Shown here piece after piece: positions 1 through 64,000 of a DNA stretch of 64,000 bases (position 1 is its first letter; every line of letters begins with the position of its first letter). The DNA comes from Pseudomonas sp. B21-040 (lineage in GTDB: Bacteria; Pseudomonadota; Gammaproteobacteria; Pseudomonadales; Pseudomonadaceae), in assembly GCF_024748695.1 (NCBI RefSeq), contig NZ_CP087176.1, positions 1,915,501 through 1,979,500 on the forward strand, given 5' to 3'. The position numbers were made by a program, and so were the translations under genes. The notes under the pieces are model-generated. The model ran no database searches. It was not told the origin of the DNA and saw only the letters and a program-made list of their open reading frames with translations.

Positions 1-420
1 TATTTCACGGTGGACTCTATCGGCACGCCGTTTGCCGGTGGTGGATTGAATACTGGCTTGCGAGACCTCGCCCGATTTGGCGAGATGTTGCGCAATGATG
101 GGCTGTTCAATGGCCAGCAGATCGTGCCCAAAGCGGTGGTGGACGACATTCGCCGTGGCGGCGACAAACAGGTTTTTGCCAAGGCCGGCTATGACTTGTT
201 GAAGGGCTGGAGTTATCGCTCGATGTGGTGGGTGACGGACAAGGAGGGCGGGGCATTCATGGCGCGCGGTGTTCATGGCCAGCGCATTTATGTTGATCCG
301 AAAGCCGAGATGGTGATTGTTCGTTATGCCTCGCACCCGGTTGCCAGTAACTCGGCGAATGATCCGGTGACGTTGCCGGCGTTTGATGCGTTGGCTGCGT
401 ATTTGTCCAAGTTGCCTTGA
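1..420 (+). CDS. Serine hydrolase, class C beta-lactamase/NylB-like (3' part only)
   Basis: The reading frame is open from the first base of the window, so the gene starts upstream and only about 139 C-terminal codons are present. The visible part has the features of the beta-lactamase/6-aminohexanoate-dimer hydrolase family: a GGGLNTGLRDLARFGEM segment, a WW-containing region, and an HGQRIYVDP strand followed by MVIVRYASHP, where families of this type carry the third catalytic motif (HxG/KTG-like). The S-x-x-K nucleophile motif lies outside the window. Substrate cannot be told from this fragment. It is followed after 27 bp by the YbjQ gene. Confidence 0.75.
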   Translation, partial: YFTVDSIGTPFAGGGLNTGLRDLARFGEMLRNDGLFNGQQIVPKAVVDDIRRGGDKQVFAKAGYDLLKGWSYRSMWWVTDKEGGAFMARGVHGQRIYVDPKAEMVIVRYASHPVASNSANDPVTLPAFDALAAYLSKLP

Positions 421-447
421 TTCGCTGTTTATTAAGAAGGAATTCCT

Positions 448-768
448 ATGATCACCACCACAACTCACGCCATCGAAGGCCGCCAGATCACCGCTTACCT
501 GGACATCGTCAGCGCCGAGTCGGTGCAGGGCATAAACGTTGTTCGCGACATGTTTGCCGGGATGCGGGATTTTTTTGGTGGGCGTTCCCAGACGTTGGAG
601 CGAGCGTTGAAGGAAGCGCGGATTCAGGCGACCGACGAAATCAAGGAGCGGGCGCGAGCACTTCAGGCGGACGCGGTGGTGGGGCTTGATTTTGAGATCA
701 GCATGCCGGCAGGCAAGGGCGGGATGGTGGTGGTGTTTGTGACAGGGACGGCGGTGAAACTGAGATGA
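448..768 (+). CDS. YbjQ/UPF0145 family protein
   Basis: A 106-residue cytoplasmic protein of the YbjQ (UPF0145, DUF74) family, small pentamer-forming proteins sometimes called putative heavy-metal-binding; no biochemical role is established. Family features seen are SVQGINVVRDMFAGMRDFFGG near residues 24-47, a helix with ERALKEARIQATDEIKERA, and the strand ADAVVGLDFEISM. Length is normal for the family. The start is an ATG preceded by AAGAAGGAA at good spacing. No operon partner is evident. Confidence 0.85.
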   Translation: MITTTTHAIEGRQITAYLDIVSAESVQGINVVRDMFAGMRDFFGGRSQTLERALKEARIQATDEIKERARALQADAVVGLDFEISMPAGKGGMVVVFVTGTAVKLR

Positions 769-912
769 GGTGAAACGTGGGCCATTCGTCGGGCACGCGG
801 AAATCTGAATTCCAAGTCCGGTAATGACCGACTAGTCTCAAAACCCTTGGTGATCGATATTTTTCAGGCAAAGGGCTTTGCCGGTGTCGATCCATTTGAG
901 AGGGGAAGAGGT

Positions 913-1101
913 ATGGCTGATCCGTATATCGAAGACGACGGGGCTGAATTTCCGATCAACAATTGCGTTAAATGCGGCCAGACAGAGTATGTGGCGGGCT
1001 TTGGGGAAGACCCGATCCAGACCAGCAAAGTGAAATCGACGACGCCCAGAGGGCCGAAGGCCAAATTTCTGCCGAGAGTGGCGGCGCCTTCCAGGAAGTA
1101 A
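913..1101 (+). CDS. Small hypothetical protein
   Basis: A 62-residue frame. I chose the ATG at 913 over the upstream GTG because GAGAGGGGAAGAG sits directly before it. The protein has one CVKC pair near residue 19 (NNCVKCGQTEYV), which could be half of a metal site, and a basic, Pro/Ser-rich tail. No signal peptide or membrane segment is seen. I do not recognise the family. A clean intrinsic terminator begins 17 bp after the stop, supporting a real monocistronic gene. Confidence 0.55.
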   Translation: MADPYIEDDGAEFPINNCVKCGQTEYVAGFGEDPIQTSKVKSTTPRGPKAKFLPRVAAPSRK

Positions 1102-1117
1102 TCGTTAACTGGACAGA

Positions 1118-1140
1118 CCCCGCCATCGAGCGGGGTTTTT
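1118..1140 (+). terminator. Intrinsic terminator
   Basis: Six-base-pair stem CCCCGC/GCGGGG with a six-base loop, followed directly by five T. It lies just after the small gene ending at 1101. Confidence 0.8.
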
Positions 1141-1270
1141 CATGTGTGAAATCTCGATTACCGGTTGAAACCTGAAGTGCCGACGTTCGGTAATGATGCC
1201 GTTTACTTTTTCACATACTTTTCACAGCCACCTCCGTAGGCTCAAACCATCCGTTAGAAAGCAGTACCTG

Positions 1271-1296
1271 GCCCGTTCCCCAGCGGGCTTTTTTTT
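1271..1296 (+). terminator. Intrinsic terminator with no gene before it; possible small RNA 3' end
   Basis: Stem GCCCGTT/AGCGGGC (one G-T pair) around CCCC, followed by eight T. Nothing coding lies between the previous terminator (1140) and this one, so a transcript ending here would be a non-coding RNA of up to about 130 nt or the leader of the next gene. No known RNA family was recognised. Confidence 0.7.
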
Positions 1297-1434
1297 GCCT
1301 GTCATAAAACCTTTCCCATAAAAGCTGTCCAACCGTCGCTGATTGAGCGGTGCGGTGGTTTTTGTGTGGACGTTTACTGCGTGACAGCATTTAATCCCCG
1401 GCTTTCTTTTTTCCCCTATTTTTGAGGTTTCGTC

Positions 1435-1806
1435 ATGCGTTTAACACTGCCTTCCCTGGTTCTTGGGCTTCTGGTTGCTCAAGGTGCGATGGCTGCCAGC
1501 GATGGCACCGCCGCAATCGGCGGTGGTCTGGGTGGCGCGCTGGGTAATGTGGTCGGCCAAAGCATGGGCGGCAGCACCGGCGCAGCGATTGGTGCTGGCG
1601 TAGCGGGCGCGGCCGGCAGTGCTGCTACCGCACGCAAAGGCAGCCGCACTTCAGCCGCCATTGGTGGCGGTGTGGGTGCAGCGGGTGGTTCAGTGATCGG
1701 CAACAGCCTGGGTGGCAAGACCGGTTCTACCATCGGCGCAGGTTTGGGTGGTGCACTGGGCGGCGGCGTAGGCAGCAACATGGCCAAAGGTCACAAGCGT
1801 CACTGA
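1435..1806 (+). CDS. Secreted glycine-zipper protein (copy 1)
   Basis: A 123-residue protein with a Sec-type signal peptide (about residues 1-20, ending AQGAMA) followed by almost continuous glycine-zipper sequence: repeated GGxxG/AxxGAxxG segments such as GGGLGGALGNVVG and GAAIGAGVAGAAGS. Such proteins insert in or associate with the envelope, and glycine zippers can oligomerise in membranes. The C-terminus is basic (KGHKRH). The ATG at 1435 is preceded by GAGG. The next gene is a clear paralogue sharing nearly the same mature N-terminus, so this is a tandem duplication. Function unknown. Confidence 0.8.
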   Translation: MRLTLPSLVLGLLVAQGAMAASDGTAAIGGGLGGALGNVVGQSMGGSTGAAIGAGVAGAAGSAATARKGSRTSAAIGGGVGAAGGSVIGNSLGGKTGSTIGAGLGGALGGGVGSNMAKGHKRH

Positions 1807-1826
1807 TCCTGATCGGCCCATTGAAG

Positions 1827-1851
1827 AGCCCGGCTAAATGCCGGGCTTTTT
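1827..1851 (+). terminator. Intrinsic terminator
   Basis: Eight-base-pair perfect stem AGCCCGGC/GCCGGGCT with loop TAAAT and a T-run, ending the first glycine-zipper gene. Confidence 0.85.
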
Positions 1852-1918
1852 CGTTTATGAACGATTCTTTAAACAAAGCCTCGAAGCTCATATACCCCAG
1901 AAGAATACGAGGCTTCCC

Positions 1919-2386
1919 ATGACCCCGGTTAACAATGGCAAAAAGTGTACAAGCATCAACGCTCGACGTTTGGCGCTGTCCGTGTTTGTGGTGGGACTGT
2001 TGGCGGCTCAAGGTGCAATGGCGGCCAACGACGGCACCGCTGCGGTGGGCGGCGGCCTGGGCGGGGCGTTGGGTAATGTCGTCGGCGGACAATTGGGCGG
2101 CAGCACGGGAGCGGCCATCGGCGCCGGTGTCGGCGGCGCGGCAGGGAGCGCGGTCGGGGCGGAAAAAGGCAATCGCAATGAGGCGGCCATTGGCGGCGGC
2201 TTGGGCGCAGCAGGCGGCTCGGTGGTTGGCAACAGCCTCGGCGGCTCTACCGGTTCGACCATCGGTGCTGGCCTGGGTGGTGCCGCGGGTGGTGCCGTCG
2301 GTAACAACCTGGGCGACGACGATAATCATGGCAGCTCCCATTCCGGTAACGGACACAAGCATAAGCACAAAAACAAGCATCACTAA
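1919..2386 (+). CDS. Secreted glycine-zipper protein (copy 2)
   Basis: A 155-residue paralogue of the preceding gene. I placed the start at 1919, where CGAGG lies 6 bases upstream, rather than at the upstream ATG in the terminator hairpin of the first gene. It has a longer, more basic signal peptide (KK and RR before the hydrophobic stretch, cleavage after AQGAMA), a glycine-zipper body with the same GGGLGGALGNVVG motif, and a His/Lys/Asp-rich tail (DDDNHG, then KHKHKNKHH) that could bind metals. Function unknown; envelope location inferred from the signal peptide. Confidence 0.8.
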   Translation: MTPVNNGKKCTSINARRLALSVFVVGLLAAQGAMAANDGTAAVGGGLGGALGNVVGGQLGGSTGAAIGAGVGGAAGSAVGAEKGNRNEAAIGGGLGAAGGSVVGNSLGGSTGSTIGAGLGGAAGGAVGNNLGDDDNHGSSHSGNGHKHKHKNKHH

Positions 2387-2401
2387 CTCGCCAACGAGTA
2401 G

Positions 2402-2426
2402 AAGCCCGGCCTAGCGCCGGGCTTTT
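2402..2426 (+). terminator. Intrinsic terminator
   Basis: Nine-base-pair stem AAGCCCGGC/GCCGGGCTT, loop CTAGC, followed by T residues; 16 bp after the second glycine-zipper gene. Confidence 0.85.
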
Positions 2427-2509
2427 CGTATCTGTGCCTGGCAAGCCGGAACGAATGGCGGCAGCTACTCTCGAACTTTATACACCCCCCAATAATTGCG
2501 AGGCCCGCC

Positions 2510-2695
2510 ATGACGCCGGAAACCGAAGGCAAAGAACAAAAAGGCCCGAGTGGGCTTCCGTTCATCAATGATCCCGGCAATGAAGATCCAGGTTCATTGA
2601 TTGACGACGCCACGGTGCCGCTCAATGATTCCGATGACGCGGGTGATGTGGGAAATCTTGAGTACGAAGACGAGTATGAAGACGACGAAGATTGA
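2510..2695 (+). CDS. Small acidic hypothetical protein
   Basis: A 61-residue, strongly acidic protein with no predicted fold: Pro/Gly-rich N-terminal half and a C-terminus that is almost all Asp/Glu and Tyr (EYEDEYEDDED). ATG at 2510 preceded by GCGAGG. The leader resembles that of the second glycine-zipper gene (a TATACCCC-like stretch, then GAGG). The family is not recognised; disorder is inferred from composition. Confidence 0.6.
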   Translation: MTPETEGKEQKGPSGLPFINDPGNEDPGSLIDDATVPLNDSDDAGDVGNLEYEDEYEDDED

Positions 2696-2766
2696 TCTTT
2701 GTGCGGTCTCGTTGACCGAACGTCTCTTTCATCGAACCCATGCATAACCTGCCACCTCGAAATATC

Positions 2767-2787
2767 AGGACCTGCTCTTCAGGTCCT
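2767..2787 (+). promoter_or_regulatory. Perfect hairpin before the next small gene
   Basis: AGGACCTG/CAGGTCCT, eight perfect base pairs with loop CTCTT, ending 13 bases before the ATG at 2801 and next to its ribosome-binding site. No T-run follows, so it may be a weak terminator of the preceding gene or a translational control hairpin. Confidence 0.5.
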
Positions 2788-2800
2788 TCGAGAGGTGCTT

Positions 2801-3013
2801 ATGAACGCTGATCCGAAAAACCCCGACATTGATGACACTCCAGAGTATCCGCTGCCTTCGCCGACCGACTCGCTGAGTCGCGATCAACGTCCGCCGGATG
2901 ACGATACAGCGGTGGAACAAGTGCCCGCTGATGATGTGAAGCGCGGTGATGTCGAGGCTGATCCTGAAGATCCGGACATTGCCGGTGATGATTACTCGGG
3001 TGAACCGAGCTGA
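2801..3013 (+). CDS. Small acidic hypothetical protein
   Basis: A 70-residue, Asp/Glu/Pro-rich protein with no hydrophobic core. The start is the ATG at 2801 with GAGAGGTGC before it; upstream in-frame codons run through the hairpin and are unlikely to be translated. Composition resembles the acidic gene just upstream, and both are probably disordered. Family not recognised. Confidence 0.6.
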   Translation: MNADPKNPDIDDTPEYPLPSPTDSLSRDQRPPDDDTAVEQVPADDVKRGDVEADPEDPDIAGDDYSGEPS

Positions 3014-3094
3014 AAAGCCGCTCGTCGATTGTGCGGCACCTTTGAAAAATGACTGCTGCCAGATCAGGTATGCACGTTTTTAAGGAGACGCATC

Positions 3095-3490
3095 ATGATC
3101 GGTTCAAAGTTTGCGGCCTTGGCCATTGCAGGGCTGTTGTCAGTCAGCTCGCTGACCGCGTTTGCCCAGTCTTACGGGAACGATGCTCCTGTGGATAAAG
3201 GCGGGATGCCTCCGTCCACTGAAATGAATGCGAATTCTGCGGATGGTAACGCACTGCCGCCTGGCTCTATTAATAGTGGGAATGGTGGGGATGCCAATGG
3301 AAGTAGTACGTCCCCGGGGGCGGGAAGTGGGGCGGCGAGTGGTGGAGGTTCGATGGGGAAGGGTGGAGGGAGTGGGTCTGGAGGATCTGGTAGCTCCGGG
3401 ATGAGTGGAAGTGGGGTAGGTGGAAGTTCTGGGAGTGCAGGTGGAGGAACAGGTGGTGCTGGGGGTGGAACGAGTGGTTCGGGTAGTTGA
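3095..3490 (+). CDS. Secreted Gly/Ser-rich low-complexity protein
   Basis: A 131-residue protein with a Sec signal peptide (residues 1 to about 24, ending AFAQS). The mature part has a short polar N-terminal segment and then about 75 residues of nearly pure Gly/Ser, without a regular period. Start ATG at 3095 with AAGGAGACG before it. Function unknown. The low-complexity tail may vary in length between strains. Confidence 0.7.
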   Translation: MIGSKFAALAIAGLLSVSSLTAFAQSYGNDAPVDKGGMPPSTEMNANSADGNALPPGSINSGNGGDANGSSTSPGAGSGAASGGGSMGKGGGSGSGGSGSSGMSGSGVGGSSGSAGGGTGGAGGGTSGSGS

Positions 3491-3496
3491 AGTACC

Positions 3497-3525
3497 TGAC
3501 CCCTAGCACCCCATGCTAGGGGTCA
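3497..3525. terminator. Strong hairpin between convergent genes
   Basis: Eleven-base-pair perfect stem TGACCCCTAGC/GCTAGGGGTCA with a seven-base loop, 7 bp after the Gly/Ser-rich gene. There is no T-run on the plus strand, so termination is probable but not certain. It lies between convergent transcripts. Confidence 0.6.
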
Positions 3526-3592
3526 ATTCGATTGGCAATTCCCCAGTTAGTGGATTTTGTTGCTTATTTTGGGGGACTTTAAACAATACACT

Positions 3593-3970
3593 TCACCGGG
3601 AAAGTTCACCCATAGTTAGATATTCTTCGAATTCGGCCTTGATTTGTTTTTTGTCAGTATATTTTTTGAACTTCTCCGGCGACTCGCAAGCAAACATATA
3701 AAGTCTCAAAGCATCGAAGCAGTCTGTCCTTCCCTCTGGTCCATAATCAAAATCAATGCACAAGTCGGGGAAGTAAACAGCACATCCAACGGCGTGTAAC
3801 TCGTACGTTATGTCGCCAACGATTACACCGCATTGTTCGATTTTATTGGCGCGCCATAACCTTAGGATGCATCTGGTGCCAAATTTTTCTTCGAGCAGGT
3901 CGGTGGCTTTATCCACCATCGAAAGAAAATCGGATACAAGTTGTTCGAGACTGTCGTTTCTATGACTCAT
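3593..3970 (-). CDS. Probable orphan immunity protein downstream of the Rhs locus
   Basis: A 125-residue cytoplasmic protein, acidic at the N-terminus, with a region CIDFDYGPEGRTDCFDALRL near residues 72-91 that recalls the DUF6896 type of small protein found beside polymorphic toxins; that family name is a recollection, not a search result. It sits about 80 bp downstream of the candidate Rhs immunity gene on the same strand and is AT-rich like it. Orphan immunity genes trailing an Rhs tip are common where toxin cassettes have been swapped. An unrelated function is possible. Confidence 0.5.
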   Translation of the reverse strand: MSHRNDSLEQLVSDFLSMVDKATDLLEEKFGTRCILRLWRANKIEQCGVIVGDITYELHAVGCAVYFPDLCIDFDYGPEGRTDCFDALRLYMFACESPEKFKKYTDKKQIKAEFEEYLTMGELSR

Positions 3971-4054
3971 TCTCTTCGATGCTCCAGTCTGTCATGTCCC
4001 ACGTTGCTCGAAGATTCCAAGGTCAATACCGTTTAGGAGGGAGGCTGATCCGGA

Positions 4055-4450
4055 TTACTCTATTTTCAATGACTGTAGCCATTTTTTATAAAAATCTTTT
4101 TGCTCTTTCAATGTGTTTACGATATCGGTTTCTTCATAGTCAAATATGTAGACGATGTCATCAAATGTCGCGGATTTTCCCATTTTTAGTTCGTATGCAA
4201 CGAACCCGCCACTCATTTGGGAGCACATTCTAGAAGGGGTTACGTTTAGTTTTGCCCCTTTGCATAGGAATTTTACATAGGGGAAGTCAAGCCTTATTTT
4301 TGCTAGGCATAGATAGAGATCCTCGCTTTCATACCTTTTGCGGAAACCATTCTTCATTGTAAAAATTATAACCATCTTCGCGGCATCATATTGCAGCTGT
4401 GCCTGCTCCTTATGGTTGTCAATTATTATTGTGATTTTAGTGGTTTCCAT
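4055..4450 (-). CDS. Candidate immunity protein for the Rhs toxin
   Basis: A 131-residue protein when started at the ATG at 4450, which overlaps the 3' end of the Rhs gene by 14 bases; the longer frame would begin inside the toxin. The arrangement (same strand, overlapping the toxin's stop, low GC) is the classic position of a polymorphic-toxin immunity gene. The sequence contains FLCKGAKLNVTPSRMCSQM and GGFVAYELKMGK, a soluble alpha/beta-looking protein with no signal peptide, which fits a cytoplasmic toxin target. The family name is not known to me; the immunity role is inferred from position. Confidence 0.65.
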   Translation of the reverse strand: METTKITIIIDNHKEQAQLQYDAAKMVIIFTMKNGFRKRYESEDLYLCLAKIRLDFPYVKFLCKGAKLNVTPSRMCSQMSGGFVAYELKMGKSATFDDIVYIFDYEETDIVNTLKEQKDFYKKWLQSLKIE

Positions 4451-7400
4451 TTGGCTTCCTATTTGGGTTAGGAATGGAGTATCCAACGTAGCTCCCGTCC
4501 TTTTTCATCGGTGTCACGCCTATTATATCGGCTGTATCAATCCTGTTTGGGATAGCTATTTCAGTTTCATCTGCAAACGGAACAAGGTTTTTCAACTCTT
4601 TATTGACATCTATCCCATCAATTTGTCTGAGTGTGTACAAAAAACCTTTTCTTGTTCTAAATTTCGTCGCAAATTGGATGCCCGTAACCTTGGATGGTGA
4701 GGTGCTGACGAAATTGCTTGGCGGATCATCGCTGTCGATAGCATGAAGCAATAGGTCATTGCTTTCGCCTTTACTCTTAAATCCCGTTCTGAAGATTTCG
4801 TCGGGGTGCTTCACGTCACCCCGATAGAGATAATCAATCTTGCCGTTAGGTACGGGAAGCGTTACTTCACCCTCATCAACCCTAACCTTCCCCGCCGGAT
4901 CCTCATCCCCAAACCCCGGCCTCTTGCACCCATCCGCGCCAGGACATTCATTCAGCCCCAACGGATCAACCCAGCCCGTAGGATTCCGCGTGTACTGATA
5001 CCCGTTAATCCCGCCCGCCAACCCACTCGGATCCGGTGTCAGGTACCGCCCGATATCCGGGTTGTAGTAACGATGCCGGTTGTAATGCAGGCCTGTCTCC
5101 GCGTCGAAGTACTGCCCTTGAAACCTCAACGGTTGGTCCAGCACCTGGTGGGTATCGCGGTTCAGTCGGGTCAGGCGGCCGTAGGCGGTGTATTGCGCGG
5201 CCCAGATGATGTCGCCGCTGTAATCGGTGAGTTCTTGCGGGGTGCCGAGGTGGTCGAGTTGGTAGTAGAACGGGCAGGCCTGGCGCGGGCCTTTGCCGTC
5301 GAGCATGGCGAGGGGGCGAAAGGTGCCGGGTTCGTAGAGGTAGCTGCGGTGATGCTCCTGGCTGTGTTCGGCGATGAGGTGGTCGCCCTGCCAGAAAAAC
5401 TCGGTGGTTTTGCCGTCGACGGTTTTGCGGATGCGGCGGCCGAAGGCGTCGTAGCGGTAGGTCGCGCAAGTGCCATTGGGCAGCGTGACGCCGATGAGCC
5501 GGTGCTGGCAGTCGTAGCGGTATTCGGTGACGAGTTTTTGCGCGGTGCCGCGGCGTTCGCGGATCAGGTTGCCGAAGGCGTCGTAGTCGAAGTGACGGTC
5601 GCCTTGCATCGACAGACGATTGCCTTTGACGGCTGCCGGGCCGGGGCGGTCCTGCATCAACAGGTTGCCGGCGGGATCGTGGGCGAAGCTTTCGGGTTGT
5701 TGATCGCGCGAGTGACGGACCCGGATCAGGCGGTTGAGAGGGTCGTATTGGTAGTTGCGTTGGCCATGACGGGTGTCTGCGATGTAGTCGAGATTGCCGT
5801 TGGCGTTGTAGGTGTAGTCGCGCCGATACAGCGACTGTTGGTGTTGGCTGACAGCGTGGGCTTTCAGGCTGCCTTGTTCGTCGTGGTCGTACTGACTGCG
5901 CAACAGGCCTTGCTGGCGTTGTAACTCGCGACCGAATCGGGAGGTGTGGCTTGTGAGGCGTGTGCCGTTAAGGTCGATGGCGGTCAGCGCGCCACCTTTG
6001 GCGCGGTGGTAGCTGAGTTTGCTGTTGTCCGGCAGGCGCAGGTGATTGAGCCGGCCGCAGGCATCGTAGCCATAACGCAACGTGGCCCAACTCTGGTGTT
6101 CAGTGATCAGGCGGTTCTGGGTGTCGTATTCGAACTCCAGTGGGTGGTCTTGGCTGTCGTCGACGCTGACCAGCCGACCGAGGCTGTCGTAGCAATATTC
6201 AACCTTGGTGCCGTCAGGCAGGGTTTTGATCAGCAACCGACCGGCCGAGTCCCGCTGGTAGCGCGTAATCAGCTTCGAGCCGTCATCGCCGTACTCGGTT
6301 TTCTCCAGTAAATGGCCATTCAGGTCGTAGGCATACGCCGTGCGTCGACCATCAAAACCGGTTTGCTGTCGGACCAATCCACTGGCGGTGTAGTCCAGTC
6401 GATAACGTTCACCGGACTCGTTCTCGATGTCGGTCAGCAGCAGCCGTGCGTTGTCATAGCGGTAACGCAGGTGTGTGCCGTCGGGGTTGATCCGGCGGCT
6501 GACCAGGTGCAAGTCATCGTCGTACTCAAAACGCGTGACACGACCCAGTTCATCCCGTTCGGCAGTGATCTTGCCGTAGGCGTTGTAACTGAAGGCTCGA
6601 CTGGCGCCAGTAGGAAGAGTTGTCTGGATCAGTCGGCCAACGGCGTCCCGTTGGTAGTGAGTGACAGCGCCGAATTCGTCCTGAAAGGTTATTTTCCGTC
6701 CCAGAACATCGTAGGAAAACCGCCGCTGACCGCCGTCCGGCAGGGTTTCTTCGATCAGTTGCCCAAGTGCATCCCGAACGAAAACCTGGCGACTGCTGTC
6801 CGGAAAACGAATCGAGAGCAGCCGTCCTTGGGTGTCGTAGTGGTAATGGGTGGTTTGGCCATCGGGATCGATGGCCTCGGTGACATCGCCTTGAGCATTG
6901 CGTTGATATTTCCATACGGCTTTACCGCGAGAGCACGCATGCAGGAAACCGTTGCGGTATTCGTAGGACGTTGGCTCATCTTCAGGTGGAATCAGCGCAA
7001 TCAGCCGCCCGATCTCGTCGTAGCGGTATTGAGTGATCGCTCCCAGCGGCCCCTGTTCGGCAATCAGATGACCCTTGTGGTCATAAGTCTTGAGATACTC
7101 GGCACCCTCTGGCTCAACCCGACGCACCAACCGCGCCGTATCGTCATGGACGTAGGCTTCTTCGCTGCCATCGACGCTTTTAACCCGCACGCCACCGTTG
7201 TCGTCCCAGGCATAGCGTGTATCCATCTGCGAAAACGTCGCCCAGTGCCGAATGCATCGGGCCGCTTTGCCCGACCGTTCCCACTCCCAAAAGAAACTTG
7301 CCCCGCCGGCGAGTTGCCGCTGGAGAATCACGTGGTGGTCGTCGTAGTCGTACCGCTCGCTTTCACCGGCGGCATTGGTCGCTTCGATCAGTCGCTGGCG

Positions 7401-9299
7401 GGCGTCGTAGCGGTAGGAAATCAGCGTTTGCTCTGTACGCCAGGCGTCATCCGCAGTGTCGGCGGGATGAAACGATTGATACTCGACGGCAACGATGTGC
7501 CGGCGCTCGTAGCGCAACAGCAGCGAACGGCCTGCACCGTTGTCGAGGCGCTGAATGCGATCCTGACGATCGCGGGTGATGTGCACCCGGTTGTTGTAGG
7601 CATTGCTGATCGTGGTCAGCCGCCCAGTGCGAAAGTGATAAAACCGCACCGTCTCGCCAGCCAATGCGAGCACTAATTCCTCTGGCTGATCCCCGAGATA
7701 AATCGCGGCCCGCGACAGACTGTTATGGATGGCCGGGCGTTCCTGGCTGGGCAGCGGAAACGTCGTACGGCGGTTTTCATGGTCGATCCAGACGACGTGT
7801 TCAGCGTCCAGCTCCAGCCGATGCGCCAGCGAATGACTCCAGCCCCAGCCCAGCCCGCAATCGATTTCCACCGCGCTGGTTCGGTACAACCGGGTGAACG
7901 CAAAGGGCAGCAAGCCATTGAGCGAACCATCCTCCAGGGTCAGCAACTCTTCGCCGGTGACCATCGACACCGGGCAACCGTTCGTACAGGTCAGCGGCCC
8001 GCAGTCGGCGCTGTCGCCATTGGGGTTTTTCGCCTGTTCGGAGGCGTCGTCACGGTGTTCGTGACGGCTGAGGCGGGTGGTGGCTGCGGATTTTTTGCGA
8101 GCGATGGCGAGCGGATTTTCCACCTGCGTTATGGGCGCAGAGCCGGCACTTATCTGTAATGGCAGCGTAGGCGCGGGGTTCAGCGCAGCAGTGCGGGCGT
8201 TGACCGCAAGGGGTTTGAATACCTCCGCATGGGGCGTCAGGTCGGATTGAGCGGCCAGCCGCAAACTCGCGGCAGCCAGCCATTTGCGCGCCCGTTCCGA
8301 TTTGAGCTTGTTCAGCACCTTGGCACTGATGCCGAGTTTCAGTCCTTTGGTGCCGGTAAATCGTGCCAGGAGAAAACCGATCAAAATGCCTGTGCGGATT
8401 TCCGCCACAACCTCTGCAGCGTGATGTGGCGGCAGCATCCGCACCCAGCTGGTAAACGCCGCGAGATGAATGAACATCAACGGCTCGTCACTCAGCATCA
8501 GCAGCAGATTGGCGATCGACTCCGCCGAGGCCTTCAGCAGTGTTTCAAGTTCGGTCTCGGTCAGGTACTCAAGGAGCTTTTGGCTGTTGGCTTGCAGGTC
8601 CGCGATCAGCTCGTATATCTGCTTCACGTCGTCCCACAAACCGTTCAGCGCATTCTCGAAGCCTCGCCAGTCAGCCTGTTGCAGCAGGCCGTAGCGCTTG
8701 ATGAAACCCGCCTCGGCGAACTCGACCCAGGAAGGTTCGAATTCAGTCGTCCATTCGTTGCGCAACCAACCTTCCAGTTCGCCGATGACGCTTTGATAAG
8801 AGGCGTACAGCGCTTTGACGTGTTCGGTGGAAACGTTTGGAAAGAAGGTGATGCGGTAACGTTGACCGCGCTCGCACTTGGGGACCTCCAGGATGCCGCT
8901 GGGGCCGATCTGGTGGTGAACCGGCTCGCCAAATGTTCCGTCCGGGTTCAACGGTTCCAGCGTCACCGGCGTATTGCCAATGGGGACGAATCGCGCGGCC
9001 TCGAACATGTGCACCAGTGTCAACGGGCCGCTGGCCGGGCATGCGCCGACGGTTGAACTGACGGGCGCAGTGGAGTGCTTCGGTGCGATCAGCCGGACAT
9101 CGTTGCCGACCTTGAATACCTGCTCGATCTCCAGTGCCTTGCCAGTCCAGAAACTCTCGGCCCACGCGTCGTAATCGTTGAGACAGAGCCGAAAGTCAGC
9201 GAGCAGCGCCTCGACGTTCGGCTGTTTGGGGTCCATGGCGGCGACCACCAGCAAGCCGATGGCGTTATTCAAGGCCAGTACCTTGTCAGGTACGAACAT
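4437..9299 (-). CDS. Rhs polymorphic toxin with ADP-ribosyltransferase-like tip
   Basis: A 1620-residue Rhs protein. Residues 1-430 are a variable N-terminal part with a hydrophobic helical stretch about 262-325 and no PAAR motif. From about 445 a DUF6531-type start (VSMVTGEELLTLEDG) leads into many YD repeats (YRYDxxGRL pattern) that form the Rhs shell. The core ends at DPLGL, residues 1445-1449. The 171-residue tip has the R-S-E pattern of cholera/pertussis-type ADP-ribosyltransferases: YRGD (R1493), STS (1532-1534) and ETE (1578-1580). The tip and downstream gene are AT-rich compared with the core, a sign of cassette exchange. Delivery is probably by a type VI secretion system; no T6SS gene is in the window. 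Confidence 0.9.
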   Translation of the reverse strand: MFVPDKVLALNNAIGLLVVAAMDPKQPNVEALLADFRLCLNDYDAWAESFWTGKALEIEQVFKVGNDVRLIAPKHSTAPVSSTVGACPASGPLTLVHMFEAARFVPIGNTPVTLEPLNPDGTFGEPVHHQIGPSGILEVPKCERGQRYRITFFPNVSTEHVKALYASYQSVIGELEGWLRNEWTTEFEPSWVEFAEAGFIKRYGLLQQADWRGFENALNGLWDDVKQIYELIADLQANSQKLLEYLTETELETLLKASAESIANLLLMLSDEPLMFIHLAAFTSWVRMLPPHHAAEVVAEIRTGILIGFLLARFTGTKGLKLGISAKVLNKLKSERARKWLAAASLRLAAQSDLTPHAEVFKPLAVNARTAALNPAPTLPLQISAGSAPITQVENPLAIARKKSAATTRLSRHEHRDDASEQAKNPNGDSADCGPLTCTNGCPVSMVTGEELLTLEDGSLNGLLPFAFTRLYRTSAVEIDCGLGWGWSHSLAHRLELDAEHVVWIDHENRRTTFPLPSQERPAIHNSLSRAAIYLGDQPEELVLALAGETVRFYHFRTGRLTTISNAYNNRVHITRDRQDRIQRLDNGAGRSLLLRYERRHIVAVEYQSFHPADTADDAWRTEQTLISYRYDARQRLIEATNAAGESERYDYDDHHVILQRQLAGGASFFWEWERSGKAARCIRHWATFSQMDTRYAWDDNGGVRVKSVDGSEEAYVHDDTARLVRRVEPEGAEYLKTYDHKGHLIAEQGPLGAITQYRYDEIGRLIALIPPEDEPTSYEYRNGFLHACSRGKAVWKYQRNAQGDVTEAIDPDGQTTHYHYDTQGRLLSIRFPDSSRQVFVRDALGQLIEETLPDGGQRRFSYDVLGRKITFQDEFGAVTHYQRDAVGRLIQTTLPTGASRAFSYNAYGKITAERDELGRVTRFEYDDDLHLVSRRINPDGTHLRYRYDNARLLLTDIENESGERYRLDYTASGLVRQQTGFDGRRTAYAYDLNGHLLEKTEYGDDGSKLITRYQRDSAGRLLIKTLPDGTKVEYCYDSLGRLVSVDDSQDHPLEFEYDTQNRLITEHQSWATLRYGYDACGRLNHLRLPDNSKLSYHRAKGGALTAIDLNGTRLTSHTSRFGRELQRQQGLLRSQYDHDEQGSLKAHAVSQHQQSLYRRDYTYNANGNLDYIADTRHGQRNYQYDPLNRLIRVRHSRDQQPESFAHDPAGNLLMQDRPGPAAVKGNRLSMQGDRHFDYDAFGNLIRERRGTAQKLVTEYRYDCQHRLIGVTLPNGTCATYRYDAFGRRIRKTVDGKTTEFFWQGDHLIAEHSQEHHRSYLYEPGTFRPLAMLDGKGPRQACPFYYQLDHLGTPQELTDYSGDIIWAAQYTAYGRLTRLNRDTHQVLDQPLRFQGQYFDAETGLHYNRHRYYNPDIGRYLTPDPSGLAGGINGYQYTRNPTGWVDPLGLNECPGADGCKRPGFGDEDPAGKVRVDEGEVTLPVPNGKIDYLYRGDVKHPDEIFRTGFKSKGESNDLLLHAIDSDDPPSNFVSTSPSKVTGIQFATKFRTRKGFLYTLRQIDGIDVNKELKNLVPFADETEIAIPNRIDTADIIGVTPMKKDGSYVGYSIPNPNRKPNGNH

Positions 9300-9550
9300 T
9301 CGCAGTCCCTCGCGCAGATCAAGATGAGCGCGAGACTTTGCTTGGGATCAACGGGTAAAGAAGTCGGGAAAGGAGGCGTTTTATGTAGGAGGATTCGCTA
9401 AATGACGACGAGCACTTTTTGTAACGGCCAGGCATTGCCCGTTGCCCAACGTCAGCCGCGCTCGCTATGCTGCTGAATCCTTTAATCGATCACGGACCCG
9501 GCCGTACCTGAGCCGTCTCTGAGGTGTCATTTGAAAACGGATCAGATGCG

Positions 9551-10246
9551 ATGAATGCACCGCTCAACACGTTCGGCCCGATCAAGGCTGTGATTTTCGA
9601 CATGGACGGTTTGCTGCTGGACACCGAGGGCATTTATACCGAGGTCACGTCCCTGATTGCCGCGCGTTACGGCCGGGTGTTCGACTGGAGCATCAAGCAG
9701 AACATCATCGGGCGTGGGGCGGGTGATCTGGCGCGGTACGTGGTCGAGGCGCTTGATCTGCCGATCACCGCCGAAGAGTTCCTGGTGATCCGCGAGCCGC
9801 TGATGCGTGAGCGTTTTCCTACGGCGCTGGCGATGCCCGGTGCGCAGGAGCTGGTTCGGCACTTGAAGGCCAACCGTATTCCGATCGCAGTCGGTACCAG
9901 TTCTTCGAGCCAGTCGTTCGGCCAGAAAACCACGTTGCACCGTGACTGGTTTGCGCTGTTCGATTTCATCGTGACGGCCGATGACCCGGAAGTAGGTGCA
10001 GCCAAGCCGGCACCGGATATCTTCCTCACGGCGGCGCGCCGCCTGGGTGTTGCGCCTGAGGACTGCCTGGTGTTTGAAGATTCGCCGTTCGGGGTCACTG
10101 CGGCGAAGGCGGCGGGGATGACTGCTATTGCGATCCCGGACGCGGCCATGGCTGACGAAAAATACGCACATGCCGATGGCATTCTTCGTTCGCTGAAAGC
10201 CTTCACGCCGAGCGCGTGTGGTTTGCCGGCCCTGGAATGGACCTGA
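9551..10246 (+). CDS. HAD phosphatase, pseudouridine-5'-phosphatase-like
   Basis: A 231-residue HAD subfamily IA hydrolase. The nucleophile motif is FDMDGLLLDTE (about residues 15-25), motif II is the GTSSSS segment, and the acidic motif is LVFEDSPFG near residue 175. The pattern resembles human HDHD1 over its whole length (MDGLLLDTE, FPTA-MPGA, DDPEV--KPAPDIFL, FEDSPFGV), which removes phosphate from pseudouridine 5'-phosphate; substrate here is inference. I chose ATG 9551 over GTG 9524 because it begins a normal-length protein; the ribosome-binding site is weak for both. A bidirectional terminator follows. Confidence 0.8.
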   Translation: MNAPLNTFGPIKAVIFDMDGLLLDTEGIYTEVTSLIAARYGRVFDWSIKQNIIGRGAGDLARYVVEALDLPITAEEFLVIREPLMRERFPTALAMPGAQELVRHLKANRIPIAVGTSSSSQSFGQKTTLHRDWFALFDFIVTADDPEVGAAKPAPDIFLTAARRLGVAPEDCLVFEDSPFGVTAAKAAGMTAIAIPDAAMADEKYAHADGILRSLKAFTPSACGLPALEWT

Positions 10247-10257
10247 AGCGATAAACA

Positions 10258-10296
10258 AAAAACGCCGGCAACCTGATCAGGGTTGCCGGCGTTTTT
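10258..10296. terminator. Bidirectional intrinsic terminator
   Basis: Eleven-base-pair stem CGCCGGCAACC/GGTTGCCGGCG with a seven-base loop, flanked by A5 and T5, so it works on both strands between the convergent HAD and SDR genes. Confidence 0.9.
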
Positions 10297-10315
10297 GTTT
10301 TGATCAAGCCGAGGG

Positions 10316-11062
10316 TCAGGCGCCGAAACCACCGTCGATGGTCAGGCTGGCACCGGTGATGTAGCCGGCTTCTGGACTGACGAGGTAGGCAACGAAGCTG
10401 GCAATTTCTTCGGCTTTGCCATAACGACCCACTGCCATCATCGGGATCAGGCTTTCGGCGAAGTCACCGTCGGCGGGGTTCATGTCGGTGTCGACCGGGC
10501 CGGGCTGCACGTTGTTGATGGTGATACCGCGTGGGCCGAGGTCGCGGGCCAGCCCTTTGGTCAAGCCGACCAGCGCTGCCTTGCTCATGGCGTACGGGCC
10601 GCCACCGGCGAAGGGCATGCGGTCAGCGTTGGTGCTGCCGATGTTGATGATGCGACCGCCTTCAGTCATGTGTTGGGCGGCGGCCTGGGTGGCGATGAAT
10701 ACGCTACGCACGTTGATGGCGAGGGTCTGGTCGAAGTCTTCGAGCTTGAAGTCTTCCAGGGGGGCAACGGCCAGCACGCCGGCGTTGTTGACCAGGATGT
10801 CCAGGCGACCGAAGGCTTTGACGGTAGCGCTCACAGCGTTGCGAATGGCCTCGGCGTCGGCGCTGTCCGCTTTGATGGCCAGGGCTTTGCCGCCGTTGGC
10901 GGTGATGCTGTTTTGCAGTTCTTCGGCTTTGACCGTGGAGCTGACGTAGGTGAAGGCAACTGCCGCGCCTTCAGCGGCCAGGCGTTTGACGATGGCTGCG
11001 CCGATACCCCGAGATCCGCCTTGAATCAAAGCCACTTTGCCGCTGAGGTTCTGAGTAGTCAT
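10316..11062 (-). CDS. SDR family oxidoreductase (FabG-like)
   Basis: A 248-residue short-chain dehydrogenase with all classical motifs: GGSRGIG cofactor loop near residue 14, NNAG near 88, catalytic Ser in the IGST segment, YAMSK (Tyr/Lys pair) near 157, and the C-terminal GASLTIDGGF. NADP(H) use is likely from the Arg in the glycine loop. The start at 11062 has GGAG 7 bases upstream; the frame extends four codons further without support. Substrate unknown. It is the last core-like gene before the AT-rich accessory region. Confidence 0.88.
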   Translation of the reverse strand: MTTQNLSGKVALIQGGSRGIGAAIVKRLAAEGAAVAFTYVSSTVKAEELQNSITANGGKALAIKADSADAEAIRNAVSATVKAFGRLDILVNNAGVLAVAPLEDFKLEDFDQTLAINVRSVFIATQAAAQHMTEGGRIINIGSTNADRMPFAGGGPYAMSKAALVGLTKGLARDLGPRGITINNVQPGPVDTDMNPADGDFAESLIPMMAVGRYGKAEEIASFVAYLVSPEAGYITGASLTIDGGFGA

Positions 11063-11648
11063 ATCGATCTCCAAAGTCCCGAAGCGAGATGCCCCGGTTG
11101 ATGGAGCCTAGTATCGATTGAGGATTACACGCTGACTTCGTTGATCATCTGAAAATAAAATCGCATCACAAGAAATCAAGAGGTTACAGCCATTGAGGCA
11201 TCAGAAGATAAAATTAAATTGCATTAGATATTAAAAGAAATATAGCTGCGGTCAATTGACGATAAAAATTATTCACAGAGGCGAAACCTATTCTCGGTCT
11301 ATGGATGCATAGAGTGGATTGACCGAGTTAGTTTTACTGATGGGGTGAGATTCACGCCTTCGACTACAAAATGCTTTGGAAGGCATTGCTGTCGCGTGCA
11401 GTTAATATGCAATTTAGTTAGATTTGGGAAGCCTGTTTAGCCTGGCGGACGTTGTTTTTCACGAGTGCGTTATAGAGTGGGTTGAATAAACTGTGACTAT
11501 CTGGGGCGCTCAAAGGGACTTTTTATGATGAGTTCATTTGTTGGCTGGATTTGGGTTGTGGTATGTGGCGATGTATTGGGATAGTAGCTGTTTATTTTCG
11601 GTGAATCCATTGTTTGGTAATGGGTCGATATATTTCGGAGGTTGATCG
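11063..11648. other. AT-rich intergenic flank of the Tn7-like module
   Basis: No gene is seen. Base composition drops sharply from the SDR gene onward. A motif ATAAAA(A/T) recurs near 11154, 11207 and 11261, about 53 bases apart, and the first two copies share the context CATC(T/A)GAA(A/G)ATAAAAT. Such spaced repeats would be expected for TnsB-binding sites at a Tn7-like end, but I could not match them to the other side of the operon or find a terminal TGT...ACA pair, so the end of the element is unplaced. Confidence 0.35.
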
Positions 11649-13529
11649 TTACTTGGGTGGGCGCTTTTGTAATGGGGGGGATATGATTAATGGCTTTGTT
11701 ATAAGCTGACGGCAGGCTCTTGGAGCACAACACGAAGGGTTTTTAACTTCGTCTACCAGTTCATCCCAAATGGAGTTAATATTAGATTGTTCATAGAAAT
11801 GTTGGTCTAGTTCGTCATGGCCATTTTCGAATCCTAGCCTATCAAGTGCACGAATGATATGTATAGGTGTTGTGTTTAGCTGCTGAGAGATTTCACTAAC
11901 TAAAATATAAGAGTTGTTGAAGGTCTCTATTGAGCTTTTGCTAATTAATGACACTGTTCGTTTTCCTGATTTGCTGATTGATCGCTTTAAGTATCCTAGC
12001 GTGGCTAGTTCTAGAACTGTGTGACTGCTACAGTGAAGTAGTAGAGCAGCGTGTTGTGTAGATAACCAAATAAAATCAATTGGTTCTTCTGGTGGTTCTT
12101 CTAATGGTTCTTTGTTAGAGTGTCGCGAAGGATTTTGTACTTCGTCTATCAATTCATCAATTATGGAAAAAATTTTAGATTTTTTATAGAAATAGGGAGC
12201 TGGCTCGTCGTGGTCATTTTCGAAACCTAGCCTATCAAGTGCGCGAATGATATGTATAGGTGTCGTGTTTAGCTGCTGTGAGATTTCCCTAATTAAGATA
12301 TAAGTGTTATTGAAATGTTCTATTGATTTCCTAGTGATTAGCACGGATTTTCCCTTTCCTGACTTAGTCGGTGCGAGTTTCAAGTATCCTAGCTTGGTTA
12401 GCATTAAGGTTGTACGTCTGCTGCAGTGAAGTAGCAAGGCGGCGTATTGTGTGGAAAGATTAATAATTTCAATTTTTTCTTCCGGTGTATTTTTCTCAAT
12501 TTTGAGTGGCGGTAGTTGCTTGTTTGTAACTCTTATTAGATGGCAAATAGGGGTGTTGCAATGATAATACGGCATGCTTTTTCCGTATCGGTTTATTGTA
12601 AAGTTGCTGGAAATGAAAGTGCCTTCTTTTGATAGTTGTTTTCGATTGTTGAATGGATATATTGCCTGAGATAATGTCAGTTCGAGATCCGCACAGCAAA
12701 GTCCGGTCTTGCATTTTTCATTGAAAGTATCTGGTTCTTGAGGGATTTCATTTGAAAGTGCTACCAGCAGGGGGTGGCTAGACCGCCAGGGTGAAAGATG
12801 CATCAATCGCGTGAATCCGGGGTATTTTACAAGCTGTGCTCTAATCATTTTTATCGCATGCTTTCGAATGGCGTCTTCAAGCAAGCATGAGTTTTTATCT
12901 TCGGTGGATTTTCTTGAGGTCCAAATTTTTTCACAAATTTGTGCAACGTATGTCATGTATGAAAGGTCGCGGATGTCAGCGTCTGGACCGAATATTTCTA
13001 GCCGTTCCTCTTCAAATACTGCGCCGCTTTCACATTTAGTATTTCGTCTATCAGAGCCGCATTTGCAAAAAAATAGATTGGCCTTGGTCCAATGTTCTCG
13101 CATATGACATTGAGGGCAGTGCGTAATTATCCGTGTTGCATGAAGCGGGCAAACAGGTAAATCCCGTATGTCTTGGAAAACCGTAATGAGTTTGTTGCGT
13201 AAACATTCTGGGCAGTACATGAAGTGGCGTGAAAACTGCGAGCGATGAAGAGTGACCGCATCGATGATCCAGAGCGAAGCATCCGGATTATTCACCGTAT
13301 AACTGTTTGCCAAGAGCAACTGTGCGATATCCGGCGCTTCCATGGTTAAGCTAGTGAGCAGTGATGATTGCTCCGTTAATATTTCAAGCGCATCTCCATA
13401 AAGAGGAACGTTTAGGGCCGCGCACATAGCGGCAACAGTGGAATAACCATTGTAAAATGCAGTTCGCATCATAACCCCTTTAGGACTTTCCCATTTTTGT
13501 GGGATACCTACATAACAAATAGCGTTCAT
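11649..13529 (-). CDS. tniQ: TniQ/TnsD family target-selection protein with duplicated C-terminal module
   Basis: A 626-residue TniQ-type protein, the target-site selector that works with TnsC. The N-terminal half has the TniQ zinc-binding pattern: CPEC (106-109), CPLH (127-130), CPQC (138-141) and CKCG (155-158). The C-terminal half contains two copies of a 111-residue module (about 358-468 and 489-599), each beginning LSTQ-x-AALLLHCS (helix-turn-helix-like) and ending with SQQLNTTPIHIIRALDRLGFEN. The start codon overlaps the tnsC stop (ATGA). Codon use is AT-rich. Length is above a minimal TniQ and nearer TnsD. Confidence 0.85.
   Translation of the reverse strand: MNAICYVGIPQKWESPKGVMMRTAFYNGYSTVAAMCAALNVPLYGDALEILTEQSSLLTSLTMEAPDIAQLLLANSYTVNNPDASLWIIDAVTLHRSQFSRHFMYCPECLRNKLITVFQDIRDLPVCPLHATRIITHCPQCHMREHWTKANLFFCKCGSDRRNTKCESGAVFEEERLEIFGPDADIRDLSYMTYVAQICEKIWTSRKSTEDKNSCLLEDAIRKHAIKMIRAQLVKYPGFTRLMHLSPWRSSHPLLVALSNEIPQEPDTFNEKCKTGLCCADLELTLSQAIYPFNNRKQLSKEGTFISSNFTINRYGKSMPYYHCNTPICHLIRVTNKQLPPLKIEKNTPEEKIEIINLSTQYAALLLHCSRRTTLMLTKLGYLKLAPTKSGKGKSVLITRKSIEHFNNTYILIREISQQLNTTPIHIIRALDRLGFENDHDEPAPYFYKKSKIFSIIDELIDEVQNPSRHSNKEPLEEPPEEPIDFIWLSTQHAALLLHCSSHTVLELATLGYLKRSISKSGKRTVSLISKSSIETFNNSYILVSEISQQLNTTPIHIIRALDRLGFENGHDELDQHFYEQSNINSIWDELVDEVKNPSCCAPRACRQLITKPLIISPPLQKRPPK
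11733..12458 (-). repeat. Tandem in-gene duplication within tniQ
   Basis: Two DNA copies, 12126-12458 and 11733-12065, with a period of 393 bp, encode the two C-terminal modules. They differ by scattered substitutions, but blocks such as CGAATGATATGTATAGGTGT are identical. The duplication is in frame and both copies remain open, which suggests both are kept for function. Confidence 0.85.
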
Positions 13530-14500
13530 TTCTTCGCAGTCTCACTAGATTTGTTGGTTTGAAACTTCAATGCAAAGTTCAGCTGAGAATGCGACATGAG
13601 GAAGTAGTTTGGGCAACAACAGAATGCCAAGTCTGCAGCAGCCTCTGCGAAATCGCTGATTTTCAGGGTGTAGTCCCCTCTTAGGAGCGCGATTTCGAAA
13701 CTATCATGCAGCAAATCGCTTAATCGCCTAAAATTCCCTCGAGTGGCGAGGTAAATGGCCTTGTAAGGAGTGGGGTCAGTTAAGTGAGCGTATTCTTTCA
13801 AGTGCCCAAGTTTTATCATCTCTTTTTCTAAGCTCGCCAATACACCCAGAAGCACAGACGTCGATGCCTTATCAGCCATTGGGAGTGGCTGCAGTTTGGC
13901 GCGATAGGGAAATCGGTCGCTTAACTCCTCAACTAAATCTATTGTTTCTTCTGCGCTGGACGACCCCGATATCAAAAAAGCAACTCCCGATCTGTTTAAA
14001 AGTTTAATGATCCAGTTGCACAGTGAGCTTTTGGTTTTTGTTAAACCCTTCTCAGCTACATGGTGAAAGTCATCCAAAATCACAAGTTTTGCCTCTATCG
14101 TAACAAGTCTTTGGATGATAAAATCTTCTAAAATAACAACACTTTGATTGTCGGTTGGTTTTCCGCCGAGTACTTGCGCCATGACCACGGATAAGTTTCT
14201 TATTGTGGCGGATTCCGGCAGCTCTATATAAACACAAGGCCATGTTTTTTTGTCGCATTCGGAGTTCCGAGCCTGTTGAGTCGGGCCTAGATCCTTTTCA
14301 ATCATGCGACACAGTCTGGTTTTACCAACCCCCGTCGGGCCGATTAACATGGCTGACGAGGGGTCTTTGCGGTGGCGCGTAGTGTTTATGCATTTAGTAA
14401 TGATTCGCATTGCCTCCCGATAATCTGGATACCAGACCGTACAGGCCGCCAGAGCTTCTAACGCTTCATCAATGTTGATACCATTAGGGGATATATTCAT
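13526..14500 (-). CDS. tnsC: TnsC/TniB-like AAA+ ATPase of a Tn7-like transposon
   Basis: A 324-residue AAA+ regulator that links target selection (TniQ) to the TnsA/TnsB transposase. Walker A is GPTGVGKT (54-61), Walker B is LVILDD (139-144) followed by FHH, and a sensor-like ISGSSS segment follows. The C-terminus ends in a Cys-rich CCCPNY stretch. Its ATG overlaps the tnsB stop and its stop overlaps the tniQ start, so the operon is translationally coupled. Confidence 0.88.
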   Translation of the reverse strand: MNISPNGINIDEALEALAACTVWYPDYREAMRIITKCINTTRHRKDPSSAMLIGPTGVGKTRLCRMIEKDLGPTQQARNSECDKKTWPCVYIELPESATIRNLSVVMAQVLGGKPTDNQSVVILEDFIIQRLVTIEAKLVILDDFHHVAEKGLTKTKSSLCNWIIKLLNRSGVAFLISGSSSAEETIDLVEELSDRFPYRAKLQPLPMADKASTSVLLGVLASLEKEMIKLGHLKEYAHLTDPTPYKAIYLATRGNFRRLSDLLHDSFEIALLRGDYTLKISDFAEAAADLAFCCCPNYFLMSHSQLNFALKFQTNKSSETAKK

Positions 14501-16383
14501 AATTGGTCTACCATGAAAGTAGGGATCTCGCCGTCGACAATCGGCTTGTCCTCCGATATCGCGGTATTGGTTTCGTTATCGAAAAAGGGATCGAGTTTGG
14601 TTTTATTATTCGGCTTGGTTGTGCGTAAATGTCGAGACGCTTCGTATTCTTGAACCATACGCTGTCGAAGCCGCCATAGGGCGACATTGGCCTCGCTGTT
14701 GTCGAATTTTCGCCCCGCGTCAAGATACTGTTGATGTAATAACTTATGCTCTGTCAGGGTGAGTCCGTTTTGGTACTGGGGGTTGGTACCAGACGCACGC
14801 ACAGGGTTACGCGTGTCATTTGGGTGGGCGACCCATATTTCACCTAAATCCAAGGGGTTGTAATAGCAAATTGCCGGTTGCCCTTTTTTCAGTCGTGAGC
14901 GAATTTCTTGTAGATCTGGACCGTACCAACTTAAGCATAGGAAATTGATTCGTCCTGCAGCGCTGATCATTCCTGGTTGGATAACTCGACACAGTTTATC
15001 TAGGTCCTCTTCGGAAAATTTTTCTGGTGGTAGCCCATTTTTCATTGCCCGCTCCCAAGCTATCGCTGGCGGCATATTTAATGCGCTATGTTTCCTTTGA
15101 TGATATATCTTCTCTACCCAATCCTCGACGTGCCGATTCATACTCTCTTCGGTAAATGCCGCTTCGCTTTCCGAGTTATAGTATTGACATTCGGCAGGAG
15201 TAGACATCGTGCTACCAGCCTGTTCATGTAGCCACAGCTCAAACGTTCTGAAAAGGCGCTCAATATCCGGACGTGCATTGGGGGTATAAGGTGGAGGTCT
15301 GTCATACGTAATATTCAATCGATCCAAAAAGTATCTAATTATCGCATTTACGAATTCAGAGCCGTTGTCACTGCGTAAACGGATGGGCTTACCGCGAAGA
15401 TATTCCTCTCCGGGTACAGCCCTTAATGCATTTTTTAATGCACGAATAGTTTTTTCCGCGCAAGGATACGTTGTTGAAAGTTCCCAGCCGATGATCATTC
15501 GAGTCTTAATCTCAAGAATGACTGTCCACCATAGGATTTTTCCTAATGATTTTCCCTGATTGTCGATGATAACAATGTCAACGAGGTGAGAATCGATCTC
15601 GGCAAGATCCAACACCTCATCAGGGTCCATGCTTAGTTTACTTGAGTGATGCTTTTTCTTAGCATAGTCTGAGCCGTAACGCTTAGTATCGCTAGTGAAC
15701 TGACAAAGTTTTTTTAGCCTTCTCTGGATTGTTGAAAGCGAGGGGGCCTTGAGCAACAGAGTCGAGTAACCTGCGCGGAGACGATTCATCAATGTGATCT
15801 GACCATCAATAAGTCTATGTATCGTTATCGGTCGGGTAGGTGGTGTAGTTTGTTTGTATTCTTGATCGATTATTTCGCGGGTGATGGCTTCAACATCTGC
15901 AGCCAGTCGTTTCCCGCGCGGCGCAACACTTTTGTCCTTCAGTAAGCAAAATCGGTCGAAGTTGTGCTCTCTGTAGTATTTGAGCCATTTGTACAGAGAG
16001 TTGTAGGAGGGCGGTGAGGAGTCGCTCATCTCAGCGCTGAGGCGATCAATCAGTGCTTTAGTTGCTTCCACAGGTAGGGGGCCACCAAATTGCTTAAATG
16101 CGGCATCGACGTAACGATACTTTCGTTGCGCTGCAATCACCTGGGGATCGTCTGGGAAAAGGAAAGCCAATGCTTTGGAGCCCGCACCCGGCGGGCGGGC
16201 AAATGGCACGATGGTGTGATGAGACAACTCGGACATCATGGCATCGACTGCTAGGGCGCGAGTGTACGTTCGCTCCAAGTCCCTTAGCGTCACCAGCTCC
16301 TCATCCACATGAATGACCTCCATGGTTCGGCCATGGACGATGTATTGGCTCCCGACGGTAGGTGCTTCCGGTTGCTCACTCAT
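14497..16383 (-). CDS. tnsB: TnsB-like DDE transposase
   Basis: A 628-residue transposase of the Tn7 TnsB/TniA class. It has N-terminal helix-turn-helix regions for end binding and an integrase-like catalytic core with D264 (AEIDSH), D339 (RSDNGSEF) and E375 (DIERLF). It cuts and joins transposon 3' ends. I chose ATG 16383, 6 codons inside the longest frame, because GGAAGG lies 7 bases upstream; it overlaps the end of tnsA by 8 bases. Confidence 0.9.
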   Translation of the reverse strand: MSEQPEAPTVGSQYIVHGRTMEVIHVDEELVTLRDLERTYTRALAVDAMMSELSHHTIVPFARPPGAGSKALAFLFPDDPQVIAAQRKYRYVDAAFKQFGGPLPVEATKALIDRLSAEMSDSSPPSYNSLYKWLKYYREHNFDRFCLLKDKSVAPRGKRLAADVEAITREIIDQEYKQTTPPTRPITIHRLIDGQITLMNRLRAGYSTLLLKAPSLSTIQRRLKKLCQFTSDTKRYGSDYAKKKHHSSKLSMDPDEVLDLAEIDSHLVDIVIIDNQGKSLGKILWWTVILEIKTRMIIGWELSTTYPCAEKTIRALKNALRAVPGEEYLRGKPIRLRSDNGSEFVNAIIRYFLDRLNITYDRPPPYTPNARPDIERLFRTFELWLHEQAGSTMSTPAECQYYNSESEAAFTEESMNRHVEDWVEKIYHQRKHSALNMPPAIAWERAMKNGLPPEKFSEEDLDKLCRVIQPGMISAAGRINFLCLSWYGPDLQEIRSRLKKGQPAICYYNPLDLGEIWVAHPNDTRNPVRASGTNPQYQNGLTLTEHKLLHQQYLDAGRKFDNSEANVALWRLRQRMVQEYEASRHLRTTKPNNKTKLDPFFDNETNTAISEDKPIVDGEIPTFMVDQL

Positions 16384-17038
16384 GAGGCGCCTTCCAATCA
16401 ACTATGAGGTGCAACGTCAAAGGTTGGCTCAAATCGGCGCTCAATTGTCCTGTGAACAGGTTGTAGCAAATCGTGCCGATGGTTGGTGCGGCACTGTCTT
16501 GGACCAGATCGCCGAGCGTCGTCGGCCAATGACGGTGTTGCACGTAATGGTAGAAATGCATTTGCCGCTGCTCGTTCCAAGTACTTGATCGACTGTAAAG
16601 CACCTGTAAGTTATGAAAACTGGGTGGCCCGGTGAGACTCCGCTGGTCGTGGCATGTCAAGGTCCACCCTTCCTGAAAACAGAGTGCCCGGAAGCTCTCC
16701 AGCGTCGCCAGTCGACTCGTCCTTTGTTTGGTGAAATCGAGCTTGACCTCAGAGAAGTAACTATCCCCGTTCGTCAGCACCACAAGGAAATCCGGGGTAT
16801 AGCGATAGCGTTGAGTTTCGTCTGTCCAGGTGAACGTGTGAGGTTGCGCGTAGTACTTTGCTACCGTTGGGTCATGCTCTAACCAAATGCAGTACGCGGA
16901 TTCAAGTATCGAATCACACTCCACTGAATGGCGATTTTTGAGGGAAGGAAAGTCCACGATGAAATTTTGACGGCGCCGCCGGGGGGAACACCGCGCGGGA
17001 CCATTCTCGAGGTTCATTTCCTTGGACGTGATGATCAT
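16376..17038 (-). CDS. tnsA: TnsA-like endonuclease
   Basis: A 220-residue TnsA nuclease, which cuts the transposon 5' ends so that movement is cut-and-paste. The restriction-endonuclease-like site is complete: E46 (ILESAY), D83 (YTPDF), and E97-x-K99 (SEVKLD). The frame opens at a GTG at 17137, but the ATG at 17038 has GAGGAG 9 bases upstream and gives a normal length, so I used it. First gene of the operon; its presence distinguishes this element from Tn5053-type (TniABQ) elements. Confidence 0.85.
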   Translation of the reverse strand: MIITSKEMNLENGPARCSPRRRRQNFIVDFPSLKNRHSVECDSILESAYCIWLEHDPTVAKYYAQPHTFTWTDETQRYRYTPDFLVVLTNGDSYFSEVKLDFTKQRTSRLATLESFRALCFQEGWTLTCHDQRSLTGPPSFHNLQVLYSRSSTWNEQRQMHFYHYVQHRHWPTTLGDLVQDSAAPTIGTICYNLFTGQLSADLSQPLTLHLIVDWKAPHE

Positions 17039-17830
17039 CTTGCGACACTCCTCTAATGTTCTGACGGCGCCACCCCTGCGACAACGGATGGCATACAGAT
17101 CGGAGTTTTTATTGGTCGAGGCGCTTTGTATGTCCACAAGGGCATTAGTGCTTCCGGCTATATCCGACCTGCCATGTAGTAATCACCTTTGTCCGCCGAA
17201 GACGAGCTCGATATTTATTGAGCTTCGGGTTATCTGGCCTTTTAGTCATCGATCAGTTGACCACTCAAAAACGTGAAATCGACTGCGTACATATGATTTT
17301 ACGCCTGTACCCTTTATCAATTTTAGTTCGCGACGTACGGAATTATGTAATAAATACAATTAGTTAAGACTGCTGTATAGAAAGTAATTAACTGTTGCTG
17401 GTAAATTGACATGGTTTTGATACGTACGCCCTCGAGCTCCTAAGTGTTGACACTTCGGGGGCGAGTGATGGCACGAGTTGATAGGGCCTCGATGCAGGGT
17501 GAGATGCAGGTCAATACCACTCGACTTTTGAACCCAACCTGGTTCGTCTCATTTTCCGGTGGTGACTAGGCGGTTATGAGGCCATTCCTATGTCGATGCA
17601 GTCGCTATCTCTTGAAAGTAAAGCCCTGAGGGGAAGGGCACGTTCCCGGGGAAGAAATCGTCATGGCCAAGAGGCATTGCGCTAAAGGGGAGGCTGTTGG
17701 TTGCCCGTCTGCTGAATAACTTCAGCAACGGCCGGAACATAGTCGAATGAAAATTACCAAACTTTACTGATGGCTTAGCCAGCTTGCCAAGTTGCTTGAA
17801 CTGCAGTTATAGGCAGGCCGCGGTTATTGC
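17039..17830. other. Gene-poor region upstream of tnsA
   Basis: No convincing gene. The segment 17221-17450 is AT-rich and should hold the tns promoter and, by analogy with Tn7, the right end of the element. Loose repeats such as AACTAATTGTATTTAT and AACTAAAATTGATAAA occur on the minus strand. A palindrome AAGTGT-TG-ACACTT lies at 17442-17455; composition returns to normal after it, so an element end near 17450 is possible but unproven. 17460-17830 has normal GC with no open gene. Confidence 0.3.
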
Positions 17831-18586
17831 TCATTCATTAAATTTTTGCCGAGTGCCGAGTGCCGAATGCCGAGTGCTGAGTTGCTGCAGGAGTCGAGCA
17901 TTCTCGCGATGCAGCTCAATCAGCTCTTTTTGCGTAATCGAGAGTTTCTCGAAATTGTGGTGTAGTTCTTCAGACAGCTGGGTCACCTGTTGTGCGTGTT
18001 GCAGTAACAGGGTGTCGTGTTCCTCCTGGCGTACTTGACGAAACTGTTTAAAAATTTCATCGGCATGCTGCCGTTCATTGTTAAGTATCGCGATCTGCGT
18101 GTGTTGTTCCTGCAGCTGTCTGGTTAATTCTTCAATTCGTTGTTGTGCGAGAGCTAAATCGGAAGTCTGTTTGGTAACTTTGGCCGTGGCTTCTTGTCGT
18201 TGTTGTTGCTCGTTGAGCAGGCGTGCCTCCAAGTTCTCCTTGTGGTCTTGCTGTTCCTCTAATTGTTTCTGCGTTCTTTGAAACTGTGATTCCAACTGGG
18301 TTTTATCCAGGGCAAGTTGCGCTTGAGCCCTAGTCAATTGCTCCTCGCTTTCAGCTTGCAGTTGTTCACTCAAACCCAAAACCAGCTGCGCCAGCGGCTC
18401 GCTGAGACGCTCAAGCGTGGGTTTGGGTTTTTCTTCGAGTTCTTTGAGGTAGTGGGAAATCGTGGTTTTGGATCCGGTATTGCCCAGCGCGATGCGCACT
18501 GCGTCGATGGTCGGGCGCTTGCCTTGGGCCAGCAGCGCCGTTTTGGCTTGTTGCACCAATTGCTTGGTGATGCCTTCGCGAGCCAT
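17831..18586 (-). CDS. KfrA-like N-terminal DNA-binding, coiled-coil protein
   Basis: A 251-residue protein. Residues 1-60 match the KfrA N-terminal DNA-binding domain (GITKQLVQQAKTALL, TIDAVRIALGNTGSKTTISHYL), and about residues 80-245 are a long Gln/Glu-rich coiled coil. KfrA proteins are autorepressors from plasmid stability regions; chromosomal copies often sit in integrated elements. Start at 18586 with AGGGGA upstream; the frame extends 18 codons further through the promoter. The last residues (TRHSALGTRQKFNE) are encoded by a 7-bp microsatellite, so the tail can change by slippage. Confidence 0.85.
   Translation of the reverse strand: MAREGITKQLVQQAKTALLAQGKRPTIDAVRIALGNTGSKTTISHYLKELEEKPKPTLERLSEPLAQLVLGLSEQLQAESEEQLTRAQAQLALDKTQLESQFQRTQKQLEEQQDHKENLEARLLNEQQQRQEATAKVTKQTSDLALAQQRIEELTRQLQEQHTQIAILNNERQHADEIFKQFRQVRQEEHDTLLLQHAQQVTQLSEELHHNFEKLSITQKELIELHRENARLLQQLSTRHSALGTRQKFNE
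17848..17882 (-). repeat. Five copies of a 7-bp repeat at the 3' end of kfrA-like gene
   Basis: Plus-strand unit GCCGAGT, five tandem copies with two single-base variants (one GCCGAAT, one GCTGAGT). Because 7 is not a multiple of 3, gain or loss of one unit would shift the reading frame and change the last residues and stop codon. Confidence 0.85.
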
Positions 18587-18607
18587 GTGATCCCCTACTT
18601 TTACGCC

Positions 18608-18633
18608 CTGTATTACGTTGCATGTAATTACAG
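18608..18633. promoter_or_regulatory. Candidate operator of the kfrA-like gene
   Basis: Imperfect inverted repeat CTGTATTAC-N7-GTAATTACAG, 22 bases upstream of the chosen start. An inner TGTAATTACA is perfectly symmetrical. KfrA proteins repress their own promoter at such dyads, so autoregulation is the natural inference. Confidence 0.5.
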
Positions 18634-19281
18634 TGTACAAGGTCCCTGATCGAACGCTTGTTTATGGAGCTTATTAACACGGGATAATTGAGCGTTATCA
18701 CGGGTGATGACCGTTCATCGGGTTAAGTGGCGCGTTTTGGGTATCATTGAGGGGGCGCCAGCGATTGTTTGGGGCTATAGACGGTTCGCCTTACTGCTTT
18801 CAGCCGCGATACCTCAATCTGCTTTTTCACGATTTGTCGGGCGGCCATGTATCGCGCCTGTTCCCACAGCAGCCGGCGGCACTTGCTACGTACAATAATA
18901 CGATACGAAGAAAAAGTATGCCGGTGTCTTTTCGGTATAGGGCAAGGGGTTGGTTGGCCGGTACTGAGTTAGTCGTCCACGCCTCGATGCGAGGCCAGTA
19001 AGCGGGCGATACTCTGCAGTTTGCTTTGTGTCGGTGATCTGGACGGCTGTGGGGTTTTGAGTTAAACGGGCACCCCGTGAGGTGCTCAAAGGGTGTTGAT
19101 GGGGCTCAAGCAAGGGGGGCGTCGAGCGGATGGGCATTGCAGAGAAAAATGTCGAAGCCTGTGATGTATCGAACGCGATAAGTCGCGGCTGGCGGCGGGA
19201 TTACTTAGCGATACCGCTGAATGTTTTCACCCCCTACTGTTTCTGCGGGTGCCAGACAGGGTGCATCGAGCTTTCCTTTGC
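18634..19281. other. Gene-free stretch between kfrA-like and antitoxin-like genes
   Basis: No frame with coding character and a ribosome-binding site is seen on either strand. No recognisable RNA gene. Confidence 0.4.
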
Positions 19282-19572
19282 TCAGGTGGGTACTGGCCGT
19301 GCTCGGAGCACGACCCCCATCGCACGCATTACCTTCACTACGGTGTGAAAACTGGGCTTGGCACCTGGCGCTAATGCTTTGTACAAGCGGGCGCGACTGA
19401 TGCCTGAGTCCTTTGCAATCCGAGTCATTCCGCGAACCTTCACCACATGATTGAGGGCGCGTATCAGTTCGTCGGTATTACCGTCAGCCAGGATTGGAGA
19501 CAGGTATTCGCTGATTGCTTGCTCAGTGTCGAGATTCTCCGTTATTTCGAACGGGGTTCGGGGGACAGGCAT
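19282..19572 (-). CDS. HTH addiction-module antidote protein, no toxin partner
   Basis: A 96-residue helix-turn-helix protein of the addiction-module-antidote (HigA-like) family: N-terminal PFEITENLDTEQAISEYLSP, then TRIAKDSGISRARLYKALAPGAKPSFHTVVKVMRAMG, the family's conserved HTH. Start at 19572 with AGGAAGG upstream; the longer frame to 19815 has no support. In intact loci a RelE/HigB-type toxin gene precedes it, but the 240 bp upstream holds only an IS21-type repeat and no toxin, so the antidote appears orphaned. Confidence 0.8.
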   Translation of the reverse strand: MPVPRTPFEITENLDTEQAISEYLSPILADGNTDELIRALNHVVKVRGMTRIAKDSGISRARLYKALAPGAKPSFHTVVKVMRAMGVVLRARPVPT

Positions 19573-19740
19573 GTTGAGCCACCTTCCTGCAGGTCTGGCG
19601 TGCATGATATCAACGGCTGTATAGATTTGTTGGCGCCAGCAGATCGGGGGGAGGCGCCGACGCCGATTTAAGACTGAGCACCTCAAAATCGGCAATTTAG
19701 AACAGGAAACCGTTCGCGAGGAGTCGGACCGGGACAGCCA

Positions 19741-19780
19741 TCTCGGCAGCTGGGTCAACACCGCGTCGGCGTCAACACAG
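19741..19780 (+). repeat. IS21-type terminal repeat unit (single copy)
   Basis: Contains CGGCAGCTGGGTCAACA followed by CGCGTCGGCGTCAACA. It matches the pattern of the three copies at 22081-22325. Multiple short repeats of this kind occur at IS21-family ends; here no istA/istB is nearby. Confidence 0.5.
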
Positions 19781-20154
19781 CAGAACCTTAAGTAAAGAAT
19801 GTTTGTCCTTACCACTGCTTTGAGCTCTTAAAGAAAAGTTTTCTTTTCCTTGCTGCCGGTAGCTAAAGGGGGGGGTAAAACGGAATTCGTCGCCAAGAAA
19901 CGTCGCTCATTAAGATTTTCTACCGGCTAGAAGCTATTATTGTATTTCATCCGGTAGCGGCAGGGACGGTAGTTACCTGCCGCACCCCGCACAGATCTGT
20001 ACCTGCGGAATGACCGAATACGGCTCCTGCCTCGGGTATTGAAGATAAATCGACAGCTGCAGAAACTTCTTTAGCAGGACTAGACTTGCGAAAATAGGCG
20101 ACTGAATCTGGCCGCCTTGTCTTGGACTAACGATCTCAACGCGTGGAGGCTTAA

Positions 20155-20388
20155 ATGACGATGCCATTTGAACGGACCAGGTCCGTCGCACAAACTCACG
20201 CTTTCCTGACGGAACTTGCCCTCGACACAGAAGTGCCCGAACGCGTTAGAAAAAACGCTCACTTCCTTTTACGCCACTTTCCGACTAAGCACGATGTCCT
20301 ACAGGCTGGCCGTATTGAAGAGCAAGCAAAAAAAATGGGGATAGGTACATTTAGCCCCGTTTTTTGCTCCTCAACTGATGACTGGTAG
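20155..20388 (+). CDS. BPSL0761-type small protein
   Basis: A 77-residue protein beginning MPFERTRSVAQTHAFLTEL after one extra Met-Thr, with VPERVRKNAHFLLRHFPT in the middle: the pattern of the small BPSL0761 family found widely in Pseudomonas and Burkholderia accessory regions. Complete, with GGAGG 5 bases before the ATG. No known function; often near toxin-antitoxin or HTH genes. Confidence 0.7.
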   Translation: MTMPFERTRSVAQTHAFLTELALDTEVPERVRKNAHFLLRHFPTKHDVLQAGRIEEQAKKMGIGTFSPVFCSSTDDW

Positions 20389-20515
20389 GAGTGCAATACG
20401 GCGGGCAGCTTCCGACCCAGCTTGAGTGAAAACGTCCGCGATTTCCCAATCCTCTGGTCGTCCAGATCATGGAGGGACGATCATAAGGGATTTCATTTAA
20501 GGGGAGGCTTGGACG

Positions 20516-20610
20516 CAAGTCACGTTGCTGCCGGGCCTGGACGATTACGTTGCCGAAGAAAATCCAGTGCGGGCGGTCGACGTTTTCGCCGATGAACTCG
20601 ATCTGGCGTC
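20516..20610 (+). pseudogene. N-terminal fragment of an IS1182-type transposase
   Basis: Translation gives QVTLLPGLDDYVAEENPVRA then VDVFADELDLA, closely matching the start of the transposase at 31607 (LLPESLDDYI--NPVRVVDVFVDELDL). Only about 31 codons remain before similarity is lost, so it is a deletion remnant. Confidence 0.75.
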
Positions 20611-20713
20611 GGCGCCAACATCAAAGGCTACCTCGTTGATCGAGCGGTGTATTTAGGTGTCGAGAGCTGTGGTGGACCATCCCCCACCACTCTGGCGTCC
20701 AGCACCCACAAAA

Positions 20714-20735
20714 AAGCCCACCGGGGTGTGGGCTT
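20714..20735 (-). terminator. Minus-strand intrinsic terminator
   Basis: Stem AAGCCCAC/GTGGGCTT with a six-base loop. On the minus strand it is followed by a T-run (plus-strand A residues at 20709-20715). No intact minus-strand gene feeds it, so it probably belongs to a lost gene. Confidence 0.65.
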
Positions 20736-20877
20736 GGATGACGGTGCCATTTAACGAAACAGCGTTATCTGCACCTGTGTGGTTTTCTGAAAAAGCTCGC
20801 AAAAATTCCACGGTGGAACTTGAGGACAGCTGAAATTGAGGTAGCCCTTCAACTGGCAGAAAGAGGACTTTATAGTC

Positions 20878-20921
20878 GATTATAGAGCGATTATAGAGCG
20901 ATTATAGAGCGATTATAGAAT
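20878..20921 (+). repeat. Four tandem 11-bp repeats
   Basis: Unit GATTATAGAGC, three perfect copies and a fourth ending AAT. A period near one helical turn puts every copy on the same DNA face, as in iterons or regulator arrays. Each copy also contains a TATAGA -10-like element. No gene starts directly beside it. Confidence 0.85.
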
Positions 20922-21405
20922 GGCGCTCTCAGCGAGTCTCGTCAGCACAAACCTCTACTTCTAAGCCTCGCATCATGCACGCTATGTGTAAATCCGGCGC
21001 CGTGAGTTCGCGATTATCCAGGCGCCTGATTCGGCCATTCCGCCAGCGGCGCTAACATAACGTTCCTCACATTATGCGAACCTTCTTATAGAGACCTGAG
21101 AGTCTCCGGTGATCGGATTTGCAGCCAGGCATTGCCTCACTACAATTCTATTGATCACGCCAAGTATCCGAAGTTGAAAATCAACAGCACCGTCAAAGGC
21201 GAGGCCCAAGCCAAACTTGTGCGTCTGCAGAAGTGCTCCAGGTACCATAGCTTTTTTAACGTCGTTTGCTATCGATGCCTTTGCCAAGGTTGAGGGCTCA
21301 GCCATTGGCGGTAAGTCTTGCCGCTCCGTACAAGAAATTCCGGTCCCCTAAATGTTGGGCGTCAGACTGGTCAGGCCGAATTTCTTGCATGCGAGAAAAA
21401 CGCCT

Positions 21406-21588
21406 TCACGAATATGACGATGGATTCTGTACTTCTTCAGCGGCATCGATACGAATTTTGGCGCGGGTAACAATGGCCATCGCCTCGGCAATCCATGCAT
21501 CGTCCCCGGTGCCTTACGCATCAGCCATAAAGAACGCCACGACTTTTGCATTATCCAAGTAGTCCGCAGGGTCAAAATCAGAATTGAG
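21406..21588 (-). pseudogene. Broken addiction-module antidote gene
   Basis: The minus-strand frame reads SDFDPADYLDNAKVVAFFMADA, stop, GTGDDAWIAEAMAIVTRAKI, stop. FDPADYLD and WIAEA...IVTRAK are the hallmark N-terminal segments of addiction-module antidote proteins. An in-frame stop splits them, and the HTH half that should follow is missing. This is a second, dead member of the family represented by the gene at 19282-19572. Confidence 0.75.
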
Positions 21589-21617
21589 CTATGTCATTTG
21601 ATCAGCAGGGGAAAAAA

Positions 21618-21971
21618 ATGAACCCAACACCACTCTCTGAAAATGGCAGATGGATTGTTACCTGCCAAGACACTGAAGATGGAACTGGCGACCTGATCAT
21701 ACCTTTGCCTGACGATCTGCTGGCGGCTATCGGGTTAACCAGCGGCGACAAGCTGAACATGGAAAAACAGCCTGACGGCACGATAACCCTGACACCAGTT
21801 CGTTATCAGCATGATGTTGAAACATTACTCGGCGTATTGGCTGATCTTTACCACGTCTGCGGAATGCTTGACGCCAAGGTTGAGGTTCTGGACCAAATCA
21901 TGGCTGCGCTAAATGGAGAACCATTGCCTCACGAGTCTCTGGGTCCATATGCAGCCCCCGATCCTGATTGA
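21618..21971 (+). CDS. AbrB/MazE-like antitoxin-type protein
   Basis: A 117-residue protein with a central AbrB-like swapped-hairpin segment (DLIIPLPDDLLAAIGLTSGD, then KLNMEKQPDGTITLTPV, residues about 28-65) and a helical C-terminal extension ending in acidic and Pro residues. Start at ATG 21618 with CAGGGGA upstream; the frame begins nine codons earlier. AbrB-fold proteins bind DNA as dimers and often serve as antitoxins. No toxin gene follows within 480 bp. Confidence 0.7.
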   Translation: MNPTPLSENGRWIVTCQDTEDGTGDLIIPLPDDLLAAIGLTSGDKLNMEKQPDGTITLTPVRYQHDVETLLGVLADLYHVCGMLDAKVEVLDQIMAALNGEPLPHESLGPYAAPDPD

Positions 21972-22080
21972 TGGATGTCAGTCGATGAAAGTGACTAAAA
22001 TAACTGCACAGAATAACGAAATAAAGTGAATATTTAGTTTGGTTATAAGAGGCTGAGTGTAATTTAGCAACACTACATGG

Positions 22081-22325
22081 CTTGAGTGTTAAGACCGATG
22101 CTGAATTGACCAGTTTCTGTCGAGCTGTAAGTCCGATCGTGAGCATCAGGGTCGCACCGTCAGCGGGTCGGCTGTTGGCACTGACGTCGAATTGACCCAG
22201 TTGCCGAGATGTCACTGACCCAGTCTGATTCCTCGAACAACATTGCCCGTGCAGGGTTTGTGCCGATATAGAGGTGGGGCAGTCTTACGTCGGCATGTGG
22301 GTCAATTCGGCATCGGCCTCAACAA
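22081..22325. repeat. Three IS21-type end repeats without transposase genes
   Basis: Core (C/T)TGG(G)TCAATTC-N4-TCGG-x-x-T-x-AACA occurs on the minus strand at about 22081-22125 and 22173-22208, and on the plus strand at about 22287-22325. A fourth copy is at 19741. IS21-family elements carry several such repeats at each end. All coding sequence of the element is gone; the gap between the two clusters is about 2.3 kb. Confidence 0.6.
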
Positions 22326-22458
22326 TCCAGGAGGTACTCAAGAGGTACTGTAAGACGGCGTTGCTAGCAGGGTTTTGGCAACACCGTGACCACAGTATTA
22401 TTGGCACTATGGGCACTTAACCAGGCAGCGTTTCGCGACGGGGCACAGTGGCGTCAGA

Positions 22459-24123
22459 TCACCCGCGATGACGACCGCGGAAGTAATTGATCAGGCCTTG
22501 AGTGGACGGATCTTCAGCTTCGGTTTCCTCGATGCCAACCAGGCGGTTGTAGACGCCTTTGCCCAACTCCTTGCCCAACTCCACGCCCCACTGATCGAAG
22601 GCGTTGATGCCCCAGATCACGCTTTGCACGAAAACCTTGTGTTCGTACATCGCAACCAGCGCGCCGAGACGACGAGCGCTAATGCGTTCGACCACCAGCG
22701 TGTTGCTCGGACGGTTGCCCGGAATCACCTTGTGCGGTGCAAGTTTCTGCACATCGGCTTCGCTCATGCCTTTGTCGCGCAGTTCTGTTTTAGCCTCGGC
22801 AAGGGTCTTGCCGAGCATTAATGCCTGGCTTTGCGACAGACAGTTGGCGTAAAGCCATTGGTGGTGGTCGGACACCGGGTTGAAGCTGACGATCGGCACG
22901 ATGAAGTCGGCCGGGATCAGTTGGGTGCCCTGGTGCAGCAACTGGTGATAGGCGTGTTGACCGTTGCAACCCACGCCGCCCCAGATGACCGGGCCGGTGT
23001 CAGTGGACACCGGGGTGCCGTCCTGACGCACGCTCTTGCCGTTGGATTCCATGTCCAGCTGTTGCAAGTGCTTGGTGATGTTTCGCAGATAGTGGTCGTA
23101 CGGCAGGATCGCGTGACTTTGCGCGCCCCAGAAGTTGCCATACCACACGCCGAGCAGGGCCAGCAGCACCGGCATGTTCTGTTCGAACGGCGCACTCTGG
23201 AAGTGCTGGTCCATGGCGTAGGCACCGGACAGCAGTTCCTTGAAGTTCGACATGCCGATGGCCAGTGCGATTGGCAGGCCGATGGCCGACCACAGCGAGT
23301 AACGACCGCCAACCCAGTCCCACATCGGGAAGATGTTTTCTTCGCGGATACCGAACGCCACTGCGGCGGCGTTGTTGCTGGAAACGGCGATGAAGTGACG
23401 ATACAGCTCGGCTTCCGAACCACCTTGGGCCAAGTACCATGCACGGGCGGCCTGAGCGTTTTTCATGGTTTCGAGGGTGTTGAAGGATTTCGACGAGACG
23501 ATGAACAGCGTGGTCTCGGCGCGCAGTTTGATGGTCAGTTCGTGGAACTCGCTGCCGTCGATGTTCGCCAGGTAGTGGCAACGAACACCTTTCTGGGCGT
23601 AGGACAACAGCGCTTCGGAGACCAGTTCCGGGCCGAGGAACGAGCCACCGATGCCGATGTTCACCACGTCGGTGATCGGCTTCTCGGTGTAACCGCGCCA
23701 CAGCCCGTCGTGGATGCGGCCAACCAGGTCAGTGATCTGGTTCAGCACCTTGTGCACTTCAGGCATCACGTTGACGCCATTGACCGACAGTTTGTCGCCG
23801 ACCGGACGGCGCAGGGCCGTGTGCAGGGCCGGACGACCTTCGGAAGAGTTGACGATTTCGCCATCGAACAGCGACTTGATCGCGCCTTTGAGATCGACTT
23901 CGTTGGCCAGGTCCACCAGCAGGTTGCGGGTCTCGGCGTTGATCAGGTTTTTCGAATAGTCGAGAAACAGGCCGCAGCTGCTGAGGGTGAATTGAGTAAA
24001 GCGCTGCGGATCGGCATTGAAGGCCTCGCGCATGCTGAAATCCTGCATGGATTGGCGGTGGTCATTCAAGGCTTGCCAGGCGGGCAGAGCGGTCACATCG
24101 TGAGGAGTGCGGTAGTACGCCAT
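22459..24123 (-). CDS. pgi: Glucose-6-phosphate isomerase
   Basis: A 554-residue Pgi, interconverting glucose 6-phosphate and fructose 6-phosphate in the cytoplasm. Recognisable parts are [12 protein letters not shown] (phosphate/SIS region), SKSFNTLET, the [13 protein letters not shown] signature, the catalytic Glu in the MESNGKSV segment, and a C-terminal [22 protein letters not shown] signature. Start [16 protein letters not shown] is the usual Pseudomonas N-terminus; the frame's extra 14 residues upstream lack support. Intact length. It may be the housekeeping enzyme or a local copy serving the sugar genes upstream. Confidence 0.95.
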
Positions 24124-24168
24124 CGCTGCGGTTTTCCTTATGCAAATGTCGCGAGGTATCGCCAATAA

Positions 24169-24200
24169 GCCCGGCCGCGATTTTCACGTAGCGGCTGGGC
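24169..24200 (-). terminator. Hairpin between GMC gene and pgi
   Basis: Ten-base-pair stem GCCCGGCCGC/GCGGCTGGGC with one G-T pair; on the minus strand it is followed by TTATT. Likely reduces read-through from the GMC gene into pgi. Confidence 0.5.
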
Positions 24201-24212
24201 AGGGCCGCTCTT

Positions 24213-25811
24213 TTAGCGGGCGCACATTGCGGCGGCAATTTTCTCCGCCACCATGATGATCGGTGCATTGATATTGGCCGTCGGCACGCGTGGAAGGATG
24301 GAGCCATCGACCACTCGTAGGCGACTCACGCCATGCACGCAACCCTGGCTGTCGGTGACGGCCATATCGTCCACACCCATGCGGCACGTACTGGTAGGAT
24401 GGTGCTCGGTGTTGGCCACCTGGCGTAACCACGCGGCCAGTTCGCTGTCCGTCGCGTTAAGCCCTGGCGTGTCCACCGATTCGCCGCGATAACGCGACCA
24501 GGCCGGCTGTTCGACCATTTGCAGGGTTTTGCGAATGCCGTCGACCATCTGCGTAACGTCCCGCTGATCGGTCAGGTAGTTGAAGCGAATCACCGGCTTG
24601 TGGCGTGGGTCGGCCGAGCGCAGCGTGATGTTGCCGCGACTGTGCGGGCGCATCTGGCTGACGAAGTACTGGAAACCGTCGGCGATGTGCACCTTGCCGG
24701 ATTGGAAGTCCGCCAGGAAGGGCAAGAATTCATGCTGCATATTGAAGTAGTCGACATCGTCGCTGCTCTTGAAGAATGAGCCCACTTCGAAGAAAGGCGT
24801 TGCTCCCAGTCCTGTCTTGAACAACGACCATTGCACCCCAAGCTTCAATCGACCGAAGGTATTCAACTCTTTGCAAATGGATACGCCCGAGGGTGACTTG
24901 AAGCGCAACGGCGCGACCACATGATCCTGCAAGTCGGAACCGACACCGGGCAAGTGCACGCGGGATATCACGCCATGGGCGGCCAGATCGTCGCGGTTGC
25001 CGATACCCGACAGCATCAGTAGATGAGGCGAGCCGATGGTGCCGGCGCAAAGCACGACTTCCCGGGCAGCGTGGATGATTTTCTGCTCGCCCTTGTGCTG
25101 CACAGTGACACCGCTGGCGACATTGCCTTCCAGGTTCACCCGCTTGACTAGGCAGTTGGTCAGAACGGTCAAGTTAGGCCGGCGGATCGCCGGTTTCAAA
25201 TAGCCCAGGCTGGTACTGCAACGCACGCCATCGCGAATGGTGGTTTGGGTGACGTGCACCCCTTCCTGATTGCCGCTGTTGTAGTCGCCGGCGTCGTCCA
25301 GGCCGAATTGCTGGCCGGCGTCCAGAAACGATTGATACAGCGGGTGGTCAGCCTTGCTGCGCACCACGGTGATCGGGCCGTCCGCACCACGCGCAGGGTC
25401 TGCGCCATTTTCGAAACTTTCCATCTTGCGGAAGAAAGGCAGGCAATCGGCAAAGTCCCAACCGTCGACACCCAGCGTGCGCCAGTGGTCATAGTCCTTT
25501 TCGCAGCCCCGGACATAGACCATGCCATTGATGGATGAACTGCCGCCCAGACAGCGGCCGCGTGCCTGGCCGATCACCCGATCATGCAGTTCGGGCTCGG
25601 GTTCGCTCTCGAACTTCCAGTTGAATACATCGCTTTCAATGGGAAAGGTCAGGGCGGCGGGCATCTTGATAAAAATGCTTTTATCGCTGGGCCCGGCCTC
25701 GATCAAGCAGACCGTGACGCTGGAGTCTTCGGTCAGGCGGTTGGCGAGGACACAGCCTGCCGATCCTGCACCGACGATGACGTAATCAAATTCGTTAACC
25801 TTATTGACCAT
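24213..25811 (-). CDS. GMC oxidoreductase, choline-dehydrogenase-like (copy 1)
   Basis: A 532-residue FAD enzyme of the glucose-methanol-choline family. The N-terminal dinucleotide fold is VIVGAGSAGCVLANRLTE with EAGPS ending strand 2; GMC signatures are RGRCLGGSSSINGM and GSPHLLMLSGIG; the C-terminal active-site region has EHHPTSTCRMG and the NINAPIIMVAEKIA flavin-binding end. No signal peptide. It oxidises an alcohol group; the substrate is unknown. It is co-directional with the APC permease 71 bp upstream, suggesting it oxidises the imported compound. It is not closely similar to copies 3 and 4. Confidence 0.88.
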   Translation of the reverse strand: MVNKVNEFDYVIVGAGSAGCVLANRLTEDSSVTVCLIEAGPSDKSIFIKMPAALTFPIESDVFNWKFESEPEPELHDRVIGQARGRCLGGSSSINGMVYVRGCEKDYDHWRTLGVDGWDFADCLPFFRKMESFENGADPARGADGPITVVRSKADHPLYQSFLDAGQQFGLDDAGDYNSGNQEGVHVTQTTIRDGVRCSTSLGYLKPAIRRPNLTVLTNCLVKRVNLEGNVASGVTVQHKGEQKIIHAAREVVLCAGTIGSPHLLMLSGIGNRDDLAAHGVISRVHLPGVGSDLQDHVVAPLRFKSPSGVSICKELNTFGRLKLGVQWSLFKTGLGATPFFEVGSFFKSSDDVDYFNMQHEFLPFLADFQSGKVHIADGFQYFVSQMRPHSRGNITLRSADPRHKPVIRFNYLTDQRDVTQMVDGIRKTLQMVEQPAWSRYRGESVDTPGLNATDSELAAWLRQVANTEHHPTSTCRMGVDDMAVTDSQGCVHGVSRLRVVDGSILPRVPTANINAPIIMVAEKIAAAMCAR

Positions 25812-25882
25812 CTTGAGTAACCCGGTAAGACATGTTTGGCTGAAACAGCCCCGTGAATCCGGGGCTGCCTTAAATCGAGGCT

Positions 25883-27376
25883 TTAGGCTTTGCGTGTCGC
25901 AGAAACAGGACTCGCAGTGGGGGACGTATGTTCCGATCCCGCGGCGGGGCGACTGTCGCTCTCCACCACGTATTTGGACAGCGTCTTCCAGGTGTTGCTA
26001 CCGCTGCGTTTGAGGTGCATCAAACGCCACAAACCGAGGATCATCAGAGCGACGAAAGCAATCGGTGCATAACCCACCGGAGGCCCCGGCAGCGGCACGA
26101 GGGAGTAGTAAAGAACGGTGAACAGCGCGATGGTCGAGATGATCGGGAAGATAATATGCACGATGACATTCAAGTCCTTGCGCATGACGGTGGTGAAGAA
26201 ACGCGCGACACCAATGTTGCCCATGAAGTAGACGAACACGTAAATAATGGTCGCCAGTGTCGCCAGCATGAAGAAGGCCTGGTCGGGTTGCATGAAACTG
26301 CCGCCAACCAGCCCGACTATCAACGCCAGTACTGTTTGAGTCAGGATCGCCGTGTGCGGAGTGCGGTGCACGGGGTGAACCTTTTTCAGCCAACCAGGAA
26401 TCGCTTCCGCGCGGGCCATGGCGTACCAGTTACGCGTCGAGTCCACGGTGCAGGCAATGCATACCGCGATCCCGGAGTTGAGTAGCGCCAGCAGAATCAG
26501 AATCCAGCCGTTGCCCCACAGTCGGTGAGCGACGGCGAATGCAGGGCTGTCCTTGGAGTCGGCCAGCGTATCAAGGTGCGCAATGCCCCAGCCGGTCTGA
26601 ATGCCCCAAGCGCAGAACACATAATAGATGCCCAACAGAATCAGCGAGCCAATGATGGCCTGCGGGATCACCTTGCGAGGATTGCGCGCTTCTTCGGCCA
26701 CTGCAGCGGCGCCTTCCCAACCTGTGAACGCGAATATCGACAACACCACCGCCAGGAAAAAGCCATGGGAACTGGTGCTATTGGCCGGGTTGAACCCCTC
26801 TAGAGAAACCCCACCTTCACCTGGAGAAATCAAGCCGCCGACTGCCAGTGCCGCAATGATCAGCATCTCCACCACTGACAGCACGGTCAGCATCTTTCCG
26901 GAGGTCTTGATGCCTTTGTAGGCGATGAAACCCACGAGCAAGAGGATGACGCCGGCAATGTACTGCCATGGAATGTCTATTCCATAGTTTTTGCTGATTT
27001 CAGTTTGCAGCACGTACCCGGTAAACGCGGCCAGGCCACCTGGAATCAGGGCCACAATCCAGGAATAGAGCCAGCCGACCATGAACCCGGCGCTCGGACC
27101 GACCGTGGCGCTGACGTAGGTGTAGAAACCGCCAGCGGAGGGAAAGTGCTTGCCCAATTGCGCCAGGGACACGGCAACGATCAAACCAATGATAAAGGCC
27201 GCGATATACGCAGAAGGTGCACCGAGACCGGCTTGCTGGGTATTGAACGCAATGGTCGTGAGCACGCCGACAGCGGGGGCGATCTGGGCAATACTTTGCA
27301 TCAGCACGGTGACCAGGCCGACAGAGTTACTTTGCAAGCCGGTGGCCGGCACCGAGTGGGGGTGATCGTCGTTCAT
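25883..27376 (-). CDS. APC superfamily amino-acid/amine permease
   Basis: A 497-residue inner-membrane permease with about 12 hydrophobic segments. It has the N-terminal APC features SIAQIAPAVGVL, FPSAGGFYTYVSATVGPSAG and the FTGWEGAAAVAEEARNPRKVIP loop. The hydrophilic C-terminal tail (from about 455) is cytoplasmic. GAGGAG precedes the ATG. It is transcribed divergently from the SIS isomerase operon across 224 bp that carry palindromic operators, so both are probably induced by the same compound. Fructosamine transporters such as FrlA belong to this superfamily. Confidence 0.88.
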   Translation of the reverse strand: MNDDHPHSVPATGLQSNSVGLVTVLMQSIAQIAPAVGVLTTIAFNTQQAGLGAPSAYIAAFIIGLIVAVSLAQLGKHFPSAGGFYTYVSATVGPSAGFMVGWLYSWIVALIPGGLAAFTGYVLQTEISKNYGIDIPWQYIAGVILLLVGFIAYKGIKTSGKMLTVLSVVEMLIIAALAVGGLISPGEGGVSLEGFNPANSTSSHGFFLAVVLSIFAFTGWEGAAAVAEEARNPRKVIPQAIIGSLILLGIYYVFCAWGIQTGWGIAHLDTLADSKDSPAFAVAHRLWGNGWILILLALLNSGIAVCIACTVDSTRNWYAMARAEAIPGWLKKVHPVHRTPHTAILTQTVLALIVGLVGGSFMQPDQAFFMLATLATIIYVFVYFMGNIGVARFFTTVMRKDLNVIVHIIFPIISTIALFTVLYYSLVPLPGPPVGYAPIAFVALMILGLWRLMHLKRSGSNTWKTLSKYVVESDSRPAAGSEHTSPTASPVSATRKA

Positions 27377-27456
27377 CGATATCTCCTCATCTTATTGTGG
27401 TACGAGGAGCGGTAGTGCGCACCGGGCCTCTGAGGTTGCGAGTATTGATGCGCGAA

Positions 27457-27558
27457 ATCGTGCAGTCAATACCCCTTATCGTGTATTTGCTCAGTGGTAT
27501 CGGGTATATCGTTCGGATTTGTGGTGGTATATGTGCATTGACTGCACGATATCGTGCA
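27457..27558. promoter_or_regulatory. Palindromic operators in the permease/SIS divergent promoter
   Basis: ATCGTGCAGTCAAT (27457-27470) is repeated in perfect inversion as ATTGACTGCACGAT (27537-27550). The second copy runs into the perfect 16-bp palindrome TGCACGAT/ATCGTGCA (27543-27558). A related palindrome sits before the deoR-type gene at 29585. The arrangement suggests repression with DNA looping by that regulator. Confidence 0.75.
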
Positions 27559-27600
27559 TATAGCATTGAAAAACACGCACATCGATCTTGGAGTTTCCTG

Positions 27601-28632
27601 ATGCCTTTTTCTGCCAGTCCTTATGAACTCGATATTAACGATCAGATTGCCGCGCTGGATGACCAGCTGGCTTATGAGCTGCCGGTAGCGTTGGCTGAGC
27701 TGGACCTGACGGCCTATGACCGCATCATTCTCACCGGCATGGGGTCTTCCGATTACACCGCGCTGCCGATCGAGCGCGATCTGGCTGCCCGTGGCTATCC
27801 GGTGTGGCGCATCGATGCGGGACGCTTGCTGGATTTCCCGCAACTGATCACCTCCAGCACCTTGCTGTGGGCAACTTCGCAGTCAGGCATGAGCGGGGAA
27901 ATCGTCTCCCTGCTGGGGCAGTTGACCGGGACGAAACGGCCCAAAACGATAATCGGGGTCACCAACGCAGAAAACAGCACGCTGGCGCAGGCTTGCGATA
28001 TTTTGGTGGCACTCAAGTCCGGGGACGAGGCGACGGTCAGCTCCAAAAGCTACATCAACACCCTGGTCGCGCAATACCGCATCGCTCTGGCGCTGCGGGG
28101 CGAAAGTGAAGCACCGCTGCTGGCGACACTGAACGATTTTCGGGAGCACATGGCGAGCCTGATCAACGACCGGCAGCATGTTCAACAGCTGACCGACAAT
28201 GCGTTCGATAACGCCGAGCCACGACTGACATTGGTAGGCATTGGCGCCGACGGTGCCACTGCGATGACAGGGTCATTGATACTCAAGGAAGCCTGCAAGG
28301 TCATGGCCGAAGGGTATTTGGGTGGAGAGTTTCGCCACGGCCCGCTGGAAACCTCAGGCCCGGGAATGATTGCCGTGTTGATCGGCGACGGCACTGACAG
28401 CACGCTTGAAACCCTCGCCCAAGACTTGCTCGCCAATGGCACGACGGTGGTGACCATCGGGCCAAAGGCTTACGCTCAGAGCCAACTGTTGCCCACCCCC
28501 GGGCATGATGAATTAACCCGCCTGATCGCCGGGATTCTGTATGTTCAGCACTTTACAGTGACCTTTGCGCGAGCCCGGGGCCTGGTGCCGGGCGAATTCC
28601 TCTATGGCAATAAAATCACGGTGAAACTATGA
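27601..28632 (+). CDS. Double-SIS sugar-phosphate isomerase/deglycase (FrlB/GlmS-isomerase type)
   Basis: A 343-residue cytoplasmic enzyme with two SIS domains and no glutaminase domain. It shows GMGSS (46-50), TSQSGMSGE (92-100) and GEFRHGPLE (242-250); the last is shared with FrlB-type fructosamine-6-phosphate deglycases and the GlmS isomerase half. The likely reaction is deglycation or deamination of a phosphorylated amino sugar or Amadori compound to a hexose phosphate. Start ATG 27601 has GGAG upstream; the longer frame runs through the operators. Overlaps the ROK kinase gene by 4 bases. AgaS-type isomerase is the alternative. Confidence 0.8.
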   Translation: MPFSASPYELDINDQIAALDDQLAYELPVALAELDLTAYDRIILTGMGSSDYTALPIERDLAARGYPVWRIDAGRLLDFPQLITSSTLLWATSQSGMSGEIVSLLGQLTGTKRPKTIIGVTNAENSTLAQACDILVALKSGDEATVSSKSYINTLVAQYRIALALRGESEAPLLATLNDFREHMASLINDRQHVQQLTDNAFDNAEPRLTLVGIGADGATAMTGSLILKEACKVMAEGYLGGEFRHGPLETSGPGMIAVLIGDGTDSTLETLAQDLLANGTTVVTIGPKAYAQSQLLPTPGHDELTRLIAGILYVQHFTVTFARARGLVPGEFLYGNKITVKL

Positions 28633-29543
28633 GTGGGGCAGCTGAGGGTGGCGTTCGGGCCGGTGTCGATATCGGCGGCACCGGCATTCGCGTGGTCATC
28701 CTCGAGGATCGCCGTGAAATCGCCGCTGTCACGCTGCCCACATCGTCTTTCGAACGCTTCGAGCGCCACCAGCGCTCGATGGCGCTGGCTCGCCACATCC
28801 GCGCACTGGTGCCGAATGACAAGACACTGATGTCGTTGGGGATTGGTGCCAGCGGGCCGGTGGATACGGTGGCCGGTGTCATCGAAAACCCTAGCACGCT
28901 GCCGACCTTTTCCTCATTTCCGCTGGTGGCGGAATTGTCGACGCATCTGCAGGTGCCGGTGCGTATCGATAATGATGCGGTGACAGCGGCCCTGGGCGAG
29001 TTTCATCTGGGGGCTGGGATCGATAGCCGCAGAATGCTCGCCGTTACTCTCGGAACCGGTGTCGGCGTTGCCTTGCTGATCGGCGGGCAGCCGTTGCGCA
29101 CTGCAAACGGCGCGCACTCTGAAGGCGGGCATATTCCCATCGGTGACTCGGACACGCCTTGCTACTGTGGTGTGTCCGGTTGCTGGGAAACCCTGGCATC
29201 ACGCACCTGGTTGCAGGCCGAGCTGGCAAGGTTGTTGCCCGGGATCGTTTATGAGCGGCACGACCTGGGTTTCTATCGAGACCTTTATCAGAACGATTCC
29301 CGGATCGCCCGGCTGTTTCAGCAGTACGGGAATCAGGTCGGTCGGGGCCTGGGTTCGTTGATGTCGCTCTACGGGCCCGATCTGACCGTACTGAGCGGCA
29401 GTGCGGCGCAGCTTTTCCCGCTATACGAAGACGCGGTCCAGGCTTCGTTGGTACGTTCGAAAGGCTTTGAGTTAAACACGCGCATTGTGATGTCCACTTT
29501 GGGTGACGGGGCGGGGGCCATGGGCGCTGCGCTGCTGTTTTGA
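28629..29543 (+). CDS. ROK family sugar kinase
   Basis: A 304-residue ROK kinase with the ATP phosphate motif DIGGT (14-18), the second glycine-rich motif LGTGVGVALLIGG, the HSEGGHIPIG segment and the zinc site CYCGVSGCWE. No N-terminal HTH, so a kinase and not a repressor. It is translationally coupled to the SIS gene (ATGA), so the kinase most likely makes the phosphorylated substrate for the SIS enzyme, or phosphorylates the released sugar. Confidence 0.87.
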   Translation: MSGAAEGGVRAGVDIGGTGIRVVILEDRREIAAVTLPTSSFERFERHQRSMALARHIRALVPNDKTLMSLGIGASGPVDTVAGVIENPSTLPTFSSFPLVAELSTHLQVPVRIDNDAVTAALGEFHLGAGIDSRRMLAVTLGTGVGVALLIGGQPLRTANGAHSEGGHIPIGDSDTPCYCGVSGCWETLASRTWLQAELARLLPGIVYERHDLGFYRDLYQNDSRIARLFQQYGNQVGRGLGSLMSLYGPDLTVLSGSAAQLFPLYEDAVQASLVRSKGFELNTRIVMSTLGDGAGAMGAALLF

Positions 29544-29584
29544 CGGTGGGCTCTTTTGCGTTCAAGGGGTTAAATGGCTACTCT

Positions 29585-29602
29585 TTGCACGCAATCGTGC
29601 AA
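29585..29602. promoter_or_regulatory. Palindromic operator upstream of the DeoR-type gene
   Basis: TTGCACG-CAAT-CGTGCAA, seven perfect base pairs around four bases, 25 bp before the regulator's start. The half-site TGCACG/CGTGCA is the same as in the divergent permease/SIS promoter. Confidence 0.7.
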
Positions 29603-29626
29603 TCCCTTTCAGTAAATGAGCAGAAA

Positions 29627-30391
29627 ATGACAGCGTCCGAACGGCGGCTCCAGATTGTGGAACTCATAAAAGAGCGTGGCTACGTCAATGCCGCCGAGTT
29701 GTCCGAAATGTTCTCGGTCGACAGTTCCACTATCCGCCGGGACCTGTCATCCCTGGAGAACAGCGGCAAACTGATTCGTACCCACGGCGGTGTGCTGCCC
29801 TCGCAGGATGCCGACCAAGGCGATACGCCGTATAACGTACGACGCAACATGCATGAGCAGGGCAAAGCCGCCATTGCCCGGGCCGCGCTGGACTACATCG
29901 AGGACGGTCAATCGATCATCTTGGATAACGGCTCGACGGTGTTTCAGTTGGCGCTGGCCTTGAAAGCCCGCAAGAACATCACGGTCATTACCAATGACCT
30001 GATGATCGCGATGCAGCTCTCCCAGCACCCGAGCATTACACTGCATGTCGCCGGCGGAATGATGCTCAACAATGTTTTCACCCTGGTCGGGCCCGACACC
30101 GTGCAAAAATTCGAGAACATCCACACGGACTGGGCGTTTCTGGGGGCTGAAGGCGTGCATCCGGAAAGTGGCATCACCAATATCAACACGGTGGAAATTC
30201 CGATCAAGCAAGCGATGATCGCCTCGGCGAATCAGACCATCGTCCTGGCGGATAGCTCCAAGCTCGGATACAAGGCCTTTTCGCATGTTTGTAGCCTCGA
30301 CGCGATTACTAAAGTCATTACCGATGATCAGCAAACCATCAAGCATCGCCATACTTACGCCGACAAGCTTGAGGTTGTACCGGTCCGTTAG
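29627..30391 (+). CDS. DeoR family transcriptional repressor
   Basis: A 254-residue DeoR regulator: an N-terminal winged helix (RRLQIVELIKERGYVNAAEL, then SVDSSTIRRDLSSLE, residues 5-45) and a C-terminal sugar-phosphate-sensing domain with DNGSTVFQLALAL and IVLADSSKLGYKAFSHVC. Such repressors are released by phosphorylated sugar intermediates. Start at ATG 29627; the earlier in-frame start would translate through the palindrome. It ends the isomerase-kinase operon and probably controls it, the divergent permease and itself through the TGCACG palindromes. Confidence 0.85.
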   Translation: MTASERRLQIVELIKERGYVNAAELSEMFSVDSSTIRRDLSSLENSGKLIRTHGGVLPSQDADQGDTPYNVRRNMHEQGKAAIARAALDYIEDGQSIILDNGSTVFQLALALKARKNITVITNDLMIAMQLSQHPSITLHVAGGMMLNNVFTLVGPDTVQKFENIHTDWAFLGAEGVHPESGITNINTVEIPIKQAMIASANQTIVLADSSKLGYKAFSHVCSLDAITKVITDDQQTIKHRHTYADKLEVVPVR

Positions 30392-30534
30392 GTTGCAGGT
30401 GGAATGAATTCGTAGCGAAACACCTAGGGCTGCAGCCGCCTTGGGTTGCGCTGCAATCGTGTAAGCCACGACCTTTCCCCCATCTCACTACGTTGGGAAT
30501 CAACGGTAGGAACATTAAAACCTGGGTGGTTTGA

Positions 30535-31607
30535 CACTACTTCCACTGATGAACGCATCGTTATTGAAACGCCCGTCAGCCTTAGCTCGAGAGGTCATCG
30601 GCTTGGGCACGTAGGCGGTGATGCCGGGACAAGCCAGGTTTGTTCGCTTTTGAAGTAACCTCGGTCAGCCACTACCGACAACGTTTCTGACGCCATCGCC
30701 TCGCGGGCCTGCTTGGCCATTGAGCTGAGTTGATCGCGGTCGTAACCGATGTTGGAAACCTCATGTGCAACAATCAAATGGTGCTGCGTATCGACCGCTG
30801 TCTGCACGCTGTAGCCGACGATTCCCGAACCGCGCGTCATCATGGAGCGGGCGTCTGGATCGGTCAGTGAGACCTGTTTATCCGGCGATTCATTGAGCTG
30901 GATTTCGATCGCCTGAAGCTCCTTCATTTGAGTTTTGAGTTTTGAGTTTTGAGTTTTGAGTTTTGAGTTTTGAGTTTTGAGTTTTGAGTTTTGAGCTTGG
31001 CGATTTTCACTGCCAGCCGCATGGCACTGGGCTCTGAAGCTGTGGGTTCTTGCCGATCGGCTGCATCGAGTGCCGTCAGGTAACGGTTGATACTCGATTC
31101 GATTTCTTCCATTCGCCGCTTCAGTTTGGCGCTGGTGAAATTGCGGTCGCGATTGTTGACTGCCTTGAACTTACTGCCGTCGATGGCAACCAGATTTTCT
31201 CCGAATAGTCCCAACTGTTGACACAGCACGACGAACTGGCGACATCCGCCTCGGATGGCCTTGCTGTTGTCTTTTCGGAAGTTGGCGATGGTCTTGAAAT
31301 CTGGCATCAACCGCCCGGTCAGCCACATCAGCTCGACGTTGCGTTGGGCTTCTCGCTCCAAACGTCGGCTCGACTGGATGCGGTTGAGGTAGCCGTAAAT
31401 GTAAATCTTAAGCGGGATCGCTGGGTGGTAAGCAGGCCGGCCTGTGTCGGCTGGGATAGCACCGTCAAAAACCAAGGAGACCAGGTCGAGTTCATCGACA
31501 AAGACGTCGACTACGCGCACCGGGTTGGTATCGCTGATGTAGTCGTCGAGACTCTCGGGAAGTAAGGTGCCTTGGCCTCGATGTTCACCTTGGATAAAAC
31601 GCTTCAT
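30535..31607 (-). pseudogene. Broken IS1182-type transposase
   Basis: The N-terminal frame (30924-31607) has GTLLPESLDDYISDTNPVRV and the RLMPDFKTIANFRKDN block typical of IS1182-family transposases. A run of CTCAAAA repeats then ends the frame at a TGA overlapping an ATG, and the protein continues in another frame (SPDKQVSLTDPDARSM, VVADRGYF). A second frameshift near 30630 moves GITAYVPKPMTSRAKADGR to yet another frame, and the end is truncated. No terminal inverted repeats were identified. Confidence 0.85.
30927..30995 (+). repeat. 7-bp microsatellite (TTTTGAG) in the transposase
   Basis: Nine complete TTTTGAG units plus one six-base partial unit, perfect throughout. On the coding strand they encode repeating KLKTQNS. 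Each added or lost unit shifts the frame by one base. Confidence 0.95.
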
Positions 31608-31897
31608 GGGCGATCCCTGCCATGAAATCCTCAGAAATCATAGCAAGAGTTCGCGAAGGCGTTTTTACACACTCTGGGCCGTTTGTTGCCTGTCCGGAAA
31701 GATTGAATAAAGCTCCAGGTAGGCAATGTCCAACACCTGATTTTTTATCTTGTCTAATGGGGCGAGGAGTGTTCTCCAAGGTCAATGCAACGAATTCCAC
31801 GCCCGGGCCTCATACATAAACGAACCGAGCCATTGTTGCTGGTAATGGATGCAAGGGTCGGTTGCAGGCTCCCCCCCAACTAGAGGCAATGGATTTC

Positions 31898-33964
31898 ATG
31901 ACGACTGCTGAAAATAACCATGTGGCGTGGTTGGTCGAACAATCCATGCTACATGCCGCAAGGCAACGGACCCTACTTTATTCGGGACAAGGACGCTTGT
32001 GGCAACAGCCCTATGCCCATACCCGACCTCGCGACGCTTCGGCCCTGGCTTCGGTTTGGTTTACTGCCTATCCGTCTTCCATTGTTACCCGGGAAAACGG
32101 CACCGTACTTGAGGCCTTGGGCGATGAAACCTTGTGGCATGCGCTGTCGAGGATCGGCATCCAGGGCATCCACAATGGGCCGCTGAAAAAGTCCGGGGGT
32201 CTGAGGGGGACGGAGCACACGCCGACCATCGATGGAAATTTTGACCGCATCAGTTTCGACATCGACCCGCAACTGGGCACGGAGGCGCAGCTTCAGGCGT
32301 TGACCCGCATGGCCGCCGCGCACAACGCCGTCATCATCGATGATGTCATCCCGTCTCATACCGGAAAGGGCGCGGATTTCCGTCTGGCCGAGATGGCCTA
32401 TGAAGATTATCCGGGGCTCTATCACATGGTGGAAATCCGCGATGAAGACTGGCCGCTGCTCCCTGACGTTGCAAAAGGGCGCGACGCGCAGAACCTCAAC
32501 CCGCAGCAGGTTGATGCGCTGCGAGACAAGCATTACATCGTCGGCCAGTTGCAGCGGGTGATTTTCTTCGAACCGGGTGTGAAGGAAACCGACTGGAGTG
32601 CGACGCCGATCATATTGGGCGTCGATGGCAAGCCACGGCGCTGGGTGTACTTGCATTACTTCAAGGAAGGCCAGCCCTCGTTGAACTGGCTGGACCCAAC
32701 CTTTGCCGCGCAACAGATGATCATCGGCGACGCGCTGCACGCCATAGACGTCATGGGGGCGAAAATCCTGCGTCTCGATGCCAACGGATTTCTCGGTGTG
32801 GAACGCAAGCTCGATGGCACGGCCTGGTCGGAAAGCCATCCTCTGTCCATCACCGGTAACCAGTTGCTGGGCGGGGCGATTCGCAAGGCCGGCGGCTTCA
32901 GTTTTCAGGAACTAAACCTGACCGTTGACGATATCGCCGCGATGTCCCACGGTGGTGCTGATCTCTCGTACGATTTCATCACCCGGCCGGCCTACCAGCA
33001 CGCGTTGCTGATGGGGGATACGGAATTTTTGCGACTGATGCTGCGCCAGATGCGTTCGCTAGGTATCGACCCCGGCTCGCTGATCCATGCCTTGCAGAAT
33101 CATGACGAGCTGACGCTGGAGTTGGTGCATTTCTGGACACTGCATGCCCACGACACCTTTTTGTTCCAGGGCCAGACATTCCCCGGCAACATCTTGCGCG
33201 AACACATCCGCGAGCAGATGTATGAACGCCTGGCCGGAGAACACGCGCCCTACAACCTGAAGTTCGTCACCAACGGCGTGTCGTGTACCACCGCCAGCAT
33301 CATCACGGCCGCGCTCGGGATTCGCGATCTCGATGCAATTACTGCTGCCGATATCCAACAGATCCGCCAGATTCATTTGCTGCTGGTGATGTACAACGCG
33401 ATGCAACCCGGTGTGTTCGCGTTATCGGGATGGGACCTCGTGGGTGCACTGCCGCTGCCGGCGGACCAGGTCGAACACCTGATGAGCGATGGCGATACCC
33501 GCTGGATTCACCGTGGCGCCTACGATCTGGTGGACTTGAACCCGGATGCATTGTTGTCAGCGGGCCTGATGCCCCGTCCGAAAACCCTGTACGACAGCCT
33601 GCCCACGCAATTGAAAGACCCGGATTCGTTTGCCTCGCAACTGAAGCGAATCCTGGCGGCTCGCCGAGCCTACGATATTGCCGCCAGTCGGCAGATCCTG
33701 GTTCCGGATGTCCAGCACCCAGGGCTATTGATCATGGTCCACGAATTGCCGGCGGGCAAAGGCACACAAATCACCGCGCTGAACTTTGGCGCGACACCGA
33801 TCACCGAAACCCTGCACTTGCCCAACATTGCACCGGGGCCGGTGGTCGACATCATCAATGAGCGGGTCGAGGGCGACCTCACGCCCGAGGGCGAATTCAC
33901 CATCACCCTCGATGCCTATGAAGGCCTGGCTCTGCGTATCGTCAGCAGTTCGCCGATGATCTAG
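31898..33964 (+). CDS. treS: Trehalose synthase (maltose alpha-D-glucosyltransferase), GH13
   Basis: A 688-residue GH13 enzyme, the length of the Pseudomonas-type trehalose synthases that interconvert maltose and trehalose. The barrel motifs are [12 protein letters not shown] (region I), [12 protein letters not shown] with the nucleophile Asp (region II), SFQELNLT with the acid/base Glu (region III) and [10 protein letters not shown] (region IV). No signal peptide. Start chosen at ATG 31898, with AGAGG 11 bases upstream. No glg or other tre genes accompany it. Its stop codon overlaps that of the convergent MFS gene. Confidence 0.82.
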
Positions 33965-35232
33965 GCGCGGGTGTTGCTTACGGCGGTCTGTTTGACGCCC
34001 TTCGCGGTTTTTGGCGCTCTCATCAGCAGCGGGCCAAATGTTGCGAGCAGGCCAAGCATGATCAACGGGAAAAACATCAGTGACTCCAGGCCGAACTGGC
34101 TGACGATCACGGTGATGGCGGCGGGTCCCACGAGCATGCCGGAGAAGCCGATGCAATTGACGATGCCGATGTTGCGACCGGCATGTCGCGGGTCCCGGCG
34201 TCCGGCAGCGGAAATCATCAGCGGCGCGATGCAGGAAAGTCCAAGGCCGAACAACGCAAAGCCGAGAATTCCGGTAACGACCGTGCCGCCGACGATGGTG
34301 AGGGTCATGCCCAGCACACAGACTGTGCCGCAGGCGAACACCACTTGAGCGTTACCAAAGGCCGCCGCCAGCCGGTCGCCGAACAGACGCCCGATGAACG
34401 CCGCACCGACGAATATCGACACTGCCATGCCGGCGGTGGACGTCGAGGTCGAGAACTCGCGGCGAATGTATTCCTGGCCCCAGTCGGCAATCGCGTTTTC
34501 CCCCATCATGCTGCCCAACAACAGTGCACCAAGTGCAATCATCACCAGCAGCGTTTTGGTCGATGGAGGCTTGCCGATTTCATCCGCGGACTGAGCGTCT
34601 GTTTGCCAGTCGCCTGAAGCCGCGTCGGGAACGTCATGCTTGCCCAGCAGCCAGCGGCTGAACACACAGCCGACGATCAGCATGGCAATGCCCAGCACGG
34701 TAAACGGCACTTTGACGCTGTCGGTGTAGAAACCCGTCAGCCAACTGCAGGCCATCCCGAGCAGAAAACCACCCAGCGAATAGAACGCGTGGAAGCCGGA
34801 CATGATCGAGCGCCGATAAAACCGCTCGACTTGCACACCATGGGCATTCAACGCGGTATCCAGCGCGCCGCGCAGCAAACCCAGCACCACGCCAAAACTC
34901 ATTGCAAACCAGAAACCGCTGACGAAACCCAACGGAATGATGGATAGCGGATAGGCAAGGGCGCAGACGGTGATCACCGGTTTTGCACCGAAGCTGTCCA
35001 GCAGACGGCCGACCAGCAGGGCTCCCGCCGCTGAGCCGACGCCGACCCCGAGCGCGATCAGGCCGAAGTTCGCATCACCCAGCTCGCCGGTGAAACCCAG
35101 TTGTGTCCTGAAGACACTCACCCCGGTCGACCAGATGTACATCATTGCGCCGATCATCATGAAGCCGAGGAAGGTCGCGATACGCGCCTTGCGGATGCGT
35201 GTGGGGATCGGTGTTTTTTGAACGTTATTCAT
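33961..35232 (-). CDS. MFS transporter, YbjJ/FucP-like (copy 1)
   Basis: A 423-residue, 12-segment major-facilitator transporter. It has the [17 protein letters not shown] segment and an N-terminal half rich in small residues, as in YbjJ-type and fucose permease relatives. Start at ATG 35232; the upstream extension lies in the promoter region. The 14-bp LacI-type palindrome at 35296 lies 64 bp upstream, so it should belong to the LacI regulon shared with copy 2. Sugar import is inferred from family and context. Confidence 0.8.
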
Positions 35233-35295
35233 CACGCTGCATTTGTCCCTGTTGTTTTTGTGGGGGTGTTCATGCAAAAGCTGAGTCACACAAGA

Positions 35296-35309
35296 GTTAT
35301 ACGTATAAC
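35296..35309. promoter_or_regulatory. LacI-type operator, site 1
   Basis: Perfect palindrome GTTATACGTATAAC with the central CG typical of LacI-family operators, upstream of the minus-strand MFS gene. Confidence 0.8.
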
Positions 35310-35452
35310 CCGTTCAAAAATAATATCGGTGACGGCATTGATGTCAACTGTTTCTGGGAGGCGATTGCCATTCAGGTGACATATGGCATGCAGATATGCT
35401 CGGCAAGGCGATCAGTTTTTAACGTGGCCTGTGGTCGAACAGGGTAATTTGA

Positions 35453-35466
35453 GTTATACGTATAAC
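35453..35466. promoter_or_regulatory. LacI-type operator, site 2
   Basis: Same palindrome GTTATACGTATAAC, extended here by flanking A and T to 16 bp, 28 bp before the start of the plus-strand MFS gene. Confidence 0.8.
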
Positions 35467-35494
35467 TTGCATTGATCCGAGCGCAGGGGTTTTC

Positions 35495-36664
35495 GTGTCG
35501 TCTCAAGAATTGCTACTGCCGTGCACCACGCCTCATATGTTGGCCTATCGATCGACGTTCCTGTTGTCAGGGCTGTGTATGGGTGCCTGGGCGCCCCTAG
35601 TGCCCTATGCACGCACCCGGGCCGGGGTTGACGACGCGGCCCTGGGGCTGCTGTTGCTGTGCCTGGGCTTGGGCTCATTGGTGATGATGCCACTGGCCGG
35701 CATTCTCAACGCGCGCCGGGGCTGTCGTTTTACGATGCACGTGGGCATTGCGCTGGTACTGCTGACCTTGCCTTTGTTGGCGACGACTCATTCCTTTATC
35801 GGTTTGATGTTCGCCTTGGTGGTATTTGGGGCAGGGTGCGGGTCGGTCGACGTGACCATGAACGTTCAGGGCGTGATGGTCGAGCGCGCGACGGGACGTT
35901 CACTCATGTCCGGTTTCCATGGCCTGTTCAGCCTCGGCGCGATTATCAGTGCGGCAGGTATTACCGCGTTGTTATGGCTGGGCGCCACGCCGTTGATGGC
36001 CAGCAGTGCGGTCATGGCAATCCTGGTCGCCTTCGTCCTGACCCATGGCCGCCAGTTGTTGGGGCGCAGCGGTGACGAAGGCAGCCCGATTTTTGTCCGG
36101 CCTACCCGAAAGGTTTTACTGCTGGGCATGCTGTGTCTGTTCGCCTTCCTGGCCGAAGGGGCGATTCTCGACTGGAGCGCGGTGTTCCTGGCTGACGAAC
36201 GAGGTGTCCAGCATTCCCTTGCCGGCCTGGGGTACGCCGTGTTTGCGGTGATGATGGCGCTGGGGCGATTGAACGGTGACCGGATACTGCTGAAGCTGGG
36301 GGCACGGGTGGTGTTGATCGGCGGTGGACTCGTGGTCATGTTGGGATTCGCGATGGTCGTGTTGGCCAATGACTGGCTGTTGAACCTGGTTGGGTTTGCG
36401 GTGATTGGCGCCGGTCTGGCCAACATCGCTCCGGTTTATTTGTCGCTGGCAGGTGCGCAAAAGACCATGCCTGGCGAACTGGCCATTGCCGCTGCCACCA
36501 GCCTGGGTTACCTAGGGATTTTAATGGGCCCGGCCGCCATCGGGTTTGTCGCCCATGCCAGCAGCCTGCCCCTGGCGCTGCTCGTGGTTGCCGCGCTAAT
36601 GATCGCGGTCATTGTCACTGCCACTCGGCTGGTTCCGAAGTTTTCGCCTCAACAGTTACACTGA
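35495..36664 (+). CDS. MFS transporter, YbjJ/FucP-like (copy 2)
   Basis: A 389-residue, 12-segment transporter related to copy 1: SGFHGLFSLGAIISAAG, and a GSVDVTMNVQGVMVERATGRS loop where copy 1 has [20 protein letters not shown]. Start is a GTG with CAGGGG upstream. It is divergent from copy 1 with one operator near each start, and followed after 62 bp by the LacI-type regulator. Two related carriers in one regulon may split import and export or two related substrates. Confidence 0.82.
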   Translation: MSSQELLLPCTTPHMLAYRSTFLLSGLCMGAWAPLVPYARTRAGVDDAALGLLLLCLGLGSLVMMPLAGILNARRGCRFTMHVGIALVLLTLPLLATTHSFIGLMFALVVFGAGCGSVDVTMNVQGVMVERATGRSLMSGFHGLFSLGAIISAAGITALLWLGATPLMASSAVMAILVAFVLTHGRQLLGRSGDEGSPIFVRPTRKVLLLGMLCLFAFLAEGAILDWSAVFLADERGVQHSLAGLGYAVFAVMMALGRLNGDRILLKLGARVVLIGGGLVVMLGFAMVVLANDWLLNLVGFAVIGAGLANIAPVYLSLAGAQKTMPGELAIAAATSLGYLGILMGPAAIGFVAHASSLPLALLVVAALMIAVIVTATRLVPKFSPQQLH

Positions 36665-36726
36665 GCGCGTGGCGTTTTTTATCACTGACCTCGCACGGGG
36701 TTTTCACAAAGGTTGGGAAGCAAGCG

Positions 36727-37821
36727 ATGGCATCCGTTTCAATGAAAGATGTAGCACTGGCGGCGGGGGTGTCTCAGCCTGCGGTGTCTTACGCTTACAA
36801 TCGCCCATCCAAGCTGTCCGAGGCCCAACGTGAGCATATCCTTGCCGTAGCCGCGTCGCTGGGCTACCCGGGACCCAATGTGCTTGGCCGGAGCCTTCGC
36901 TCGGGCAAGATCGGGGCGATCGGGTTGATGATGATGGACAAGTTGTCCCTGGCGTTCGCCGACCCTTGCACCGTTGCCTTGCTGCGCGGGATCAGCGAGG
37001 TGGGCGAACTGGAGAACGTTGCGCTGACGTTGTTCCCTCTCAACAACAACCGGTTGGTCGGTCGGACACCGGCAGCCAATCACGGCAGCCTGGCGCTGCG
37101 AGGGTTGGTTGATGGCTTGATCATCTCGACCCTGCCCGATGACCACCCTGCGGTACTGGCGGTGGTGAAACAGAACATTCCGTTTGTGGTGATCGATTCG
37201 CCGCTGGTGGAAGGTGCTTTTTTTGTCGGGATCGATGACCGGGGGGCCGCCCGCACGCAGGTGCAGCACTTGCTGGATCTGGGGCATCGCAAAATAGGGA
37301 TCATCATTGACCGTCTGAACCCTGACGGTTATCGCGGTCCGATCGATCCGCAGCGTTTCAAGCATGCCAGTGAGCGCATTGTCAGGGAGCGGCTGACCGG
37401 CTACGTCGAGGCGGCGAATGCGGCTGGCCTGGCATTCGAGGACCTGAGCATTATCGAAGCTGGTGGACTGGATTCGACGTCCGGGCAAGCGGCCGCGTTT
37501 ACCCTGCTGACGTCCAGCGACGTCACGGCGGTGGTTGCCTGTTCCGATGTGATGGCGATCGCTTGCATGAAAACGGCTCACGCGCTCAATCGCAAGGTTC
37601 CGCAAGACCTGTCGGTGATCGGTTTCGACGACATTCCCGAAGCGGTGCAATTGGGCCTGACTACTATTGGTCAACCCATGGTGGAGAAGGGCGTCTACGC
37701 CGCGAGGCTTTTGACCGAGCAACTCAATGCACCGGCCGACACCCGGCTTGAGCCTGAGCAGAAGATTTTCGCCACCAAACTGATCGTGCGTGGTTCAACC
37801 CAGAAGGTGCCGGGCGTTTAA
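36727..37821 (+). CDS. LacI family transcriptional regulator
   Basis: A 364-residue regulator with an N-terminal LacI headpiece (SMKDVALAAGVSQPAVSYAY, residues 5-24, with the hinge helix near NVLGRSLRSG) and a periplasmic-binding-like sensor domain ending with VIGFDDIPEAVQLGLTTIGQ. GGGAAG precedes the ATG. It is the only LacI-type protein in the window, and the matching central-CG palindromes occur only at the neighbouring MFS, ThuA and HisD-like promoters, so it is the obvious regulator of all of them. Confidence 0.87.
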   Translation: MASVSMKDVALAAGVSQPAVSYAYNRPSKLSEAQREHILAVAASLGYPGPNVLGRSLRSGKIGAIGLMMMDKLSLAFADPCTVALLRGISEVGELENVALTLFPLNNNRLVGRTPAANHGSLALRGLVDGLIISTLPDDHPAVLAVVKQNIPFVVIDSPLVEGAFFVGIDDRGAARTQVQHLLDLGHRKIGIIIDRLNPDGYRGPIDPQRFKHASERIVRERLTGYVEAANAAGLAFEDLSIIEAGGLDSTSGQAAAFTLLTSSDVTAVVACSDVMAIACMKTAHALNRKVPQDLSVIGFDDIPEAVQLGLTTIGQPMVEKGVYAARLLTEQLNAPADTRLEPEQKIFATKLIVRGSTQKVPGV

Positions 37822-37839
37822 CCGCGCTCATGGCATCAG

Positions 37840-37866
37840 GCTGCGGTGTAATCACTACACCGCAGC
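37840..37866. terminator. Hairpin between convergent LacI and GMC genes
   Basis: Eleven-base-pair perfect stem, GCTGCGGTGTA/TACACCGCAGC, with a five-base loop and no T-run. It lies 19 bp after the LacI gene and 10 bp before the GMC stop; probably limits convergent transcription. Confidence 0.55.
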
Positions 37867-37875
37867 GCTTGCCGC

Positions 37876-39486
37876 TCAGGACACTTCGTGTTTGAAGTTC
37901 GCCGCGACCCGCAGGGCGTTGGCAGCGATGGTGAGTGCCGGATTGACCGCGGCCGAGGACGGGAAGAACGAACTGTCGACCACCCAGACATTGTCCAGGT
38001 CGTGCATCTTGCAGTTGAGGTCCAGCACGCTCGACGCCGGGTCCTTGCCCATGACCGCCGTACCGCATTGATGCGAGTTGGTGGCAATGCCCATGCGCGC
38101 CTTGAGGATCAGCGGATAGCCCGCGGCCCGCATGACACGGCTGGTCTTGTTCACCAGGCCTTCATGGGCTTTGAGGTTGTTGGGTGTCCAATGGACCTTG
38201 ATCGCACCCCGTTGCGCGTCATACGTGATCCGGTTTTCCTGGGTGGGCAGGTCTTCCGACGTCAGGTACAGGTCGACGCTGTGATCGGTGATGTATCGCG
38301 AGGCGAACTTCGGCAGCCACGGACGCATGGAGCTGATCATGGGTTCGCGAATTTTCCCCAGCATCTGCACGTTACCCAGAGGAAACGCGTTGTTCGCACC
38401 GGCGCTGTACCAGTCGTTGAGGGCCAGGGTCTTCTGGAATACCACCTTGTTCTTGCGTCGAGGGTCTACCGCCAGCATGAAGGTGCTGTTGTGCACCATG
38501 TAATTGCGACCCACTTGCCCTGAGCTGTTGCCCAGGCCTTCGGGGTGCTGTTCGTTTGCCGACTTGAGCAGCAGCGCAGCGCTGTTCACGGCTCCGCAGG
38601 CCAATACGAAGCGCTTGGCACGCAGCGTCACTGCACGACCCTCGATCAGGCCGTGGGCCTCAGTGACCGTCCGCCCGTCTGCCGCTGTCTTCAGTTGGTT
38701 GATCGTGGTACGGGTCAACAGCCTGACGGTTGCACTGCGCAAGGCCGGTCTCAACGCGCTGACCTCTGCGTCAGCTTTGGCGTCCAGCAGGCAAGGGTAC
38801 CCATCACACGTTGAACAGAGTACGCAGTCACCGCCATTGCCATAGTCCACTGCCGCGGGCATCACAAAAGGCTTGAGCCCGGACCGGCGCATGCTCTGCT
38901 CCAGGGAGGCCAGGGCAGGGTCATGTTTGAGCGCAGGTCTTGGGTAGGGGCCTGAGCGCCAAGGCTCGCTGGGATCTACGCCTGCTGCGCCATGCACGCG
39001 GTAGAGTTTTTCCGCCTCGTCGTACCAGGGCTCCAGGTCCGCATAGCTGATCGGCCAGGCCGGGGAGAGGCCTTCGGCGTGCTGGATTTCGGCAAAGTCG
39101 GCTTCGCGAAACCGTGGCAGCATCGCGCCGTAGAATTTGGTGTTGCCGCCGACGTAATAAAAAACGCCTGGCGAAAAGGGTTGGTTGGATTCGTCCAGCC
39201 ATTGTTCGGCATTGCGATAACGGCCTTGGCCGAAAACCGATTCGGTGCTCCAGTTCTGTATTTCTCGCGGCAGGAAATCACCGCGTTCAACGATGACAAT
39301 GTCCAGTCCGCTGTCGCGCAGCGCATGGGCAAAGGTCGAACCGCCCATGCCCGAGCCGATAATCACCACATCACAATTGATATTGCCATCTGCATCAGGT
39401 GTCACCACGTCGAGGGCGCGCGGTTCGCGCGACGCCCCCGATTGTGGATTCAGCTCTGCATGATGCGTAATCAATGCATCACTCAT
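37876..39486 (-). CDS. GMC oxidoreductase, sugar 3-dehydrogenase-like (copy 2)
   Basis: A 536-residue FAD enzyme distinct from the choline-dehydrogenase-like copies. It has VVIIGSGMGGSTFAHALRD with a VERGDFLP strand, the region GVFYYVGGNTKFYGAMLPRF, a Cys-rich block CVLCSTCDGYPC (about 222-233), and a C-terminal HQCGTAVMG and NPALTIAANALR. This is the pattern of GMC dehydrogenases acting on sugars (pyranose/glucoside-oxidising type). No Tat signal and no small subunit nearby. Third gene of the ThuA-TPP operon, 17 bp after the TPP gene; GGAG before the ATG. Confidence 0.82.
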   Translation of the reverse strand: MSDALITHHAELNPQSGASREPRALDVVTPDADGNINCDVVIIGSGMGGSTFAHALRDSGLDIVIVERGDFLPREIQNWSTESVFGQGRYRNAEQWLDESNQPFSPGVFYYVGGNTKFYGAMLPRFREADFAEIQHAEGLSPAWPISYADLEPWYDEAEKLYRVHGAAGVDPSEPWRSGPYPRPALKHDPALASLEQSMRRSGLKPFVMPAAVDYGNGGDCVLCSTCDGYPCLLDAKADAEVSALRPALRSATVRLLTRTTINQLKTAADGRTVTEAHGLIEGRAVTLRAKRFVLACGAVNSAALLLKSANEQHPEGLGNSSGQVGRNYMVHNSTFMLAVDPRRKNKVVFQKTLALNDWYSAGANNAFPLGNVQMLGKIREPMISSMRPWLPKFASRYITDHSVDLYLTSEDLPTQENRITYDAQRGAIKVHWTPNNLKAHEGLVNKTSRVMRAAGYPLILKARMGIATNSHQCGTAVMGKDPASSVLDLNCKMHDLDNVWVVDSSFFPSSAAVNPALTIAANALRVAANFKHEVS

Positions 39487-39503
39487 TTGAGCCGCTCCAG
39501 TTC

Positions 39504-41291
39504 TTATAGGTGTTGTTCGGAGTTGCGCAGTTCCCGGTATTCGTCCTGGCGCTCATCGGTGATGTACTCAGGAATCGGGAAGTCCCACCAACCCGGTACC
39601 CAAGGGCCCGCAGCGTCGCGGTCGGTCGGGACCTCGATCAGCACCGGCGCGTTCAAATCCAGGGCTTCCTGCAGGATCGGCTCTAGGTCTTCCGGGCGCT
39701 CCACACGGTAGGACTTCAGGCCGAAGGCTTCGCCCACCGCCTTGAAGTCCGGGCTATATGGAGTGCCATCCGGATGGTTGAACTCGGTACCGATATGGCG
39801 GCTGGTCTGCTTGCGCTGGCCACCGCGAATCGACATGTACCCGGCATTGTTCTGGATCATGAACACGACTGGAATGTTATTGGTCACGCAGATCGCAATT
39901 TCCTGCGAGGTCATCAGGAAGTCACCGTCACCCAGGATGCACACCACCGGCTGGTTCGGCGCAGCCAGCTTGGCGCCGATGGCGGCAGGTACGGCCCAGC
40001 CCATGGAGGAGAACCCGCCGGAGGTCAGGTGAGTGCGAGGGGTATAGACCGGGAAGGTCTGCTTGACCGCGCCCTGGGTATTGCCGGAGCCGACCACTAC
40101 TATGGTGTCCCGCGGGAAAATCTTGCGCAGCGCACCCAGTGGACGTTGAGAAGTGAACGGGAAACGGTCCGAGTCACGACGACCGGCCAGCTTGGTTTCC
40201 CATTCATTCTGATAGCCACGCAGATCGCTAAGGTACGATTCGCGATCGACGGTCTGACCCTTTAGGCCTTCGACGATGGCGGCGAGGGCGTACTTGGCGT
40301 CGGCGCAAATGCCTACGGTCACCGGGTAGTTCTTGCCGATTTCGTGCGGGTCGATGTCGATGTGAATCAGCTTCGACGGCGGAATCGCAAAGGTCACGCC
40401 CTTGGCGTAGCTGGACGATGACCAGTCGGTGAAGCGGCAACCCACGGCGATAATCACATCGGCGGTGGAAGCCACTTTGTTGCCGCACATCGTGCCGGTC
40501 TGTCCGACGCTGCCGGCGAACAATTCATGGTCCTCGGGGAAACCGCTTTTGCCGTTCCAGGTGGTGACCACCGGGATTTTCCACGCTTCGGCCAGGGCCA
40601 GGATCTCGGCGTGCGCTTCACCGGTAATCACACCGCCACCGATCACGAGCACCGGGCGTTGGCAGGCTTGCAGTTCTTGCACGGCACGGGCGGTGGCCGC
40701 CGGGTCAGGGAACGATTTGCCGATCGGGGTGCGCTCTTCGAGGTCATGCAGCGTCACTTCAGCCGCTTCGGCTTGCACGTCCATCGGAATTTCGATGTGC
40801 ACCGGGCCAGGACGGCCGGTGACCATCGCGCTCCAGGCGCGGTGCATCATGAACGGCAGCTCTTCGACGCGCGTTGCGACCCAATGGCGCTTGGTCACCG
40901 CTTCGGCGATTTTCGGGAAATCGTTATCGGTGTAGCGCTCCAGTTCTTGCAGCAAACCGTGGCCGCGCATGTGGGTGGGCGGCCCACCGGTGATCAGCAT
41001 GAGGCTGGTGGAGTCGGTGAAGGCCGTGGCGAGACCAATGATGGTGTTGGTGGCACCGGCGCCGATGGACGTGACAGCCGCCATCGGCTTGCCGCACACC
41101 CGGTAGTAACCGTCTGCCAGGTGCACGGCACTCTGCTCGTGGAAGACCTGGATGAACTTGAGTTTCGAGTCTTCTTCGAGAAAGGCGTCGGTGAGTGTCC
41201 AGATACCGTGGCCGGGAATACCGGCGACATACTCGACGCCGTAGTTTTTCAGGGTTTGTGCCACGATCTGGCTGCCGGTCAATTTGCTCAT
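39504..41291 (-). CDS. Thiamine-diphosphate-dependent enzyme, acetolactate-synthase-like
   Basis: A 595-residue three-domain TPP enzyme. The PYR domain has the activating glutamate E52 in HEQSAVHLADGY; the central domain includes LVIGGGVITGEAHAEI; the PP domain carries GDGDF (454-458) with the paired Asn at 481-482 (metal/TPP motif). Acetolactate synthase, IolD-type hydrolase and oxalyl-CoA-type enzymes share this layout, so the substrate is open. It overlaps thuA by 4 bases and precedes the GMC gene, so it acts in the same pathway. A shorter paralogue lies at 52613. Confidence 0.82.
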   Translation of the reverse strand: MSKLTGSQIVAQTLKNYGVEYVAGIPGHGIWTLTDAFLEEDSKLKFIQVFHEQSAVHLADGYYRVCGKPMAAVTSIGAGATNTIIGLATAFTDSTSLMLITGGPPTHMRGHGLLQELERYTDNDFPKIAEAVTKRHWVATRVEELPFMMHRAWSAMVTGRPGPVHIEIPMDVQAEAAEVTLHDLEERTPIGKSFPDPAATARAVQELQACQRPVLVIGGGVITGEAHAEILALAEAWKIPVVTTWNGKSGFPEDHELFAGSVGQTGTMCGNKVASTADVIIAVGCRFTDWSSSSYAKGVTFAIPPSKLIHIDIDPHEIGKNYPVTVGICADAKYALAAIVEGLKGQTVDRESYLSDLRGYQNEWETKLAGRRDSDRFPFTSQRPLGALRKIFPRDTIVVVGSGNTQGAVKQTFPVYTPRTHLTSGGFSSMGWAVPAAIGAKLAAPNQPVVCILGDGDFLMTSQEIAICVTNNIPVVFMIQNNAGYMSIRGGQRKQTSRHIGTEFNHPDGTPYSPDFKAVGEAFGLKSYRVERPEDLEPILQEALDLNAPVLIEVPTDRDAAGPWVPGWWDFPIPEYITDERQDEYRELRNSEQHL

Positions 41292-42013
41292 GACAGGACT
41301 CCTTGGGTTGATGAAAGCGGGGTGGATGCGGTGGTTTTGCCGTGACCTTCAGCGCGTCCGCGCGTTGCCCAGTTCAGGCCCTGCTTGGTCAGGCGGCGAA
41401 TGTTCGGGTCGGCCAGGTTGCTGGTGTCGTGGCCGATGGAGTGGTAGAAAACCCGTCCCTGACCCCACTGGCGTACCCAGGCGACCGGGCTGCGATGACC
41501 CTTGATCCAGGGGAACGGATTGCCGTCGAACGTGGTTTCGGCGAGCACATGGATGTTCGGGTCCACTTGCATGTAGTACTGCTCGGAACGCACCTCGAAA
41601 TCCTCGACGCCTTGAGTGACCTCATGGGTGTGGTCGATCACGTTGACCTGGTAAGGATGGGGAAAGCCTTCGCCCATCGGATGCTCGAGAAAGGAGCCAC
41701 CCAGTACCCAGTGGTACTTGAGGCTTGCACGAAAAGCCGCGCCCGCACCGTGCCAACCCACCAGGCCGGTGCCGCTTTCGATCGCTTCGAGCAGGCGGTT
41801 TTCCTGAGATGCGGTCAGCGTTTCAGTGGTAACTGCGTTGTTCCAGCCAATGACGATCAGGTCGTAACCGGTCAAATCCCTGTCCAAGGTGAAGATGTCT
41901 GTGGACTCTTCAACGTCGAAATCCAGCTCCTGGAAAACGGTCCGGGCCCAAGCGGCGATTTCATAGGGGAAATGGCCGGGCCAGCCACCGTATAGATACA
42001 AGACTCGACTCAC
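41288..42013 (-). CDS. ThuA-like family protein
   Basis: A 241-residue protein with the ThuA (trehalose-utilisation) flavodoxin-like fold: LYLYGGWPGHFPYE at the start, YDLIVIGWNNAVTTE, the GLVGWHGAGAAFR motif, and WVRQWGQGRVFYHSIGH near the end. ThuA proteins act in 3-keto-sugar metabolism in Rhizobium relatives; the chemistry is only partly known. The start is GTG with AGAGGTGAC upstream. It heads the operon thuA-TPP-GMC, 35 bp downstream of a LacI-type operator. Confidence 0.82.
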   Translation of the reverse strand: MSRVLYLYGGWPGHFPYEIAAWARTVFQELDFDVEESTDIFTLDRDLTGYDLIVIGWNNAVTTETLTASQENRLLEAIESGTGLVGWHGAGAAFRASLKYHWVLGGSFLEHPMGEGFPHPYQVNVIDHTHEVTQGVEDFEVRSEQYYMQVDPNIHVLAETTFDGNPFPWIKGHRSPVAWVRQWGQGRVFYHSIGHDTSNLADPNIRRLTKQGLNWATRGRAEGHGKTTASTPLSSTQGVLS

Positions 42014-42047
42014 GGTTAGTCACCTCTTTGGTTGGTTGTGATTGTTA

Positions 42048-42063
42048 GGTTATACGTATAACC
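42048..42063. promoter_or_regulatory. LacI-type operator, site 3
   Basis: GGTTATACGTATAACC, a perfect 16-bp palindrome with the same 14-bp core as sites 1 and 2. It lies just upstream of the thuA operon and within the divergent region shared with the HisD-like gene. Confidence 0.8.
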
Positions 42064-42215
42064 GCTTATTTAAGCTATCACTCAAAACGGCGCTGTCAAT
42101 GCCTGGAGTGCATTTTTTAATTGAATGGCCAAGTCGGCCTGGAGATTCGTCAAGATGGCGTGAATGGCCACAAACAACGGAACAGTTTTGTTCGCTGCGC
42201 TTTTGATAAGAAAAG

Positions 42216-42229
42216 GTTATACGAATAAT
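42216..42229. promoter_or_regulatory. LacI-type operator, degenerate site 4
   Basis: GTTATACGAATAAT matches the 14-bp operator except at two positions and lies upstream of the HisD-like gene; together with site 3 it could allow looping across the divergent promoter. Confidence 0.5.
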
Positions 42230-42409
42230 AGAGATGCCCGTGCCAGAGCGGCGGTGCTGTCAACAGTGCTTCAACTTTGCGTCTGTGCTGCGTCAGATCG
42301 CGTCAGCAATAAACCCGCTGCGAAATTGCCGGGAGCAGGGGGGTGAGAAAAGATGTTTGCCAAGGCTGAGTGCATGTTGCGTGCATCAAGAACCACCTGG
42401 AGCAAATTG

Positions 42410-43693
42410 ATGATTCGTTATCTGAAAAAAAGTAAGCCCGTCGAAGCCCAAGCAGAAATCGCCTCCCAAGTCCGCGATACGGTCGAGCAGATCATTGCCA
42501 ATGTCGCCAAAAACGGTGATGCAGCCGTTCGGGAGTATTCGAAGAAATTTGATAAGTGGGAGCCTGCTACCTTCCGCTTGACCGACGAAGAAATCGCCGC
42601 GTGTGTGGCCAGTCTGTCGGAACAGGAAATCGGCGACATCAAATTTGCGCAGGCACAGGTCCGTCGGTTTGCCGAAGTGCAGAAAGCCTCGATGCACGAT
42701 GTCGAAGTCGAAACACTCCCGGGTGTGATCCTGGGGCATCGCAATATTCCGGTGAACTCGGTGGGCTGCTACATCCCCGGCGGTAAGTATCCGTTGTTGG
42801 CGTCGGCACACATGAGCGTATTGACCGCCAAGGTGGCGGGGGTGAAGCGTGTGGTGGCAGCGGCTCCGCCGTTCGACGGCAAGCCACATCCGGCCATCGT
42901 GACGGCCATGTACCTCGCCGGTGCCGATGAAATCTATTGTGTGGGCGGGGTTCAGGCCATTGCCGCGTTGGCATTGGGCACAGATGACTTCAAGCCGGTC
43001 GATATGATCGTCGGCCCGGGCAACGCCTTTGTCGCCGAAGCCAAGCGCCAGCTGTTCGGCAAAATCGGCATCGATCTGATTGCCGGCCCGACCGAAACAC
43101 TGGTGATCGCCGATGACAGTTCCGACGTTGAAATCATTGCCGCAGACTTGCTGGGTCAGGCCGAGCACGGCGTCAACTCGCCAGCGGTGTTTTTGACCAA
43201 CAGCGCTGAACTGGCAGAAACCCTGCCGGCGGAAATCGAGCGTCAGCTGGCCATTCTGTCGACCGCGCCGGTCGCCTCCGTCGCCTGGCGTGACTATGGC
43301 GAGATCATCCTGTGCGACACCGTGGACGAATTGGTCCAGGAAGCCGACCGCATTGCCTCCGAACACGTCCAGGTCATGACCCGTGACCCGCTGTATTTCC
43401 TGGAGCACATGACCAACTACGGTGCGCTGTTTCTCGGAGAGCGGACCAACGTTTCCTACGGCGACAAGGTGATCGGCACCAACCACACACTGCCTACCAC
43501 CGGGACGGCGCGTTACACCGGCGGCCTGTGGGTCGGCAAGTTTATCAAGACCTGCACTTATCAACGTGTCTTGACGGACGAGGCCTCTGTGCTGGTGGGC
43601 GAGTACTGCTCGCGCCTGTGCGGCATGGAAGGCTTTGCCGGGCACAAGGAACAGGCGGATATCCGCATTCGGCGTTACAAGCAGCCAGTCTGA
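42410..43693 (+). CDS. HisD-family dehydrogenase, HpsN-like (catabolic histidinol-dehydrogenase paralogue)
   Basis: A 427-residue NAD-dependent zinc dehydrogenase of the histidinol dehydrogenase family. Motifs: [35 protein letters not shown], the zinc/catalytic LLGQAEHG and SEHVQVMT segments, and [20 protein letters not shown]. The last motif and the overall pattern match HpsN-type (sulfopropanediol dehydrogenase) relatives; no other his gene is near, so a biosynthetic role is unlikely. It should oxidise a primary alcohol to a carboxylate. Start ATG 42410 with TGGAGC upstream. A strong terminator follows. Confidence 0.83.
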
Positions 43694-43870
43694 TGTCTGC
43701 CGTTTATAGAGCGCAACGTTTGTCTGGGTGAGAGCGTTCGTTCTCCAACATCGAACCGACGGATCTCACCAGGTCACTGGTTAGTTGCAACACTTGGCAA
43801 GTGGGTAGCGGGAAAAAGGGTCGTTTCTCGGTACTACGGGTCACTCTTACCGCTTGCTAAGTGTTTTCAG

Positions 43871-43897
43871 GCTCCCCAACTGGGGGGCTTTTTTTTT
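43871..43897 (+). terminator. Intrinsic terminator
   Basis: Seven-base-pair stem GCTCCCC/GGGGGGC (one G-T) with loop AACT and nine T. It ends the HisD-like transcript 25 bp before the chemoreceptor gene. Confidence 0.8.
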
Positions 43898-43922
43898 AGT
43901 TGAATTTTAGTGAGGCAATGCG

Positions 43923-46037
43923 ATGGGAACCTTGTCGATTAAAACAAAAATAACGCTAGCCGCCGGGAGTTGCCTGTTTGTCATGGTGTTTTGCTTGGTG
44001 GGCTTTTCAATTCAGCAGATGCGCGACACGTCAACGGTGGTCAGAGAGTCCGGCACGAACTCGCTGTCACTGGCCTCGATGCAGTACCTTGGGGCGACCG
44101 GACACCTGCAGGCCAATGGGATTGAGCAGCGGTTCCTCAGCAGCATGATGTTTACCCGTTCCTTGGCTACCCAGGTCGTAATGATGCGCCGGCAAGCACG
44201 ACAAAATGGATTGGCTGCCAGGCAACTGCGAGGCGATCTGTATCGCCTGATTCGGGCGCAGGTGGCAACCACGCCGGAGATACTCGGCGTAGGCCTCTCA
44301 TTTGAGCCCAATGCGTTGGATGGCGCCGACTCGAACAGCGTCAATGCAGCAGAGTTCACCGGCAATGCCAATGGGCGTTTTGCGGTGTACGTCTCTTCCA
44401 TGCAGAACTTCGCCCTTGAAGAAAAGGAAATGCAGGATGACGGTGACCCGGGAAAAGCGTGGTGGAATTGCCCGAAGAAAACGCGCAAGCCCTGTTTGAT
44501 CGAGCCCTATTCCTTCTTGTTGAATGGAGCGCCAACACTGACCTCGAGCATTGCGTTACCCCTGATGGACGGCGGAAAGTTCATCGGCGTGGTCAGTATC
44601 GACCTGGCGTTGAGTAGCCTGCAAAACATTGCACAGAAAGGCAGTGCTTCCCTGTTCGAGGGGCAAGGAAAGCTCACCTTTGTCAGTGCCGCCGGCGTCA
44701 TCATGGGGCGCAGTGACGATCCTGCATCGCTGGGAAAATCTATCAGGGACATCTATCCGGGGCAGGCTGCAAAGATGTTTGAGGGATCTAAAACTGGCGA
44801 AACCCTATCCATTGATGATCCTGACAACCCGGTCATCATGCTCGTTGTACCGTTTTCCCCTATACCGAACGCCAACCACTGGATGACGGTTATTGAAGTG
44901 CCGCGTGCCACGTTGATGGCCTCCGTCGCTACGTTGCAGCAGGTTCTGGATCAATCAAATCAAAAGTCGGTCACCGTGCAGATGGCCACCGGGATTGGTG
45001 TCACTCTGGCGGGTACGTTGCTGATGGGATTATTGGCGGCGAGTGTCACCCGGCCTATTCGACGCGTATCGGAAATGCTGGAAAACATCGCCAATGGCGA
45101 AGGCGATCTGACCCGCCGACTCAGCGTTGAGCGGAGGGACGAAATTGGCGTGCTGGCAGGTTGGTTCAATCGATTCCTCGATAAGCTGCAGCCGATCATC
45201 GCTCAGGTCAGTCAGAGCGTACTGGACACCCGCTCCACGGCTGACCAAGCGTCTTCGATTGCAACGTGCGCCAGCCGCGGTATGCAACAGCAACTGCGGG
45301 AGGTTGAGCAAGTGGCGACCGCCGCTCACGAGATGAGTGCGACTTCTCAGGAGGTGGCCCGACATGCTTCCATGGCGGCGACTGCCGCGTGCGATGGCAA
45401 TGTCGCGGCCCGCTCCTGCAAAGACACCATCGAGACTGCTGCACAGTCCATCCAGTCACTCGCGACGCATATGAATGGCGCCATGACGGGGGTACGCGAT
45501 CTCGCCCACAGCAGTGAGAAAGTCGGTAGCGTCCTCGATGTTATCCGCACTATTGCCCAGCAGACCAATTTGCTGGCGTTGAATGCTGCGATTGAGGCTG
45601 CCAGAGCAGGGGAATCGGGCAGAGGGTTTGCTGTAGTCGCTGACGAGGTTCGTCATCTGGCCCAGCGTACCCAGGACTCCGTGAGTGAGATTCAGGGTGT
45701 CATCGAAAGCCTGCAGAACGGGGCGAGCGAAGTGGTCAACGCTATGCAGAGCCAGCACCGCCAGGCCGACACCAGCGCAGCGCAAGTACTTGAGGCTGTA
45801 CATGCATTGACCCATGTCAGTCGCAGTATCGACATCATCACCGATAGGAACCTGCAAATCGCCAGTGCTGCCGAAGAGCAAAGTGCCGTATCCGAAGAGG
45901 TGAGTCGTAACATTTCGGCTATCAGGGATGTGACGGGGGCCTTGGTGGAACAGGCGGATCAATCGGCGCGTATCAGCCTGTCCCTGAACGATTTTGCCAA
46001 CCGGCAGCAAGTGCTGATGAACAACTTCCGGGTTTGA
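43923..46037 (+). CDS. Methyl-accepting chemotaxis protein with periplasmic Cache domain
   Basis: A 704-residue chemoreceptor: TM1 about 8-30, a large periplasmic dCache-type domain (about 35-335, with GKAWWNCPKK and SSIALPLMDGGKFIGVVSID), TM2 about 350-373, HAMP to about 425 and a long cytoplasmic signalling helix. The hairpin tip is IAQQTNLLALNAAIEAARAG with EVRHLAQRT following, the CheA/CheW contact. GAGG before the ATG. Dedicated chemoreceptors beside catabolic clusters often sense the substrate; here that is an inference. Confidence 0.9.
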   Translation: MGTLSIKTKITLAAGSCLFVMVFCLVGFSIQQMRDTSTVVRESGTNSLSLASMQYLGATGHLQANGIEQRFLSSMMFTRSLATQVVMMRRQARQNGLAARQLRGDLYRLIRAQVATTPEILGVGLSFEPNALDGADSNSVNAAEFTGNANGRFAVYVSSMQNFALEEKEMQDDGDPGKAWWNCPKKTRKPCLIEPYSFLLNGAPTLTSSIALPLMDGGKFIGVVSIDLALSSLQNIAQKGSASLFEGQGKLTFVSAAGVIMGRSDDPASLGKSIRDIYPGQAAKMFEGSKTGETLSIDDPDNPVIMLVVPFSPIPNANHWMTVIEVPRATLMASVATLQQVLDQSNQKSVTVQMATGIGVTLAGTLLMGLLAASVTRPIRRVSEMLENIANGEGDLTRRLSVERRDEIGVLAGWFNRFLDKLQPIIAQVSQSVLDTRSTADQASSIATCASRGMQQQLREVEQVATAAHEMSATSQEVARHASMAATAACDGNVAARSCKDTIETAAQSIQSLATHMNGAMTGVRDLAHSSEKVGSVLDVIRTIAQQTNLLALNAAIEAARAGESGRGFAVVADEVRHLAQRTQDSVSEIQGVIESLQNGASEVVNAMQSQHRQADTSAAQVLEAVHALTHVSRSIDIITDRNLQIASAAEEQSAVSEEVSRNISAIRDVTGALVEQADQSARISLSLNDFANRQQVLMNNFRV

Positions 46038-46053
46038 CCCGCCTGTAAGAGGT

Positions 46054-46089
46054 TGGCCGCGATGGCGTCGAGTTTGTCCATCGCGGCCA
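46054..46089. terminator. Hairpin between convergent chemoreceptor and GMC genes
   Basis: Twelve-base-pair perfect stem TGGCCGCGATGG/CCATCGCGGCCA with a 12-base loop, no T-run. Confidence 0.5.
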
Positions 46090-46094
46090 GGCCG

Positions 46095-47690
46095 CTACAG
46101 GGCCTGATCAGCACGCAGAATGTGATCAGCCGCTTTCTCGCCGATCATGATTGCCAGTGCATTGGTGTTGCTGGAGCACAAGCTCGGTGCGATGGAGTTG
46201 TCGGCGATCCGCAGGCCATTGATGCCGTGTACCCGCAGATCGTTGTTCACCACCGCCATGGCGTCCGTACCCATCTTGCAGGTGCCCACCGGATGCAGCG
46301 CGGCGTGGGCGTGTTGGCGCACGAAGCGCCGATAGTCGTCACGTGTGCGTAACGGTTCTGCGGGCACGTGCTCGCGCAGAATGTGGCCGGCCAATGCAGC
46401 TTGGGACATGATGTGCCGACCAAACTCAGTGGCCTGTGCCATGCACTCCACGTCGAGCGGGTCGGTCAGGTAATTAGGCTCGATGCGGGGCAAGTTCATG
46501 GGGTCTGCGCTGCGCAGTTGCAGGAATCCGCTGGAACGGGGACGGGTCTGACACACGTTCAAGGTGCAGCCGTTGCCACCGGGGACGGAACCTACACCGG
46601 CCTCGACGCCGGCCCCGGCCATGAAACAGTACTGGGCGTCCGCGCGGTTCTCGGCCAGAGAAGTACGCCAGAACGCGCCACCTTCGACCACGTTGGAGGT
46701 CACCGGGCCTTGCCGGAACAAGGCGTACTGCAAGCCGGCGGCGATCTTCCAGTGCGGCGTCTTGTACTTGTCGTAGCTCAAGGGGCGACGCAGTTCATTG
46801 ATCAACGACACCTCGATGTGATCCTGCAGGTTTTGACCGACCCCTGGCAGGTCATGGATGCACTTGATGCCCTTGTCGTGCAGGTGAGTGGCGGGACCAA
46901 TGCCCGACAGCATCAACAGTTTTGGCGTATTGATCGCCCCGGCGCTGACAATCACTTCGCGTTCTGCCCGCAAAACATGACGACGGTTTTTCTCCAGGTA
47001 TTCAACGCCAGTGGCCCGACCGTTCTCGACCAGGATTCGCAGCACCCGGCAATTGGTCTTCACCGTCAGGTTGGGGCGCCGCCGCGCGGGTTTGAGATAG
47101 GCCACCGAAGTGCTCGATCGCAGGCCGTTGCTGGCGTTGATCTGATACAGCCCGCAACCGTCCTGCACCCCGGAGTTGAAATCGGCGTTATAGGCCAGAC
47201 CTGCCTGCTGGCAGGCCTGTAGCCAGAGTTTGGTCAAGGGGTGGGTGAAATGTTGATCGCAGACGCCGAGCGGGCCGTCGGTGCCATGGGCGTCGTTGCT
47301 GAAGCGGTCATTGTTTTCGCATTTCTTGAAGAACGGCAGTACGTCCTTGTAGGCCCAGCCCCAGGCACCGCCATCGGCCCAACTGTCGTAGTCGGCAGGT
47401 TGCCCGCGCAAGTAAACCATGGCGTTTACCGAACTCCCGCCGCCGAGCACCCGGGCCTGCACCATGGTCGGATTCGGCGTGCCGATATAATCGGCTGGTG
47501 GTTCCCAGGGGTAGCGTTCAACCAGGTTGCCCTGGCTGGTTTTATAGAAACCCACCGGCAGATGAATGAATGGGTGGGTGTCTCTCGGCCCTTCTTCCAG
47601 CAGCACGACTGACGCCAGTGAATCTTCGCTCAGGCGCGCGGCGATGACGCACCCGGCTGACCCACCCCCGACCACGATGTATTGGACCAT
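46095..47690 (-). CDS. GMC oxidoreductase, choline-dehydrogenase-like (copy 3)
   Basis: A 531-residue FAD-dependent alcohol dehydrogenase: IVVGGGSAGCVIAARLSED, EEGPRDTHPF, the RVLGGGSSVNAMVYLRG signature, INTPKLLMLSGIG and C-terminal HAALHPVGTCKMG plus NALAIMIGEKAAD. It is a close paralogue of the gene at 59956 (shared TMVQA-VLGGGSSVNAM, GCGLYQI, SYDKYK, SVPGGNGCTLN). It follows the ABC importer on the same strand but behind a terminator. Substrate unknown; likely oxidises an imported polyol or glycoside. Confidence 0.88.
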   Translation of the reverse strand: MVQYIVVGGGSAGCVIAARLSEDSLASVVLLEEGPRDTHPFIHLPVGFYKTSQGNLVERYPWEPPADYIGTPNPTMVQARVLGGGSSVNAMVYLRGQPADYDSWADGGAWGWAYKDVLPFFKKCENNDRFSNDAHGTDGPLGVCDQHFTHPLTKLWLQACQQAGLAYNADFNSGVQDGCGLYQINASNGLRSSTSVAYLKPARRRPNLTVKTNCRVLRILVENGRATGVEYLEKNRRHVLRAEREVIVSAGAINTPKLLMLSGIGPATHLHDKGIKCIHDLPGVGQNLQDHIEVSLINELRRPLSYDKYKTPHWKIAAGLQYALFRQGPVTSNVVEGGAFWRTSLAENRADAQYCFMAGAGVEAGVGSVPGGNGCTLNVCQTRPRSSGFLQLRSADPMNLPRIEPNYLTDPLDVECMAQATEFGRHIMSQAALAGHILREHVPAEPLRTRDDYRRFVRQHAHAALHPVGTCKMGTDAMAVVNNDLRVHGINGLRIADNSIAPSLCSSNTNALAIMIGEKAADHILRADQAL

Positions 47691-47710
47691 TGTTGTTCAC
47701 CGTTCAGGTC

Positions 47711-47756
47711 AAAAAAACGCCGGATCAGACTCTTGGTGAAGAGGTGATCCAGCGTT
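47711..47756 (-). terminator. Minus-strand terminator of the ABC importer operon
   Basis: A long hairpin: outer stem AACGCCGGATCA/TGATCCAGCGTT (one mismatch) capped by CTCTT-GGTG-AAGAG. On the minus strand it is followed by seven T. Confidence 0.85.
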
Positions 47757-47816
47757 GGCGTTACTGGCAGACCCTGCGCGAAATGCAGCAGGGATTGTCG
47801 TTCAAACGAAAGCTGT

Positions 47817-48896
47817 TCAGGCGGGTATCACCACGAAGCTGTCCGGTTTGCAGGTCAAGGCGACATCCGCACCCGGCGGCAGAGTGAGGCTGCCGGGGGT
47901 GGGCAATTGCTGGCATTTGAGGTCAATGGTTCCGCCGGCTACGGCGACGCGGTAAATGACCCGATTGCCGATGAACGAGGTATCTTTGACCTTTCCGATA
48001 AAGGCGCCGTCTGCCAGCGGGTTGCCCTTGGCTGGCTCAAGGCAGATGGTTTCCGGACGGATCGAGACATTGACCGGCCCGGCACTCAGGCTGTTTTTGG
48101 CCGTGTGTGCGTAGCGCCCGAACGGAAGCTCGACATAACCACTGGTGGTATCGCCCAGCCCATAGGTGCCGTTGACGATATTGGTGTCGCCGAAAAATTT
48201 GGCGGCGAACAACGTACGCGGCGACCAATACATCTCCTGCGGTCCACCAATCTGCTCGATGCCACCCTTGTTCAGCAGGACCACCCGGTCGGACAGGATC
48301 ATCGCTTCGTCCTGGTCATGGGTGACGTAAACGAAGGTGGTCGAAGTCTCTTCGTGGATCCTTTTTATCTCATTGAGCATGTGGTGGCGAATCTTCAGGT
48401 CAAGTGCCGCGAGTGGCTCGTCGAGCAACAGCACGGCGGGGCGATTAACCAAGGCCCGAGCTAGGGCGACCCGTTGCGCCTGGCCGCCACTGAGTTCGGA
48501 GATCCAGCGATTCTTGAAGCTTTCCAGTTGCACCAGTTCCAATGCCTTGGTCACTTCACGCTTGATTTCATCCCGCGGTTTCTTCTTCAGGCGCAAGCCG
48601 AAAGCCACGTTGTCGAAGACATCGAGATGCGGGAACAGGGCATACTTCTGGAACACCATGTTGACGGGGCGATGTTCCGGCGCCAGTGCCGTGGAGTCCT
48701 TGCCATCGATCACCACTTTGCCGGTGGTGGGCTCTTCGAAGCCGGCAATGATGCGCATCAGTGTGGTCTTGCCGCAGCCACTTGGGCCCAGCAACGTCAG
48801 GATTTCGTTGCGCTTTACGGTCAGGTCGACTTTGCCCAGGGCAGTCAGATTACCGTAGCTCTTGGATATTCCGGTCAGTTCGATGCTGTTGGTCAT
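47817..48896 (-). CDS. ABC importer ATPase, PotA/FbpC-like
   Basis: A 359-residue ATPase with Walker A GPSGCGKT (37-44), signature LSGGQ (135-139), Walker B LLLDEP (156-161), a Q-loop VFQKYALFP, an H-loop VTHDQDE and a C-terminal TOBE domain (about 280-350). It powers import by the two permeases just upstream, the closest 5 bp away. The family imports polyamines, ferric iron or other charged compounds. Last gene of the operon before the terminator. Confidence 0.92.
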   Translation of the reverse strand: MTNSIELTGISKSYGNLTALGKVDLTVKRNEILTLLGPSGCGKTTLMRIIAGFEEPTTGKVVIDGKDSTALAPEHRPVNMVFQKYALFPHLDVFDNVAFGLRLKKKPRDEIKREVTKALELVQLESFKNRWISELSGGQAQRVALARALVNRPAVLLLDEPLAALDLKIRHHMLNEIKRIHEETSTTFVYVTHDQDEAMILSDRVVLLNKGGIEQIGGPQEMYWSPRTLFAAKFFGDTNIVNGTYGLGDTTSGYVELPFGRYAHTAKNSLSAGPVNVSIRPETICLEPAKGNPLADGAFIGKVKDTSFIGNRVIYRVAVAGGTIDLKCQQLPTPGSLTLPPGADVALTCKPDSFVVIPA

Positions 48897-48901
48897 GGCG
48901 A

Positions 48902-49693
48902 TTACTCTGCAGTTTCTGCGCGTTCAAGTTCGAGGCGGCGACGGCGCAGGGTCATGACCAGGCCGGCGATGACAATGATGGCAATGGTCACGACCAGCAT
49001 GAATACCGAGGCGGCATTGATGGTTGGGCTGACAGCGCGGCGCATCATCGAAAGAATCATGAGTGGCAACGTGGTGTCGCTGCCGGTGACAAACACGGTG
49101 ATCAGGAATTCGTCCAGGGACAGTGCGATCGCCAGGATCGCGGCACCGGCAATCGTCGGGCCTATGATGGGCAGTGTGACCAGCCAGAACGCCTTGAGCG
49201 GTGAGGCACCCAAGTCGCGAGCGGCTTCTTCGAACGACAGATCGAAGTACTCAAGACGAGAACGTACGGACTCGACAAAGAATGGGAAGGTGAACAACGT
49301 ATGGCCGATGATCACCGTCAGCAGTGAACGTGGCAGGCCGATCAACGAGAAGAAAATCACCAGCGCAATCCCCAGGAACAAACCGGGCAAGGCGATGGGA
49401 GCGAAGTTCATGAAGGCGAAAATGGATTTGAACCGGCCCTTCATGCGCATCAGCGCCAGGGCTGAGAAGGTCCCCAGCAAGGTGGTCAGAATGGTCGAGC
49501 CCGCGGCGACGATGGCGCTGTTGGTCAATGCCGTCATGAAATCCAGGCTGCTGAACAGCGCCTCGTACCATTGAGTCGAAAAGCCCTCGAACGGGAACGA
49601 CAGCGAGGCCGACGAATGAAAGCTGAACAGCGCGATGATCGCGATGGGCGCGTACAGAAAAAGCATGTAGACGTAAGTGAATAGCCTGATCAT
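48902..49693 (-). CDS. ABC importer permease, PotC-like
   Basis: A 263-residue inner-membrane protein with six segments and the cytoplasmic EAA loop EEAARDLGASPLKAFWLVTLP (about 153-173). The C-terminal tail is basic then acidic (LRRRRLELERAETAE). AAGGTAA lies before the ATG. It pairs with the PotB-like permease 28 bp upstream. Confidence 0.9.
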   Translation of the reverse strand: MIRLFTYVYMLFLYAPIAIIALFSFHSSASLSFPFEGFSTQWYEALFSSLDFMTALTNSAIVAAGSTILTTLLGTFSALALMRMKGRFKSIFAFMNFAPIALPGLFLGIALVIFFSLIGLPRSLLTVIIGHTLFTFPFFVESVRSRLEYFDLSFEEAARDLGASPLKAFWLVTLPIIGPTIAGAAILAIALSLDEFLITVFVTGSDTTLPLMILSMMRRAVSPTINAASVFMLVVTIAIIVIAGLVMTLRRRRLELERAETAE

Positions 49694-49721
49694 GGCGAGT
49701 TACCTTTTTTATGAGCGGTCA

Positions 49722-50657
49722 TCAGTCGTGGTAACGCTTGCCGGGTGCCAGGTTTGCAGCCCGCAACACACCCAGCAACAGCGCATAGACCAGCATGAAA
49801 ACCAGCAGCAGCAAGTAGGCCATCGCAGCACCCAGTGGCCAGTTGCCGACCGAGCGAAACTGGTTGGCGATCACCAGGCCCGTGGTCATCGCGTCTCTGC
49901 CGCCCAACAGTTGGGGGGTGACATAGTCACTGGCGGCAAGGACGAAGGTGAACATGAAGGAGCTGACGATGCTCTTGTGCGCCATAGGCATGATCACGCG
50001 CCACAGGATGGTGGCGCCGCCGGCACCCAGGTCCGCCGCGGCCTCCAGGTAGTCCTTCTTGATATCGCGCAAGCCCGATACCAACAGCAGCAGGGTGAAG
50101 GGCAGCATGATGTGCACCAGAGTCAACACCACCGAAAACTTGCTGAACACCAGCCATTCCAGCGGCTGATCGATCAGCCCGAGGTGTAGCAGGGTGGAGT
50201 TGATCACGCCGTTGGTACCCAGAATCGAGCGCCAGGCGTAGACCCGTACCAGGTAGCTGGAGAACCAGGAGACCAAGGCCAGGTACAGAACGGCATTGGA
50301 GCGCGTCCGATAGACAATGTAGTAGGCCACCGGTGCACTGATGACCGTCGACAGCACGGCGGTCCAGAAACCGTTCTGCAAGGCGATCCACAGCGAGTCG
50401 TAAAACCCAGTGGCACTCAAGGCCTTGGCGTAGTTGGCCAGTGTTGCGGCGGGTTCCATGCTGAAGGTTTTGGCGGTCCAGAAACTCGCGACCAATAACA
50501 GTAGCGACGGAATGAGGAAGAACACCACCAGAAAGAACAGTGGAGGCGACGCCAACAGATACCCGCTGAGGGTTTTCTTGTCGATTTTCATGTGTTTGCC
50601 AGCCTTGGAATCCCTGTCATCGAGGAGGATGGGCTCGCTGTTGTTGACTACGTTCAT
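49722..50657 (-). CDS. ABC importer permease, PotB-like
   Basis: A 311-residue inner-membrane protein with a 30-residue charged N-terminal extension, then six membrane segments and the EAA loop LEAAADLGAGGATILWRVIMP (about 206-226). It is the first permease after the binding protein, separated by 194 bp without a gene. Confidence 0.9.
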   Translation of the reverse strand: MNVVNNSEPILLDDRDSKAGKHMKIDKKTLSGYLLASPPLFFLVVFFLIPSLLLLVASFWTAKTFSMEPAATLANYAKALSATGFYDSLWIALQNGFWTAVLSTVISAPVAYYIVYRTRSNAVLYLALVSWFSSYLVRVYAWRSILGTNGVINSTLLHLGLIDQPLEWLVFSKFSVVLTLVHIMLPFTLLLLVSGLRDIKKDYLEAAADLGAGGATILWRVIMPMAHKSIVSSFMFTFVLAASDYVTPQLLGGRDAMTTGLVIANQFRSVGNWPLGAAMAYLLLLVFMLVYALLLGVLRAANLAPGKRYHD

Positions 50658-50851
50658 GATTTTTGTGCCTTTGCTTTTTTATTTCGATAACGAGGGCGCC
50701 TTGCCGGGCGCATGCACGTTGTGACCTGTGCTCTGTCTGAGTGGTACGGACAGCATCCGGCATCGAGCAGAGGAGTGTGTGCCCGCAAGCACCCACTCAC
50801 TCGTACAGTCCTCTCAAGCCGTTCTTTCAGCCCACCGGATTGCCGAGGGGG

Positions 50852-52012
50852 CTAGAACGAGCCCTTGAAGTTCGCCCACTGATCGATCCATTCAGCATAG
50901 GTCACGTACTTGTCGGAGCTCAGGGGCGGTTGGCCGTAGAGCTTCGACTTCTCGAAAAAGCTGTCCAGGTTCGCGTAGTCGAAAGTGTTTCTCAGCTCTT
51001 CGGGGAGCAGCGGCACAGCCTTGCTGTTGACCACGCCAGAGAACATCGTGGTTGCCATCTTCGCTTGGGTATCCGCTTCAAGCGTCTTGTTGATGAATTC
51101 CAGTGCGAGCGGTACATCCTTGGCTGTCTTCGGAATGAACAGGGCGTCACACCAAAGGGCAGCCCCTTCTTTGGGCACCGACAGTTCTGTGACTACGCCG
51201 CGCTTCTTGGTCTCGCTGGGGGTGTTGGCCGACGCCGAAAACACCGCGTCGACTTCGCCCGATACCAACAGCGAAACTGCATCGCCCGAGGAAGCTGCAA
51301 AGACTCGGCATTGATCACGATACGGTTTGAGTTTTTCGAAGGCGTCGTCGAATTCGGCGCGGGTCAGGTTAGGAAACTTGTCGCCATAACCGGCAATAAT
51401 CGCGATGAGTGACCAGTTGGAAGTACCGTCATCGACAAAGGTCAGACGGCCCTTCAATTTCGGGTCAAGCAGGTCTTTGTACTCGGTTGGTTTCTTCACG
51501 TTCTTGGGGTTGTAGACGATGGTGTTCATGCCCCACAACAGCGGGATGCCCCACTGCTTGCCATCCCAGTACCAGCGGCTGCCCTTGTAGAACAGCGGGA
51601 CGGTATTCTCTGCCGAGTAGTTTGGGATCTTCGAGGTATCGATCGCCTTGAGCAGTCCCATTTCCTGATAGATGGTCTCGTAGCCCAACGCATACATGGT
51701 CAAGTCAAGCTGCACAGGGTCGGAGCCGGCCAGTCGCGCGGTGATGTCGTCCTGGTTGCTGGCATAGCTTGAACGTACGGTAATGCCCCGCTGTTTGCGC
51801 CAGTCGGCCAGCTCCGCATCACCGGTTTCACCTTCCCAGCCAAGAATCTCCAGATGGCCGGAAGATGCGGCGAACGCACTTGGCACGAACGAACTGATGT
51901 ACAACCCTGCGGCAGATGCTGCAGCCCCCAGCATAAAGGTGCGCCGGTTCAGGCTGATCGAATCCAGGTTGATGCCGGCTGATCCATAACCCGTCTCTTT
52001 TTCTTTTTTCAT
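50852..52012 (-). CDS. ABC importer substrate-binding protein with Tat-type signal
   Basis: A 386-residue PotD/spermidine-putrescine-type periplasmic binding protein. The N-terminus has a twin-arginine motif NRRTFM (22-27) followed by the hydrophobic stretch LGAAASAAGLYISS and a cleavage region near SAFAAS, so export through the Tat system is likely; most PotD proteins use Sec. The mature part has the family layout (LEILGWEG, GLLKAIDTS, WGIPLLWGMNTIVYN). Start ATG 52012 has AGGAAC upstream. A tatA-like gene lies 1.7 kb away. Confidence 0.87.
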   Translation of the reverse strand: MKKEKETGYGSAGINLDSISLNRRTFMLGAAASAAGLYISSFVPSAFAASSGHLEILGWEGETGDAELADWRKQRGITVRSSYASNQDDITARLAGSDPVQLDLTMYALGYETIYQEMGLLKAIDTSKIPNYSAENTVPLFYKGSRWYWDGKQWGIPLLWGMNTIVYNPKNVKKPTEYKDLLDPKLKGRLTFVDDGTSNWSLIAIIAGYGDKFPNLTRAEFDDAFEKLKPYRDQCRVFAASSGDAVSLLVSGEVDAVFSASANTPSETKKRGVVTELSVPKEGAALWCDALFIPKTAKDVPLALEFINKTLEADTQAKMATTMFSGVVNSKAVPLLPEELRNTFDYANLDSFFEKSKLYGQPPLSSDKYVTYAEWIDQWANFKGSF

Positions 52013-52612
52013 TTTGAGTTCCTGCCTAGGGTGGTTGTTAGCAAACAATTAGCGACCTGCAAGTGGCTTGGGCTCGGCGGGTTTAGCCGGGCACATCCTT
52101 ATGCATGCAGTCCTGTACATCGGCAGAGTTATGGCCAGCATTGTTTCCATGCTGCTGGGGAGGTTGTGGCGCTTTGCTGCCTGGTAAACAGAGCATTGCG
52201 CAGTTGGCCTCCACTGGTCCGATTGACTCTTCCCTAGCTGGTTGCGCGCCGCTTTCCTCAGGTTGCAAGTGGAAGGCTTCACGTGGCGCGCCCAGCGCTT
52301 GATAGGCTCGGCTTGTTGTTTTCATGGGTCGAGTATTGGCCTGGCGGGCAGGGCACTCAATTTCGCAGCCCCTTTAAAAGCGACGCACTCTGACGCATCA
52401 AAGTGACCTAATCGGCGCAGCAGGCTCCTGATAACCATAGCCCCGCCTGAACGGGAGACGGGCGGTGTTCACCTGCGTCAACGTGCGTCTCTTTTGCGGG
52501 GGGTGCGAAATTGAGCCGTGTTTGTTCCAGGCGAATACTCCGATGACGGTCTTGAGACGAAGCAAGGTGCATCCGCCCTCGCGCCAGCGTCTATTCGATG
52601 GGAGTTTTTTCT
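52013..52612. other. Divergent promoter region between binding protein and TPP gene
   Basis: No gene is seen. TCTGACGCAT at 52389-52398 is the reverse complement of ATGCGTCAGA at 55085, beside the XRE-type regulator gene, and may be one of its binding sites. Confidence 0.4.
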
Positions 52613-53716
52613 GTGAAGCTCACGGGTGGTCAGATTGTTGCGAAAGCGCTGAAAGCGAACGGTGTCGACTATGTTGCCGGTGTGCCGGGCGACGGTTCGT
52701 GGGCCTTGGTGGAAGCATTGCTGAGGACAGGCTCCGACATCCCGTTCATTCATGTCATACAGGAGCAAAGCGCAGTCCATCTTGCCGACGGCTATTTTCG
52801 TGCCTGCGGTCGTCCGATGGCTGTTCTCCTGCCGGCGCCGCTGGGCATCTCGAAAGCCTTGGGCGGGATCGCGGTTGCGTTGGCGGATTCCTCGGCCATG
52901 CTGGTGATCAGTGGCGGCGACACCGATCGCGGCGATGACTTGCCTGAATTCACCGCCACTGGCATCACCAAAGAGCATGTGCGAGTTTCGTCGATTGAGC
53001 AGTTACCGCAGACCCTGCGCCAGGCCTTCGATACGATGTTCAGTGGTCGCATCGGCCCTGTCTGCCTGGATATCTCGACGGCTGTTCAGAAAGCCCGGGT
53101 TGACGCCAGTTTGTCACCCTCCACCTTGCGGGCGAACGGCGCCAGCGACATCCTGCCACTGATGGTTCCCAGACCTTTGGCGCAACTGAGCTCGGTCCTG
53201 GAAGGCGATGCGCTGCTGATGGTCGGGACGCAGAGTCTCCAGGAGACAGTCGGTGAGATGTTCCCGGATTATCAACACCGAGCACATTTCTGCACCGCTA
53301 ACGTCGGTACGGTGGGTTGGGCCGTTCCAGCGGCCATTGGTGCGAAGCTCGCCATGCCGGCACGTCAAGTTGTGTGTGCCATCAGTGACGGGGATTTTTT
53401 GCAGTCGATGCAGGAGATGGCGGTCTGCGTCATGCACAGTCTTCCCGTGGTGTTCCTGGTGTTTAACAACAGCGGGCCGGAGTCGTTGAGCGATGTGCAC
53501 GTTTCGCTCGTGGGGCAACATCGGACCGGGGAATTCAATTTGCCGGACGGCAAACCTTACTCGCCTGACTTCGCGGGCATCGCCAGAAATTTTGGTCTTG
53601 AAGCGTGGAGAGTCGAACATGCTTCGCAACTCAATCCATCCTTCATCAAGGCGCTGAACAGCAAAGGGCCTTCGTTGGTCGAGATAATTACCGCCCGCGG
53701 TTCACGCGTAAATTAA
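52613..53716 (+). CDS. Two-domain thiamine-diphosphate enzyme lacking the central domain
   Basis: A 367-residue paralogue of the TPP enzyme at 39504-41291 in which the roughly 190-residue central domain is missing. The PYR domain (1 to about 165) keeps the catalytic Glu, E51 in QEQSAVHLADGY; the PP domain (about 200-367) has SDGDF at 258-262 in place of GDGDF, with the paired Asn at 285-286 intact. Sulfopyruvate and phosphonopyruvate decarboxylases naturally use only these two domains. I chose GTG 52613 (GGGAG 8 bases upstream) over ATG 52598. tatA follows after 27 bp. Confidence 0.8.
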   Translation: MKLTGGQIVAKALKANGVDYVAGVPGDGSWALVEALLRTGSDIPFIHVIQEQSAVHLADGYFRACGRPMAVLLPAPLGISKALGGIAVALADSSAMLVISGGDTDRGDDLPEFTATGITKEHVRVSSIEQLPQTLRQAFDTMFSGRIGPVCLDISTAVQKARVDASLSPSTLRANGASDILPLMVPRPLAQLSSVLEGDALLMVGTQSLQETVGEMFPDYQHRAHFCTANVGTVGWAVPAAIGAKLAMPARQVVCAISDGDFLQSMQEMAVCVMHSLPVVFLVFNNSGPESLSDVHVSLVGQHRTGEFNLPDGKPYSPDFAGIARNFGLEAWRVEHASQLNPSFIKALNSKGPSLVEIITARGSRVN

Positions 53717-53743
53717 TCAAGCCATCAGCAGAGGGATCACAAA

Positions 53744-53977
53744 ATGGGCATTTTGGACTGGAAACACTGGATCGTCATTCTGGTGGTGGTTGTGCTGGTC
53801 TTCGGCACCAAAAAACTGAAAAACCTAGGCACCGATGTCGGCGAATCCATCAAGGGTTTTCGCAACGCAATGAATGACGAGGACGCGGACAGCGAACGCC
53901 CGCCGGCCTCGGTGCAGCAGGCTGGCACTGCTTTTGATGCGCCGCCGGTCATCGACGGCCAGCATCGCCAGGTCTGA
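53744..53977 (+). CDS. tatA: TatA-like twin-arginine translocase component (extra copy)
   Basis: A 77-residue TatA: one membrane helix ([20 protein letters not shown], residues 9-28), the conserved FGTKKL hinge, an amphipathic helix ([17 protein letters not shown]) and a short disordered tail. It looks like a copy of the housekeeping Pseudomonas TatA with a different tail, but no tatB or tatC is here. It sits between a TPP gene and a regulator in a cluster whose binding protein carries a Tat signal. GAGGG precedes the ATG. Confidence 0.88.
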
Positions 53978-53986
53978 GCAGCGCGC

Positions 53987-54004
53987 AGGCGGCCTCAGCC
54001 GCCT
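53987..54004. terminator. Short hairpin between convergent tatA and regulator genes
   Basis: AGGCGGC/GCCGCCT, seven perfect base pairs around CTCA, in the 26-bp gap; no T-run. It touches the first base of the regulator's stop codon. Confidence 0.4.
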
Positions 54005-54870
54005 CAGTCCTGACCGCCCCAGACAATAGTGGCGTTGTCGCCGGTCATGTACTCGCGCACTTCCAGCGGTAACGACTGATCGCTGGGAAGCACAGCGGTT
54101 GCATTGCGCAGGTGATGTTTACGGATCTTGCCTTTGTCCACCAGCCCCAGCGCCATACGGGTAGAGAAGGGCTGACGGAAAGAGGACGACGCCACACCGG
54201 TGACTAACCCATAAAGGAACCGGATCGGTCGGCGATGCTGCGGCGTGAGAATCGAAAACGTCATTTCATTGCGTTGCTTGCCCTCAAAATCGACCATGAA
54301 CAGGCGATCGCCCAGCAACAGGCAAAAACCGTGATAAGTGAACGAATAGCCGATCTTTCCGCTGCCATCGAGCAAGGGGAAGCGTTCTACGGTGACGTAC
54401 TGGACCATCGAATCGGTCCGATACAGGCAGGTGACCGAACGCAGGATTCGGCCTTTATAGATAGATGAGTTGTGGTACCGGTAATAGACGCCCAGGTAGT
54501 CTTCGAGCAGATCCGCTGACTGCTTCGCCAGGGGCAGGAAATGATTGAATTGCGCCGAGGCACGCAAATCTGTCGGCAATTCGTTTTCGTAGCCTTCATA
54601 AAACTTCTTGAACTCGGCGGGCGGCCGGAAAAGATCTTCGGCCTCCATCATGAAATACCGGCCGATTTTCTGGAGGATTTTCTGTGAGGGTACGTGCTGG
54701 CCCACCAGGTACTTATTGAACTGCTGGCGATTGACATCAACTTTGCGGCACATGTCTGCAACCGAGCGGCAAGACTCAACCAGCGTACTCAGGTTTTTTT
54801 GCACGTTGGCTTGCAAGTCACTGCGAACCTGTTGTCGCTCAGGGTGAGAGGTGGCAGCAGTTAATGACAT
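54004..54870 (-). CDS. XRE-type HTH transcriptional regulator
   Basis: A 288-residue regulator. Residues about 20-75 form a Cro/XRE helix-turn-helix (VADMCRKVDVNRQQFNKYLV, then HVPSQKILQKIGRYF); the rest is a large domain of unknown fold with SFTYHGFCLLLGDRLFMVDF, not matching a known ligand-binding family. Start at ATG 54870; the frame extends 9 codons upstream. It is divergent from the Gfo/Idh operon across 593 bp containing repeats and a dyad, so it probably controls that operon, itself and perhaps the TPP-tatA genes. Confidence 0.78.
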   Translation of the reverse strand: MSLTAATSHPERQQVRSDLQANVQKNLSTLVESCRSVADMCRKVDVNRQQFNKYLVGQHVPSQKILQKIGRYFMMEAEDLFRPPAEFKKFYEGYENELPTDLRASAQFNHFLPLAKQSADLLEDYLGVYYRYHNSSIYKGRILRSVTCLYRTDSMVQYVTVERFPLLDGSGKIGYSFTYHGFCLLLGDRLFMVDFEGKQRNEMTFSILTPQHRRPIRFLYGLVTGVASSSFRQPFSTRMALGLVDKGKIRKHHLRNATAVLPSDQSLPLEVREYMTGDNATIVWGGQD

Positions 54871-54934
54871 GGGGGACGAATCTCCTCGGCTGGGCATTTT
54901 TTATCTCGATGTTGGCCTGGATGTAAGAGCGGAA

Positions 54935-54961
54935 GGTTATATAGGTTATATAGGTTATAAA
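54935..54961 (+). repeat. Three 9-bp direct repeats upstream of the XRE-type gene
   Basis: GGTTATATA twice and GGTTATAAA once, in uninterrupted tandem, 65 bp upstream of the regulator's start. They could be part of its promoter or an autoregulatory site. Confidence 0.8.
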
Positions 54962-55084
54962 TCAGTTATCGAAATAGCTGTTTGTATAGCTCCGTGCCGA
55001 GAAACACTTGCGTATTCAATGTTTTGAATAAGCATGTTCCATGCCCAATCATGATATTTAAGTTCAACCTGTCAATATCAGTCA

Positions 55085-55114
55085 ATGCGTCAGATTGTAA
55101 GCGCTTTGACGCAT
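55085..55114. promoter_or_regulatory. Candidate dyad operator in the XRE/Gfo-Idh intergenic region
   Basis: ATGCGTCA and TGACGCAT form a perfect inverted repeat with a 14-bp spacer. TGCGTCA occurs again at 55307-55313, and TCTGACGCAT in the 52.4 kb promoter region. No other gene is within 200 bp. Assignment to the XRE-type protein is inference. Confidence 0.45.
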
Positions 55115-55463
55115 GCCCCCGTACTGTCAATGCGGGGGAAGTCACCGCTGAGGGTGACCGGGAACCTGTGTCGGCCCCGTAAGTTGGGTACTGATAAGCC
55201 CGGCAAGTAACACTTACCTGGTGTCGGTAACAACTGTTGCCGTCGGTTTTGAACGGGAATTTCCAGATTACGAACATGACCCTTGCTTTCTGGTGCAATT
55301 GGCGAGTGCGTCAGTCCGCGTCATGTATCGATAGTGTGCGAAATGGTGCAGAGAAAAGCCGCCGTCGATACTTAACGCTGCGAATTCGAAAGCTGGAGAT
55401 GAGAGGGGTTCTCAACTCAGAGATCATGCGCGAGTGAGCGTTAACTATTGGAGTCTTTAAGCG

Positions 55464-56633
55464 ATGGCAAGGTTAACCGGCGACATTCCAGGGAAAAGGC
55501 GATTCAAGGTAGGCATGGTTGGCGGTGGGCAGGGCGCTTACTTCGCTAGTTATCACCGGGCGGCCATGCGCCTTTCAAATCGCTTCGACATTGTCGCCGG
55601 GGCCTTCTCGTCGAACCCTGACAAGTGCCGGGAAGCGGGCGAGGCACTTGGCCTCCAACCAGAGCGGATTTACTTGTCATTCGAGGAAATGGCCGCTGTC
55701 GAGTCGCGTCGGTCCGACCCCATAGAGGCGGTCGTCATCGTCACACCCAATCACCTGCACTTTGAACCTTGCCGCTTGTTTCTGCAGGCGGGAATCCCGG
55801 TCATTTGCGACAAGCCATTGGTCAACAGCCCACAAGAAGCCATTGAGTTGGCGAGCATTGCCGATCAGAACGACACGTTCTTCACGCTTACCTATACCTA
55901 TCAAGGCTACCCCATGGTCAAGGATGCTCGCAGCCGTATTCAGGCTGGAGAACTTGGCGACATTCGTTTCATGTATGTCGAGTACTTGCTGGAGTGGTTG
56001 GCGCCGGGTGTATCGACGTTGAGCAAAAGCCTTGCCTGGCGCGGTGACTCGCAGAAGGCTGGCCCGACCGGTGTTGTGGGGGATATCGGGACGCATGCCT
56101 TCAACATGCTGGAGTTCCTGTGCGGGCGTCGCTGCACAAGCCTGAATGCCAAGTTGACCACGGTCGTACCCGGCTGGGGGCTGGACGATACCTGTGTGGT
56201 GCAACTGGAGTTTGAAGGCGGCGTAGACGGTTTGCTGTGGGCCAGTTTCGCAGCGCCTGGTCATCGTAATGGCCTGCGTTTCAAGATCATCGGCAGCAAG
56301 GCCTCGCTCGAATGGTGCCAAGAGTCCCCGGAAATACTCCGGTTTACGCCTGTCGACGGCGCCGAACGCCTCTACCGCCGTGGGCAGAGTGATAACGCCG
56401 CCCAGACGCTGACCTTCACCAGTTTGCCCGCCGGCAATACCGAGGGCTACCTGGAAGCACTTGCCGTTCTCTATGCCGACTTCGCCGAGGCACTTGATGC
56501 CGGCGCAGGTTGGCGCTCGGCGACCTCCATCCCGCTACCTGACATCCACGAAGGCGTGCGCGGCGTCGCCCTGTCCCAGGCGTGTGTCGAGTCCAGCCGA
56601 CGGCGTGCCTGGGTGCCTTTTCCATACAGCTGA
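55464..56633 (+). CDS. Gfo/Idh/MocA family oxidoreductase
   Basis: A 389-residue NAD(P)-dependent sugar oxidoreductase. The Rossmann fold begins VGMVGGGQGAYFASYHRAA; the CDKPL motif (about 117-121) carries the catalytic Lys; the GDIGTHAFNMLEF motif near residue 208 carries the His that, with the Lys, forms the active site. Family members oxidise or reduce hydroxyls of sugars and cyclitols, including the C3 position of glycosides. First gene of the operon with the two GH3-like genes and the epimerase; GGAG 11 bases before ATG. Confidence 0.87.
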   Translation: MARLTGDIPGKRRFKVGMVGGGQGAYFASYHRAAMRLSNRFDIVAGAFSSNPDKCREAGEALGLQPERIYLSFEEMAAVESRRSDPIEAVVIVTPNHLHFEPCRLFLQAGIPVICDKPLVNSPQEAIELASIADQNDTFFTLTYTYQGYPMVKDARSRIQAGELGDIRFMYVEYLLEWLAPGVSTLSKSLAWRGDSQKAGPTGVVGDIGTHAFNMLEFLCGRRCTSLNAKLTTVVPGWGLDDTCVVQLEFEGGVDGLLWASFAAPGHRNGLRFKIIGSKASLEWCQESPEILRFTPVDGAERLYRRGQSDNAAQTLTFTSLPAGNTEGYLEALAVLYADFAEALDAGAGWRSATSIPLPDIHEGVRGVALSQACVESSRRRAWVPFPYS

Positions 56634-56741
56634 CACCCGTATCTCGGCAGCGGGTTATCGACTCGTTTGGCGACACAAGGGTTTTGCACGCAGCAAAAAA
56701 AGTGAGCGTTGTGCTCAACACTACGGAACTGAGGACAATCA

Positions 56742-57776
56742 ATGTTTAGCGAACTCTATAGAGCTGCCTATTCGGTACTACTGCCCGCGTTCGGGGATTT
56801 GAACCTGGATGACAACGTCCGTCGTTATCTAAGCCGAGGTGGCGTTTCCCTTTTGCTGGGGGAGACACGGGACGAGTACGTCGGCAGAGCCATGAGCGAG
56901 GCTCGAAAGGGCGCGGAAACCCCGGCAGACTTTATCAACATCGTGCGGCAAGCAGCCGCTTTGGCGGGTGCGCCTTTGCTGATTGCAGTGGATCAGGAAC
57001 TCGGCGGCATCGAACGCCTTCATCAACTGGTCCCTGCAATCGCGTCGAGAGAGCAACTCAAGGAATTGAGTTCGCAGGACATCGAACATCGATGCTTCGA
57101 GATGGCCAGGGCGGCACGAAGCTTGGGCGTCAATCTTTTTCTGGCGCCGATTGTCGACGTGGTGACCGGCGCCAACCCATGGTTACTCAATCGGCACCTG
57201 GGCGCGGAACCGGTTGAGGTCAGCCGAGTTTCCTGTGCTTTTATCCGTGGTGTTCAACGGGCCGGAGTGATTGCGACGGCTAAGCACTTTCCTGGCCATT
57301 ACGTCACTGAAGAAGATCCGGCGATTGCTGAAGCCACGGTTCCCGGGCCACTGGAATTGCTGCATGACAACCTTGAAGTGTTCAAGAACGTCATTGCCAC
57401 CGGTGTAAAAGCGGTGATGCCGGGGCCAGCAGTTTTTCCGGCGATCGACCCTGAGCATTCTGCCTCTACCTCGTCAAAAGTCATTGGCATTCTGCGTGAC
57501 ACCCTTGGTTTCGATGGCTTGATCATTTCCGATGACCTCGATGCGGTGTCCATTCTCCGCACAAACTCCATTACGGACACGGCCGTTGCTTCACTGAAGG
57601 CAGGCGCGCATCTATTGCTGGTGTCCAGTGAGTCTGGCCTTGATGCCATCGCCGAAGCCATTGTTTCGGCTGTCCATGGAGGTGTACTGGACCGTCAAAC
57701 TCTGTTGAACGCCTCGTTCAAGGTGCGTGAGTTGGCCAATGCGACGCACGATCAGAACGCTTCAAACCAGGACTGA
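56742..57776 (+). CDS. GH3-like protein (copy 1, nucleophile present, acid/base motif altered)
   Basis: A 344-residue single-barrel protein of the GH3/NagZ class, no signal peptide. It keeps VDQELGG, the KHFPGH motif (181-186) and the nucleophile motif SDDL with D264. The Asp-His acid/base motif (DSH in NagZ) that follows KHFPGH is replaced by EDPAIAEATV, so the usual catalytic His is missing. Either the mechanism differs or the substrate is unusual. Only 2 bp separate it from its degenerate paralogue, suggesting a heterodimer or stepwise enzymes. Confidence 0.8.
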   Translation: MFSELYRAAYSVLLPAFGDLNLDDNVRRYLSRGGVSLLLGETRDEYVGRAMSEARKGAETPADFINIVRQAAALAGAPLLIAVDQELGGIERLHQLVPAIASREQLKELSSQDIEHRCFEMARAARSLGVNLFLAPIVDVVTGANPWLLNRHLGAEPVEVSRVSCAFIRGVQRAGVIATAKHFPGHYVTEEDPAIAEATVPGPLELLHDNLEVFKNVIATGVKAVMPGPAVFPAIDPEHSASTSSKVIGILRDTLGFDGLIISDDLDAVSILRTNSITDTAVASLKAGAHLLLVSSESGLDAIAEAIVSAVHGGVLDRQTLLNASFKVRELANATHDQNASNQD

Positions 57777-57778
57777 CC

Positions 57779-58795
57779 ATGAGCTCAAATGAAAGCAAGG
57801 CATTCAGCGTCCTGTTTCCGGTTTTGCTCGATCTGCACATGAGTGATGACGTGCGCAGATTTCTCGAGTCGGGCGGGTGTAGCCTGCTCTTTGGCGAGAC
57901 GGTGCAGGAGTACGCCAGCGGGAAAATGAGCGCCGGCCGTCTGGAATCGGAAACCTTGGAACAGTGGCAACGATTCACTGGCACAGCAAAAAAAATGGCC
58001 GGACCGCTGATACTGGCGGCCGACGCTGACATCTCCGCCGTTCACCGTTTACAAGGTGTGGCGCCGGCACTTCCTGAACCGGATCTGGCCAGGAGCATGG
58101 CGCTCGCTGAACTTGAACAAGCCTGTTTTCAGATGGCGACGGCCGTTCGAAATGCCGGAGTGAATCTGCTGTTGTCGCCGACCGCCGATGTCGTGGGTGG
58201 AACCAACATCTGGTTGCAGGGACGCACGCTGTCCGATGATGTGGACCAGGCTGCAGCCATGGTCGGGGCGTATGTCCGTGGTGTGCGACGGGCCGGGGTG
58301 GCGAGTACCTTGAAGCATTTTCCGGGGCACCCGGTGTTGCTGCGTCAACCCGCGACAGAGGTGGCGGTAGTGACCGAGTCGCTGGATCAACTACGCGCGT
58401 ACTGGCCCCCCTTCCAAACCGGAGTGGATGCCGGAGCGGACGCGGTCATGATGGGGCCGGCGATTTTCGCTGCGTGTGAGCCACCGATGGCGGCATCCGT
58501 TTCTTCTGAGCTGATCGAGGTGCTGCGGCGTGAATTGGGGTTCAAGGGGTTGGTCATGACCATAGACCTTGACCACCGCTCCATCATCGGTACGTCATCG
58601 CTTGGTGACGTGGCGGTCGCCGCGCTGAATGCAGGGGCTGATCTGCTGCTGATATCGGCAAAGGCCATGCCCGAGGTCGCGCAGATTGCTGGTGCGATTG
58701 TCGCAGCCGTCGCTCGTGGGGCCTTGCCTCAGGAGCGACTGAACGCAGCTGCCTTGGCGGTATCGACCTTGGCCAACCGACTTGCAGACGCTTGA
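57779..58795 (+). CDS. GH3-like protein (copy 2, nucleophile replaced)
   Basis: A 338-residue paralogue of the preceding protein. KHFPGH is kept (179-184), but the nucleophile motif SDDLDA of copy 1 reads TIDLDH here, with Ile262 at the nucleophile position and Asp263 next to it, and the VDQELGG segment reads AADADISA. It is therefore unlikely to be a classical retaining glycosidase. Possible roles are a non-catalytic partner of copy 1 or a lyase-type enzyme on modified sugars. The reading frame is intact with no sign of decay. Confidence 0.8.
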   Translation: MSSNESKAFSVLFPVLLDLHMSDDVRRFLESGGCSLLFGETVQEYASGKMSAGRLESETLEQWQRFTGTAKKMAGPLILAADADISAVHRLQGVAPALPEPDLARSMALAELEQACFQMATAVRNAGVNLLLSPTADVVGGTNIWLQGRTLSDDVDQAAAMVGAYVRGVRRAGVASTLKHFPGHPVLLRQPATEVAVVTESLDQLRAYWPPFQTGVDAGADAVMMGPAIFAACEPPMAASVSSELIEVLRRELGFKGLVMTIDLDHRSIIGTSSLGDVAVAALNAGADLLLISAKAMPEVAQIAGAIVAAVARGALPQERLNAAALAVSTLANRLADA

Positions 58796-58811
58796 GAACT
58801 CGGGCCATAGG

Positions 58812-58838
58812 AACCTGACGCAGTGACTGCGTCAGGTT
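58812..58838 (+). terminator. Strong hairpin after the GH3-like pair
   Basis: Twelve-base-pair perfect stem AACCTGACGCAG/CTGCGTCAGGTT with loop TGA. There is no T-run, so it may be a processing or attenuation site rather than a full terminator; the epimerase gene begins 80 bp later. The stem contains TGACGCA/TGCGTCA, as in the XRE-region dyad. Confidence 0.55.
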
Positions 58839-58917
58839 GCGCCGTGTTTTCAGTGACTGCGAAATCTCTACTTGAATCCGATCGCTCTACAATGAATGAC
58901 AACCGTAGGAGCGTCAT

Positions 58918-59802
58918 ATGCAAACCCAAAACAATATCCTGGCCCTGCATTCCACAGTTGCAAAGCACTCGACCCTGGCGATGGATATCGATATCGCAAG
59001 AGCCGTGGGTTTCGATGCGCTGGAGATCAACAGTGCAAAACTGGAAGACTGGCTGCAGGCAGGTTATTCCGAACAGGAACTTAAAAATCTGCTCAAGGAC
59101 GTACAGGTCACAGGCATTGGTTACCTGAGGGATATCGAGCGCCAGGGTGCTGAACGCGATGATTTGCTGAAAGAGGCCGAGCGGCTTTTCCAATTGGCCA
59201 ATCTGGCAGGCGCAAAAGGTGTGCAGGTGCTCACCGGACCAATCAATGTACAGGCCGTGATCGATTTTCAGAAACACGGCAAAAGCACGTATTACTCGGG
59301 TTTGCTGGGTTTTGATGAAGCGACTCAGTATGACTTGACCGCAAAAAACCTCGCCTTGCTGGCTGACCTGGCGAAGCAGTATGACGTTCTACTTTATCTT
59401 GAAGCGTTGTCCTGGACCCCGCTGAACAGCCTGGACCATCAACTTCAGCTTATTGATCGCACCGAGCGCGATAACGTTAAGATAGTCATCGATTACTGGC
59501 ATTGCTTTACCTCCGGCGTGAATCCGCAAGACATTGCCAGGATGAACAAAGACTTGATCTACGGCGTGCATGTTTGTGACTCGCTGCCGTTTGAAGGGGG
59601 TATCCCGAACGAAGAGATCCTCAGGGATGTTCCGACGGGAAGCGGGGTTCTGAACCTCGTCGAATGGACGGACGCGGTGAAGGCAAACGGCTACGAGGGC
59701 TGGTGGAGTTGCGAACTGTTTTGCAAGAAACAGCAACAACAAAACAGCTACGAAGTCGCCAAAGAGTTGAAGTCACTATTGAGCCGGCTTGTGGGTCAAT
59801 AA
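58918..59802 (+). CDS. Sugar phosphate isomerase/epimerase (AP-endonuclease-2 TIM barrel)
   Basis: A 294-residue TIM-barrel protein of the xylose-isomerase-like/IolE-IolI superfamily. Putative metal ligands are E in LYLEALSW, D and H in VIDYWHCF, H in GVHVCDS and E in WWSCELFC. Such enzymes isomerise or epimerise keto-sugars, or dehydrate ketoinositol, and a recently described group cleaves 3-keto-glycosides; which applies is unknown. TAGGAG before the ATG. A terminator follows at 59900. Confidence 0.83.
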   Translation: MQTQNNILALHSTVAKHSTLAMDIDIARAVGFDALEINSAKLEDWLQAGYSEQELKNLLKDVQVTGIGYLRDIERQGAERDDLLKEAERLFQLANLAGAKGVQVLTGPINVQAVIDFQKHGKSTYYSGLLGFDEATQYDLTAKNLALLADLAKQYDVLLYLEALSWTPLNSLDHQLQLIDRTERDNVKIVIDYWHCFTSGVNPQDIARMNKDLIYGVHVCDSLPFEGGIPNEEILRDVPTGSGVLNLVEWTDAVKANGYEGWWSCELFCKKQQQQNSYEVAKELKSLLSRLVGQ

Positions 59803-59899
59803 ACAGCTCTGTTCAACAAGAACCAAAAATACTTTCAAGTTTGATTTCGGCCTGCTCGTCATTGAGCAGAGGACAAGTCAAAGCTTGCCAACATCTATG

Positions 59900-59929
59900 G
59901 GCTGCCACCGCTCCCGGCAGCCTTATTTT
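59900..59929 (+). terminator. Intrinsic terminator
   Basis: GGCTGCC/GGCAGCC, seven base pairs with a nine-base loop and TTATTTT after it, between the epimerase and the last GMC gene. Confidence 0.7.
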
Positions 59930-59955
59930 CAATACTAAGAAGATCTGAGGTCGTA

Positions 59956-61542
59956 ATGGTGGATTTCATCGTAATCGGAGGCGGATCGACAGGCTGCACC
60001 GTGGCTTCGAGACTGAGCGAAGACGCATCTGCATCCGTCGTCCTTTTCGAAGAGGGGCCTCGCGACCGCAACCCCTATATCCATATTCCCGGCGCCTACT
60101 ACAAGACGGCGCAGGGCCCGCTACTCAAACGCTATGCATGGGAGCCCACTGAAGATCAACGCCGGACCGAGACGCCAACGATGGTTCAGGCCAGCGTGCT
60201 GGGTGGCGGCAGTTCGGTCAATGCGATGATCTATATCCGTGGTGTCCCGGCCGACTACGATGGCTGGGCCGAGCAGGGAGCGAGCGGCTGGTCTTACAAC
60301 GACGTACTGCCTTACTTCAAAAAGGCCGAAGACAACGAGCGCTTCTGCAACGAAGCCCATGGCGTTGGCGGGCCGTTGGGTGTTTCTGATCCGATCAATG
60401 TCCACCCGCTGACCAAAGTGTGGCTTCGCGCATGCCAGCAATACGGCTTGCCATACAACGAAGATTTCAACTCGGGTAAGCCTGAAGGCTGCGGGCTTTA
60501 TCAAATCACTGCCAAAAACGGCTTTCGCAGCAGTGCGGCCGTGGCCTACCTAGCACCTGCCAAATCGCGCAAGAACCTGACGGTAAAGACCGGGTGTCGC
60601 GTCATTCGTATCTTGACGCAGGGCAACAAAGCCATTGGTGTTGAATACATCGAGAAGGGGGTGCGCCATGTAATGCACGCCGAAAAGGAAATCATTTTGT
60701 CGTCCGGCGCCATCAACTCGCCGCGATTGTTGATGTTGTCCGGCATTGGTCCGGCCGCACAACTGGATAAGCATGGCATTAAAGTGGTCAAGGACTTGCC
60801 CGGCGTCGGCCAGAACCTCCAGGACCATATTGAAGTGTCGCTGGTGTATGAGCTGACGGGGCCGCACAGCTACGACAAATACAAAAAGCCGCTTTGGAAA
60901 ATGATGGCTGGCTTGCAATACGCGTTGTTCAGGCAGGGCCCGGCGGCGTCGAACCTTATCGAGGGCGGGGCCTTCTGGTGGGGCGATAAGGCGGCTGCCC
61001 ATCCGGATATCCAGTACTTCATGGTCGTGGGAGCAGGTATTGAAGAGGGCGTTGACTCTGTTCCTGGTGGCAATGGCTGCACGCTGAACCTGGGCCAGAT
61101 ACGTCCAAGGTCCAGAGGCTATGTCGAACTCTATTCAGCCGACCCGATGTCACCTCCGCGGATCGTGCCCAACTACTTCTCGGACCCTTACGACATTGAA
61201 AGCCTGGTGGATGGTTGCATGGTGGGTGAGAAGATCATGGCCCAGGCCGCCTTCAAGCCTTTCATTGCCAGGCGCCATGTGCCGGACGCGGTGGTCAGGT
61301 CTCGGGAAGAGATGAAAAAATTCTGTCACGAAGAGGCACACGCCGCACTGCACCCATCCGGCACTTGCCGCATGGGGGTAGATGAGCTTTCGGTAGTGGG
61401 CCCGGATCTCAAGGTGCATGGTATGGAAGGGTTGCGCGTTGCCGACGCATCGGTCATGCCCACGTTGATTTCAGGGAACCCTAACTCGGTGTGCATCATG
61501 ATCGGCGAAAAGGCCGCTGACATGATCAAAAACGGGCACTAA
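59956..61542 (+). CDS. GMC oxidoreductase, choline-dehydrogenase-like (copy 4)
   Basis: A 528-residue FAD enzyme closely related to copy 3 (46095). Motifs: IVIGGGSTGCTVASRLSED, EEGPRDRNPY, VLGGGSSVNAMIYIRGVPAD, INSPRLLMLSGIG, HAALHPSGTCRMG and NSVCIMIGEKAADM. Start ATG with GAGG 6 bases before it. Cytoplasmic, no signal peptide. It closes the catabolic block; the pair of paralogues at its two borders suggests a duplication used for two related oxidations. Confidence 0.88.
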   Translation: MVDFIVIGGGSTGCTVASRLSEDASASVVLFEEGPRDRNPYIHIPGAYYKTAQGPLLKRYAWEPTEDQRRTETPTMVQASVLGGGSSVNAMIYIRGVPADYDGWAEQGASGWSYNDVLPYFKKAEDNERFCNEAHGVGGPLGVSDPINVHPLTKVWLRACQQYGLPYNEDFNSGKPEGCGLYQITAKNGFRSSAAVAYLAPAKSRKNLTVKTGCRVIRILTQGNKAIGVEYIEKGVRHVMHAEKEIILSSGAINSPRLLMLSGIGPAAQLDKHGIKVVKDLPGVGQNLQDHIEVSLVYELTGPHSYDKYKKPLWKMMAGLQYALFRQGPAASNLIEGGAFWWGDKAAAHPDIQYFMVVGAGIEEGVDSVPGGNGCTLNLGQIRPRSRGYVELYSADPMSPPRIVPNYFSDPYDIESLVDGCMVGEKIMAQAAFKPFIARRHVPDAVVRSREEMKKFCHEEAHAALHPSGTCRMGVDELSVVGPDLKVHGMEGLRVADASVMPTLISGNPNSVCIMIGEKAADMIKNGH

Positions 61543-61849
61543 GTCGGCACTCCAGAAAGCGTGGCAGTAACGGGGTAATCGTTGACTGCTGCGCTTTATT
61601 GGTTCCGGTCTAGATACCTAGTAACCACAACGAGAACGAAATTCCCATTTCGAGGGGCGATGTCTTTGCCGCGCAAGGATTCTCCAGCAAGTCAATAGGG
61701 TGACTGACGCGGTGATTGGCCTTCTCGCATATGAATCGTTCCTACTCGGTAGCATAGGAACAGTAAGCGTTCGGCCAAGTCACCTTCTTGATATCAGCGT
61801 TGGGGCTACAATCGACCATCAGTGATATTCACGGCCTCGTCGGAGACTC
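61543..61849. other. Gene-free stretch at the edge of the accessory tail
   Basis: No gene, terminator or repeat is evident. The catabolic block ends here and small accessory genes begin. Confidence 0.4.
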
Positions 61850-62242
61850 TCAGGTCAGCTTCTCAATCAATTTTTCAACGATCTCTCGGTCGGCTTTCTC
61901 GCGCCAATCGGGGTCTTCCATATCGAATTTAAAACGGACGCCAATGATGTCCGCGGGGATTCCCACAAACTTGGTGTCGTCTAAGTAAATGGGGATAACG
62001 TGCTCATCGGCGATGCGTGGTGCAAAGTGCTCGCGCTCGAACGTTGGCCAGATTTTATCGGCATGGTGCTTGTCGAGGAGTACGACGACATAGCGGCTTT
62101 CGTCCGCGAAAATCTCTTTGAGTTTTTTTGTCCAGGCCTTTCCTAGGAAATTCGCCTCGAAAGCTTCATCGTAGAAAACAGGAACGTCGAAGTCCATCAG
62201 CTGATTCGCGACGAGCAGTTCGATATTCCGACTCGTAGACAC
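61850..62242 (-). CDS. TIR-like domain protein, N-terminally truncated
   Basis: A 130-residue frame with most of a bacterial TIR domain (TIR_2/DUF1863 style): VPVFYDEAFEANFLGKAWTK, SRYVVVLLDKHHADKIWPT, FEREHFAPR and HVIPIYLDD. The conserved first strand with its (F/L)S(F/Y)AGxD motif is missing; the frame begins with GTG directly after two stop codons and overlaps the upstream gene by 77 bases in another frame. TIR proteins act as NADases in anti-phage defence; this copy probably is not functional unless frameshifting joins it to the upstream gene. Confidence 0.65.
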   Translation of the reverse strand: MSTSRNIELLVANQLMDFDVPVFYDEAFEANFLGKAWTKKLKEIFADESRYVVVLLDKHHADKIWPTFEREHFAPRIADEHVIPIYLDDTKFVGIPADIIGVRFKFDMEDPDWREKADREIVEKLIEKLT

Positions 62243-62612
62243 TCATCATTGAAGCCATCAAATCTGTGGACCAGCCATCTTTCTGGAAGTCTCGAACCAG
62301 AATTGCCATCGTCTCGGCAAAGCGAAACCAGCATGCACCTTGCAAATAAGCGACTACCACGTCAGCAGGTAGCTCATGACGCGCTTTAACAGCCAGATCG
62401 AAGCATACGCGTACGAGGTTTTGCATGCTTTTGAAGGAGGGTCGACTTGGTTTGAGTTGAACCCAGTTTCTCAGCAACCTGATTTTGGAGCTTTCAGGCA
62501 TGTCCTCAGCCTCTGCCCAGACCTTACCTAGGTAGGTCACAGGCTTTTGTTTCTTCCCAGACCAACCCGATGCTTTGGCAAGCTTCTCAACCACCTCTGC
62601 CGAGGTGTACAT
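62166..62612 (-). CDS. Hypothetical protein preceding the TIR-like gene
   Basis: A 148-residue frame from ATG 62612 (longer frame to 62750 has an Arg-rich, coding-unlike start). The part VVEKLAKASGWSGKKQKPVT, then YLGKVWAEAEDMPESSKIRL and YLQGACWFRFAETMAILVRDF, looks like a genuine helical protein; its last 25 codons overlap the TIR frame and look like readthrough (YRTARRESADGLRRS). No clear ribosome-binding site. It could be the N-terminal partner or upstream domain of a once-fused TIR effector. Confidence 0.45.
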   Translation of the reverse strand: MYTSAEVVEKLAKASGWSGKKQKPVTYLGKVWAEAEDMPESSKIRLLRNWVQLKPSRPSFKSMQNLVRVCFDLAVKARHELPADVVVAYLQGACWFRFAETMAILVRDFQKDGWSTDLMASMMSVYESEYRTARRESADGLRRSCFLR

Positions 62613-62880
62613 GAGATAGCGGTCGTGATGCCGGGAAACGGATCGAGACCTTCCTATATTTCGTTGGCAAGTGCGGCCACTAACCTGTCCACCGATCGCT
62701 TTTGGCTGTCTGTCACCACCGTCAGTCTTGGGTCGTCCTCTGTTGGTCAAGCCAGAAAATGTGCTGGTCAGCCCGGTCCAAGAGGTTAGTCAGGTCGAAC
62801 GAAAACAGGTATTACACGCCTACCCCTAGCCTGTGGTGAGGTGTACTAGGTTCCCTCAACATCACTCAAGGACGATAACC

Positions 62881-63099
62881 ATGTCAGATAACTCAGAAGC
62901 CAAGATTGCTACAGCGGACGCACTCACGTTGCTCCTGCACAACCAGCACGCCATATGTGCAGCCATAGAGGAGATCACCGAGTGGCTCTCAGAAAATGGT
63001 GTGGGAAGTGTTTCTGCTAACGCATTAGAGGCCATGGAAACGCTGGATACAAACGCTCAAGGCATCACAGACGCCATCATGCGGCTTCGGCAGTTGTAG
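62881..63099 (+). CDS. Small hypothetical protein
   Basis: A 72-residue helical protein with LLLHNQHAICAAIEEITEWL in the middle and AMETLDTNAQGITDAIMRL near the end. Similar small proteins are common in Pseudomonas accessory regions, without known function. Start ATG 62881 with AAGGAC upstream; codons before it in the longer frame are not supported. Confidence 0.6.
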   Translation: MSDNSEAKIATADALTLLLHNQHAICAAIEEITEWLSENGVGSVSANALEAMETLDTNAQGITDAIMRLRQL

Positions 63100-63380
63100 G
63101 CATCATCAAACATTCTGTTCCTCTCGCGTGATCGAGTCCTGATTTGACGCGAGAGAAAATAGGACTCTGTGGCATCGAGACCGGTCGGTTTGGGTCGATT
63201 ACGGCCAGTGACGTCCAAGACGGGAGTCCTTCCAGCGAGGTCGTTCGTGTTAGCCACCAAATGAAAGCCTTTCAACGACTAGCCCGGTAGCCTCGTGAAA
63301 ATCCATCTACATCGACTTGATCGAAACTACTTCCACAAATCGGAATTTTTTCCTGGCCACCCTAGCCGTTTCTTGCTCAG

Positions 63381-63638
63381 CTAGGAGGTGCTCAACGTAT
63401 CGGCCTCATGGACCATCTCGTACGTTTTGCCTTCAAATTCATTGCCCACCGGAAGCGTGACTTGCAGCCTAGGTGTAAATGCCTTCGCGACCTTCTTTTT
63501 CTCTGCCACCTTCGTCGACTGCGCGATCATGATATCCGTGAGAGGCTTTTGCACGGGAGGCGCATCGTCCTGCGCAACCGGCTCGTCAGCACCGAACAGC
63601 ACCCGGCGCATCTCTTCTTCAGTTAGTTCTGGGTTCAT
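63381..63638 (-). CDS. Small hypothetical accessory protein
   Basis: An 85-residue frame from ATG 63638 (NPELTEEEMRRVLFGADEPV, KVAEKKKVAKAFTPRLQVTL). I truncated the longer frame because its upstream 100 codons lie opposite a more convincing plus-strand frame. The ribosome-binding site is weak. Acidic N-terminus, Lys-rich centre, strand-rich end. Family not recognised. Confidence 0.5.
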   Translation of the reverse strand: MNPELTEEEMRRVLFGADEPVAQDDAPPVQKPLTDIMIAQSTKVAEKKKVAKAFTPRLQVTLPVGNEFEGKTYEMVHEADTLSTS

Positions 63639-63674
63639 GCCGATTCTCGGAGGGATGTTATGAGTAGCTAGTGT

Positions 63675-63920
63675 GAACTGACAGTCATCGAGAGAGATAT
63701 ACAGTCCCAGACGAAGCTGATCGACGAATTCCTTAATCCCGCCAACCTGGAAATGGTTATCCAGTTGACCAGCAATCAAAAAATCCGCGCGGAAACGGTG
63801 CTCGCCGTGCACCAGCTTCGAAATGAGCCTTGCGGCATGGCTCCTGAGAAATACGTAGCCGAAATCGAACGAATGTTGAAGCTGCGATATTCCGCCGGAG
63901 CCATACGAATCTCTGATTGA
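63675..63920 (+). pseudogene. Small coding-like frame without a usual start codon
   Basis: Eighty-one codons, ELTVIERDIQSQTKLIDEFL onward with NPANLEMVIQLTSNQKIRAE, have good coding character, but a TAG lies two codons before the first Glu and no ATG, GTG or TTG starts the frame; the first ATG is codon 27. A GGAGGG with an ATG-TTA-TGA lies 20 bases upstream. Either the start is damaged or a CTG is used. Divergent from the gene ending at 63381. Confidence 0.4.
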
Positions 63921-64000
63921 TTCTTCTCGCCCCGGCGTCAAAGCTCGAGTCGCCGATATTGCCTATCGTCCAGCGCGCGCTGGTCCTACGTTGGCGTGGG

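Follow-up and report, generated by a model that had tools for sequence, protein, structure and literature searches.

A 14-bp palindrome as the probable operator of a local LacI-family regulator at a conserved gene cluster of Pseudomonas

The window analysed in this work is the whole stretch of 64,000 nucleotides taken from Pseudomonas sp. B21-040 (contig NZ_CP087176.1, forward strand, positions 1,915,501 to 1,979,500). It contains a cluster composed of two MFS transporter genes, a gene for a LacI-type regulator and the genes of a GMC oxidoreductase (GMC1), a thiamine-pyrophosphate (TPP) enzyme, a ThuA-domain protein and a HisD/HpsN-like dehydrogenase. Four copies of a 14-bp palindrome, called putative operators below, lie among these genes. 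The features are the following, in window coordinates.

33961..35289, minus strand: MFS1 transporter (PF07690, 92.5 bits)
35296..35309, minus strand: putative operator 1, exact palindrome at the MFS1 promoter, starting 10 nt past the TATTAT -10-like hexamer
35320..35347, minus strand: MFS1 promoter-like site TTGACA-16-TATTAT (11/12 matches)
35453..35466, plus strand: putative operator 2, an exact copy in front of MFS2-lacI, at 28 bp from the GTG 35495
35495..36664, plus strand: MFS2 transporter (PF07690, 78.1 bits)
36727..37821, plus strand: LacI-type regulator with the helix region VSQPAVSYAYN (PF00356, 38.9 bits for a cut-off of 27; PF13377, 98.2 bits)
37876..39486, minus strand: GMC oxidoreductase GMC1 (PF05199, PF00732)
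39504..41291, minus strand: TPP enzyme (PF02775, PF00205, PF02776)
41288..42013, minus strand: ThuA-domain protein (PF06283, 150.4 bits for a gathering score of 33.4)
42049..42062, minus strand: putative operator 3, an exact copy in front of thuA-TPP-GMC, at 35 bp from the GTG 42013
42094..42099, minus strand: TTGACA, -35-like, upstream of thuA, its start 37 nt before the operator start
42216..42229, plus strand: putative operator 4, a weaker copy with two changes, upstream of the HisD-like gene
42353..43693, plus strand: HisD/HpsN-like dehydrogenase (profile matches and alignment to solved relatives)
43869..43890, plus strand: terminator-like hairpin between the HisD-like and chemoreceptor genes (9 pairs, then a T run)

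Two of these reading frames are probably shorter than listed. MFS1 probably starts at the in-frame ATG 35232 and not at the GTG 35289, and the HisD-like protein probably at the ATG 42410, because it aligns with solved relatives only from residue 20 onwards. The best solved relatives of GMC1 are named glucose dehydrogenase and fructose dehydrogenase. The structure model of the ThuA protein (pLDDT 83.6) best matched ThuA-like structures, so that both the PF06283 domain and the fold are shared with other ThuA proteins; the titles of the solved ThuA-like structures carry no function. The partner genes of the thuAB trehalose system are, as we take it, different from those of this cluster. Elsewhere in the window, a transposase-like frame recognised by eye (30924-31607) ends in a tandem KTQNSKL repeat and lies near an AgaS-ROK-DeoR-like gene group (27397-30391).

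The palindrome GTTATACGTATAAC was found exactly at 35296, 35453 and 42049 and with two mismatches at 42216, which reproduces the four positions given in the initial annotation. As described there, the sites lie in the promoter regions of the two MFS genes and of thuA-TPP-GMC, and upstream of the HisD-like gene. The same annotation held that the palindrome occurs nowhere else in the window, and this stands: a scan allowing up to three mismatches returned five sites in total, of which the fifth, at 1432, is not palindromic. None of 100 shuffled windows contained five such matches (mean 0.56). The LacI-type gene is, as was claimed, the only one in the window; the genome has five in total.

When the search was extended to the genome (one contig of 6,753,303 bases), GTTATACGTATAAC occurred exactly three times, every copy being in the cluster. 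With up to two mismatches, eight sites were obtained, four at the cluster and four scattered, compared with 11 matches for the backward-read control pattern in the same genome; there is thus no surplus outside the cluster, and the many copies elsewhere that would have spoken against a local regulon were not found.

The same question was asked of the genus, in a sample of 398 Pseudomonas genomes including that of the window, where matches to the TPP enzyme were sought first and exact copies of the palindrome second. The TPP enzyme was matched at E <1e-100 in 23 genomes, in 21 of them at 83% identity or more and in the other two at 44-45%. The exact palindrome was present in 20 genomes, all among the 21 with the closer enzyme; the 21st cluster genome (G414) carries a one-mismatch copy, and none of the 377 genomes outside these 21 has an exact one. 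Exact copies are thus confined to cluster-bearing genomes also among the 397 other Pseudomonas genomes, and the backward control pattern was matched exactly in two of all 398 genomes. The exact sites number 49, and 48 of them are on the contig of the TPP gene and at most 8 kb from it; the 49th, in G252, is on a separate contig of an assembly that breaks inside the TPP gene, and a one-mismatch site lies 166 nt away from it. When one mismatch is allowed, the number of sites at the cluster in the other 20 genomes that carry it is exactly four in 16 cases, two in two and one in two; the control pattern gave 4 matches altogether in the same 20 genomes.

More distant relatives were then considered. 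A scan of named genomes gave 130 stretches with a gene related to that of the TPP enzyme, and the best 80 of the 130 were analysed; 18 of these are close Pseudomonas loci and 62 are more distant. The genes for the TPP enzyme, GMC1, the HisD-like dehydrogenase and ThuA were found together within 10 kb in 60/80 loci (43/62 outside the close Pseudomonas), and the TPP gene was accompanied by at least two of the three others in 75/80 and by none in two, in counts for which several of the 80 loci are cut by contig ends. This co-localisation across phyla supports the earlier proposal that the genes belong to one pathway.

The transporters vary by lineage. In place of the MFS proteins of the window cluster, sugar-type ABC systems were seen in the P. 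nitroreducens group, in Paraburkholderia/Caballeronia and in Dongia, a ribose-type ABC system in Leucobacter, and APC-type amino-acid permeases in Streptomyces and relatives, Pseudarthrobacter, Scopulibacillus, a lichen Sphingomonadaceae and Paraburkholderia. This diversity bears on a possibility that we regard as unlikely, namely that the operator is real and yet the genes do not form a single catabolic pathway, the MFS proteins exporting, for example, a toxic compound that the enzymes modify. Such a role would suit the fact that MFS1 matches named transporters only remotely, MFS2 doing likewise in NCBIfam, and that the enzymes occur in many loci where relatives of the window MFS genes are absent. 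However, the site is also attached to uptake-type genes: in the P. nitroreducens group, where a relative of MFS1 is found as well, three loci have a one-mismatch copy 108-131 bp before the gene for the sugar-ABC binding protein, and an amino-acid permease gene of two Paraburkholderia is preceded by the operator at 109 bp.

A catabolic module is the reading that we prefer, and the neighbouring genes give an indication of what it may degrade. Aspartase-type genes were found in 17/80 loci (with a simple ORF caller, one group member being checked against families) and in 5/11 plasmid relatives (Priestia, Ensifer adhaerens, Thalassospira, Ensifer canadensis and Paracoccus); none was found in two haloarchaeal plasmid relatives. 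The window genome has an aspartase outside the cluster (684 bits for a curated cut-off of 681). Since aspartase and amino-acid permease genes neighbour the cluster, the substrate is suggested to be a sugar-like compound with nitrogen.

To place the sites relative to promoters, the window and 18 relatives were compared (19 loci), which left 18 rows once L059 was omitted because its contig ends within the cluster. The sequence TTGAC was kept in 18/18 rows at both mfs1 and thuA; in the window it lies 38 nt and 37 nt upstream of the operator, respectively. At mfs1, a sigma-70-like scan recognised TTGACA-16-TATTAT, ending 10 nt before the operator; a promoter was thus recognised by the scan for one of the four units only. 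As the scan of 10 kb gave this single match against 3.2 expected in shuffles, the weight of the mfs1 promoter rests on its conservation and not on the scan. At mfs2-lacI, a -10-like sequence is found within the operator itself. The places of the operators at mfs1, thuA and mfs2-lacI fit a blocking of the transcription start. On the other side of the cluster, the HisD-like gene is set apart from the chemoreceptor gene by the terminator-like hairpin at 43869, and the window scan showed no operator before the chemoreceptor gene, GMC2 or TreS.

The fourth site is weak and lies 180 bp from the probable start of the HisD-like gene. It is nevertheless conserved: among the 17 close relatives compared in which four sites are present, 16 have GTTATTCGTATAAC here (one mismatch), and the remaining one, L062, has a two-mismatch form. 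The remote position would agree with a LacI that activated some promoters, or required a corepressor, instead of acting by simple repression and induction. We consider this improbable, given that the mfs1 and thuA operators are at the expected transcript start, downstream of the -35-like element, an arrangement that fits blocking better. The spacing of paired sites was 91-157 bp for the MFS pair, leaving out L062, in which 4 kb separate the two sites, and 58-184 bp for the thuA-HisD pair; these spacings vary without an evident helical phase, and DNA looping between the sites is therefore not claimed.

The product of the gene at 36727 combines the two features of the LacI family, a helix-turn-helix domain (PF00356) and a periplasmic-binding-like effector domain (PF13377). 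According to Ravcheev et al. 2014 (PMC4052901), most LacI-family motifs are even palindromes of 16-22 nt with a central CG. The present sites likewise form a conserved even palindrome with a central CG near the starts of the target genes, and the cluster resembles the local regulons described there by its sites close upstream, by self-regulation and by a small number of transporter and catabolic genes; it differs in that the conserved symmetric part is 14 nt long. The available main text of the same paper makes no mention of ThuA, histidinol, Pseudomonas or Rhodococcus. Its rhizobial ThuR motif, natcnAAAnCGnTTTngatt, differs from the window core TTATACGTATAA and from the whole operator GTTATACGTATAAC, and membership of the ThuR regulon was rejected on this ground.

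The relation between regulator and site was examined in the 80 loci, LacI being scored as present at 250 bits or more against the window protein. The core TTATACGTATAA (at most one mismatch) was found in 30/38 loci with LacI and in 0/42 without. Without the 18 close Pseudomonas loci, these numbers became 12/20 and 0/42. The corresponding Fisher values (5.5e-15 for 80 loci, 5.8e-8 for 62) are only indicative, because the loci share descent and the association is confounded with GC content, the LacI-less loci being mostly GC-rich actinobacteria, so that the cases are not independent. As a further control, the 62 more distant loci contained 13 exact core copies, compared with no more than 1 copy for any of the 59 remaining palindromes with this composition. 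The regulon proposed initially around this LacI protein is thus upheld, the presence of the core site following that of a regulator of the 36727 type.

Eight of the 38 LacI-bearing loci have no core site within one mismatch; their best sites show two mismatches in L070, L101 and L113, three in L088, L099 and L102, and four in L118 and L121. In Paraburkholderia/Caballeronia (L064, L067 and L069) the site becomes CTTATACGTATAAG, in which both arms are changed, a pattern that would follow from the reading of the two ends by a symmetric dimer. The LacI proteins of these loci have the same recognition helix as the window protein, and the outer-base change is consequently not explained by the helix. 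In Scopulibacillus, two copies of a different palindrome, GTGAACCGGTTCAC, lie between the LacI gene and GMC1 (L126:8080 and L126:8158), which suggests an independent LacI switch on the same module.

Twelve further genomes behind chosen loci were scanned with the pattern STTATACGTATAAS, site positions being converted by hand. Fourteen exact sites were found in 11 of the 12 genomes, and 13 are inside cluster loci by their coordinates. The 14th, in Rhodococcus koreensis, is about 34 kb from the TPP gene, flanked by an aspartase-like frame (recognised by eye) on one side and by a GMC gene on the other. The site likewise precedes a GMC gene in R. opacus, R. wratislaviensis and R. jostii, with the aspartase cluster just upstream. 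The exact palindrome thus occurs in four Rhodococcus genomes, which belong to another phylum, each time before a GMC gene beside aspartase. The Rhodococcus LacI has a recognition helix different from that of the window protein; in these genomes, no within-threshold site adjoins lacI, and the site is not between lacI and thuA.

That the exact Rhodococcus site is not beside lacI, together with the four further LacI-type genes of the window genome, leaves some room for the view that the palindrome is bound by another regulator, of the LacI type or of another family, and that the adjacent LacI acts elsewhere. Against it stands the distribution of the core site, which is seen in most LacI-bearing loci and in none of those lacking LacI, and we judge this view very unlikely. 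A chance match or a dispersed repeat is hardly credible in the face of the uniqueness of the palindrome in the genome and of its conservation.

We are therefore confident in assigning the palindrome, as operator, to the LacI-family product of the gene at 36727; this protein would be a local, self-regulating repressor of a catabolic module. This reading is founded on the uniqueness of the sites in the genome, the agreement between sites and genes in 398 genomes, the association of the core with LacI and the conserved position, all of which are direct observations on DNA; from them we infer the binding of LacI, repression rather than activation, the existence of an inducer and the chemistry of the module. 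In the absence of the effector, a LacI dimer would occupy the mfs1 and thuA promoters at their start region, the -10-like region of mfs2-lacI and, ahead of the HisD-like gene, the weaker site. LacI would be released by an inducer, for which the substrate or an early product is the probable candidate, and the two transporters and four enzymes (ThuA, TPP enzyme, GMC oxidoreductase and HisD-like dehydrogenase) would then be made together. As a catabolic module, the enzymes would break down a polyhydroxylated compound that probably contains nitrogen.

The enzymes were compared with curated families. The TPP enzyme scored below the cut-off of every model among the best 25 of the 60 NCBIfam models matched, and its best solved relative is BbmA. 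It shares the three-domain TPP-enzyme family with IolD and acetolactate synthase but falls under both curated cut-offs, with 311 bits for 715 (IolD, TIGR04377) and 403 bits for 538 (acetolactate synthase large subunit, TIGR00118), and neither identity was retained. Two haloarchaeal relatives were found at about 45% identity. One of them, on a Haloterrigena plasmid (L153, 45%), is beside a gene annotated iolM and sugar oxidoreductases, and the other is not beside iolM; this is a hint that the TPP branch includes cyclitol enzymes.

The HisD-like protein passed the cut-off of TIGR00069 (453 bits for 243.8). The best HisD-family copy of the genome, taken as a proxy for the biosynthetic enzyme, reached 540 bits; it is located at genome position 977309 and is not the cluster gene. 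The closest solved relatives of the cluster protein are sulfopropanediol dehydrogenases (HpsN, 392 bits), and its catalytic Glu-His and metal-ligand motifs appear to be kept when the alignment is inspected by eye. In HpsN, as described in PMC11382572, His126 and Lys353 hold the sulfonate. The sulfonate-contacting Lys is likewise present in the HisD-like proteins, being kept in the alignment in 82/82 loci with a match, but the defining His126 is replaced by Leu in 77 of 78 covering loci, including the window protein, and by Met in one. Sulfopropanediol was rejected as substrate on the ground of the missing His126. By analogy, the substrate may be an anion of the same shape with a carboxylate for the sulfonate; candidate reactions would be 3,4-dihydroxybutanoate to malate or 3-amino-4-hydroxybutanoate to aspartate, and the recurrence of aspartase favours an aspartate product. 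If this is true, the HisD-like proteins form a third branch of a known enzyme family.

Taken together, these elements allow a tentative proposal, in which the operator, kept between two phyla through descent or transfer of the module with its switch, would mark a widespread pathway for a polyhydroxylated nitrogen compound, with the GMC, ThuA, TPP and HisD-like enzymes and then aspartase acting in sequence. Possible substrate classes are iminosugars, aminocyclitols, amino sugars or Amadori-type compounds. The GMC enzyme would oxidise a ring hydroxyl, ThuA would open the ring or eliminate, and the TPP enzyme would hydrolyse a 1,2-dicarbonyl, as IolD does. The HisD-like enzyme would oxidise a four-carbon amino alcohol bearing a carboxylate to aspartate, from which aspartase would release ammonia, or else a diol of this type to malate.

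Several precise substrates were considered and set aside. Trehalose came into question because of ThuA and the nearby TreS; the latter is convergent to MFS1, has no operator and is within 10 kb of the TPP gene in only 11/80 loci. Calystegine was prompted by Streptomyces species among the loci, which we take to be potato-scab species; among the matches listed, the titles and abstract beginnings of open-licence PMC articles contained none on its bacterial breakdown. S. meliloti and cac were not found together in the open-licence PMC literature, and no record by the name of S. meliloti was among the 40 plasmid records matched at E <1e-100. For aminocyclitol catabolism, no open-licence PMC paper with the full combination of terms was found. 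Mycosporines, 1-deoxynojirimycin and Amadori compounds were approached by reasoning alone, which led nowhere.

In open-licence PMC papers, no joint description was found of ThuA, acetolactate synthase, GMC oxidoreductase and LacI, nor of ThuA and histidinol dehydrogenase even as a pair, nor of a catabolic set with histidinol dehydrogenase, aspartate ammonia-lyase, GMC and LacI; one such paper brings ThuA together with trehalose utilization, 3-keto and glycoside. The pathway marked by the operator may be new. The regulator itself would be an ordinary LacI-family switch, and its value lies in pointing to the pathway: a single short sequence reveals a conserved group of enzymes, spread from Pseudomonas to Rhodococcus, whose database names (histidinol dehydrogenase, acetolactate synthase, trehalose utilisation) come from pathways unrelated to one another. 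Whatever releases the repressor would offer a direct route to the substrate.

Other genes were observed around the cluster. Past its end in the window (46095-50657), there are a choline-dehydrogenase-like GMC gene and ABC genes recognised by eye as polyamine-type, without operator; relatives of this GMC gene are within 10 kb of the TPP gene in 19/62 more distant loci. In mycobacterial clusters (L114-L116, L118 and L121-L125), the TPP gene has nearby OYE-type oxidoreductases that resemble a family linked to mycofactocin but score under its cut-off, in several cases with a mycofactocin-coupled SDR. Finally, genes for small GH3 (NagZ-like) glycosidases recur near the cluster in several phyla (L065, L073, L074, L088, L148, L150, L151, L157 and L158), so that a glycoside may be the form taken up.
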